A stretch of DNA of 37,126 bases. Origin: Bacteroidales bacterium. GTDB taxonomy: Bacteria > Bacteroidota > Bacteroidia > Bacteroidales > JAAYJT01. The DNA lies in assembly GCA_012522795.1 (NCBI GenBank), contig JAAYJT010000097.1:1-37126 (forward strand), given 5' to 3'. Numbering within the stretch: the first letter of the stretch is position 1; each line of letters opens with the position of its first letter. Positions 1-37,126 of this stretch are shown here, one piece after another. A program made the position numbers and the translations under genes. The notes beneath the pieces were generated by a model that worked only from the letters and a program-made list of their open reading frames with translations, had not been told where the DNA came from and ran no database searches.

Positions 1-350
1 AGCAAAAAGATCACAGACGCAAGAATAATAAACAAAATCACTCAGAAAGAATTGAGAATAAGAACAAAATTACATCCGCTAATGTCAGAAATGTTATTAA
101 AACTAAATTTGTCGCACTAAAACGGACAAGTCAGGAAATATATTGTACTTTGATTGCTAATTTGCTCATGACGGTAATACAAAAAAGTTTGAAAAGGAAC
201 TGGGCATTTTCAAATCTGGTGAGTTTTTGCAAAATTCACTTGTTCAATTATATTCATCTGCTAAATTTCCTCGAAAATCCAGATAGAGAGTGGCAAAAAA
301 CATTTGAATTAGCGAGACAGCCTACTCTTTTTGATGGGGCTTACTTTTAA
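1..350 (+). mobile_element. C-terminal remnant of an IS4-like transposase
   Basis: The frame is open from the window edge to a TAA at 348-350. Its last 65 or so residues resemble the C-terminal end of Bacteroidota IS4-type DDE transposases: a CTLIANLLMTVIQ segment, then KRNWAFSNLVSF, then an HLFNYIHLLNFLENP stretch and a short PTLFD tail. The upstream part, about positions 3-140, is very rich in Lys and Asn and does not look like the expected catalytic region with its Glu, so the copy may be decayed as well as cut by the window edge. The first possible start inside the window is a TTG at 150, which is unlikely to be a real start. No terminal inverted repeat could be fixed downstream. The family call rests on recalled C-terminal features only. 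Confidence 0.55.
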
Positions 351-587
351 AAATGATAAAAAATAGCAAATATTGTTATTGATTATCAGCTAATTGAAAA
401 AATAAAAAATAATTTTATACTTTTACCGGACAATATTGAAATAAAATAAAATATAATACAAACAAAGAATTAATCACTGAGCCTAACAAGCTAACCAAAA
501 CCCTTTTAGAAGAAATAAAAATATCTGTTACCTAAATGGATTAGGGTTCGGTTTAAAATAATCAAATTTATCAAATAATCAAATAAT
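351..587. other. Intergenic region, no gene seen
   Basis: This AT-rich stretch separates the transposase remnant from the 3' end of the FISUMP gene. It contains a loose inverted pair, AACCAAAACCCT near 494-506 and AGGGTTCGGTT near 543-553, with a loop too long for an ordinary terminator. It also contains repeated AATCAAAT-type words near 560-587. I see no RNA gene or convincing promoter. Confidence 0.4.
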
Positions 588-1541
588 TTAATCCCTAAGA
601 CATCGTACGCTGAATCCGGTCGTCTTAAAGCCGTTGTTGTGGTACACGTAACCGTGATTGTAATACATAATCTGCCCCCAGGCACCCATAGATGCGAACT
701 CAGTAGAACTCCACCAAAAACCGTCGTTACCAATGACGACAAAACTTCCAATGGTACTGCGGCCTCCGCCCGGAAGCGCTGAAAAACCGGTTGCATTGTT
801 AGCTAAAAGATCATTTCCAATCGCACAAGTATTTGAAATTGTATCCCAATGAGTTGTTGCAGCAAGGGCTTTAGCAATATAATTGGTATCGCCATCACAA
901 AGATATTCAGGCTGGTTGCTTACATATTGAATTAATGTCGACCACTCAGCATCTGTTGGAAGATGCCAGCCTTCAGGACAAATTCCCCGAACACCGGGTG
1001 TCGTGGAATATTGCATCATCTCATTCCATTGGTATAGACCGCCGTATATATCGCAATTTGCTTCTGAATCATCATAACAGTATTTTTCAATTACGTCGTT
1101 ATCTGTTTGAGTAATGCTTCCATCAATACGAATACCTGTGTTCAAGTTTTCAGACATCCAGCATTGATCACCTATAAAAACGGTATTATATTCATTGCCA
1201 TCTATATCGATTACTGTAGAAATTCCACAGGTAAATCCGCTCCCTCCCACAATAATGTTCACTGTGGCAATCAGATCATTGAGGTTGATCATGCCATCGT
1301 TATTTAAGTCGGCATTGTTGAAACAAAAAGGTTCAGGATTTAAACCAAGAATGTAATTTGAAATTGTAATGACATCCAATATGTCTACTACTCCGTCACA
1401 ATTAGCATCGCCCGGAGTAATCAAATTATTTGTAGATGCCAAAGTAGTACCATCTGTTTTGTCGTTAAGCTGTAAATCTTGAGCTTGTAACCCAACTAGT
1501 ACTGTAAATGCTAATAAGAATGATAGAATTGAATTTTTCAT
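588..1541 (-). CDS. Exported dockerin-like and FISUMP domain protein
   Basis: This encodes a predicted exported protein of 317 residues. I chose the Met at 1541 because it opens a clean signal peptide (MKNSILSFLLAFTVLVGLQA, residues 1-20); the longer frame from 1586 would put 15 unsuitable residues in front. Residues about 44-98 carry two EF-hand-like dockerin repeats, with DANCDGVVD and DLNNDGMIN as the calcium loops. Residues about 109-317 form a FISUMP domain (Fibrobacter succinogenes major paralogous domain), recognised by IDGNEY, CWMSENLN, GICPEGWHLPTDAEW, GFSALPGG, WWSSTE and the terminal FSVRCLRD. The function of this domain is not established; it occurs on surface proteins of Bacteroidota and Fibrobacter. 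No T9SS sorting domain is visible, and no cohesin partner is encoded in this window. Confidence 0.8.
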   Translation of the reverse strand: MKNSILSFLLAFTVLVGLQAQDLQLNDKTDGTTLASTNNLITPGDANCDGVVDILDVITISNYILGLNPEPFCFNNADLNNDGMINLNDLIATVNIIVGGSGFTCGISTVIDIDGNEYNTVFIGDQCWMSENLNTGIRIDGSITQTDNDVIEKYCYDDSEANCDIYGGLYQWNEMMQYSTTPGVRGICPEGWHLPTDAEWSTLIQYVSNQPEYLCDGDTNYIAKALAATTHWDTISNTCAIGNDLLANNATGFSALPGGGRSTIGSFVVIGNDGFWWSSTEFASMGAWGQIMYYNHGYVYHNNGFKTTGFSVRCLRD

Positions 1542-2144
1542 TTTAAGTAGTTTATTTAATAAGTAGTTAGAAAGATATAATAGCACATATAATGATATTA
1601 AGGTATAATATGTAGTTAGATAATATTAATCAAAGACTGTAATATAAATTAAATTTATGGCGCTCTTGGAAGGTTCATTACTAAAAATGTAAGTATCGGC
1701 ATTAGTAATGAATTTTGTGATCCTTTTTTCATAATTTCAATTATTTAATTCATATTTTATTTATATTAAGTTTACTAACTTTTTCTATATCAATTAAATA
1801 TATGTAAAAATCACATATATACTTAATCTTATTCCTGCTAAACGTCAAGAGATTATAATTCACAAAAACAGAACTCTGACCCCTTCCTGTAATTCATCGT
1901 GGATTATTTATCTTTTTACAAAGAAAATGGTTAATTATATCTAGACAATATTCAATATTAAGGAAAACATAGTGTTTCAAGTATAAAATAAAATAATAAA
2001 AGCAATCTATACAAGTGATGTTCAATAGAATAACAGTATATTTGCTCGCATTTCTTCTGTTTTTATGAATAATTCAGGTAATAATCCTTTTTTTAGAAAA
2101 GTCATTCTCCATCTCTAATTGAACAATCTTTTGATACAGCTTAT
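1542..2144. other. Long AT-rich gap with one inverted repeat
   Basis: This is 603 bases without a supported gene, lying upstream of the minus-strand FISUMP gene and downstream of the minus-strand protease. Apart from the hairpin listed separately at 1674-1712 I see only short open frames, for example a 16-codon hydrophobic micro-ORF near 2020 that I do not believe. The region should contain the FISUMP promoter, but no clear TAnnTTTG box was found. Confidence 0.4.
1674..1712. repeat. 11-bp perfect inverted repeat (hairpin)
   Basis: TTCATTACTAA at 1674-1684 is exactly complementary to TTAGTAATGAA at 1702-1712, with a 17-base loop. The stem is AT-rich and no long T run follows on either strand, so it is not a standard terminator. 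It could be an operator or a structured leader element of the FISUMP gene, which starts 133 bases away. Its role is unknown. Confidence 0.45.
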
Positions 2145-3059
2145 TTACTTACTTTTACTGGTAGTCCATCTTTTTAACTCATCAATCCATTCTGTAAAAA
2201 CCGAAACTCTAGTCCATTCCATTGTTTGACCGTAATAACCTGTTTTTATTAGTTGTTCAACGTTAACACCACCACCTGTGCAAATCCCTATTAACTCCCA
2301 TTGATTTTTTTTCTTTCTGAAAAGACCGCCACCACTATCACCTCCTGAGGATATGTATTCTAACGGTCTTGGTGTTGGACTTCCCATTTTATTACAATCC
2401 GTCCTTGTCGGATGATCAAAGTCGCAAAATAGTAATGTCTCATAACCAAGGTACAGTTGTCCACCAATACTGTCCACTACATTTTCACCTGCAATTTTCT
2501 TATTGTACAGTCCTACTAAATCTGGTCTGTCAGCTGGTCCTGATGCTCCATATCCAACTCCCACAACGTTTGAGTTTAATTCATCTGATGAATAATTTAA
2601 TTTAGCGGGTGTAATGTTTTTTAACGGTTGCTCTATTTCAAGAAGAGCAATATCGCATGAGCCTTTGGTAAGGCTGTCAAGGTAATACGGATGTATCCAC
2701 AAATTCTTTACCTTTACTTTTTGTCCTTTAAATACTAATTTTAGATTAGAAATATCAGTTACTCTATGGTTATAGGCAACATATGAAACAATGGTATGAC
2801 CATTAAAATTAAGTGTGTCGGGCCTTGTATCACTGTCAACAAATACGTGAGCACAAGATAAAACAAAATGGTCACTTATTAAGACACAAGAACCACTTGC
2901 TGACGTGTCTTTATAAATTTGTCCAACACAGCCAAATTGTTTTTTAGCCGCTAATTTTAAATATGCTTTTTCATCAACATCGTGTCTGATGATACCTGAG
3001 AAAAAAGTCAGAAAAATCATCACACAAAAAATGGGAAAGATTAATTGTTCATATTTCAT
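2145..3059 (-). CDS. Trypsin-like serine protease (S1 fold)
   Basis: The 304-residue protein has a hydrophobic N-terminus (residues about 6-24) that is either a signal peptide or a membrane anchor. The chymotrypsin-fold triad is visible: His71 in LSCAHVF, Asp136 in SCDIALLEI and Ser242 in SSGGDSGGGLF. Cys residues at 44, 58, 69, 135, 212, 222 and in the later GICTGGG segment may form disulfides, which fits an exported enzyme. There is no propeptide, PDZ domain or T9SS domain, so it is a minimal S1 protease rather than a DegP-like one. It stands alone, with no operon partner: a 603-base gap lies downstream and a 350-base gap upstream. The substrate cannot be predicted. Confidence 0.8.
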   Translation of the reverse strand: MKYEQLIFPIFCVMIFLTFFSGIIRHDVDEKAYLKLAAKKQFGCVGQIYKDTSASGSCVLISDHFVLSCAHVFVDSDTRPDTLNFNGHTIVSYVAYNHRVTDISNLKLVFKGQKVKVKNLWIHPYYLDSLTKGSCDIALLEIEQPLKNITPAKLNYSSDELNSNVVGVGYGASGPADRPDLVGLYNKKIAGENVVDSIGGQLYLGYETLLFCDFDHPTRTDCNKMGSPTPRPLEYISSGGDSGGGLFRKKKNQWELIGICTGGGVNVEQLIKTGYYGQTMEWTRVSVFTEWIDELKRWTTSKSK

Positions 3060-3409
3060 TGTCAGTCTGTTTCAAATTACCTGTAATACGATGTTATGGC
3101 TCGTTTTTCTTGTTATCCACCCTGTAATAAGATCAAGTTTTCTGAGTAGTTTGACGTTCATGAAAATTCTTTGAAAACCGGCATCTCAACCGGTAGTTAT
3201 GCATTAAAAACTAATTTTTATAGTCAGGCGAAATAAAAATTTCAACTTGCTAAAATAGAGTTTTTTTGCGTTTGCTATGATCAATTATTAAAAAATCAAA
3301 AATCATTACAAATTTCATAAAAAACTAAATCCCTATATATCAACATATTATACAAAATCAATGTTATTAAAAAAAGAAAATTAAATTTGCATCATATTTT
3401 AATATTATC
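3060..3409. other. Divergent intergenic region between protease and kdsB
   Basis: This gap must hold the promoters of the minus-strand protease and of plus-strand kdsB. A 9-base direct repeat, CCTGTAATA, occurs at 3080-3088 and 3121-3129, within 70 bases of the protease start. I considered a cassette recombination site here and rejected it. The kdsB -7 box is listed separately. Confidence 0.35.
3382..3389 (+). promoter_or_regulatory. Putative Bacteroidota -7 box for kdsB
   Basis: TAAATTTG matches the Bacteroidota primary sigma factor -7 consensus TAnnTTTG and lies 20 bases before the kdsB ATG. No good TTTG -33 box was found at the usual distance, so the assignment is tentative. Confidence 0.4.
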
Positions 3410-4162
3410 ATGATAAAAGCCATAGCAATAATTCCGGCTCGTTATGCCTCTACCCGGTTTCCGGGAAAACCACTTGTTATGATCAATGCAAAATCCATGA
3501 TAATGCGTGTGTATGAACAGGCATTGAAAGCAAAATCATTAAAAGATGTTTATGTTGCAACTGACGATGTAAGGATCTATAATCACGTTACAGAAAATGG
3601 CGGTAAAGTTTTAATGACTTCAGCAGATCATTCAAGCGGTACTGAACGTTGCTATGAAGCTTTCCGGATTCTTGCGGATCAAAAAAAATGTTTTGAAAAC
3701 GAAATTATTGTCAATATTCAGGGTGATGAACCTTTCATCAAGCCACAACAAATTGACGAGATCACAGAGTTATTTGAATATGAGGATACTGAAATTGCAA
3801 CTTTGAAAAAACAGATAAGTAACGAGGCTGATATTGCTGATCCCAATTGTGTGAAAATAGTAAGCGACATTCACGGACAAGCCCTGTATTTCTCCAGATC
3901 ACCCATTCCATTTGTTCGTGATCCCGGTGAACGGTTGCTAAAACCAGGATTATATTTCAGGCATATTGGTTTGTATGCCTATCGAAGTGATATTTTGACA
4001 TCAATTTGCCAGATCAGTCCTTCACAACTTGAAATAGCTGAAAAACTTGAGCAACTACGATGGCTTGAAAATGGGTTTAAAATCAGGGTTGGAACAACTG
4101 AATATGAAAATATTGCCATTGACACACCTGAAGATTTATTAAAAGTTACCAACATCACTTGA
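3410..4162 (+). CDS. kdsB: 3-deoxy-manno-octulosonate cytidylyltransferase (CMP-KDO synthetase)
   Basis: The enzyme activates KDO with CTP to CMP-KDO, the donor for the inner core of lipopolysaccharide, in the cytoplasm. At 250 residues it has the family's usual length. Recognisable elements are the N-terminal nucleotide-binding loop IPARYASTRFPGKPL, VATDD, SSGTERCYEA, NIQGDEPFI, the YFSRSPIPFVRD segment, RHIGLYAYR, EKLEQLRWLENG and the C-terminal DTPEDL. The first ATG fits the family start. It is followed 49 bases later by the HU-SPOR gene. Together with the LptF/LptG-like permease at the far end of the window, it indicates an LPS-producing outer membrane. Confidence 0.95.
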   Translation: MIKAIAIIPARYASTRFPGKPLVMINAKSMIMRVYEQALKAKSLKDVYVATDDVRIYNHVTENGGKVLMTSADHSSGTERCYEAFRILADQKKCFENEIIVNIQGDEPFIKPQQIDEITELFEYEDTEIATLKKQISNEADIADPNCVKIVSDIHGQALYFSRSPIPFVRDPGERLLKPGLYFRHIGLYAYRSDILTSICQISPSQLEIAEKLEQLRWLENGFKIRVGTTEYENIAIDTPEDLLKVTNIT

Positions 4163-4211
4163 AGATTAGCAAGTTCTGTATTACTTTTGCATGCCTGTTA
4201 ACTTATAAGTT

Positions 4212-5303
4212 ATGAACCTCGAAAAACATCTGATCAGTCTTCTACATCAGCATGATTGCGTCATAGTTCCGGAGTTTGGCGCTTTCATTGCCAATTATGA
4301 AGCCGCCAGAATTCAGGCTGCCACGCATACACTGCTTCCTCCGCGCAAATTCCTTGTTTTCAATTCAAATCTTACCTTCAACGATGGATTATTGGCAACA
4401 GCGGTAAAACAGGATTTTTTATGCGACTTTGATGAAGCAACACGGTTGATACATCAGGAAATAGCTGCCTGGCGCGATGAATTGAAAAAAGGAAATAAAT
4501 TAATCCTTGATGGCATTGGAGTATTTCATATAAATAAAACCGGTAAACTGGAGTTCAAACCTGATCCGGACCAAAATTTTTTTAACCAGGCTTTTGGACT
4601 AAAACCATTGGTGGTACCTCCGGTAAGAAAACGCGTTCGCAAATCCAAACCAGCAAAAGTATATTATCATAAACGGGTTCGCAAACCGTCAATCAGAAAA
4701 ATCCGGCGAATTGCATGGGCTGCAGTTATCACTATTCCTTTGATAGCTGCCGGTATATGGAGCATTATGCGTTTTGATGCCCTGCAGCAATTTGCAAATC
4801 AACATTCAGGAATTATAATTCCTTTTCATCATCAGGTTATCGAGCCAGTTCAAAACTTATTTCAGATCCAATCCAAAGAACAACCTTCATTATTGAATTC
4901 AGAATCCAGTGATGAGTTTGAACCTGGAGAAGAAATTTCATTAAATGAATCAACACCTGCTGAAGAAGCAACTAAAGAGAGTGAAAATGCTGAGGAAGCA
5001 ACACTAATTGAATCCGAAACCGTTGCTGATGAGGTTCAACCCTATAGTTATTCCGATTGTGAACCATCAGTAGCCGGACAACGTGCATATCATATCATTG
5101 TAGGCTCTTTTGAGGTGGATTTCAATGCCGGAATCCTCGTCAATGAACTTGGAAAACTTGGATGGAATGCAAGAACTATTGAATCGGTAGAGGGAAAATT
5201 CCGTGTAAGTATTGTCTCGTGCGCCGTTAAACAGCAAGCTCTGGAATTACTTCAAAAAGTTAGAGAAGAGCAGAATCCGGCTGCCTGGCTGCTGAGGATA
5301 TGA
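4212..5303 (+). CDS. HU-domain, single-TM, SPOR-domain protein
   Basis: The 363-residue protein has three parts. Residues about 1-137 look like the bacterial HU-CCDC81-type tandem HU/IHF-like domain (FGAFIANYE, NDGLLATAV, LILDGIGVFHIN). A very basic stretch, about 139-166, leads into one membrane segment at about 167-187. After an acidic, Glu-rich linker (about 227-275) comes a C-terminal SPOR domain (about 291-361; AYHIIVGSF, FRVSIVSC), a fold known to bind denuded septal peptidoglycan. By the positive-inside rule the HU-like part should be cytoplasmic and the SPOR part periplasmic, which would let it link nucleoid or other cytoplasmic partners to the division site. That role is inferred; similar HU-SPOR fusions are common in Bacteroidota. 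It lies between kdsB and trmB. Confidence 0.85.
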   Translation: MNLEKHLISLLHQHDCVIVPEFGAFIANYEAARIQAATHTLLPPRKFLVFNSNLTFNDGLLATAVKQDFLCDFDEATRLIHQEIAAWRDELKKGNKLILDGIGVFHINKTGKLEFKPDPDQNFFNQAFGLKPLVVPPVRKRVRKSKPAKVYYHKRVRKPSIRKIRRIAWAAVITIPLIAAGIWSIMRFDALQQFANQHSGIIIPFHHQVIEPVQNLFQIQSKEQPSLLNSESSDEFEPGEEISLNESTPAEEATKESENAEEATLIESETVADEVQPYSYSDCEPSVAGQRAYHIIVGSFEVDFNAGILVNELGKLGWNARTIESVEGKFRVSIVSCAVKQQALELLQKVREEQNPAAWLLRI

Positions 5304-5351
5304 CCAGCAAGATTCCGGCACTTTCAGTATTAATTAATTCAGAAAACAAAA

Positions 5352-6017
5352 TTGGCTAAAAATAAACTTGAGAAGTTCAGGGAGTGTAAAACATTCACAA
5401 ACCTCATTCAGGTTGGTTATTTTGACCTTCTAAAAGATTATCCTTTAAAAGGACATTGGGCTAAGAAATATTTTAGGAACCAAAATCCAATAGTTCTGGA
5501 ACTGGGATGCGGCAAGGGTGAATATACTGTTTCGCTGGCTGAAAGGACCAAAGACAAAAATTTTATCGGCATTGACAACAAGGGAGCGCGATTATGGCGG
5601 GGTTGTAAAACAGCTCTTGAGAAAAATCTTGCTAATGTATGTTTTATACGTACCCGTATTGAATTGATCGAACGCCTGTTTGCGTCAAACGAAATAAGTG
5701 AAATATGGCTGACCTTCCCCGATCCGCAACCACGAAATTCAAAAGAAAACAAAAGGCTTACTTCACCCCGCTATCTTACACACTATAAGAACATTATGGT
5801 TCCGGAGGGAATAATCCATCTTAAAACCGATAATACTGCACTTTTTGAATACACCCTCGAAACCATTGAAAAACATAAACACTCGCTATTATTTCATTCT
5901 TTTGATCTTTACGGTTTGAACCTTAATGATGAAGCATCATCAATACAGACATTTTACGAAAAAATGTTCCTTGAACAGAGTGTAAACATAAAATATCTGA
6001 GGTTCAAACTTGGGTGA
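5352..6017 (+). CDS. trmB: tRNA (guanine-N7-)-methyltransferase
   Basis: TrmB methylates G46 in the variable loop of tRNAs using S-adenosylmethionine. The SAM-binding motif LELGCGKGEYTVSLAE is present near residue 50. The family signature FPDPQPRNSKENKRLTSPRYL-like block lies near residue 120, followed by HLKTDN. The start is a TTG codon at 5352. It is preferred because the product then begins MAKNKLEKF, which matches the usual N-terminus of Bacteroidota TrmB, and no in-frame ATG lies near. The gene follows the HU-SPOR gene by 48 bases and precedes the alkyltransferase-like gene by 26, suggesting one transcript. The 221-residue length is normal. Confidence 0.93.
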   Translation: MAKNKLEKFRECKTFTNLIQVGYFDLLKDYPLKGHWAKKYFRNQNPIVLELGCGKGEYTVSLAERTKDKNFIGIDNKGARLWRGCKTALEKNLANVCFIRTRIELIERLFASNEISEIWLTFPDPQPRNSKENKRLTSPRYLTHYKNIMVPEGIIHLKTDNTALFEYTLETIEKHKHSLLFHSFDLYGLNLNDEASSIQTFYEKMFLEQSVNIKYLRFKLG

Positions 6018-6043
6018 TAATTACATAAAAACCAAATCCCGAT

Positions 6044-6388
6044 ATGACGGCTAATAAACATGATGATTCGTTTTTCAGTAAAGTTTATGAAGTAACGCAG
6101 CTCATTCCTTTTGGCAGGGTCACTTCTTATGGTGCTATTGCTGCTTATCTGGGAACCAGAGGCTCAGCCCGTATGGTTGGATGGGCTTTGAATGCGTCTC
6201 ACTTTAATTCCGGGGCAATACCAGCACACAGAGTTGTGAACCGTAATGGGGTTCTTACAGGTAAGCACCATTTTGGCGGACAAAAAGTTATGCAGCAGCT
6301 TCTTGAAAGTGAAGGAATAAAAGTTGAGAATGACCAGATCATTGATTTTGAAAAGGTTTTCTGGGATCCAATGAAAGAATTACTTTGA
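6044..6388 (+). CDS. Alkyltransferase-like protein (MGMT homologue, Ala in place of Cys)
   Basis: This 114-residue protein is the C-terminal, DNA-binding half of the O6-alkylguanine-DNA alkyltransferase family. The helix-turn-helix with its arginine finger is seen in RVTSYGAIAAYLG and SARMVGWALN (Arg43). The active-site motif, normally PCHRV, reads PAHRVVN with Ala61. The protein therefore cannot accept the alkyl group and belongs to the alkyltransferase-like (ATL) class. Those proteins are known to bind O6-alkylguanine, flip the base and hand the lesion to nucleotide excision repair. It ends the kdsB-HU-trmB group. The only other alkylation-repair gene in the window, alkD, is broken. Confidence 0.9.
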   Translation: MTANKHDDSFFSKVYEVTQLIPFGRVTSYGAIAAYLGTRGSARMVGWALNASHFNSGAIPAHRVVNRNGVLTGKHHFGGQKVMQQLLESEGIKVENDQIIDFEKVFWDPMKELL

Positions 6389-6517
6389 ACAGAATCGTGA
6401 ATTCTATCAGTGTTTCCATTTGCAACCACACATTAATATCCAGATATTCGACCACATACGTTTAATTATTTTAAAAACAAAATTTCACATTGGTAGTTAA
6501 AAAGCTGGCTTTGTGTT

Positions 6518-6525
6518 TATTTTTG
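6518..6525 (+). promoter_or_regulatory. Putative -7 box for the leucine-degradation cluster
   Basis: TATTTTTG matches TAnnTTTG and is the best promoter candidate between the ATL gene and the carboxyltransferase gene. A TTGG at 6490-6493 could act as the -33 box, but the spacing of 24 is long. If transcription begins just downstream, a start at 6627 leaves about a 95-base leader. Confidence 0.35.
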
Positions 6526-6626
6526 CCTGAACAAAGTCTCGCTTCTCTTTGTTTTTGTGTAAAGTAAATAGCTTTGTAAGTTTTTTATTTTTACATCCGG
6601 TCATTTCTAACCTAAATATATACCCA

Positions 6627-8234
6627 TTGTACCGAATTGAATCAAACATCAATACTGCTTCTTCTACCTATATTGAAAACCGCAATGTTTATAATCAGGT
6701 GATTAACGATTACCGCAAAACACTGGAAGAAGTGGTAAACGGAGCTACTGAGAAAGCAGTGAAAACACATCGCGAAAGAGGCAAACTACTTGCCCGCGAG
6801 CGGATAGACCTGCTGGTTGATCCCAATACTCCATTTCTGGAACTGTCGCCGCTGGCTGCATTCAACATGTATAATAATGAGTTTCCTTCGGCAGGGATAA
6901 TTACTGGTATTGGAGTAATTAACGGGCATGAAACAATGATAGTTGCTAACGATGCAACAGTAAAAGGCGGCACCTATGTAAGGGAAACCATTCGCAAGCA
7001 CGTGCGGGCTCAGGAAATTGCAATGCAAAATCATCTTCCAACAGTTTATCTCGTAGATTCAGGGGGTGTGTTTTTGCCACAACAATCAGAGGTGTTCCCC
7101 GACCGTGATCATTTTGGCAGATTTTTTTATAATCAGGCAAGGATGAGTGCAGCAGGAATTCCACAAATTGCAATTGTAATGGGAAGCTGTACTGCAGGAG
7201 GAGCCTATGTTCCTGCCATGTGCGACGAGACTATCATTGTTGGGAAACAAGGAACTATTTTCATTGGCGGACCACCACTGGTAAAAGCTGCTACCGGCGA
7301 GGAAGTAAGTGCCGAAGAACTTGGAGGTGCCGATGTTCACACTTCAATATCTGGTGTTGCCGATCATTACGCTGCAAACGACCATCACGCCTTACGTATT
7401 TGCAGAAACATTTTCTCAACGTTTAAGGTGCCTCAAAGGCAATTGCTTGATATTACAGCTTCAGAAGAACCTTATTATGATCCGGAAGAGCTTTATGGTA
7501 TTATACCCGTTGACCTTCGCAAAGCTATTGATGCACGCGAGATCATAGCACGAATTGTGGATGGAAGCCGATTTCATGAATTCAAAGCACGTTATGCCAA
7601 CACTCTTATTACCGGTTTTGCTCATATTATGGGTTTTCCGGTTGGAATTATTGCAAACAACGGAGTGCTCTTTTCTGAGTCGGCACTTAAAGGGGCTCAT
7701 TTTATTGAACTTTGTTCCTCACGAAATATTCCTATTGTTTTTTTACAAAACATAACCGGATTTATTGTTGGCAAGGAATACGAATGGCGTGGCATTGCAA
7801 AAGACGGGGCTAAAATGGTGAACGCTGTTGCCAATGCAGCAGTACCCAAATTCACAGTTATTTTTGGCGGTAGTTTCGGAGCAGGCAATTATGCTATGGC
7901 AGGCAGAGCTTACGAACCCCGCTTGCTTTTAATGTATCCGAATGCCAAAATTTCAGTTATGGGTGGCGAACAGGCTGCACAGGTACTGGTATCAATTAAA
8001 AAAGACCAGTTGCATTCGAAAGGGGTTGATTTCAATATTGAAGAAGAAAATAAACTGCGTCAGGAAATACTTGACAAATATGAGCATGAAGGATCGTCTT
8101 ATTACAGTACAGCGCGACTTTGGGACGATGGTATCATTGATCCAAAAGATACCAGAAAAATACTGTCAATGGGTATTTCTATGGCGCTAAACAGGAAATT
8201 TGAAAACACAAATTATGGTGTTTTCCGAATGTAA
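6627..8234 (+). CDS. mccB: Methylcrotonyl-CoA carboxylase, carboxyltransferase (beta) subunit
   Basis: The protein transfers the carboxyl group from carboxybiotin to 3-methylcrotonyl-CoA in leucine and isovalerate breakdown. It has both carboxyltransferase halves. Diagnostic features are [15 protein letters not shown], the [14 protein letters not shown] loop, [23 protein letters not shown] (oxyanion region) and the MCC-type C-terminal block [19 protein letters not shown], then [13 protein letters not shown]. The start is uncertain. The frame is open from a TTG at 6549, but those first 26 residues are hydrophobic and unlike the family. A TTG at 6627 gives [12 protein letters not shown], which fits homologues, so I used it; no ATG is available. 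It is the first gene of the catabolic cluster. Confidence 0.9.
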
Positions 8235-8319
8235 AAGAACGCTGACCCCGTGAATATAAATCTTAGAATCCCCTATGAACTATAATTTTCAAGATCCAAT
8301 AGTAAATAATTAACAACCA

Positions 8320-9120
8320 ATGACATACCAAACAATCTTATTAGAAATCAAAGAAGATGTCGCTACCATCTGGTTAAACCGTCCGGAGGTGCGCAATGCG
8401 TTTAATCATATTACAATCACCGAGCTTATTACGGTTTTCAAAGAAATTGGGAATTATGAAAATCTGAGGGCTGTTGTAATCAGGGGGAAAGGTAAATCGT
8501 TCTGTGCAGGAGCCGATTTAAACTGGATGCGTGCTGTAAAGGATTTCACATTTGAACAGAATTTACAGGAAAGTCTCGACCTTAGTGAATGTTTATACAC
8601 AATCTACACATTTGATAAACCGGTTATTTCAGTAGTTCATGGTGCTGCTATTGGAGGTGCTAACGGCATAATTGCTGCAAGCGATATAGCCATTTGTGAA
8701 GAAAATACGATATTTTCGCTCAGCGAGGTAAAAATAGGGATCATTCCTGCCTGCATTTCACCTTATGTAATAAAAAGGGTCGGAGAACCGAGGGCACGTG
8801 AATTAATGCTTACCGGAAAACGAATTAAAGGTGCGGAAGCTGAGAAATATAATCTTGTGAACCACTCATTGCCCGAATCCGAAATTGAAAATTATCTGAA
8901 CGATACTGTCAGATTTTTAAAGGAAGCAGGACCTAAAGCTGTGAGCAGGTGCAAATCTTTGATCTATAATGTAATAAATGAAATTCCTTTGCAGGATGCC
9001 CTTGAATATACTGCCAGAATGATCGCTCAGCAAAGAATAACACAGGAAGCACAGGAAGGCATGAGTGCTTTTCTTGAAAAACGTTCACCGACATGGATTC
9101 AAAACACTGAAGATCAATAA
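8320..9120 (+). CDS. Enoyl-CoA hydratase family, probable methylglutaconyl-CoA hydratase
   Basis: This 266-residue crotonase-fold protein probably hydrates 3-methylglutaconyl-CoA to HMG-CoA. The oxyanion-hole segments are SFCAGADLNWM (near 60-70) and HGAAIGGANGIIAASD (near 108-121). The SEVKIG segment (catalytic-type Glu136), followed by IPACISPYVIKRVGE, is typical of the methylglutaconyl-CoA hydratase (LiuC-like) branch. The other Glu of the two-Glu crotonases is absent at the GGANG position, as in many LiuC-type enzymes. It sits between the two subunits of methylcrotonyl-CoA carboxylase, one step before it in the pathway product chain, which supports the assignment. The substrate is inferred from motif and context. 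Confidence 0.88.
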   Translation: MTYQTILLEIKEDVATIWLNRPEVRNAFNHITITELITVFKEIGNYENLRAVVIRGKGKSFCAGADLNWMRAVKDFTFEQNLQESLDLSECLYTIYTFDKPVISVVHGAAIGGANGIIAASDIAICEENTIFSLSEVKIGIIPACISPYVIKRVGEPRARELMLTGKRIKGAEAEKYNLVNHSLPESEIENYLNDTVRFLKEAGPKAVSRCKSLIYNVINEIPLQDALEYTARMIAQQRITQEAQEGMSAFLEKRSPTWIQNTEDQ

Positions 9121-9189
9121 GTATAATCATATAGCACAAGTATTAATATCTATCAGATTTATCCCTAATTTATTGTAAATGAATGATTA

Positions 9190-11178
9190 ATGGAAATATC
9201 AAAAATCCTGATTGCCAATCGCGGCGAAATAGCCGTTCGCATTATCCGCACTGCCAGACGTATGGGTATTGCTACTGTAGCTGTTTTTCATGAATCTGAT
9301 TCAGAGAGTTTGCATGTGGAACTTGCCGACGAAGCTTTCTCGCTGGGCGATGGTACTCTTGCCGATACTTATCTAAATATTCCCAAACTTATAAATATAG
9401 CCGGCATAAGCCGGTGCGATGCAATACATCCGGGTTATGGATTCCTGTCAGAAAACCATATATTTGCTCAGACTTGCCAGGATGCAGGATTAGTTTTTAT
9501 TGGTCCTTCACCTGATTCTATACTTTTAATGGGCAATAAATTACAAGCAAGAGATTATGCAATGGAATCAGGATTGCCGCTTGTACCTGCACACACTATT
9601 GAGGAAGGAAAAGATATCCCTGAGCTTGCAGAAAATGAATTCCCGTTTTTGATAAAAGCTGCTGCAGGTGGTGGTGGCAAAGGAATGCGCATAGTTTACA
9701 ACAGCTCTGAAATGAGAGAAGCTATAGCTTCTACCCGGCGCGAAGCAAAAAATTATTTTGGTGATCCTACAGTTTTTATCGAGAAATATATTGAAGATCC
9801 CCGTCATATCGAAGTGCAGGTGCTTGGTGATAAGTATGGCAATGTAATCCACCTTTTTGAACGTGAATGTAGTATACAGCGCAGATATCAGAAAATTATC
9901 GAGGAATCGCCATCGGCAACTCTTACGCCTGATAAACGCTGGAAAATATGTGAATCTGCAGTACGATTTGTAAAAACAATAAACTATTACAATGCCGGTA
10001 CTATAGAATTTTTGATGGACAAACATCAAAACTTTTATTTCCTGGAAATGAATACCAGAATACAAGTAGAACACCCTGTTACTGAGATGGTTACAGGCAT
10101 TGATATTGTGGAAGAACAAATAAATATAGCAAGTGGTAAAGCATTAAGATTTAAGCAGGAAGATATTCACCAAAATGGTCATGCAATAGAATGCCGTATT
10201 TATGCTGAAGATCCGGCTAATAATTTTCTGCCTTCACCAGGATTTATCCATTATTATTCGATGCCAAAGGCAAAAAATATAAGGGTTGACAATTACATTA
10301 ATGAAAAAGCTGAAATATCCGGCTTTTTTGACCCTATGATAAGTAAACTTATAGTCAGGAGTAAAAACCGTAAGGATGCAATTGAGCATAGTATCGCTGC
10401 TCTACAGGATGTAGTGATTCACGGAATAAAAACAAATACTGAATATCTCAAAGGGATACTACAGCACCAGGATTTTCAGAATAATAATATTTCAACGACC
10501 TTTTGCAGGGATGAAACTAACAAAATAAATTCTGAGATTGAAACAGAAAAGAAAAATCTGAACAAATCAGAATACATAATTGCAGCTTTATTATACCGGC
10601 TTAATCAACCATTCAGAAAGGATTCTGCAAACATATGGCAACAAATAAGTTACTGGAGACATTTTATGCAAATCCCGGTTCGGTGCGAAGAAATTACCTG
10701 CAAAATAAAAGTAGAAAACTCAGGTAAGGGGAAGTATATTTTTACTAAAAACGACCAGAAGCATGAATGTCAGATAAATGATATTGCTGAAAACATGATT
10801 GATTTCAGCGTTGATAATGAAAGATTCAGAACTTCGGTTTCAATTGACGACAAGCAGCATATCATGGTACGGATGCACGGATTTGATTTTGAAGTGAAAT
10901 GTGATGATATTCTTGGCGATGAATCGGTAATAGGTGATTCGGGTCAGGGAAGCGAACGCCATGATAATGATCTGGTTTCGCCAATGCCGGGAAAAGTAAT
11001 TGATGTAAGAGTAAAACCGGGTGACAAAGTAACCAAAGGGGAAATTGTAGCTATTATTGAATCCATGAAAATGGAAAACAATATTATAGCACCATTTGAT
11101 TCAAGCGTTGAAGATGTTTATGTTGAAAAAGGGAGTTCTGTTGGCGGAGCACAATTATTGGTCAGATTAAAAATATAA
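9190..11178 (+). CDS. mccA: Methylcrotonyl-CoA carboxylase, biotin carboxylase/BCCP (alpha) subunit
   Basis: The 662-residue protein combines an N-terminal biotin carboxylase (residues about 1-450) with a C-terminal biotinyl domain (about 595-662). Signatures are KILIANRGEIAVRI, HPGYGFLSEN, the ATP-grasp glycine loop AAAGGGGKGMR, RECSIQRRYQK, EMNTRIQVEHPVTE, and the biotin site ESMKMEN, whose central Lys is residue 627. It uses ATP and bicarbonate to carboxylate biotin, which MccB then uses on 3-methylcrotonyl-CoA. The middle region (about 470-590) is the variable linker that contacts the beta subunit. Acetyl- and propionyl-CoA carboxylase alpha subunits share this design; the assignment to methylcrotonyl-CoA rests on the neighbouring MccB, hydratase and HMG-CoA lyase. 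Confidence 0.92.
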   Translation: MEISKILIANRGEIAVRIIRTARRMGIATVAVFHESDSESLHVELADEAFSLGDGTLADTYLNIPKLINIAGISRCDAIHPGYGFLSENHIFAQTCQDAGLVFIGPSPDSILLMGNKLQARDYAMESGLPLVPAHTIEEGKDIPELAENEFPFLIKAAAGGGGKGMRIVYNSSEMREAIASTRREAKNYFGDPTVFIEKYIEDPRHIEVQVLGDKYGNVIHLFERECSIQRRYQKIIEESPSATLTPDKRWKICESAVRFVKTINYYNAGTIEFLMDKHQNFYFLEMNTRIQVEHPVTEMVTGIDIVEEQINIASGKALRFKQEDIHQNGHAIECRIYAEDPANNFLPSPGFIHYYSMPKAKNIRVDNYINEKAEISGFFDPMISKLIVRSKNRKDAIEHSIAALQDVVIHGIKTNTEYLKGILQHQDFQNNNISTTFCRDETNKINSEIETEKKNLNKSEYIIAALLYRLNQPFRKDSANIWQQISYWRHFMQIPVRCEEITCKIKVENSGKGKYIFTKNDQKHECQINDIAENMIDFSVDNERFRTSVSIDDKQHIMVRMHGFDFEVKCDDILGDESVIGDSGQGSERHDNDLVSPMPGKVIDVRVKPGDKVTKGEIVAIIESMKMENNIIAPFDSSVEDVYVEKGSSVGGAQLLVRLKI

Positions 11179-11230
11179 AGCCAAGAAATAAAGCCTGAAA
11201 TATTAGCCATAAATCTGAAAATCAATTATT

Positions 11231-12376
11231 ATGGATTTTAATTTAAATGAAGAACACAATCTGATAAGGCAAACTGTTAGAGATTTTGCCGAAAGGGAAA
11301 TACGCCCTATGGCTCGTGAATTAGATGAAAAAGCCGAATTTTCTACTGAGCTGACCAGCAAAATTGGTGAAATTGGATTATTTGGGATAAACACCGCTGT
11401 TGAATATGGCGGACAAGGTATGGATACCTTATCATATATAATAGCTATTGAGGAACTTGCTCGCATTGACGGGTCGCAAGCAGCAACAGTTGCAGCTCAT
11501 AATTCTTTGGGAATAAGCCCATTGCTCAAATTTGGAACTGAAGAACAAAAACACAGGCTAATCCCTCAGCTCTGCACAGGTAAAGCGTTATGGGCTTTTG
11601 GTCTTACTGAACCTGAAGCCGGCTCCGATTCAAGAGCAAGTAAAACAACTGCAAACCTTGAAAATGGAGTGTGGATCATTAACGGTTCAAAAATATTTAT
11701 TACAAATGGTTCAGCAGAAATATCAGCCGGCGTAACAGTACAGGCAGTATCAGGAAATGCTGGCGGGAAGAAGGAATTTTCATGTATCATAGTGGAAAAG
11801 GGAACTCCAGGTTTCACTGCCAGTCCCATTCATAATAAAATGATGTGGCGGGCTTCGGATACAGCAGAAATGTTTTTCGACGATTGTCGTGTTCCTGAAG
11901 AAAATCTATTGGGAAAACGTGGCGAAGGTTCAAAAATAATGCTGAGCACCCTCGATGGCGGAAGGCTTTCAATTGCAGCCATGGGACTTGGACATGCCCA
12001 GGGTGCGTTTGAACTTGCCCTGAAATATGCTCAGGAACGCAAACAGTTCGGGCGACCAATTGCAAAATTTCAGGTAAATGCTTTCAAACTGGCTGATATG
12101 GCTACAAAAATTGAGCTTGCACGTACCTTCCTTTATAAAGCATGCTGGATGAAAGATCAGGGTATGCCTTTTGGCAAGGAAGCGGCAATGGCAAAACTCT
12201 ATTGCTCTGAAATAGCAAAGGAAATAGCCGACGAAGCGGTGCAGATACACGGAGGCTACGGACTGCTCAAAGATTATGAAATCGAACGTCATTTCCGTGA
12301 TCAGCGCCTGCTGCAAATAGGCGAAGGCACATCAGAAATACAAAGAATTGTGATTGCAAAACATCTTGGAATTTGA
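11231..12376 (+). CDS. Acyl-CoA dehydrogenase with SCAD-type catalytic Glu
   Basis: This FAD enzyme of 381 residues has the full family layout: a helical N-terminal domain, FGLTEPEAGSDS and WIINGSKIFITNG for FAD and substrate binding, the RKQFGRPIAKFQ helix, and a C-terminal QIHGGYG, then IGEGTSEIQ. In this cluster isovaleryl-CoA dehydrogenase would be expected. However, the isovaleryl-type base (a Glu in the segment corresponding to LDLERL) is Gly here (LDGGRL), and Glu365 in IGEGTSEIQ occupies the position of the short-chain/butyryl-type base. It could therefore act on butyryl- or 2-methyl-branched acyl-CoA, or still on isovaleryl-CoA with a relocated base. It starts 52 bases after mccA, so cotranscription is likely. 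Confidence 0.9.
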   Translation: MDFNLNEEHNLIRQTVRDFAEREIRPMARELDEKAEFSTELTSKIGEIGLFGINTAVEYGGQGMDTLSYIIAIEELARIDGSQAATVAAHNSLGISPLLKFGTEEQKHRLIPQLCTGKALWAFGLTEPEAGSDSRASKTTANLENGVWIINGSKIFITNGSAEISAGVTVQAVSGNAGGKKEFSCIIVEKGTPGFTASPIHNKMMWRASDTAEMFFDDCRVPEENLLGKRGEGSKIMLSTLDGGRLSIAAMGLGHAQGAFELALKYAQERKQFGRPIAKFQVNAFKLADMATKIELARTFLYKACWMKDQGMPFGKEAAMAKLYCSEIAKEIADEAVQIHGGYGLLKDYEIERHFRDQRLLQIGEGTSEIQRIVIAKHLGI

Positions 12377-12607
12377 GAGAATAAAAAAACATAATGTCAT
12401 AAAATAGCGGAGAATAAATAATCATCAATCATTAAACTCAAAACTTATAAGCTGAAAATTTGTTTTTATCTGTTGAGTAAAGTATATATCTGAATTTAAA
12501 TAACCAAAAACCAACATAATTCTGTAACAGTTCATTACATATTTTTTTGTTAGACCTGTTTCATATTAGCCGGTAATTTATTCTATACCAGGACAAAAAC
12601 ATCAAAC
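12377..12607. other. Intergenic gap inside the leucine cluster
   Basis: This 231-base AT-rich gap separates the dehydrogenase from HMG-CoA lyase. I see no open frame, no strong hairpin and no good TAnnTTTG box. The lyase may have its own promoter here, but none can be named. Confidence 0.3.
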
Positions 12608-13516
12608 ATGGATCAAACGCTTAAAAGCCCTATCAGGATCACTGAGTCGCCCCGCGATGCTATGCAGGGATTGAAACATTTCATTCCTACCGAGAATAAA
12701 ATCAGGTATATCAATGCTTTATTAAAAGTAGGATTTGATATTATTGATTTTTTTAGTTTTGTTTCGCCAAAAGCTATTCCACAGTTTAGCGATGTAAACA
12801 AAGCAATGTCAATGCTTGATCTTAACGACACTGATACTGAACTACTTACAATTATTGGTAATGCAAAATGGGGTGAGGAAGCTGCAAAATGGGAGATTAT
12901 TGACTGGTTTGGATTTCCTTTTTCAATTTCTGAAACATTTCAGAAAATGAATCTTAACAGTTCACACGAACATTCACTTGAAACGGTTAAAAGATTACTT
13001 GAAATCACAGACAAAAACAATAAAGATCTCAGATGTTATCTTTCAATGGCTTTTGGTAACCCATACGGAGAAAAGTGGGATATTGATGTTGTGACAGAAT
13101 GGATTTATAAACTTAATAAAGAAGGTGTAAGGCATATTGCAATTTCTGATACAATAGGGGTTTCAAAACCGAAAGATATACACGAAATTTTTACTTTGGT
13201 TTTCAAAGAGTTTCCCGAAACTGATTTTGGATTTCATCTGCATACAAGCAAAAAAGGTCTTTTTGAGAAAATTGAAGCCGCCTGGGATGCAGGTTGCAGG
13301 AATTTCGACAGCGTTTTAACAGGTATTGGCGGTTGTCCTTTATCGGGTTACGAACTTGTGGGTAATCTCGACACTCTGGATCTTATTTCATTTATCAATG
13401 AAAAAAACATACCTTATCGTATTGATAATGATATGCTTAACGATGCAGTGAGAATAGCCAGCGAAATATTTTCTCCTTTACCAACAAACTTTAGCCCTGT
13501 AAGCCTGGATTTGTAG
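12608..13516 (+). CDS. Hydroxymethylglutaryl-CoA lyase
   Basis: The enzyme cleaves HMG-CoA to acetyl-CoA and acetoacetate, the last step of leucine degradation. It is a TIM-barrel protein of the HMGL/homocitrate-synthase family, 302 residues long. Key residues are visible: the strand-1 motif ITESPRDAMQG with the metal ligand Asp16, SFVSPKAIPQF near 50-60, the metal-binding HLH at 210-212 (FHLHTSKKG), and the signature GIGGCPLSG with the expected catalytic Cys243. The ESPRDAMQG form of the first motif is typical of the Bacteroidota group. It is downstream of the dehydrogenase and completes the pathway from 3-methylcrotonyl-CoA. Confidence 0.9.
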   Translation: MDQTLKSPIRITESPRDAMQGLKHFIPTENKIRYINALLKVGFDIIDFFSFVSPKAIPQFSDVNKAMSMLDLNDTDTELLTIIGNAKWGEEAAKWEIIDWFGFPFSISETFQKMNLNSSHEHSLETVKRLLEITDKNNKDLRCYLSMAFGNPYGEKWDIDVVTEWIYKLNKEGVRHIAISDTIGVSKPKDIHEIFTLVFKEFPETDFGFHLHTSKKGLFEKIEAAWDAGCRNFDSVLTGIGGCPLSGYELVGNLDTLDLISFINEKNIPYRIDNDMLNDAVRIASEIFSPLPTNFSPVSLDL

Positions 13517-13560
13517 ACGGATAAATACCGAAATTCCGGATTTTTACCTTTCCGAACTCC

Positions 13561-13586
13561 AGAATAGTTTCCATTCTATTTTTTTT
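13561..13586 (+). terminator. Weak rho-independent terminator after HMG-CoA lyase
   Basis: A 5-bp stem, AGAAT at 13561-13565 with ATTCT at 13573-13577, is followed by A and eight T residues. The stem is short and AT-only, so termination strength is doubtful. Its position 44 bases after the lyase stop fits the end of the leucine cluster. Confidence 0.3.
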
Positions 13587-13669
13587 GATCGAACGACAAG
13601 ATAGCATAAAACACATATTGAATCAAAAAAATATTCTATCTTGCAACAAATTAAAACAGAATTAAGCAC

Positions 13670-15028
13670 ATGAAAAAATCACTGATTATCAGCCTGTTAA
13701 GCTGTTTTATCTTATCAACAGCTTTGTTTTTTATCTCAATTTCTGCTTTTGCGCAAGATACAAATGCTGACAAAAGCAAGATAAAGACCGGCTGGACCTT
13801 TGGTGCTTTGCCGGCAGTATCGTTTAATTCCGATTTAGGATTTCAGTATGGTGCTCTGGTGAATTTTTATTATTTTGGTGATGGCAAAAGCTATCCCAAA
13901 TATATGCACTCACTTTATGGCGAGGTTTCACGATATACAAAGGGTAGTGGAATAAATCGTTTTTTTTATGATTCTGAATACCTAATCCCCAAGATCAGAG
14001 TTACTGCCGATGTTAGTTACTTAACTGATAAAGCCCTCGATTTTTACGGATTTAATGGATATGATGCCGTTTATAATTCTTTTTGGGAAGATAAGGATGA
14101 TCAAAATTATCTTTCAAGAATGTTTTATCGTCACGAAAGAAATATGTTCCGGTTTATGACCGATTTTCAGGGTTCGCTTATAGAGAAGAAACTTCGCTGG
14201 GTTGCAGGTTTTGGCATCCTACACAATTCTGTAGATATTGTTGATATTGAAGCTCTTAATAAAGGAAAGAAGAAGGACCTTCTCCCCGACACCCTCAGCT
14301 TGTACGATTATTACAGAAATTGGGGAATAATTGAGGATGGAGAAAAAAGCGGAGGCTGGTCTAATAATATTAAGGTTGGGCTTGTGTATGATACCCGCGA
14401 TTTTGAACCAAACCCTATGAAAGGGCTCTGGAGTGAAGTAGTACTTTTTGCAACTCCCGGCTTTCTTGGAAATGGTGATTATGGATTTGCTAAAATCTCA
14501 GCAACACACCGCCAGTATTTCACAATTGTGAAAGACAAACTCTCATTTGTTTACCGTTTAAACTATCAGGGAACTATTGCCGGAACCGTACCTTTTTATA
14601 TGCAAACTTACATGATCAATTCTTTCAGCAATTCCTCAAATACTGATGGACTGGGTGGATCGAAAACTGTACGCGGCATGTTGCGAAACAGAGTTGTTGG
14701 AGATGGTGTTGCATTTGGTAATGCTGAATTCCGGTGGAAATTCTATAAAACTGTAGTAATGAAACAGAATCTTTATCTCGGGCTAAACCTGTTCATGGAT
14801 GCCGGTAAGGTTCTTAAAAAAATAGATTTCCAAAAACCCGAATCAACATGGCCATTTAATCCTTCTGAACTATTTGCCTATGATGCGGAATCAATTCATA
14901 CAACTCTTGGAGCAGGATTAAGAATAGTTCTCAACGAAAATTTCATTATTGCTGTTGACTACGGCAAACCTTTTGACAAACGTGATGGTAATAGCGGTTT
15001 GTATATTGGTTTGAATTATCTTTTTTAA
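13670..15028 (+). CDS. BamA/TamA-type outer membrane beta-barrel protein
   Basis: The 452-residue protein has a signal peptide (residues about 1-28, ending SISAFAQ) and no visible POTRA domains. The rest is rich in alternating aromatic strands and resembles the C-terminal Omp85/surface-antigen barrel. The Omp85 loop motif VRG is present in SKTVRGMLRNRVVGDGVAFGNAEFRW, and the protein ends in Phe (GLYIGLNYLF), as outer-membrane barrels often do. Related Bacteroidota proteins are annotated only as BamA/TamA family; without POTRA domains it is unlikely to be the main assembly factor BamA. It stands alone between the leucine cluster and the convergent alkD pseudogene. Its cargo or function is unknown. 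Confidence 0.8.
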   Translation: MKKSLIISLLSCFILSTALFFISISAFAQDTNADKSKIKTGWTFGALPAVSFNSDLGFQYGALVNFYYFGDGKSYPKYMHSLYGEVSRYTKGSGINRFFYDSEYLIPKIRVTADVSYLTDKALDFYGFNGYDAVYNSFWEDKDDQNYLSRMFYRHERNMFRFMTDFQGSLIEKKLRWVAGFGILHNSVDIVDIEALNKGKKKDLLPDTLSLYDYYRNWGIIEDGEKSGGWSNNIKVGLVYDTRDFEPNPMKGLWSEVVLFATPGFLGNGDYGFAKISATHRQYFTIVKDKLSFVYRLNYQGTIAGTVPFYMQTYMINSFSNSSNTDGLGGSKTVRGMLRNRVVGDGVAFGNAEFRWKFYKTVVMKQNLYLGLNLFMDAGKVLKKIDFQKPESTWPFNPSELFAYDAESIHTTLGAGLRIVLNENFIIAVDYGKPFDKRDGNSGLYIGLNYLF

Positions 15029-15107
15029 ATCATACTTTTAATTCAAACACTTGCTATTTTTGATCAATTATCAGAGTCTATTCCCGATTTTTGATTGATC
15101 CGATTAT

Positions 15108-15916
15108 TCATTCTTTCTTTTTTTCGACCCATTTCAGTGCTTCACGATGGCTAAGTCCCGAGAGTTCATTATTCTCAACAAACTGAACAACAGTTTCCGG
15201 TGAAGTTTTTGAATATTTGCGCAAAGCCCATCCAATAGCTTTACGAATAAAAAATTCATTACTGTCTTTCAGCCGCTTAATAAAATCAAAAAGTAAGTCT
15301 GTATTGGTTGTATTTTTATACGAATTGTATTTACAAAATAGTCCAAGCTGTTTTGTAAATTACAATCGTTAATGCCGGTGGTTAAAATATTCAGAACAAT
15401 TGAGCGGAGCGATAATTGGTCTGTTATATTTTTCCAATCGGTATTATATTTCAACTGAAACAGCTAGGCTGTGCGTTGCAGCCAGATATTACCTGAGTGA
15501 AGCCAGTTCTCAGTTTTGCACTGGATTAAATGAGGATTTTTCTTAAAACATTTTCCTGCAATATTAATAGCTATCAGATCTACGGTATCCCACCATGATT
15601 TATTAACAATCATGAATTCAACTACTTCAATAGCGTCTCCATTATTTTGGAGAAGTAGTCTATCAGTGAGTGCAATCCCAAAATACTGATACTCCCTTTC
15701 AGGTTGCTGCCAAAGCTCCTTTATAAGACTCTCAAAAATTGAAAGTTCAGGTAAACCATAAGTTTTGAAAAAAACTCGCATGATCTCCCATCGGACTGTT
15801 GACCGGATACCAAGAAACTCAAACTGGTTACGCATGTATTTTTTCATAAATACTGCATCAGTCGGGCTGGCATATTCCTGAAAAAGTAAGGCAACAGGCT
15901 GAAGATATAAATCCAT
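15108..15916 (-). pseudogene. alkD: Broken AlkD-type DNA glycosylase gene
   Basis: The N-terminal 150 codons (15916 to 15467) encode a HEAT-like AlkD fold, with RSTVRWEIMRVFFK, YFGIALTDRL, NKSWWDTVDLIA and LHSGNIWLQRTA. An in-frame TAG at 15464-15466 interrupts it there. The family sequence resumes with LFQLKY, is split by a repeat of about 124 bases, and then continues as YKNTTNTDLLFDF, EFFIRKAIGWALRKYSK and ELSGLSHREALKWVEKK to a TGA at 15108-15110. AlkD removes alkylated bases such as 3- and 7-methylpurines from DNA. Here the gene has two lesions, a stop and a frame-changing insertion, so it should be inactive unless the truncated product works. It begins 10 bases after the aminopeptidase stop, so the two were probably one operon. 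Confidence 0.85.
15318..15448 (-). mobile_element. MITE-like repeat, copy 1, inserted in alkD
   Basis: On the minus strand the element begins ATACCGATTGG and ends with ACAATTCG followed by TATA. Its ends are imperfect inverted repeats: ATACCGATTGGA against ATACGAATTGTA, 9-10 of 12 matching. TATA occurs at both junctions (15317-15320 and 15445-15448). Removing the insert together with one TATA copy restores the alkD sequence TTGAAATATAAAAATAC. Over its first 82 shared bases it differs from the right-end copy at two positions. It encodes no transposase, so it must be mobilised in trans if it is mobile. The exact boundary and target duplication are ambiguous, because TATA could belong to either. 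Confidence 0.7.
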
Positions 15917-15926
15917 TTTCTTTGGG

Positions 15927-18239
15927 TTAATCCCGCATGATCAATAATTTACAGGTTGAAACAGGCTGATTATTATTTGAAAATAATTTTACAATGTAAA
16001 CTCCGGGGTCGTAATAATGAGTGTTCAGATTTAAAATTCTTTCTGAATCATTCAAAACAATCTTTTCAACGCTTTTACCCAGAATATCCATTACCTCAAT
16101 CAGATTACAATTATCATATGTCCAGCTTATTGTTATCAATTCATTTCCGGGATTAGGGAAGCAAAACAATTTATTATTTTCCTGAATTTCAGGTTCATAA
16201 ACCATAGTTGTATAATCTTTCAAAGCAAGAGTATATTCTCCTTTCTGAAAAGATGGGATTTTAATGATACCTGCCTGCCATGTACCCACTCTGGTAAATT
16301 CTACCGACTGCCAATCAACAGCCGGAGAAGGCCGATACAGAATAAAAAGTGAATCACCCGGGCGGGTTATAAGAGTATTATCAACAAAGCCGGTTACCAT
16401 ATATGTAAACTGAATTTCAGCATCAAACCCCTCAGGTATTATGCCATCAATATGCCAATAACGATAGGGTGAAAGGGTAACTCCGGGCAAAGGCTCTTTT
16501 AACGGATCAGGTGCTACCCAGTTATGTGTTACACGAACAAATGCAGTATCGGAAACTGATTTTACCACCAGCTTACAAAATAAATCGCTGAAAGCAACAT
16601 TGCCGGTAGTGGTAATTAGTTTAGCCTGATCGCTTGTAGCATCACATATTTTTTCATTATAATCCATCATTGCAATAACAGGTTCGAAAGGCAACTGAAA
16701 AAGTTTACTACCGGTTTCACCATCAAAAAACATAGTTTCAGAAAAGGTCTCGCGCAGATGGTTCATAAAAGTGATCTCCACTAAATTGGCATCTCCAATA
16801 AAATCACGTCCTTTTCCTTTCTGACGTACAAAAACCTCAGCCTCATTACCTGTAACAACCATTGAATCAATAGAATAATGAGGAAAACCGGGTGTAAAAA
16901 CCCAGTTATCAAAGAATGCTGTCAGATCTATTCCACTGTGTTGCGATAATGCATCCCTTAAGTCATAGGTATTTGCATTGCTATAGGCATATAAATCTAA
17001 ATAATGCCTTACTGCCGGAAAGAACAGATCATCACCCATATAGTTTCTCAGGGTTTGGATCACCAGCCCTCCTTTCTGGTAAACTGTCTTTCCATAAACA
17101 TAAGCCGGCGGAATATTGCTCAGGGCATGATAAGCTCCATCGCCCGAAGGCGTGTGCAGATACTGAAGAATATCCCTATGCTTGATCCGTTGCTCTATCA
17201 ATGCAGTTTCGCGGTCGTAAAGCTCTTCACGAAAAAGTAATTCATTCCACACTGCCCAGCCTTCATTCAGCCACATTTCTCCCGGTCCGGCACAAGTTAC
17301 CTTATTGCCAAACCACATATGCGATAATTCATGAGCATAAAGCCATTCATTATTCAGAGAATTATCAATACTACCATGAGGGTAAAAAATATTTCCGGCA
17401 TGCTCCATAGCACCAAGTGCAGTACCTGTATAACCTACCCTTTCAAAAGGATACGGCCCAAAATGGTTTTCGTAAATAGCAAGGATGTTTTTAAGGTTTA
17501 AAAAAGAACCGGCTACTTTCCATTCGTCGTTGGGTCTGACAAAAATACTTATTGGAATATCATCTTCAATACCATTATAAATACCAGATACTTCAACATA
17601 TTCGCCAACTGCTACTGACGCCAGATAGGTTGGTATGGTTTTTTCCATCTTCCAGTGAAATGTATGAGTGCCATCGTCATGGTTTGTAACAGACTGCAAC
17701 AATCCGCCACAAACTGCCTTTTTATTCTCACTCACACGGATATGAAAATCATACAAAGCGCGATCGAAAAAATTATCGCTACACGGGAACCATGCTTTTC
17801 CAAGACTTGGCGGATAAGAATCAAAGCCAACACCAAGATTAAAAGCATATTGCCCGCTATAATGAAAACCACCCCAGGATTCGTTATAGGGAACACCGCT
17901 ATAATAAACCGATAGATAAATAGTATCAGAATTAGCATACGACTGATTTAACATGATATGCAAATCATCGCCATTATGCGTGAAATTGGTAAGAGCCTGC
18001 TCGCCAATAAAAACTGAATCAACACTAAGCTTTCGTAAATTAAGTTCTATACTGTTCAAACCATTGCCTAATGGGGTGAGTGTAACTGTTGTTTTTCCAT
18101 TAATACTCTTTCCTGAAAAATCAAGTACGTCAAGCCTGATTTCATAATGAAGCACGTCAAAATTAACGGGTGAAGCAATGCCGGCAACAGCTCCGGTAAA
18201 AAGTGACAGGATACATGTAAAAATAAATCTTTGAATCAT
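15927..18239 (-). CDS. Secreted M1 family metallo-aminopeptidase with T9SS sorting domain
   Basis: This 770-residue protein starts with a signal peptide (about residues 1-22). An M1 beta-domain follows, then the gluzincin zinc site His303, His307 and Glu326 (HELSH, 18 residues, then E in WLNEG). The substrate motif normally GAMEN reads GAMEH (276-280), a known but less common variant. A long C-terminal region with beta-sandwich character ends in a T9SS type A domain (about 692-770; CFPNPGNELITISW, DILGK, GVYIVKLF). It should therefore be exported through the T9SS and released or attached at the surface, removing N-terminal residues from peptides. The alkD pseudogene follows it closely. Confidence 0.9.
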   Translation of the reverse strand: MIQRFIFTCILSLFTGAVAGIASPVNFDVLHYEIRLDVLDFSGKSINGKTTVTLTPLGNGLNSIELNLRKLSVDSVFIGEQALTNFTHNGDDLHIMLNQSYANSDTIYLSVYYSGVPYNESWGGFHYSGQYAFNLGVGFDSYPPSLGKAWFPCSDNFFDRALYDFHIRVSENKKAVCGGLLQSVTNHDDGTHTFHWKMEKTIPTYLASVAVGEYVEVSGIYNGIEDDIPISIFVRPNDEWKVAGSFLNLKNILAIYENHFGPYPFERVGYTGTALGAMEHAGNIFYPHGSIDNSLNNEWLYAHELSHMWFGNKVTCAGPGEMWLNEGWAVWNELLFREELYDRETALIEQRIKHRDILQYLHTPSGDGAYHALSNIPPAYVYGKTVYQKGGLVIQTLRNYMGDDLFFPAVRHYLDLYAYSNANTYDLRDALSQHSGIDLTAFFDNWVFTPGFPHYSIDSMVVTGNEAEVFVRQKGKGRDFIGDANLVEITFMNHLRETFSETMFFDGETGSKLFQLPFEPVIAMMDYNEKICDATSDQAKLITTTGNVAFSDLFCKLVVKSVSDTAFVRVTHNWVAPDPLKEPLPGVTLSPYRYWHIDGIIPEGFDAEIQFTYMVTGFVDNTLITRPGDSLFILYRPSPAVDWQSVEFTRVGTWQAGIIKIPSFQKGEYTLALKDYTTMVYEPEIQENNKLFCFPNPGNELITISWTYDNCNLIEVMDILGKSVEKIVLNDSERILNLNTHYYDPGVYIVKLFSNNNQPVSTCKLLIMRD

Positions 18240-18641
18240 TTGTAAAGTATTATCAGTTATCAGACAGGATATTGTTTTCGTTTTGAAAATGATTTTTCAA
18301 ATATCAGTATTTTATTTGGATTAATAATTGAAAGATAATTTGGTTATTTAACAAAAACCTGATTTTAAACTACAGGCATTATTCCCTGATTCGTTAACCA
18401 GAACCAAAACAACTGGAAGCATATATTATTGAATTCCAGATATTTATCATAGTATTTCATTATACAAAGAAGCATAGTAAAGTGTTTTATTTATACAAAT
18501 TATGAATAGTGTTCAAAACTCAACAGCATTACTTTTTTCTTTAGTTTTGTCAGCATAAACTTAATTATTGTCTGAACCGATAATTCAAATAAGTATAAAG
18601 ACCGGAACTTTCATAATAATCTTAAATAAAAATACTATCTC
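18240..18641. other. Divergent intergenic region upstream of iorA
   Basis: The gap lies between the starts of the minus-strand aminopeptidase and plus-strand iorA. It is AT-rich, without an open frame or stable hairpin. One candidate promoter box for iorA is listed separately; no matching box was found for the aminopeptidase. Confidence 0.35.
18542..18549 (+). promoter_or_regulatory. Putative -7 box for iorAB
   Basis: TAGTTTTG fits TAnnTTTG and lies 92 bases before the iorA ATG. No TTTG -33 box is seen at 19-21 bases upstream, so this is a weak call. Confidence 0.3.
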
Positions 18642-20246
18642 ATGAACAGATTGCTATTACTTGGAGATGAAGCTATTGCCCAGGCAGGTATTGATGCCGG
18701 TATTTCCGGTGTGTATGCCTATCCGGGTACTCCATCCACTGAAATTACCGAATACATTTTAGCTTCGAAAGAAGCCAGAGAAAAGAACATTATTGCCAGT
18801 TGGACAACTAATGAAAAAACAGCTATGGAGGCTGCCCTTGGCATGTCGTATGCCGGTAAACGTGCCATGGTTTGTATGAAACATGTAGGACTGAATGTTG
18901 CTGCCGATCCTTTTATCAACTCTGCCATTACGGGAGCTAACGGGGGTTTGATAGTTCTTGCCGCTGATGACCCTTCAATGCACTCATCACAGAATGAGCA
19001 GGATTCACGATTTTACGGAAAATTTGCAATGATACCCATGCTGGAGCCTTCCAATCAGCAGGAAGCCTATGATATGGTAATATATGGCTTTGATCTTTCC
19101 GAAAAATTCAAGATCCCTGTATTGCTCAGAATTACAACACGACTGGCACATTCCAGAGCAGGGGTTGTATTAAATGGCAAAAGAGAACAAAACAAAGTTG
19201 GACTACCTGAAAATTACAGGCGTTTTATTCTTTTGCCTGCCATAGCAAGACGGCAATACAAACAATTACTTGAACAACAGGCTGCATACGAAGATGAAGC
19301 ACTTAAATCATCATTCAACCAGTATATTGACGGACCGGATAAAAGCAAAGGAATCATTACCTGTGGTTTGGGATTGAATTATCTTTATGAAAACTATCCT
19401 GACCGCAATGTTCCATTTCCTGTATTAAAAATTGGTCAGTATCCTGTTCCTACTGAAATGGTTCGTAAACTTTATAATGAGTGTGAATCAATACTTGTTC
19501 TTGAGGATGGTTATCCATTTCTTGAAGAAATGCTGCGCGGTTTGCTTAACCATGGCAAGCAAATCAACGGGCGCATGGATGGCACTGTTCCCCGCGATGG
19601 TGAGTTAAATCCGAACATTGTGGCAGTGGCTCTTGGAATGAAAGATGAATGGGGCAATCCCATTCCTGAAATAGTTGCACCGCGTCCCCCGTCACTTTGC
19701 AAAGGATGTCCTCACATTTTCTCATACAATGCTTTAAATGAAGCTATTGCAGAATTTGGCAAAGGCAGGGTATTTGCTGATATCGGATGCTACGCCTTAG
19801 GTGCTCTACAACCTTATGATGCAATTAGTTCCTGTGTTGACATGGGTGCTTCAATAACTATGGCAAAAGGTGCGGCCGATGCAGGCTTAGTACCGGCTGT
19901 AGCTGTTATCGGCGACTCTACTTTTACCCATTCGGGAATGACAGGGCTGCTTGATGCCGTTATTGACAATTCGCCTATCACCGTTTTGGTTCTCGACAAT
20001 GCTACCACAGCAATGACCGGTGGTCAGCCATCATCAGCTTCGGGTAAGATTGAAGATGTGTGCCTGGCACTGGGAGTTGAAAAAGAACATATTCATGTCA
20101 TTAATCCCATACCCAAAAATCATGAGGAGAATATGAATATCATGAAAAAAGAATTGTTGTACAAAGGTGTTTCTGTTATAATTCCCCGCCGTGAATGTAT
20201 TGTTACAGCAACCAAAAGATTGAAGGAGAAAAGAAAAGTTAAATGA
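18642..20246 (+). CDS. iorA: Indolepyruvate:ferredoxin oxidoreductase, alpha subunit
   Basis: The complex oxidatively decarboxylates indolepyruvate and other aryl 2-oxo acids to aryl-acyl-CoA, reducing ferredoxin. The N-terminal pyrimidine-binding half begins LLLGDEAIAQAGIDAG with YPGTPSTEI. The C-terminal thiamine-diphosphate half contains PSLCKGCPHIFSYNAL, ADIGCYALG and GDSTFTHSGMTGLLDAVIDN. At 534 residues it stops right after the TPP domain (TATKRLKEKRKVK). Archaeal IorA continues with a two-cluster 4Fe-4S ferredoxin domain, which is missing here. The partner iorB follows 90 bases later. Together they suggest fermentation or assimilation of aromatic amino acids under anaerobic or low-oxygen conditions. 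Confidence 0.9.
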   Translation: MNRLLLLGDEAIAQAGIDAGISGVYAYPGTPSTEITEYILASKEAREKNIIASWTTNEKTAMEAALGMSYAGKRAMVCMKHVGLNVAADPFINSAITGANGGLIVLAADDPSMHSSQNEQDSRFYGKFAMIPMLEPSNQQEAYDMVIYGFDLSEKFKIPVLLRITTRLAHSRAGVVLNGKREQNKVGLPENYRRFILLPAIARRQYKQLLEQQAAYEDEALKSSFNQYIDGPDKSKGIITCGLGLNYLYENYPDRNVPFPVLKIGQYPVPTEMVRKLYNECESILVLEDGYPFLEEMLRGLLNHGKQINGRMDGTVPRDGELNPNIVAVALGMKDEWGNPIPEIVAPRPPSLCKGCPHIFSYNALNEAIAEFGKGRVFADIGCYALGALQPYDAISSCVDMGASITMAKGAADAGLVPAVAVIGDSTFTHSGMTGLLDAVIDNSPITVLVLDNATTAMTGGQPSSASGKIEDVCLALGVEKEHIHVINPIPKNHEENMNIMKKELLYKGVSVIIPRRECIVTATKRLKEKRKVK

Positions 20247-20336
20247 CAATTATCAGTATTTTCTACATTAGTAACTGTTTAAGTCATTTATCATTTTCAC
20301 AGAATCTCAATTAAAAATCATTTAAACACTAAAACA

Positions 20337-20918
20337 ATGAAAAAAGATATTATTCTTGCAGGCGTGGGCGGACAGGGAATTCTCTCAATTGCCGCCACTA
20401 TTGGTCTGGCTGCCGTGGATATGGGTTTGCATTTAAAACAGGCTGAAGTTCATGGTATGAGCCAGCGTGGAGGTGATGTTCAATCCAATCTTCGTATTTC
20501 AGATAAAGAAATAGCCAGCGACCTTATTCCAAAAGGTAAGGCTGATATTATTATTTCAGTTGAACCCATGGAGTCACTTCGTTATCTTCCAATGCTATCA
20601 CCAGAGGGGTGGCTGATCACAAATACAACGCCCTATATAAATATCCCCAATTATCCGCCAATGGAAAAGGTAATGGAAGAAATAGAAAAACTACCACATC
20701 AGGTTGCTCTCGATGCTGATAAGATTGCCAAAGACCTTGGATCGGGTCGCTCAGCAAATATGGTAATACTTGGAGCAGCATCGCCATTCCTTGATATTCC
20801 GGTTGAAAATCTTGAGAAGGCTATCACAAAATTATTCACCCCCAAGGGCGAAGAGGTGGTTGATGTTAACATTAAGTGTTTCCGAGCCGGAAGAGAGGTT
20901 TCAGAAAATAACAGCTGA
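20337..20918 (+). CDS. iorB: Indolepyruvate:ferredoxin oxidoreductase, beta subunit
   Basis: This 193-residue subunit belongs to the gamma-type domain family of 2-oxoacid oxidoreductases. Its N-terminal KKDIILAGVGGQGILSIAA, with EVHGMSQRGGDVQSNLRI and later ISVEPMESLRYLPML, is characteristic of IorB. It lies 90 bases downstream of iorA on the same strand. The pair has no dedicated ferredoxin gene nearby. The 193-residue length is normal for the subunit. Confidence 0.92.
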   Translation: MKKDIILAGVGGQGILSIAATIGLAAVDMGLHLKQAEVHGMSQRGGDVQSNLRISDKEIASDLIPKGKADIIISVEPMESLRYLPMLSPEGWLITNTTPYINIPNYPPMEKVMEEIEKLPHQVALDADKIAKDLGSGRSANMVILGAASPFLDIPVENLEKAITKLFTPKGEEVVDVNIKCFRAGREVSENNS

Positions 20919-20977
20919 GAGGTATAAAGTACTTCGACCTCTAATTATTAATATTTTGTTAACTTTCTCTAACAGAA

Positions 20978-22219
20978 ATGAGTAAGAAACGAACTGTTTT
21001 AACCATTCTGGGAGCTGCTTGTCTTGTTGTTATTTTTTTTATCATAAGATATTTTTTGCAGACACCTTGCATCATCCAAGATGATGACGAAACATACACT
21101 CCCGAGCCGCTCACAAAATACGGCATTCCGGTTGATTCCCTTATTTTGTATGAAGGAGTAGTACTACCCCGCGAAACATTATCGGATATTTTGGGTAGAT
21201 ATAATGTAAGTTCCGCCGATATATATAAACTCGCAGAAAAAGCTGATGGAGTATTCAATCTTCGCAGAATAAAGGCAGGTCAGAATTTTTCGGTTCTGTG
21301 TTTGAACGATTCAATGCAAACCGTTAAATATTTCATTTATGAAGAATCACCAACATCATTCGTGGTCTTTAATCTTGGTGATACAATTAATGTTTACACT
21401 GCAGAGCGCGAAATTGAACGACGTATTAAAATATCAGACGGAACAATAGAATCATCGCTTTGGAATGCCATGATCTCAAATGGTGACGATCCTCAACTTG
21501 CTCTGGAATTATCAAATATCTACGCCTGGACTATTGATTTTTTTGGAATTCAACGTGGTGACAGCTATAAAGTAATGTTCGAAGAGCTCTATGTTGAAGG
21601 GCAACGTATTGGTATTGGAAAAATATTTACTTCGGTGTTCAGACATTTGAACAATGACTATTATGCTTTTTACTATGAGCAGGATGATGATGGAGATTAT
21701 TTTGATGAACAGGCTAATAGTCTGAGAAAATCTTTTTTAAAAGCTCCTTTGCAATACTCACGTATATCGTCGCATTTTTCACATCGCCGTTTGCATCCTG
21801 TACATCGCGTTTATCGTCCGCATCATGGTGTAGATTATGCAGCTCCTACAGGAACCCCGGTTATGGCCATAGGTGATGGCAAAGTAACTTTTGCAAGATA
21901 TAAGGGGGCTGCCGGAAACATGGTTGAAATTGTACATAACAGCGTTTACAAAACACAGTATCTGCACTTGTCAAAGTATGGTAAGGGAATTCGTGAAGGT
22001 GTGAGAGTTAAACAAGGGCAGGTAATTGGCTATGTAGGAAGTACGGGCACCTCTACCGGACCACATTTAGATTTCAGAGTTTATGAAAATGGCAAGCCTG
22101 TAAATCCGCTGACAGTAAAATCGCCTCCGGCTGAACCAATTAAACCCGAATATAAGGATGATTATCTGAATCATGCCGATTCGTTAAAACATCTCTTACA
22201 GGAAATCGTAGAAATTTGA
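20978..22219 (+). CDS. M23-type peptidase domain protein with altered HxH motif
   Basis: The 413-residue protein has an N-terminal membrane anchor (residues about 7-27), then an OapA/Csd3-like N-terminal region (about 55-250) and a C-terminal M23/LytM domain (about 260-385). The first zinc ligands, in HHGVD (His282, Asp286), are present. The second motif, usually HxH, reads GPHLDFRV (His363, Asp365), so the usual third His ligand is replaced by Asp. It may be a cell-wall endopeptidase with an unusual metal site, or an inactive regulator such as the EnvC/NlpD type. It follows iorB by 59 bases, but there is no functional link. Confidence 0.85.
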   Translation: MSKKRTVLTILGAACLVVIFFIIRYFLQTPCIIQDDDETYTPEPLTKYGIPVDSLILYEGVVLPRETLSDILGRYNVSSADIYKLAEKADGVFNLRRIKAGQNFSVLCLNDSMQTVKYFIYEESPTSFVVFNLGDTINVYTAEREIERRIKISDGTIESSLWNAMISNGDDPQLALELSNIYAWTIDFFGIQRGDSYKVMFEELYVEGQRIGIGKIFTSVFRHLNNDYYAFYYEQDDDGDYFDEQANSLRKSFLKAPLQYSRISSHFSHRRLHPVHRVYRPHHGVDYAAPTGTPVMAIGDGKVTFARYKGAAGNMVEIVHNSVYKTQYLHLSKYGKGIREGVRVKQGQVIGYVGSTGTSTGPHLDFRVYENGKPVNPLTVKSPPAEPIKPEYKDDYLNHADSLKHLLQEIVEI

Positions 22220-22287
22220 GAATAAAGAATTTTATATGGTAAGTATATAGCTTCAATCTGAACTAATATAAAATAAAATTTATTAAA

Positions 22288-22322
22288 AGAGAGAGGCTGT
22301 TCCAAAAAAACAGTCTCTCTCT
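22288..22322. terminator. Bidirectional terminator between convergent genes
   Basis: AGAGAGAGGCTGTT (22288-22301) pairs with AACAGTCTCTCTCT (22309-22322), 13 Watson-Crick pairs and one G-T, with a 7-base loop. It lies between the stops of the plus-strand M23-like gene and the minus-strand lipoprotein operon. On the minus strand a T-rich run follows, so it fits termination of the first SusCD operon best. Confidence 0.75.
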
Positions 22323-22344
22323 CTTATAATGTTAAAATGAGTTA

Positions 22345-23142
22345 TTAAAGCTTAGTAAACTTAAATGAAAACTGTCCGAATGAACCCTGATCAACAGTGA
22401 TAGTAAAGTTCATATCGTAGACTCCATTACAGGTATTAAGAATACCAAATCCTTGATACGAGAAGTTTGTATAACCAAATGCATTTGATGCAAGTACCGT
22501 TTTTTCTGCAATAACTTCAAAATTCAACTTATTTACTTCCATCTTCAGGGGACCTTGGTCTTCATTTACCCCATCCATTGCAGCCAAACCGGAAACATAG
22601 ATTATGTATGGATCATCGGGATCAACAGTAAGGGTAACATTTCCTTCAGAGTCCCAATCGTCACTTACAACATAATAAGCACCGGATACAAAATCAGGAT
22701 CATATTTACAAACTGCTGCAGCGTTGAAAGCTGCACTTGACCTGTAAACATCTGATCCTTGAACAGTTAACAATTCAAAATTAAACACATCACCAGGATC
22801 AATATCACTAATTTGAATTCCTAATAGCGAAGCCGCCTCATGAGCAAAAATCTGCACAGTCGAAGGGAAAGTTGTGAAGTTTTTAATCTCCACTCTTTTT
22901 TTGTCGCCATTAAAAGAAACCACAATTTTAACTTCACTCACGGTAGATGTATTAACATCAAGGTCAAATTGAATAAAGGTATTTGCCAAATCTTTTACAT
23001 CAAAAACAGCAGGATTAAAATTCGTAATTGAAGGAATAACACCTACACCTCTTAAGCCTGCTGGATCCTCAACTTCGGTTTCGCAAGCAGAAAAAGCAAA
23101 AACCATTAAGAATAAAAGGGCTATTATTTTATTTGTTTTCAT
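22345..23142 (-). CDS. Uncharacterised lipoprotein of SusCD operon 1
   Basis: The predicted product has 265 residues. I chose the Met at 23142 because it gives a proper lipoprotein signal (MKTNKIIALLFLMVFAFSAC, lipobox Cys20); the longer frame from 23199 adds residues unlike a signal peptide. The residues after Cys, ETEVED, are acidic, as in Bacteroidota surface-exported lipoproteins. I do not recognise the family. The body is Asp- and Phe-rich with beta-strand character, and it sits third in the operon, where SusE/F-like or other ligand-binding lipoproteins are often found. A ligand-binding role is inferred from position only. A strong hairpin follows the stop. Confidence 0.75.
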   Translation of the reverse strand: MKTNKIIALLFLMVFAFSACETEVEDPAGLRGVGVIPSITNFNPAVFDVKDLANTFIQFDLDVNTSTVSEVKIVVSFNGDKKRVEIKNFTTFPSTVQIFAHEAASLLGIQISDIDPGDVFNFELLTVQGSDVYRSSAAFNAAAVCKYDPDFVSGAYYVVSDDWDSEGNVTLTVDPDDPYIIYVSGLAAMDGVNEDQGPLKMEVNKLNFEVIAEKTVLASNAFGYTNFSYQGFGILNTCNGVYDMNFTITVDQGSFGQFSFKFTKL

Positions 23143-23174
23143 ATCATTATAAATTAAGGTTTTAAAAATAAAAC

Positions 23175-24617
23175 TTAACGTGTGCCACCGGCCCACCATA
23201 CTTTTTCTGTGTAAACATAAGTTCCGTCACCATATGCTTCATGAACGTTATAATTTGTAGTTACATCGCTTGCTCCATAAGTATAGCGTTGAACAAACTG
23301 ATTTGCATTTAATGGATTAGCAAGTACAATTACATTATTACCCATTGCAATTAAGCGACGATAATCGTTATATGCTTCAACAGCTTCTTCCTCAAAGAAA
23401 GCAATATATTTCTGGTTCATTACTTCTGAAAGCGGGTCGGCTGTAAACTTAGGAAGAACTTCGCTATCGAAATATGCATCAGCATCATCAGCAGTCAAAC
23501 CAATATTTACTTTCTGAAAAGCAGCAGTAATAGCTTTTTTCAAAGCAGTTTTAGCAGCATCATTATTTCCAGATCTCACATAGGCTTCCGCTTTCAAAAA
23601 TTCAATTTCATGATAACTTAACAAATAGGTTGGTGCTGTTGGGATTGAGATTGCTGAAACACCATATTTTCCTTGAATGTTTTCAGGGCTCCCATTTGGA
23701 GCAAATTCAGATGAACCTGTATCTGGATGTTCTTTCCAGAAAATATTGACTCTCGGATCATTTCTGTTGGTAAGCTTATCAGATAAACTCTGACTAGGGG
23801 CAAAATAATCGCGATCAGTAAAGAAGCGATAGAAAGGGCTAAAAGTTGTACTAGCATTATATTTGAACTGACACTGATCAGCAGCAGATTTATACGATTG
23901 GTCAGCCAAAGCTATAACTTCATCATAATTAGGATTTTTAAATGATAAGCGCATTGTATAGCGAGCTTTTAATCCATAGGCAGTCTGTAGCCAAAGTTTA
24001 GCATTTCCTCCATAAATAAAATCCTGGGATCCTAATGATGGAAACGTAGTTTCTTTTCCTAAATTTTCAATTGCATCATCAAGAAGCTGAAATACAACTT
24101 TATAGATATCTTCCTGCTTATCAATCTTTGGAGTAAATATTTCACCTGGTTGTAATGCTTCTGTCCATGGCACATCACCCATCAGGTCAGTAAGCATAGC
24201 AAGAATATACGCATTTAAAATCTGTGCAATACCCAATGTGTGGTAATTTCCTTCCTCAGAGCCTTCCGGCGAACATTTGTTTATGATCACTTTAAGATCT
24301 GCAAGATTTCTGTACATTGAGTTCCATGAATTATTGTAAGTTGTTGCGCTAATAGGTTCGCCTGATCTAATTTCAGCACTATAGCTTTGACCATAACTAC
24401 CAACGTTATGCTCCATATAAACTGATGCATAAAAGGCAAGATCACTTCCGGTAATATTAAATGCAGTACTTGTAATTACATCAGTAATTATTAACCTTGA
24501 TGCTACATCAGTTGGATCGTTTACGTTTTTATTGATATCATCCATGATATCTTCTGAACATGACCAGAATGCAAATACCAGAAGTCCAGACAATAATATA
24601 TTTAGTATTTTTCTCAT
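23175..24617 (-). CDS. SusD/RagB-like lipoprotein (SusD-like_2 type)
   Basis: This 480-residue lipoprotein (lipobox FWSC, Cys20, followed by SEDIMDD) is the ligand-capturing lid of a SusCD importer. It resembles the SusD-like_2 subfamily: an N-terminal DINKNVNDPTDV segment, TPR-like helices (YRNLADLKVII, AQILNAYILAMLTDLMGDVPWTEA) and a C-terminal FLKAEAYVRSG and EYNDYRRL-like portion. It starts 17 bases after susC and is followed 32 bases later by the third-gene lipoprotein. The substrate is unknown. No carbohydrate enzyme is encoded nearby, so the system may import peptides or another nutrient. Confidence 0.87.
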   Translation of the reverse strand: MRKILNILLSGLLVFAFWSCSEDIMDDINKNVNDPTDVASRLIITDVITSTAFNITGSDLAFYASVYMEHNVGSYGQSYSAEIRSGEPISATTYNNSWNSMYRNLADLKVIINKCSPEGSEEGNYHTLGIAQILNAYILAMLTDLMGDVPWTEALQPGEIFTPKIDKQEDIYKVVFQLLDDAIENLGKETTFPSLGSQDFIYGGNAKLWLQTAYGLKARYTMRLSFKNPNYDEVIALADQSYKSAADQCQFKYNASTTFSPFYRFFTDRDYFAPSQSLSDKLTNRNDPRVNIFWKEHPDTGSSEFAPNGSPENIQGKYGVSAISIPTAPTYLLSYHEIEFLKAEAYVRSGNNDAAKTALKKAITAAFQKVNIGLTADDADAYFDSEVLPKFTADPLSEVMNQKYIAFFEEEAVEAYNDYRRLIAMGNNVIVLANPLNANQFVQRYTYGASDVTTNYNVHEAYGDGTYVYTEKVWWAGGTR

Positions 24618-24634
24618 AATTTATATTTTTAAAA

Positions 24635-27600
24635 TTAAAATGTAATATCTAAACTAAATCCATAACTGGTGGTTTGAGGAAGTGAGAATCTCTCAAATGC
24701 GCCTCCCATGTTAGTATTACCCTGCGAAGTTTCCGGATCAAGGTTGCGTAAAGCAGACCAGATGAGAATATTTCTGGCAAATACAGAAATGCCGGCAGTG
24801 GCAGTTTTATATATGTTTTTAGGAAGTTTATATTTTAGCGCAATTTCACGTAATTTAACAAAGGAATTTTCATGAACATAAAATTCATCAATATCTCCAA
24901 GCCTATCAGAATATAACTTCTGAATAGCAAGAGGATCTGTAGGACCACCTCTAACAATATCATTGGGAGTACCATCATCTTTTACACCTTTAAAAATAAA
25001 AGTTGATTCTCTGTCTTCAGTAACTTTCGACATGCCATAAAGATCAAGCAATCCATTTGATCCTGAATACATATGCCCCCCTTGTTTCCATTCAAAAACA
25101 GCACTTAATGAAACTGATTTATATGAAAAAGCTGTTGTACCGCCTAAAATAAAATCGGGTGAAACTTCACCAATTACAGCTGGTTCACCAGGCATCGGGA
25201 AACCATGATCCCATGCACCGGGATTATCTATAACAACAATATTTCCATTATCGTCACGCACAAATGAAGTACCGTATATAACAGGAAAAGTATTACCAAT
25301 ACCAGCACGAACCTGAGGAGTTACGAATCCACCCAAAAATATACTCTCAACTCCGGAAGCAAGCTTGTCAACCATATTTGTAATCTTTGTAAAGTTAAAG
25401 TTTAAATCCCATTGAAAATCGCTTGTTCTTACAGGTGCTGTATAAAGAATAATTTCATGAACATCTGTAGTAACGGCACCACCATTCATTATAAGTTGTC
25501 CAGATCCGGTTGAACCTGCAAGTGGCACTGGGAAGATTTGATCAGTAATATTTTGTTTTGAATATGTATAATCAATTCCTAATCTGTTGTTCAGGAATTT
25601 AAGATCAAATCCAAATTCATATGAAGAAGTATTCTGAGGTTTCAAATTGGGGTCGTAAAGTGAATAACTTGGAATATAAGCTCTTACTCCTCCAATTGGA
25701 TACTTTATTGGCTCACCCAGCCAAAACCCTCCACTGTATGTGGGGGTGACAAAGTAATTTTCATAATAGTTTCCTGCCTGTCCGACTTCAGCATACGAAG
25801 TCCTTAATTTTGCAAATGATAACCAACCAAGATTTTTCAAAGGTTCAAGCTCAGATGCTACAAATGAAAGGGACGCCGAAGGATAGAAAAAGGTTCTGTT
25901 TCCTCTTGGCATTGTTGAAACAACGTCATTTCTGCCGGTAGCATTAAGATAAATCATTGATTTCCATGAAAGTGATAAACTTCCAAAAACTCCAACTGTC
26001 CTGTTAGCCCATTGAAACTCATCGGCAGAAACTACACTGGCATTATTTATATGGTTCCATCCCGGGAAAATAAAGTTTTGACCATTATCTGAATAACCTT
26101 TTGAATTAGAATGATTTAACTCATTACCTACTAAAAAGTTGAAATCAAAATCTTCATTTATTAACCAATCAAATGAAGCTGTGAATAATGAATTGAATAT
26201 TGTGCTTGTGGTTCCATAATTATCAATTTCACCCTGTGAATTATTCCTGCTACCATAACCAAATATATCCTGTAAGTGTGTTGTATAATTATCAGCACCA
26301 AGCTGATAGCGAAGCTTTAAGTTCATGTTATTTGCAATGTCGGTTTTGAAACTAACAAATGCATTTCCAAAAAAACGTCCGGTTTTTTCGTTAAATGTAT
26401 TATTATGTTCTACCCAATATGCATTATCAAAAGAACCGCCACGATAATAAATTTGTCGAGTAGGTTCACCCGGCCAATGGTAAGGGATCTCTTTCAAATT
26501 GTAACTTGAAGGTGCTGACAAAACTCCAGCAAGCGAACCATCATTAGCACCTGATAACTTATCAATATTAATATCGGAATAATTTGCCGAAAAACCAACA
26601 TCGAAATAGCTGTTCAGCTTTCTTTCGGCATTAGCTCTAACATTGTAACGCGTCATACCTGTGTTTAAAGCAATCCCTGTTTGATCTGTGTTGCTGAAAC
26701 CAAGAGAGAAATTGCCTCCGCTTGTGGCTTGAGATACATTAATAGTATTGGTCATAGTATAACCAGTTCTGAAATAGTCATCCCAATTATTGTAAACAGC
26801 AGGATATACCCATGGATCAAGACCAGCCTGTTCAAGCTGAAATACTCTGTACATGCCGGGTTTGCCATTATTATCTCCGCCAAATGTAGGATCCTTAGGC
26901 AGATCAATAATTTTTGTACCCCATGATGTAGAAGCATTGTAAGCATAATTTCCATTGGTACCCTGCGAATATATTGTTTGATAATCAGGGGTTCTGGAAA
27001 CTACATCAAAGCTACTGTTATGACCAATGGTAACAACAGGTCTACCCACTTGAAGATTCTTACCGCTCTTTGTTGTAATAATTATAACACCATTGGAAGC
27101 ACGGATTCCATATAGCGCTGCCGCTGCTTGTCCTTTAAGAACTTCAATGCTTTCAATATCAGCCGGATTGATGTCAATTGCTCTGTTCGAAATGTCAGCG
27201 CCAGTTACACTATTTCCGGTTGAATATATTGGATTTGAAGCAATTGGCATTCCATCAACAACATACAAAGGAGCATTGTTTCCGGTAAAGGAACGTGCAC
27301 CTCTGATCTGAAACTGTGAAGATGCTCCGGGCATACCGCTTGAAGGCTTAATATCAATACCGGCAACTTTACCTTGTAGTGAGCCTAATAAGCTTACGTT
27401 TCCGGTACGGGCAATATCCTGATTATCAACTGACTGAACTGCATAACCGAGAGATTTACTTTCACGGCTGATCCCCAACGCTGTAACAACAACACCTTCG
27501 ATGTCCAAAACTTCAGGCTGCATAACTACATTAATAACTGTGCGTCCTGAAATTGCGACTTCCTGAGTAACCATACCAACGAAACTAAATACCAAAGTTA

Positions 27601-27802
27601 GTGCATCATCTGGCACTGATAAGGCATATTTCCCGTTTAAATCTGTTACCGTTCCAATGGCAGTTCCTTTAACTCTAACAGAAACCCCAGGAATATCACT
27701 ACCATCATCGGCATTCGTAACAATACCTGTAATTGTTCGCTGTGCGAACATAGCCTGCACCGTAAATAGCATGCAGACTAGTAGAAAGGTAAATTTTCTC
27801 AT
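24635..27802 (-). CDS. SusC/RagA-type TonB-dependent receptor, operon 1
   Basis: This 1055-residue outer-membrane receptor has a signal peptide (about 1-20), a carboxypeptidase-regulatory-like domain (about 21-95), a TonB-box-like VVVTALGISRES segment (103-114), a plug (about 115-245 with QIRGARSFTGNNAPLYVVDG and ADIESIEVLKGQAAAALYG) and a long beta-barrel ending in Phe. The ALGISRESKSLGYAVQ form is the variant often paired with SusD-like_2 proteins, as here. Its N-terminal 50 residues are strongly similar to the SusC at 30034-33111, and the two genes share upstream leader blocks. It imports a TonB-powered substrate that cannot be named from sequence alone. Confidence 0.93.
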   Translation of the reverse strand: MRKFTFLLVCMLFTVQAMFAQRTITGIVTNADDGSDIPGVSVRVKGTAIGTVTDLNGKYALSVPDDALTLVFSFVGMVTQEVAISGRTVINVVMQPEVLDIEGVVVTALGISRESKSLGYAVQSVDNQDIARTGNVSLLGSLQGKVAGIDIKPSSGMPGASSQFQIRGARSFTGNNAPLYVVDGMPIASNPIYSTGNSVTGADISNRAIDINPADIESIEVLKGQAAAALYGIRASNGVIIITTKSGKNLQVGRPVVTIGHNSSFDVVSRTPDYQTIYSQGTNGNYAYNASTSWGTKIIDLPKDPTFGGDNNGKPGMYRVFQLEQAGLDPWVYPAVYNNWDDYFRTGYTMTNTINVSQATSGGNFSLGFSNTDQTGIALNTGMTRYNVRANAERKLNSYFDVGFSANYSDINIDKLSGANDGSLAGVLSAPSSYNLKEIPYHWPGEPTRQIYYRGGSFDNAYWVEHNNTFNEKTGRFFGNAFVSFKTDIANNMNLKLRYQLGADNYTTHLQDIFGYGSRNNSQGEIDNYGTTSTIFNSLFTASFDWLINEDFDFNFLVGNELNHSNSKGYSDNGQNFIFPGWNHINNASVVSADEFQWANRTVGVFGSLSLSWKSMIYLNATGRNDVVSTMPRGNRTFFYPSASLSFVASELEPLKNLGWLSFAKLRTSYAEVGQAGNYYENYFVTPTYSGGFWLGEPIKYPIGGVRAYIPSYSLYDPNLKPQNTSSYEFGFDLKFLNNRLGIDYTYSKQNITDQIFPVPLAGSTGSGQLIMNGGAVTTDVHEIILYTAPVRTSDFQWDLNFNFTKITNMVDKLASGVESIFLGGFVTPQVRAGIGNTFPVIYGTSFVRDDNGNIVVIDNPGAWDHGFPMPGEPAVIGEVSPDFILGGTTAFSYKSVSLSAVFEWKQGGHMYSGSNGLLDLYGMSKVTEDRESTFIFKGVKDDGTPNDIVRGGPTDPLAIQKLYSDRLGDIDEFYVHENSFVKLREIALKYKLPKNIYKTATAGISVFARNILIWSALRNLDPETSQGNTNMGGAFERFSLPQTTSYGFSLDITF

Positions 27803-27978
27803 AATTAAAAATTTTTAGTTAGAAATGATTGAACATTAGTTTAATTTGAAAAAAGACAGATTCTTTAATCATGCATATATATTTAGTTTGACATTTTCAA
27901 TATGCGTATAGATTAAGACTTTGCAGAAAATTTTGGCTAAGGTATAACAAAATTATTAACCTGTAACAAAACTTAACA
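27803..27978 (-). promoter_or_regulatory. Conserved leader and putative promoter of susC operon 1
   Basis: The first 176 bases upstream of the ATG share ordered blocks with the leader of the second susC. On the plus strand these are TTAGAAAT (27819-27826), TAGTTTAATT (27837-27846), GCATATATAT (27873-27882), CTAAGGTA (27937-27944) and the 15-base TAACAAAACTTAACA (27964-27978). Read on the minus strand, TACCTTAG could be a -7 box, with TTTG at 27967-27970 as a -33 box 22 bases away. That would leave a leader of about 130 bases. The TTAG ending departs from the housekeeping TTTG, so an alternative sigma factor is possible. Confidence 0.5.
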
Positions 27979-28280
27979 GTTTTTTTTCCTACAAATACTG
28001 TGCTCTGGTTCATTCACAAGTAAAACCCCGGTAAAGTTCCATTATATTTAAAATTACTAACTATCACAGCACCATAAGGTTATTTAATGATATGTTAGAA
28101 CTAAAGAGACTATTATAGTCAATATAAAAAGAAAAAATAATTTCAGAGTTAACTCAAAATTATAAGATAATTTCTGATCTGATTAGTCTTTCTTAGGAAA
28201 AACAACTAATAACCTCTCCTGTGATTTCAAGCAATAAGAGTATTTAAAATTACACTATCCTGTAAAAGTCTCTATAAATA
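27979..28280. other. Intergenic region between the two SusCD operons
   Basis: This AT-rich stretch separates the operon 1 leader from the operon 2 terminator. It contains the 10-base palindrome GAGTTAACTC at 28146-28155 but no open frame, hairpin or promoter that I can support. Confidence 0.35.
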
Positions 28281-28326
28281 TAAAAAAACTAGCCGCCTCA
28301 AAAATTAAGATGATGAGACGGCTAGT
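28281..28326 (-). terminator. Rho-independent terminator of SusCD operon 2
   Basis: ACTAGCCGCCTCA (28288-28300) pairs with TGAGACGGCTAGT (28314-28326) with one mismatch or wobble in 13 and a 13-base loop. On the minus strand the GC-rich stem is followed directly by seven T residues (complement of the A run at 28282-28288). It lies about 70 bases after the susD stop, as expected for the end of this operon. Confidence 0.85.
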
Positions 28327-28396
28327 TCTATACTGGTAAACCACTGTTATTCAGCAGGGATTAGATAAATAATTAATCATTTGTTGTGTTGATGCA

Positions 28397-30013
28397 TTAA
28401 TACCCAGGATTCTGCTGTTCAGCAAGCTTTGGATTTGCATTTATTTCATCTTGCGGAATTGGCCATAAAAACAGGTGGCTATCATAAGGAATAGCATATA
28501 ATAATTCACCACTGTATGGTCCTTTCAAATTACCGGAAGCATCAAATAATTCAAACTCTTCTGCTGGTGCAAAACCAGTCTGAACTTTTCCTGGTACACC
28601 GGCTATAGGGAAATACGGACAGTGTTGTAATCTATGAATATCAGGAAAACGACGTCCTTCCATAGCCAGTTCAATACGTCTTTCAATTAAAACAGCATTA
28701 AGTAATTCCTTATTATCAGCAAAATCTGAAGCTTTATAGCTTTGTGTTGTAGGATCAGCCAATGAGCGATCGCGAACCACGTTCAGATAGGTCAATGCAT
28801 CGCCAACCTGATTTTCTCTTGCATAAGCTTCTGCAAGGTTAAGTATTACTTCAGCATATCTCATCATGGGAGATAAATCAGTATAACCTACATCATCTTT
28901 GTATTTATGAGTGTAAATAACTCCATTTGCTTCTTTAAAAACCATATTAGGTTCATCACGCCTTTTATCATCGGGCAACCATGACGGATTTCTCCATAAT
29001 ATAGGGCTATGGCTTATTAAAAGTCTGCGCTTATATTGTGAAGCCAAAGCTCCGTTAACACTTGGATAATTTGTTTCCGAATTTTCCATGCCAAAAATAT
29101 ATTCATCTGAACCGTAGTTATTAGTAAACACAGTCCATGGCTCAGCTCCAAGTGCATAATGACCGGCATATACTCCACCGGCAACAAATTTGCTTGCTTC
29201 CTGAATAACTTTAGCGTGATCCCACACATGCTGATATACGCGTGCTTTTAAAGCAGCAGCAGCTCCTTTTGTTCCTTTTGAAACCTTTTGATTACCTGAC
29301 CGGGCTGACTTTAATGGAAGGTATTGCTCAGCCAGATCAAGATCTTCGATGATCCACTGATAACACTCACCAACAGAATGTCTGCCTGTTACAAAACCTT
29401 CATCAATGGTTCCAAGAGTAGTAAATGGTTTTTTATGATAAGGCACTCCCAAGTGAGAAGCATCTGCTGTGTGCTTATAGGGTCTGGCAAAATGAATTAG
29501 CAGTTCATGGTAAGATGCCGCTCTGAGCAATAAGGCTTCACCCAGATATTCATTAGCCTGTTCTACGGATATAATGCCTTCTTCACCAGCTTTCTGAACT
29601 CCTTCGGCAACTATATTTATCCGATTAATAAGACGATAGGTATCGTTCCAGTAGAATACATTATTGGCGGTAGTTGAATTATATGTACCCATATAGGTAA
29701 TTTGATAAAACGCCTGAGTATTCACAACATCCTCGCCACGATTATCGCCCTGCTGAACAAAAGCTGCTCCAAACGGATATCCGCGAAGTCCATCGCCTGT
29801 AGGCAATCTGTACTGTCCAACCTGAGCGGCTTCGTACATACCATTAACAGCAAGAGCAATCTTTTCAGGTGTATCAAAGGCAACATTTTCGGAGATCTGA
29901 TTATAAGGCACCAGATCTAGTACATCTTTTTCGCATGAAGTAAAGAAAATTCCAAAAGCAAAAAATGATGCGAAAAGTAATAGCAAGCTTTTATTATATT
30001 TATTCTTTTTCAT
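28397..30013 (-). CDS. SusD/RagB family lipoprotein, operon 2
   Basis: The 538-residue lipoprotein has a lipobox FTSC (Cys27) followed by EKDVLDLVPYNQIS, the standard start of canonical SusD proteins. It has the SusD N-terminal TPR region (VNGMYEAAQ, YRLINRINIVAEG, GEALLLRAASYHELLIHFARPY) and the RagB/SusD C-terminal region (LNLAEAYARENQ, IERRIELAMEGRRFPDIHRL, ending FLWPIPQDEINANP). It caps the SusC barrel encoded 20 bases upstream and should sit on the cell surface. It belongs to a different subfamily from the operon 1 SusD, so the two operons are not a simple whole-operon duplication. The substrate is unknown. Confidence 0.93.
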   Translation of the reverse strand: MKKNKYNKSLLLLFASFFAFGIFFTSCEKDVLDLVPYNQISENVAFDTPEKIALAVNGMYEAAQVGQYRLPTGDGLRGYPFGAAFVQQGDNRGEDVVNTQAFYQITYMGTYNSTTANNVFYWNDTYRLINRINIVAEGVQKAGEEGIISVEQANEYLGEALLLRAASYHELLIHFARPYKHTADASHLGVPYHKKPFTTLGTIDEGFVTGRHSVGECYQWIIEDLDLAEQYLPLKSARSGNQKVSKGTKGAAAALKARVYQHVWDHAKVIQEASKFVAGGVYAGHYALGAEPWTVFTNNYGSDEYIFGMENSETNYPSVNGALASQYKRRLLISHSPILWRNPSWLPDDKRRDEPNMVFKEANGVIYTHKYKDDVGYTDLSPMMRYAEVILNLAEAYARENQVGDALTYLNVVRDRSLADPTTQSYKASDFADNKELLNAVLIERRIELAMEGRRFPDIHRLQHCPYFPIAGVPGKVQTGFAPAEEFELFDASGNLKGPYSGELLYAIPYDSHLFLWPIPQDEINANPKLAEQQNPGY

Positions 30014-30033
30014 TTTTCAACATTTTTTAAGGT

Positions 30034-33000
30034 TTATAAACTGAAATTAATACCAAAAACAAAAGTTCTTTGTCTTGGAGTTCCATTATAATCATATCCA
30101 TCTTCTCTTTCCATTTCAGGGTCTACACCGGTATAATCAGTAATCATGAATAATTCAGAGCCTGAAACAAATACTCTTAATCCATTAATGCCAACACGAC
30201 TTAGCAAATGTTTAGGAAAGGTATAACCTAAAACAAGGTTCTGCAGTTTCAGGAAATCAGCCTTTTCAACAAAACGTCCGCTGGTTTCATTCTGGCGATT
30301 AATGAAATTGGTCTGTCCATACCAAAGTTTTGGTGTCCAGCCATCACCGGGTTTATCAGGGCTTTGCCATCTTTCAAGCATTTCAGAACCAAAGTTTGTA
30401 AATGTATTTGAAAGTAGATCGGCTCTGGTACGATTCATTATATAATTACCACCTGAAAAACGGAAGAGCATTGAGAAATCAAAGTTTTTGTATTTCAAAT
30501 CTGAAGTTATAGCGCCAAAATATGTTGGAAGTGATGAACCAAAAACCTTTCTGTCGGATGCAGCAAGTGTGGCTGCTTGTGAAACATCTTCAGGATCGTT
30601 GGGATCATATACTCTGTAAGTTTGATTTGCAATATTACCCTGAACCATAGTTCCGTCAGCCTTGCGGTATATCGGATTGCCATTGGCTTTATTTACACCT
30701 ACATAATCATAACCATAAACTGAACGTATGGATTCTCCTACATCAATTATGGTATAGGTAAGAATAATTGGCTTGTCATCAACAAGTGAAGTTACTTCAT
30801 TCTTTGTCAATGTGAGATTAACACCAACATTCCAGGATAGATCACGAGTGCTTAATACTCTGGCATCAACTGAGAACTCATGACCTGAGTTTCTCATAGT
30901 TCCTATATTTCTGTACACATAGTTCCCGGGAACACCAAACGAAGGAGGAGTAGGTGCCTGAAGGATAAGACCGTCAAGATCATTAAGGAAATAATCGTAG
31001 GTTAAAGTGAATTTCCCATCAAGAATTGAAGCATCCAGACCAATATCATATTTATTACTTGTTTCCCATAATAACTGATCATTACCCATTTGAGCAAAGG
31101 CAATACCTGTATAATCAGCATATCTGACACCCGAGTACAAACCCAGATATGGATAATTTCCAATGAAAGAGTTACCAACCTCAGCATAAGAAGCTCGTAT
31201 CTTCAGATCGGAAATAAAATTCACATTCTCCATAAAACCTTCGCGTGAAACAGTCCATCCAACTGAAACTCCCGGGAAGAAACCCCATCTGTTGTCTTTT
31301 GGTAAAGCTGACAAGCCATCGTAACGTGATGATAACTGAATAAAATATTTACTATCATAATTATAGCTCAAACGTCCGGCATAGGAAAGAATCCCATTAC
31401 CGGTCATACTACCCGATGAAAGTTGTGTTGAATATGAACCACCAATAACACCATACCTGAAATGAGGATCGGAAATATTGGTTCCACCGGCAAAGAAATA
31501 GTTGTAGTTTTGCTTTTGAGCTTCCTGAACCAATGTTGCACTGAGATTATGAATATCAGCAAAAGATTTGTTAAATGACAAAATGTTCTGAATATTCCAT
31601 ATCAGAAAATTGGTTTGGGTATTATATATTCTTCCTTTTACTGATGCACCATCACCATGGATAGGGTTCCAGTACAAAAGACCTTCGGTCATTGAAAGGT
31701 CAACACCTATCTGTGAGCGGAAATTAAGAAATGGCAATAAATCCGCTGCACCATAAACGCTCATTGTACCTCTGTTTACTTTTGAACCATAAACATTGTT
31801 CTTCAATGTATACATAATATTGGGAAGGTTATCATCAATAGTCTGAAGATTCTCCCCGCGACCTACCAATTGTGGATTTACAAGGTCAATATTATAGCCG
31901 GTAGGATGATCAGGATTATAAATAGGAGTATTAGGAAGTTGTCTTATTGCTGAGAAAACATTACCCGACAATGAGTTTTCTCCAGTATTTTGGCCATTAT
32001 ACTGAGTACGGGCAAGATTTGCACCTGCACCAAATGTGATGGCTTTCGTAACTTTCTGGTCAAGGTTAGCACGGAATGTAAACCGGCTCATATCGTTAGG
32101 TATTGTAACGCCTTCCTGATCAGAATAACCCACTGAGAAATAATATCCGGTTTGTGGTGTTGAACCTGACAAAGAAATTATATGGTCTTGCTGGAATGCA
32201 TTGCTCCTAAGAACCTCTTTCTGCCAGTCGGTATTAAGTCCGGTTGCTATAGCAGGGCTTGTTCTACCTGCATTTTCAAACATTTCAGCAGTCAATTCAA
32301 GAAATTCTGTTTCATTAGTCAAATCAAACAGTCTGACGGGTTGTGCAATACCAAAATAATTACTATAATTCAACTGGAATTTTCCGGCTGTCCCTCTCTT
32401 GGTTGTAATAAGAATTACACCATTAGCAGCTCTTGAACCATAAATAGCAGTTGCTGAACCATCTTTTAATACTTCAATTGATTCAATGTCTGCCGGATTT
32501 ATATCTCCAAGAGCGTTAGTAGAAGCGTATCCTCCAACATCTCCGGTAAGGATTGGAATACCATCAACAACAATAAGAGGGTAGGTACCGGATGTTATTG
32601 ATCCAACACCCCTGATACGAATTCTTGGTACCTCACCAAGTACACCGGTCTGCGATGTGATCTGAACTCCGGTAGAACGACCCAGCAATTGGGATTCAAA
32701 GCTGGGAGTTGCTATTTTAGCAAGTTCATCTCCACGAATTGATGTAATCGAACCAGTAACCTCTCTTTTTCTTTGAGTTCCATAACCAATAACAACCAAT
32801 TCTTCAAGAGTGGTTGCTTCAGGTTGTAAAACAACATCAATAACCGAGCGCCCTAAAATCTGAATCTCTACGGTTTGAAAACCAATAAAACTAAACATCA
32901 GGCTGACAGCATCGGCAGGAACAGTAAGAACATACTTACCATTGGCATCAGTAACAGCGCCAGTGGTAGGTGCGCCCTTAACAACAACAGAAACACCTGG

Positions 33001-33111
33001 TATTCCTTGGTTGTCTTCTGAACTGGTGACAACACCAGTGATAGTTCGCTGTGCGAATATAGCCTGTGCTACCAGCAGCATACAGGCCAGCAAAAAAGTA
33101 AATTTTCTCAT
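30034..33111 (-). CDS. SusC/RagA-type TonB-dependent receptor, operon 2
   Basis: This 1025-residue receptor has a signal peptide (about 1-20), a carboxypeptidase-regulatory-like domain (about 21-97), the classic SusC segment LEELVVIGYGTQRKREVTGSI-like at about 102-120 that acts as the TonB box region, a plug (about 120-235 with RIRGVGSI, YPLIVVDG, IESIEVLKDGSATAIYGSRAANG) and a C-terminal barrel ending in a Phe-rich strand and Leu. The signal peptide and first domain are close to those of the other SusC, while the barrels look distinct. It is cotranscribed with the downstream susD, which begins 20 bases later. Confidence 0.94.
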   Translation of the reverse strand: MRKFTFLLACMLLVAQAIFAQRTITGVVTSSEDNQGIPGVSVVVKGAPTTGAVTDANGKYVLTVPADAVSLMFSFIGFQTVEIQILGRSVIDVVLQPEATTLEELVVIGYGTQRKREVTGSITSIRGDELAKIATPSFESQLLGRSTGVQITSQTGVLGEVPRIRIRGVGSITSGTYPLIVVDGIPILTGDVGGYASTNALGDINPADIESIEVLKDGSATAIYGSRAANGVILITTKRGTAGKFQLNYSNYFGIAQPVRLFDLTNETEFLELTAEMFENAGRTSPAIATGLNTDWQKEVLRSNAFQQDHIISLSGSTPQTGYYFSVGYSDQEGVTIPNDMSRFTFRANLDQKVTKAITFGAGANLARTQYNGQNTGENSLSGNVFSAIRQLPNTPIYNPDHPTGYNIDLVNPQLVGRGENLQTIDDNLPNIMYTLKNNVYGSKVNRGTMSVYGAADLLPFLNFRSQIGVDLSMTEGLLYWNPIHGDGASVKGRIYNTQTNFLIWNIQNILSFNKSFADIHNLSATLVQEAQKQNYNYFFAGGTNISDPHFRYGVIGGSYSTQLSSGSMTGNGILSYAGRLSYNYDSKYFIQLSSRYDGLSALPKDNRWGFFPGVSVGWTVSREGFMENVNFISDLKIRASYAEVGNSFIGNYPYLGLYSGVRYADYTGIAFAQMGNDQLLWETSNKYDIGLDASILDGKFTLTYDYFLNDLDGLILQAPTPPSFGVPGNYVYRNIGTMRNSGHEFSVDARVLSTRDLSWNVGVNLTLTKNEVTSLVDDKPIILTYTIIDVGESIRSVYGYDYVGVNKANGNPIYRKADGTMVQGNIANQTYRVYDPNDPEDVSQAATLAASDRKVFGSSLPTYFGAITSDLKYKNFDFSMLFRFSGGNYIMNRTRADLLSNTFTNFGSEMLERWQSPDKPGDGWTPKLWYGQTNFINRQNETSGRFVEKADFLKLQNLVLGYTFPKHLLSRVGINGLRVFVSGSELFMITDYTGVDPEMEREDGYDYNGTPRQRTFVFGINFSL

Positions 33112-33278
33112 AATCTCATTGATTTTGATTAGAAATTGTTTAACACTAGTTTAATTAATAAATAAATTACTCAAGCATATATATTGAATTTAACATAGCC
33201 ACCATACTAAGAAATTACCGCCTCGAGAAAATTTGCGCTAAGATATAAAATAATATTTGATTTTAACAAAACTTAACA
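33112..33278 (-). promoter_or_regulatory. Conserved leader and putative promoter of susC operon 2
   Basis: On the plus strand the blocks shared with the first susC leader are TTAGAAAT (33129-33136), TAGTTTAATT (33147-33156), GCATATATAT (33175-33184), CTAAGATA (33238-33245) and TAACAAAACTTAACA (33264-33278). Read on the minus strand, TATCTTAG could serve as a -7 box, with TTTG at 33267-33270 as a -33 box 21 bases away. Distances from the ATG agree with the first copy to within about ten bases, so the arrangement is conserved, not only the words. Confidence 0.5.
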
Positions 33279-33353
33279 AATTATTTTAAAAAATGGCAAT
33301 ATGATGATAGAACCTAAGAAAAAGCAATTCAATTAATCATCTTTAACATACTG

Positions 33354-33921
33354 TTACCCAATACTTCCAATTACATTTTCAACCTCAATAAAAACCTCAT
33401 ATGACTTAACCAGATTTTTCATTTTATTATGATCCAGATACAAAATATGGTCAACATCCAGAAATTCAAATTATTTTCTTAACACTTCACGTACCTTATT
33501 TGTTCCGACACTATATATAATATATTAAGGAGTTTCATATTTTTCTCTCAGATCCCGGACTGACGCCATAAACTCAATGCCAAGAATCAAGAATATCAAG
33601 AGCATTATCAAGAGTCTTAAAATTCTTTAAAGCAGTATTCATTCCCATTAAAACAAAGTCTTCCTGGTCTGCAGCATGATTATAGATTAGGTATTTTTGA
33701 AAATCCTTTACCTGATCGTCATTAAGTACGACTTCTGAAAATTCGCCAAAACAGGTATTTACACCGTACATTATTTCTTTGGCAACAATTTTCTTTTCAA
33801 GCACTGCACGACATGAATTAATACGTTTTTCTGTATCAGGGAGCAGTTCCACTTTCTCATGAAACCTTGCAATTTTAATAAGGTTCTCAACACTAAGATT
33901 GGCTCTGGCAATAGTAATCAT
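33354..33921 (-). pseudogene. Decayed histidine ammonia-lyase gene
   Basis: The 5' part (33921 downwards) encodes the normal N-terminus of an aromatic amino-acid/histidine ammonia-lyase: MITIARANLSVENL, EIMYGVNTCFGEFSEVVL and FQKYLIYNHAA. The sequence then jumps, in frame, to the family's C-terminal region: DQEDFVLMGMNTALKNF, then DNALDIL. A duplicated ATTCTTG causes a frameshift to a stop at 33574-33576. In the shifted frame it resumes as LGIEFMASVRDLREKYETP, and beyond a TAA as GTNKVREVLRK, then FLDVDHILYLDHNKMKNLV and EVENVIGSIG. The catalytic core with the MIO-forming Ala-Ser-Gly is absent: only about 190 of some 500 codons remain. The N-terminal Cys in NTCFGEF replaces the usual Gly. Confidence 0.85.
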
Positions 33922-34027
33922 AGTTAAGAAATTCACGAATTATTGTTATTATTTGATTTACAAAATTCTCCCCTGTTTACTAATAAACCCTGTTATCATT
34001 GAAATTGATATTAGCATTTCATTTACA

Positions 34028-35185
34028 TCAAACAATTATGTTTGCCCGTTTTTCAGTTCCTTTCTTAAAAAGTTTTCGATAAGTTATATGTCGTTTTGAA
34101 AATGTACTTTGTACCGCATCATGAAGCTTTTGCATTTTGGGATTAAAATCGCCTACCCATGCAAGCTCAATTTCAGTGTAATTTGGTTTCTTACGCATAA
34201 TTTTGTCCATATGCCAGAATATTGCAGATTCAATTCCATAGCGCTGAAACCGGGGAATTACACCCATTACGGTAATGCGTGCCTTTGTATAAAGGTCTTT
34301 TCTTTTTAACAGCAAAAATCTTATTTTATCCAATAAATTCAGTCTGCCATTAAAGTATTTAAGTATCTGATTTGCATCAGGCAACATTACGAGAAACGCC
34401 ACCGGCTTTTTATCATGATAGGCAAACCATATAAACTCCTCATTAAGAATATGTTTTGCTTTCTGAAATTCTTTTCTCAGTATGTCCAAATCAATAGGGG
34501 TAAAATGCTCGTGATGCACCCATGCCTGATCATATACCTCTTTAATATCTCTCAGATATTTTTCAGAATTCTTTTTTTTAAAGTGCTCGTATGCAAATCC
34601 GGGCTTTTGTCTTATCCAGTCGGCTATTTTCCAGAAACGTTCAGGAAATTCTCTGGTAAGATCCAGTTTATTGGTAATTTGTTCAAAAAAATTATAGAAT
34701 CCATAATTTTCAAAAAAATTCTGATAATAAGAATGATGATAGTTCATACCATAGCTGGGGTTGTTGAAACCTTCAACCAGCAAACCCCAGTAACTTTCGT
34801 TCTCACCAAAGTTTACAGGCCCATCCATAGCCTGCAAACCGGCTTTTTCAAGCCAATCCCTGCAAGTATCAAACAAGAGAAAAGCTGCTTCCTGATTGTC
34901 AATACATTCAAAAAAGCCCATACCACCGGTTGGTTGCTCATATTTACGGGCTTTCTCCCAATTATAAAAAGCAGCCACCCTCCCTATTAATTCACCATTA
35001 TCATTTATTAAAATCCATCGGGAAGCATCGCCATTATTAAAAAAAGTGTTTTTTAAAGGATCAAAAATAGCTTCTATATCCTTATCTAAAGGACAAACAA
35101 AATTAGGGTCATCTTTATAAATAACCCTTATAGCATCATGAAACTGCCTAACCGTCTTACGATCAGTTACTTGTATTATTTTCAT
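34028..35185 (-). CDS. GNAT-fold acyltransferase-like protein
   Basis: The 385-residue protein resembles a Bacteroidota family annotated only as GNAT-like. The N-terminal part (about 1-130; RVIYKDDPNFVCPLDKD, GRVAAFYNWEKA) and the C-terminal part (about 240-375; EEFIWFAYHDKKPVAFLVMLPDAN, RITVMGVIPRFQRYGIESAIF) each look like a half or whole GNAT unit. The second contains an RFQRYGIES segment similar to the acetyl-CoA pyrophosphate loop. The middle is aromatic-rich (YHHSYYQNFFENYGFYNFFEQ-like block). The acceptor is unknown. It is transcribed away from the LptF/LptG gene and is next to the ammonia-lyase remnant. Confidence 0.7.
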   Translation of the reverse strand: MKIIQVTDRKTVRQFHDAIRVIYKDDPNFVCPLDKDIEAIFDPLKNTFFNNGDASRWILINDNGELIGRVAAFYNWEKARKYEQPTGGMGFFECIDNQEAAFLLFDTCRDWLEKAGLQAMDGPVNFGENESYWGLLVEGFNNPSYGMNYHHSYYQNFFENYGFYNFFEQITNKLDLTREFPERFWKIADWIRQKPGFAYEHFKKKNSEKYLRDIKEVYDQAWVHHEHFTPIDLDILRKEFQKAKHILNEEFIWFAYHDKKPVAFLVMLPDANQILKYFNGRLNLLDKIRFLLLKRKDLYTKARITVMGVIPRFQRYGIESAIFWHMDKIMRKKPNYTEIELAWVGDFNPKMQKLHDAVQSTFSKRHITYRKLFKKGTEKRANIIV

Positions 35186-35232
35186 AGAGCTAAATGGTTT
35201 AATAAATTCATATTACACCCTTTAATAATACG

Positions 35233-35240
35233 CAAATGTA
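35233..35240 (-). promoter_or_regulatory. Putative -7 box for the GNAT-like gene
   Basis: On the minus strand the bases read TACATTTG, an exact TAnnTTTG match, 48 bases before the start codon at 35185. An ATTG lies about 17 bases upstream as a poor -33 box. Confidence 0.45.
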
Positions 35241-35309
35241 AAACTTTCTCGTTATTTCAATGAATTTTATATTTATTTTGCTAAAAAAATCAATAATATA
35301 TTTAAAGGC

Positions 35310-35317
35310 TAATTTTG
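35310..35317 (+). promoter_or_regulatory. Putative -7 box for the LptF/LptG gene
   Basis: TAATTTTG matches TAnnTTTG on the plus strand. A TTTG lies 29 bases upstream, too far for the usual spacing, and the leader to the ATG at 35522 would be about 200 bases, so confidence is low. Confidence 0.3.
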
Positions 35318-35521
35318 CGGCAGTTTTTTTAATGCTGACCTGTTATACTGATTAACAAACGAACATTTGAGCTCAAATCACAAATAAAAACTCATTAAAT
35401 GTTCTTAATACAAGGTATTGTGTCAGTTTTGTCAATACAGCCGAAAAACAGAATTTGCACCTTATGAAATAGTTTAGGGCAAGGTTTCGCACTATGAATC
35501 TTTGATCTTCCAAGGCAACAT

Positions 35522-36976
35522 ATGAAGAAAACAACTTTGATAAAAAAAATTGACATGCTTGTCCTACGATCATATTTAGGACCACTGGCACTGACTTTCT
35601 TCATAGCCATTTTTGTATTACTCATGCAATTTCTGTGGAAATATGTTGACGATCTTGTAGGCAAGGGCTTGCCGTGGAATATGATAGCTGAGCTTATGTT
35701 TTATGCTTCTTCTACTTTTGTTCCATTAGCGTTACCTCTCGCCATTTTACTTTCATCACTTATGACTTTCGGCAACTTGGGTGAACACTATGAGCTGGTG
35801 GCAATAAAAGCTTCGGGTGTTTCACTTCGAAGGATAATGACACCATTGATTATACTATCAATTCTTATAGGAATAGGAGCCTTTTATTTTTCAAATGTAG
35901 TTTTACCTATTGCCAACCTTAAATTTCATTCAATACTTTTTGATATACGACAACAAAAACTGTCTTTCAATCTTCAGGAAGGTATATATTACTATGGACT
36001 TGACGGCTATGTGATAAAAATAGGTGACAAAGAAAAAGACGGGAGTCTAATCCGTGATGTAATGATATACGACCACACCTCAGGACAGGGAAAAACAACC
36101 CTGACACTCGCAGAATGGGGCACAATGGATCAAACACCAGATGGCAGGTTTCTGATATTAACATTATATAACGGAGCAAATTATGATGAAAACCCAAATC
36201 AAAGCTCAGCTTCAGCTTCTCCTTTTATGAGAATGCGTTTTGAAAAAGAAGTTAGGCGGTTTGATTTGTCAGGATTTGAATTTAACAGAACAGACGAAGA
36301 TCTTTTTAAAAACAATTTCCAGATGTTTAATCTAAAGCAACTGGAATATTCCCGTGATTCACTTTACCAAAAACACATTCAGGAGAAAAATAATTTTTCA
36401 CTTTCAATGTATCGCAATTATTATCATTATTCACAGCATCAACTGTCAAAGCCTATTCAGATGGATTCTATCCTTGTTTTCATGGGCGACTTTCTGAAAG
36501 GAATTAATTATGATGAACACTCGAAAATAATTGATAATGCCCTGAATACATCACGAAATGTAAAATCATCAATTGAGGCTCGTTCAGATTTTTATGAAAA
36601 CGAGCTACGTCTTATACGTCGTCATGATATTGAATGGCACCGTAAATACACATTATCAGTTGCCTGCATCATACTTTTCTTCGTTGGTGCGCCGCTTGGA
36701 GCCATTATACGGAAAGGTGGGCTGGGTTTGCCACTGGTAGTTGCTACTATTTTGTTTATATTGTTTCATATTGCATCGACTACAGGCGATAAATATGTAA
36801 GAACCGGAGTTTTAACCCCATTTATGGGTATGTGGTTGTCGTCAGCGCTATTTCTTCCTCTTGGTATATGGCTTAGTTTCAAAGCCGTTACCGATTCTCC
36901 GTTAATGGATTCTGATGCATGGGGAAAACTTTTCAGAAAAAGAAATACAGAGCAAAACAACGAAAGTTCGAACTGA
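35522..36976 (+). CDS. LptF/LptG (YjgP/YjgQ) family LPS export permease
   Basis: This 484-residue inner-membrane protein has the LptF/G layout: membrane segments at about 20-38, 58-82 and 105-128, a large periplasmic beta-jellyroll region (about 130-370), and three C-terminal segments at about 376-396, 402-420 and 433-453. Diagnostic text includes VLRSYLGPLALTF, YASSTFVPLALPLAIL, YELVAIKASGVSLRRIM (cytoplasmic coupling helix to the LptB ATPase) and GAPLGAIIRKGGLGLPL. It extracts LPS from the inner membrane together with LptB and LptC. Which of LptF or LptG it is cannot be decided here. A copy of the MITE-like repeat begins 21 bases after its stop and may form the 3' end of its transcript. Confidence 0.92.
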   Translation: MKKTTLIKKIDMLVLRSYLGPLALTFFIAIFVLLMQFLWKYVDDLVGKGLPWNMIAELMFYASSTFVPLALPLAILLSSLMTFGNLGEHYELVAIKASGVSLRRIMTPLIILSILIGIGAFYFSNVVLPIANLKFHSILFDIRQQKLSFNLQEGIYYYGLDGYVIKIGDKEKDGSLIRDVMIYDHTSGQGKTTLTLAEWGTMDQTPDGRFLILTLYNGANYDENPNQSSASASPFMRMRFEKEVRRFDLSGFEFNRTDEDLFKNNFQMFNLKQLEYSRDSLYQKHIQEKNNFSLSMYRNYYHYSQHQLSKPIQMDSILVFMGDFLKGINYDEHSKIIDNALNTSRNVKSSIEARSDFYENELRLIRRHDIEWHRKYTLSVACIILFFVGAPLGAIIRKGGLGLPLVVATILFILFHIASTTGDKYVRTGVLTPFMGMWLSSALFLPLGIWLSFKAVTDSPLMDSDAWGKLFRKRNTEQNNESSN

Positions 36977-36997
36977 TATTTCACATAATAGCATTTA

Positions 36998-37126
36998 ATA
37001 CCGATTGGAAAAATATAATAGACCAATTTTACCGGATGGCAAAATATAACAGACCAATTATCGCTCCGCTCAATTGTTCTTAATGTTTTAACCACCGGCA
37101 TTAACGATTGTAATTTACAAAACAGC
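36998..37126 (+). mobile_element. MITE-like repeat, copy 2, cut by window end
   Basis: The element begins ATACCGATTGG and runs to the window edge at AAACAGC, where copy 1 would continue for about another 35 bases. It holds two head-to-tail 31-base units (37000-37030 and 37031-37061) that match at 26 of 31 positions. Copy 1 has only one such unit. After the units it differs from copy 1 at two of 82 positions. It lies 21 bases after the permease stop and, unlike copy 1, interrupts no visible gene. Confidence 0.7.

Follow-up and report, generated by a model that had tools for sequence, protein, structure and literature searches.

Why should two neighbouring transporter operons, whose SusD proteins belong to different subfamilies, begin with much the same leader, and does this likeness mean that they are controlled together? 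The window, that is, the whole stretch of DNA analysed here, comprises 37,126 nucleotides of a Bacteroidales bacterium and carries two such susC-susD pairs, A and B (Table 1). A first-pass annotation had listed five blocks shared by the two susC leaders and proposed common control by the same sigma factor, a regulator or an RNA leader targeted by a small RNA. The blocks do stand in the same order before both genes, at distances to the ATG (A/B, blocks 1 to 5) of 17/18, 35/36, 71/64, 135/127 and 162/153.

The likeness extends well beyond these blocks. When the leaders alone are aligned (175 nt, without coding sequence), they reach a score of 134, against a mean of 51.0 (sd 6.8, maximum 76) in 1000 dinucleotide shuffles (z 12.2), while the next-best partner of either leader among 144 upstream regions sampled from the genome, both leaders included, scores 61. 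A BLAST search with leader B plus 62 coding bases retrieves leader A at E 8.6e-24 and 71% identity. The homology starts at about -180, as 21 of 24 bases are identical in the stretch from -184, against 8-14 of 20-25 bases per stretch farther upstream; as read from the alignments, the common unit spans from about -180 to inside the signal peptide. In the last 45 nt, A is 73% identical to B, 75% to its ortholog in the relative G002 (G002_61a) and 80% to the relative G001, and B is nearest to G001 (87%). Since A is no nearer to B than to relatives in this part, the special likeness of A and B lies mostly in the promoter-side half. Block 3 is conserved inside the genus in degenerate form. An upstream peptide starting at its ATG was considered and rejected, since the short frames seen by eye in B, G002_61a and G001 are matched in A by a stop after three codons.

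The genes behind the leaders behave differently. The SusC proteins are indeed alike at the N-terminus, as had been noted, with 80% identity over the 20 residues of the signal peptide and 57% over the 88 of the first domain, and fall to 41% in the plug and 20% in the barrel; over all comparisons the values for B against A are 76-80% for the signal peptide and 20-24% for the barrel. B is much closer to genes from three other families (G040, G267 and G261), with plugs 76-78% and barrels 56-65% identical, and the leaders of these three score 50, 44 and 40 against leader B, which is chance level. From these identities, the bodies of A and B are evidently not close relatives. Quartet site patterns point the same way, grouping A with B in the leader (16 vs 5 sites) and A with its ortholog in the plug (97 vs 17). 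Leader alignment, domain identities and quartet patterns alike back the view that leader and susC 5' end were duplicated together or maintained as one unit.

The N-terminal identities call for some care. Signal peptides and CarbopepD domains diverge fast in orthologs generally (28-32% and 34-64% identity in three control pairs), so the low N-terminal identity of B to G040 is not sufficient proof of a crossover. Shared-residue counts for A (9 with its ortholog, 23 with the neighbouring gene G002_61b) had pointed to a domain swap with the latter, but the control pairs diverge equally fast at the N-terminus, so that we regard the swap as no more than a possibility. Furthermore, the leader of G040, the nearest full-length relative of B, scores 67 against G002_61a and holds TTTAACCATTT, so that a related start region may already have been present in the lineage that donated B; in G001 the leader stands before a B-like plug, a combination that may consequently predate this species. 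A near counterpart of B was found in G001 and G002 neither in a comparison that scored two candidates per genome nor among their nine susC genes over the TIGR04056 cut-off, whose barrels are at most 30% identical to B.

Comparison with relatives places the leader at a recurrent locus. The order lyase-like gene, leader and susC is kept in G002, G001, G042 and G095, and on alignment and synteny the leaders are demonstrably homologous and found at the same kind of locus. Histidine-ammonia-lyase-like loci were examined in 71 of 97 matching genomes (30 loci, 40 stretches and G042, some with short flanks); in 15 of them a susC-like gene that begins with MRK or MKK lies no more than about 1.5 kb downstream, a count based on gene starts read by eye. 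In the window itself the lyase-like gene is a remnant whose start is fused to a late piece, with a big internal part gone and later pieces out of frame. A DNA search of 99 relatives gave matches in 47 at E 0.01; at four of the 29 loci inspected (L020, L022, L029 and L047) the leader stands at the start of a susC gene, the others being different genes, susC-internal or without a gene start. Among the literature matches listed, in a coverage that leaves out most subscription journals, no title or abstract opening describes this leader.

Table 1. Features of the locus on contig JAAYJT010000097.1 of GCA_012522795.1.
Feature	Positions	Strand	Basis
susC B, 1025 aa	30034..33111	-	TIGR04056, Plug, CarbopepD_reg_2; domain identities
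Leader B, putative promoter and 5' UTR, homologue of leader A	33112..33291	-	Alignment
Candidate -33 box TTTG of susC B, within 15-mer 33264-33278	33267..33270	-	Promoter scan, spacing 21
Candidate -7 box TATCTTAG of susC B (CTAAGATA in the first-pass annotation)	33238..33245	-	Promoter scan; TATCTTTG in ortholog leader G002_61a
Block 3 of B, ATATATATGC on - strand	33175..33184	-	Degenerate form kept within genus
Start-proximal element of B, ATTTCTAATCAAAA, putative translation initiation region	33112..33161	-	R1 match E 2.4e-7, itself R1 seed
susC A, 1055 aa	24635..27802	-	78% identity to syntenic ortholog in G002
Leader A, putative promoter and 5' UTR	27803..27987	-	BLAST, leader alignment
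Candidate -33 box TTTG of susC A, within 15-mer 27964-27978	27967..27970	-	Promoter scan, spacing 22
Candidate -7 box TACCTTAG of susC A	27937..27944	-	Promoter scan
Block 3 of A	27873..27882	-	Block positions, genus comparison
Start-proximal element of A, ATTTCTAACTAAAA, putative translation initiation region	27803..27852	-	R1 match E 1.4e-5, itself R1 seed
susD partner of B	28397..30013	-	PF07980/PF14322
susD partner of A	23175..24617	-	PF12771
Decayed histidine-ammonia-lyase-like gene remnant	33574..33936	-	Intact homologues adjoin homologous leaders in relatives

The reading that we favour, with moderate confidence, is that one resident unit of promoter, leader and signal peptide serves two SusCD pairs of different ancestry, by way of duplication or recombination. 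This unit would consist of a housekeeping-type promoter, a 5' UTR of some 120-130 nt without marked structure, a start region free of a Shine-Dalgarno sequence and the signal-peptide codons, and would be native to the old locus where susC follows the lyase-like gene. The second pair, B, would have entered or arisen in the locus, sharing the resident leader and 5' end by way of duplication and recombination; the primary sigma factor would read both operons, and the same kind of A-rich region would start translation. Against this reading stand the caveats given above, the weak contrast of the promoter matches with background and the start-proximal word missing from B (both below), and the leader of G002_61b, whose scores with A and B (49 and 31) are those of chance, though it reaches 76 with G002_61a.

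Blocks 5 and 4 probably correspond to the -33 and -7 elements of the Bacteroidota housekeeping promoter, in the form TTTG-N21/22-TAYCTTAG. The accepted -33/-7 spacing, with a range of 17-23, was applied in the promoter scan. The candidate matches are TTTG-N22-TACCTTAG in A, TTTG-N21-TATCTTAG in B and TTTG-N21-TATCTTTG in G002_61a, ending 134, 126 and 143 nt before the ATG, respectively, and leader A holds an additional, weaker match. The promoter of the primary sigma factor, sigma-ABfr, is quoted in PMC7366714 as TTTG at about -33 and TAnnTTTG at -7; the TTTG is exact in the candidates, and the -7 box agrees at five of six specified bases in A and B and at all six in the G002 ortholog, the difference being that A and B have TTAG and not TTTG. 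As a class, such matches are not clearly over background (25 of 144 upstream regions vs 14 of 144 shuffled ones, p 0.084). Within 175 nt they are present in 7 of the 18 compared leaders, and, leaving A and B aside, in 5 of 16 leaders vs 23 of 142 other regions (p 0.16).

At the other end of the leader, block 1 is part of a start-proximal element, TTTCTAACYAAAA, imperfect in B, which recurs before susC genes downstream of the lyase-like gene in several families of the order. The word TAAC[CT]AAA occurs at -30..-9 in 8 of 11 leaders picked by synteny alone. A broad SusC set shows it in 7 of 79 cases (one of the 80 loci was too short), and among 191 genes of this genome 5 have it; the exact word TAACYAAA is missing from B, as well as from G002_61b, G179, G270 and G076. 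Allowing up to two mismatches, the pattern TTTAACCNTTTCTAACCAAAA is found in 38 of 393 genomes, the window's own not among them; with at most one there are five matches, of which those in G001, G117 and G215 are at lyase-linked susC genes, that in G091 has no nearby start codon, and the fifth is in G274. A profile of the last 50 nt (R1) was built from ten seeds, among them A, B, G001, both G002 leaders, G042 and G095, whose own matches hold by construction because they are seeds; over 99 genomes, 17 of 21 other loci examined do not precede an open frame of at least 100 codons.

Such a region recalls the A-rich, Kozak-like initiation region, free of a Shine-Dalgarno sequence, described for the Bacteroidota in Flavobacterium johnsoniae with its key positions named (PMC6847099). 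Both leaders have A at -13, -12 and -3, within A-rich stretches at -14..-10 in leader A and -15..-12 in leader B, and they differ from it at -6, which is T in A and G in B. Beyond the region as described there, the homologous leaders add a conserved TTTAACC...CTAACY upstream of the A-rich part, together with conserved first codons; third-base identity at identical residues is 54% (124/231) in codons 2-21 vs 39-42% deeper in the gene.

This conservation could also reflect post-transcriptional control, with an sRNA or RNA-binding protein targeting the start region TTTAACC...CTAACYAAAA of both mRNAs, which we regard as unlikely. There is precedent in the FopS sRNAs, which with RbpB act on the susC gene BT_3983, silencing or freeing its mRNA (PMC11697453), and the site proposed here would coincide with that of FopS/GibS and RbpB control in Bacteroides thetaiotaomicron, the susC translation initiation region. 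Moreover, G001 and G117, which belong to different families, have TGTTTAACCATTTCTAACCAAAA in identical form, more than a generic A-rich trend calls for, and the leaders lack marked predicted structure. Against it, the position and A content also suit plain ribosome recruitment (PMC6847099), the element is imperfect in the window's own two leaders, and the three Rfam matches of the whole window are all under the gathering score and outside the leaders. The idea of a structured RNA leader fares no better: fold z-scores against shuffles are -0.54 (A), 1.42 (B), and 1.61 and -1.17 for the two G002 leaders, and some minimum-energy folds of whole leaders pair bases near the start. A consensus scan for an antisense promoter at the susC start, as in DonS-like control, gave none for A, B and G002_61a and one for G002_61b. 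In its most specific form, which we hold to be unlikely, the idea takes UUUAACC-N3-UCUAACYAAAA, ending about ten bases before AUGAGAAAA, as a conserved single-stranded mRNA element. With the first codons, this element would form a site devoted to translation control in the susC genes linked to the lyase, and in related ones, throughout several families of the order; a trans-acting RNA or an RNA-binding protein would recognise it, and incoming SusC bodies would receive it as a module.

It is quite unlikely, in our judgement, that a dedicated transcription factor or alternative sigma factor co-regulates both operons through the 15-mer of block 5. Of the exact blocks this one is the longest, and it includes the candidate -33 box with bases upstream of the box; it is, however, absent from the 16 other leaders compared, that of the ortholog G002_61a included. 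The genome search suggested earlier for a regulon found exact matches solely at the two leaders, so no regulon is seen; of the four one-mismatch sites, three fall within the ends of similar coding sequences on C54 and one at an open-frame end on C2. Likewise, at low E the R1 profile finds only A and B in this genome, the next match being at 0.144.

A simple, ancient tandem duplication of the entire susC, after which the body diverged and the leader changed slowly, appears improbable to a similar degree. The genes are adjacent, on the same strand and homologous at their 5' ends, and a neighbouring susC pair with related starts exists in G002 as well. Local duplication alone is nevertheless insufficient, because the barrel of B is far nearer to genes of other families than to A; the plug and barrel identities point to A and B being separated by those families' genes. 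An active phase-variable shufflon swapping susC 5' ends is very improbable. The nutrient-receptor shufflons reported in B. thetaiotaomicron also place differing surface receptors under one control (PMC12548429), but here the copies are direct, not inverted, and diverged (about 75% identical), each gene has its own leader, no inverted repeat of at least 18 nt (seed 12) lies within 22000-34100, and no recombinase family was detected among the 21 window proteins, part of its open reading frames, scanned with Pfam. Chance likeness of AT-rich words, named by the first-pass annotation as what would undo its proposal, deserves next to no credence, since the AT-rich character of several blocks and the five occurrences of TTAGAAAT in the window are outweighed by the shuffles and sampled upstream regions, which refute it for the whole leader; the other four blocks are found in the window solely in the two leaders.

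Of the common control proposed at the outset, a weaker part stands: the putative promoter of housekeeping type is the same before both genes, and their translation-start regions are homologous, while neither a regulon nor a structured RNA leader emerged, and a dedicated regulator or sRNA acting on the two leaders is unproven. We infer a shared housekeeping transcription and translation start; A and B would be expressed together because they have the same promoter type and the same kind of A-rich start region. Rather than a novel means of regulation, the shared leader looks like one inherited on-switch and start signal that precedes two different transporters.

If the resident-unit reading is true, a newly acquired outer-membrane transporter can come to use the promoter, translation start and signal peptide already in place; this would account for the immediate joint expression of SusCD pairs that differ in ancestry. 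Otherwise, the locus would illustrate how an ordinary promoter with its start region can resemble a regulatory cassette. In addition, the start element at lyase-linked susC genes of several families offers a handle on translation start without Shine-Dalgarno sequences in the Bacteroidota, and on whether susC mRNAs outside Bacteroides carry a common control site.

The window is contig C79 of a genome that comprises 2.88 Mb in 100 contigs and is 97% complete. The five short blocks that the first-pass annotation described before susC A and susC B all stand where it had placed them, and the shared leader is a real and well described feature. The 175 nt preceding the two ATGs align with a score of 134, as against 51.0 (sd 6.8, maximum 76) for 1000 dinucleotide shuffles and 61 for the best other among 144 sampled upstream regions of the genome. 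The similarity sets in abruptly near -180 and extends into the gene, and the earlier claim that the leader and the 5' end of susC form a unit holds, the homology running from about -180 into the signal peptide. The 284-aa gene gave no Pfam match either in the window or in its G002 copy, nor did the latter match NCBIfam.

Features of the window around the two susC genes
Feature	Position	Strand	Remarks
M1 peptidase	15927-18239	minus	secretion-system C-terminal sorting domain Por_Secre_tail
Third gene of susC A operon	22345-23199	minus	284 aa; 66% identical in the relative G002
susC A	24635-27802	minus	followed by susD A and the 284-aa gene
Imperfect GC-rich hairpin AACTAGCCG...CGGCTAGTT	about 28288-28330		read by eye; downstream of susD B; candidate terminator of B operon
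susC B	30034-33111	minus	followed by susD B
Decayed histidine-ammonia-lyase-like remnant	33574-33936	minus	upstream of susC B

As judged by sequence comparison, two SusC ancestries stand behind this one leader. SusC A shares 78% identity with the susC occupying the corresponding position in G002, where B has no counterpart. A search with B (E 1e-220 or better) matched 4 of 295 genomes, namely its own and those of G040, G267 and G261, from three other families, with 58-65% identity (two candidates scored per genome): 76-78% in the plug, 56-65% in the barrel and 29-48% in the signal peptide. The leaders of these three score at chance level against leader B (50, 44 and 40). B and A share 76-80% of the signal peptide and 20-24% of the barrel, and of the nine susC genes above the TIGR04056 cut-off in G001 and G002, none has a barrel more than 30% identical to B. 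Moreover, among A, B, the G002 ortholog of A and G001, 16 leader sites join A with B and 5 join A with its ortholog, vs 17 and 97 in the plug region (p 5e-8), with the caveat that the distal leader of G001 may be non-homologous. G001 already carries the leader before a B-like plug. B's source may already have had a related start region, since the G040 leader scores 67 with that of the G002 ortholog and contains TTTAACCATTT. CarbopepD identity is generally low in ortholog pairs (34-64% in three controls), so that no crossover point can be placed.

In these three control pairs of G000, the window's genome, and G002 (L130/L132, L136/L138, L142/L147), the N-terminal segments diverge much faster than the plug (85-91%) and barrel (77-79%), the signal peptides being 28-32% identical, vs 62% between A and its ortholog. 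Where residues are identical, the third codon base also agrees in 54% of cases (124/231) over codons 2-21 vs 39-42% in the other segments, counted over pairs that are not independent. The conserved unit therefore reaches into the signal peptide.

The start-proximal half of the leader is most plainly read as an initiation region that lacks an SD sequence and is extended upstream by a stretch of unusual conservation. Over its last 45 nt, identity among A, B, the G002 ortholog and G001 is 73-87%, without special closeness of A to B; the neighbouring second susC of G002 is more distant (60-74%), and its leader scores at chance level against A and B. This likeness is due to a common lyase-leader-susC locus: in G001, G002, G042 and G095, a full-length histidine-ammonia-lyase-like gene without stops precedes leader and susC. 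PF00221 was found in all three lyase-like genes tested, and that of G002 lies above the cut-off of NF006871 and below that of hutH TIGR01225. Intact homologues occupy in relatives the same kind of place as the remnant before susC B, in which the beginning runs directly into a late piece, most of the middle has been lost and the pieces after that are out of frame. A lyase match with E 1e-150 or better was present in 97 of 295 genomes, the window's own not being among them. Among 71 lyase loci inspected, 15 have a susC-like gene downstream whose product begins with MRK or MKK. Several genomes (loci L285, L296, L316 and others) have small genes after the lyase-like gene, of roughly 130-165 aa and containing hydrophobic stretches, in some lying between it and susC.

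Eleven of the lyase-linked leaders were found by synteny alone, and eight of them carry TAAC[CT]AAA at -30 to -9, none at -140 to -41; the word occurs in 7 of 79 genes of a broad SusC set and 5 of 191 of the window's genome. Leader A has it, while B reads TAATCAAAA and does not. G001 and G117, which belong to different families, both have exactly TGTTTAACCATTTCTAACCAAAA. In the broad set, adenine stands at -13 in 69% and at -12 in 68%, and TTAAC, a word picked after inspection, lies near the start in 19/79 vs 0/79 and 7/79 in two windows further upstream. According to PMC6847099, adenines at -13, -12, -6 and -3 are positive determinants of initiation in Flavobacterium johnsoniae; A and B match this pattern at -13, -12 and -3 but differ at -6. 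In the 5' UTR of a G040 susC (L325), a run of several TTAACC-like units (TTTAACCATTTCAAACCATTTATTAACCATTTTTAACC) lies shortly before the start.

The distal blocks are probably a promoter of the primary sigma factor, judging by their position and their conservation in A, B and the G002 ortholog. On the coding strand both leaders have TGTTAAGTTTTGTTA, followed by TACCTTAG in A and TATCTTAG in B, which gives TTTG-N22 (A) or TTTG-N21 (B) and a candidate -7 box one mismatch from TAnnTTTG, the Bacteroidota consensus as quoted in PMC7366714. The G002 ortholog, with TTTG-N21-TATCTTTG, matches in full. Consensus matches are only modestly commoner in upstream regions than in shuffled ones (25/144 vs 14/144, p 0.084), and the assignment is therefore probable, not proven. 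Of 18 homologous or syntenic leaders, 7 have such a match within 175 nt and 10 have one when 200 nt are taken; with A and B excluded, the count within 175 nt is 5/16 vs 23/142 for background regions (p 0.16). If the assignment is right, the 5' UTRs measure roughly 120-130 nt.

Under this scheme, the most likely one, the primary sigma factor would transcribe both operons from promoters of one type, the leader would lack marked structure and ribosomes would be recruited at the A-rich region, so that two dissimilar SusCD pairs would be expressed in parallel. Of the common control proposed earlier, the same putative housekeeping-type promoter is likely. The main live alternative is a trans-acting sRNA or RNA-binding protein acting on the start region, with a precedent in FopS and RbpB on susC start regions (PMC11697453). 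The consensus scan found no antisense promoter for A or B, and 22000-34100 is free of inverted repeats 18 nt or longer. A shared structured RNA leader is unsupported, the leaders showing neither marked folding nor any match in Rfam. A regulon of the distal 15-mer finds no support either, as the exact word occurs nowhere in the genome but in these two leaders, nor in the other leaders among the 18 compared. Its near-matches on contig C54 are due to the DNA coding the shared ends of L016-L018, three genes within 9 kb with nearly identical C-terminal residues, P[IV]PLS[NH]WA.YVGIA.MLSFVVIRFRRIF; this short motif, hydrophobic stretch and arginine-rich end resemble a C-terminal sorting signal.

Shared housekeeping-type control of both operons is the likely reading. 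The parts of the leader are of known kinds; its interest lies in one expression unit standing ahead of two transporter bodies that differ in origin and, further, in a start element recurring across several families.
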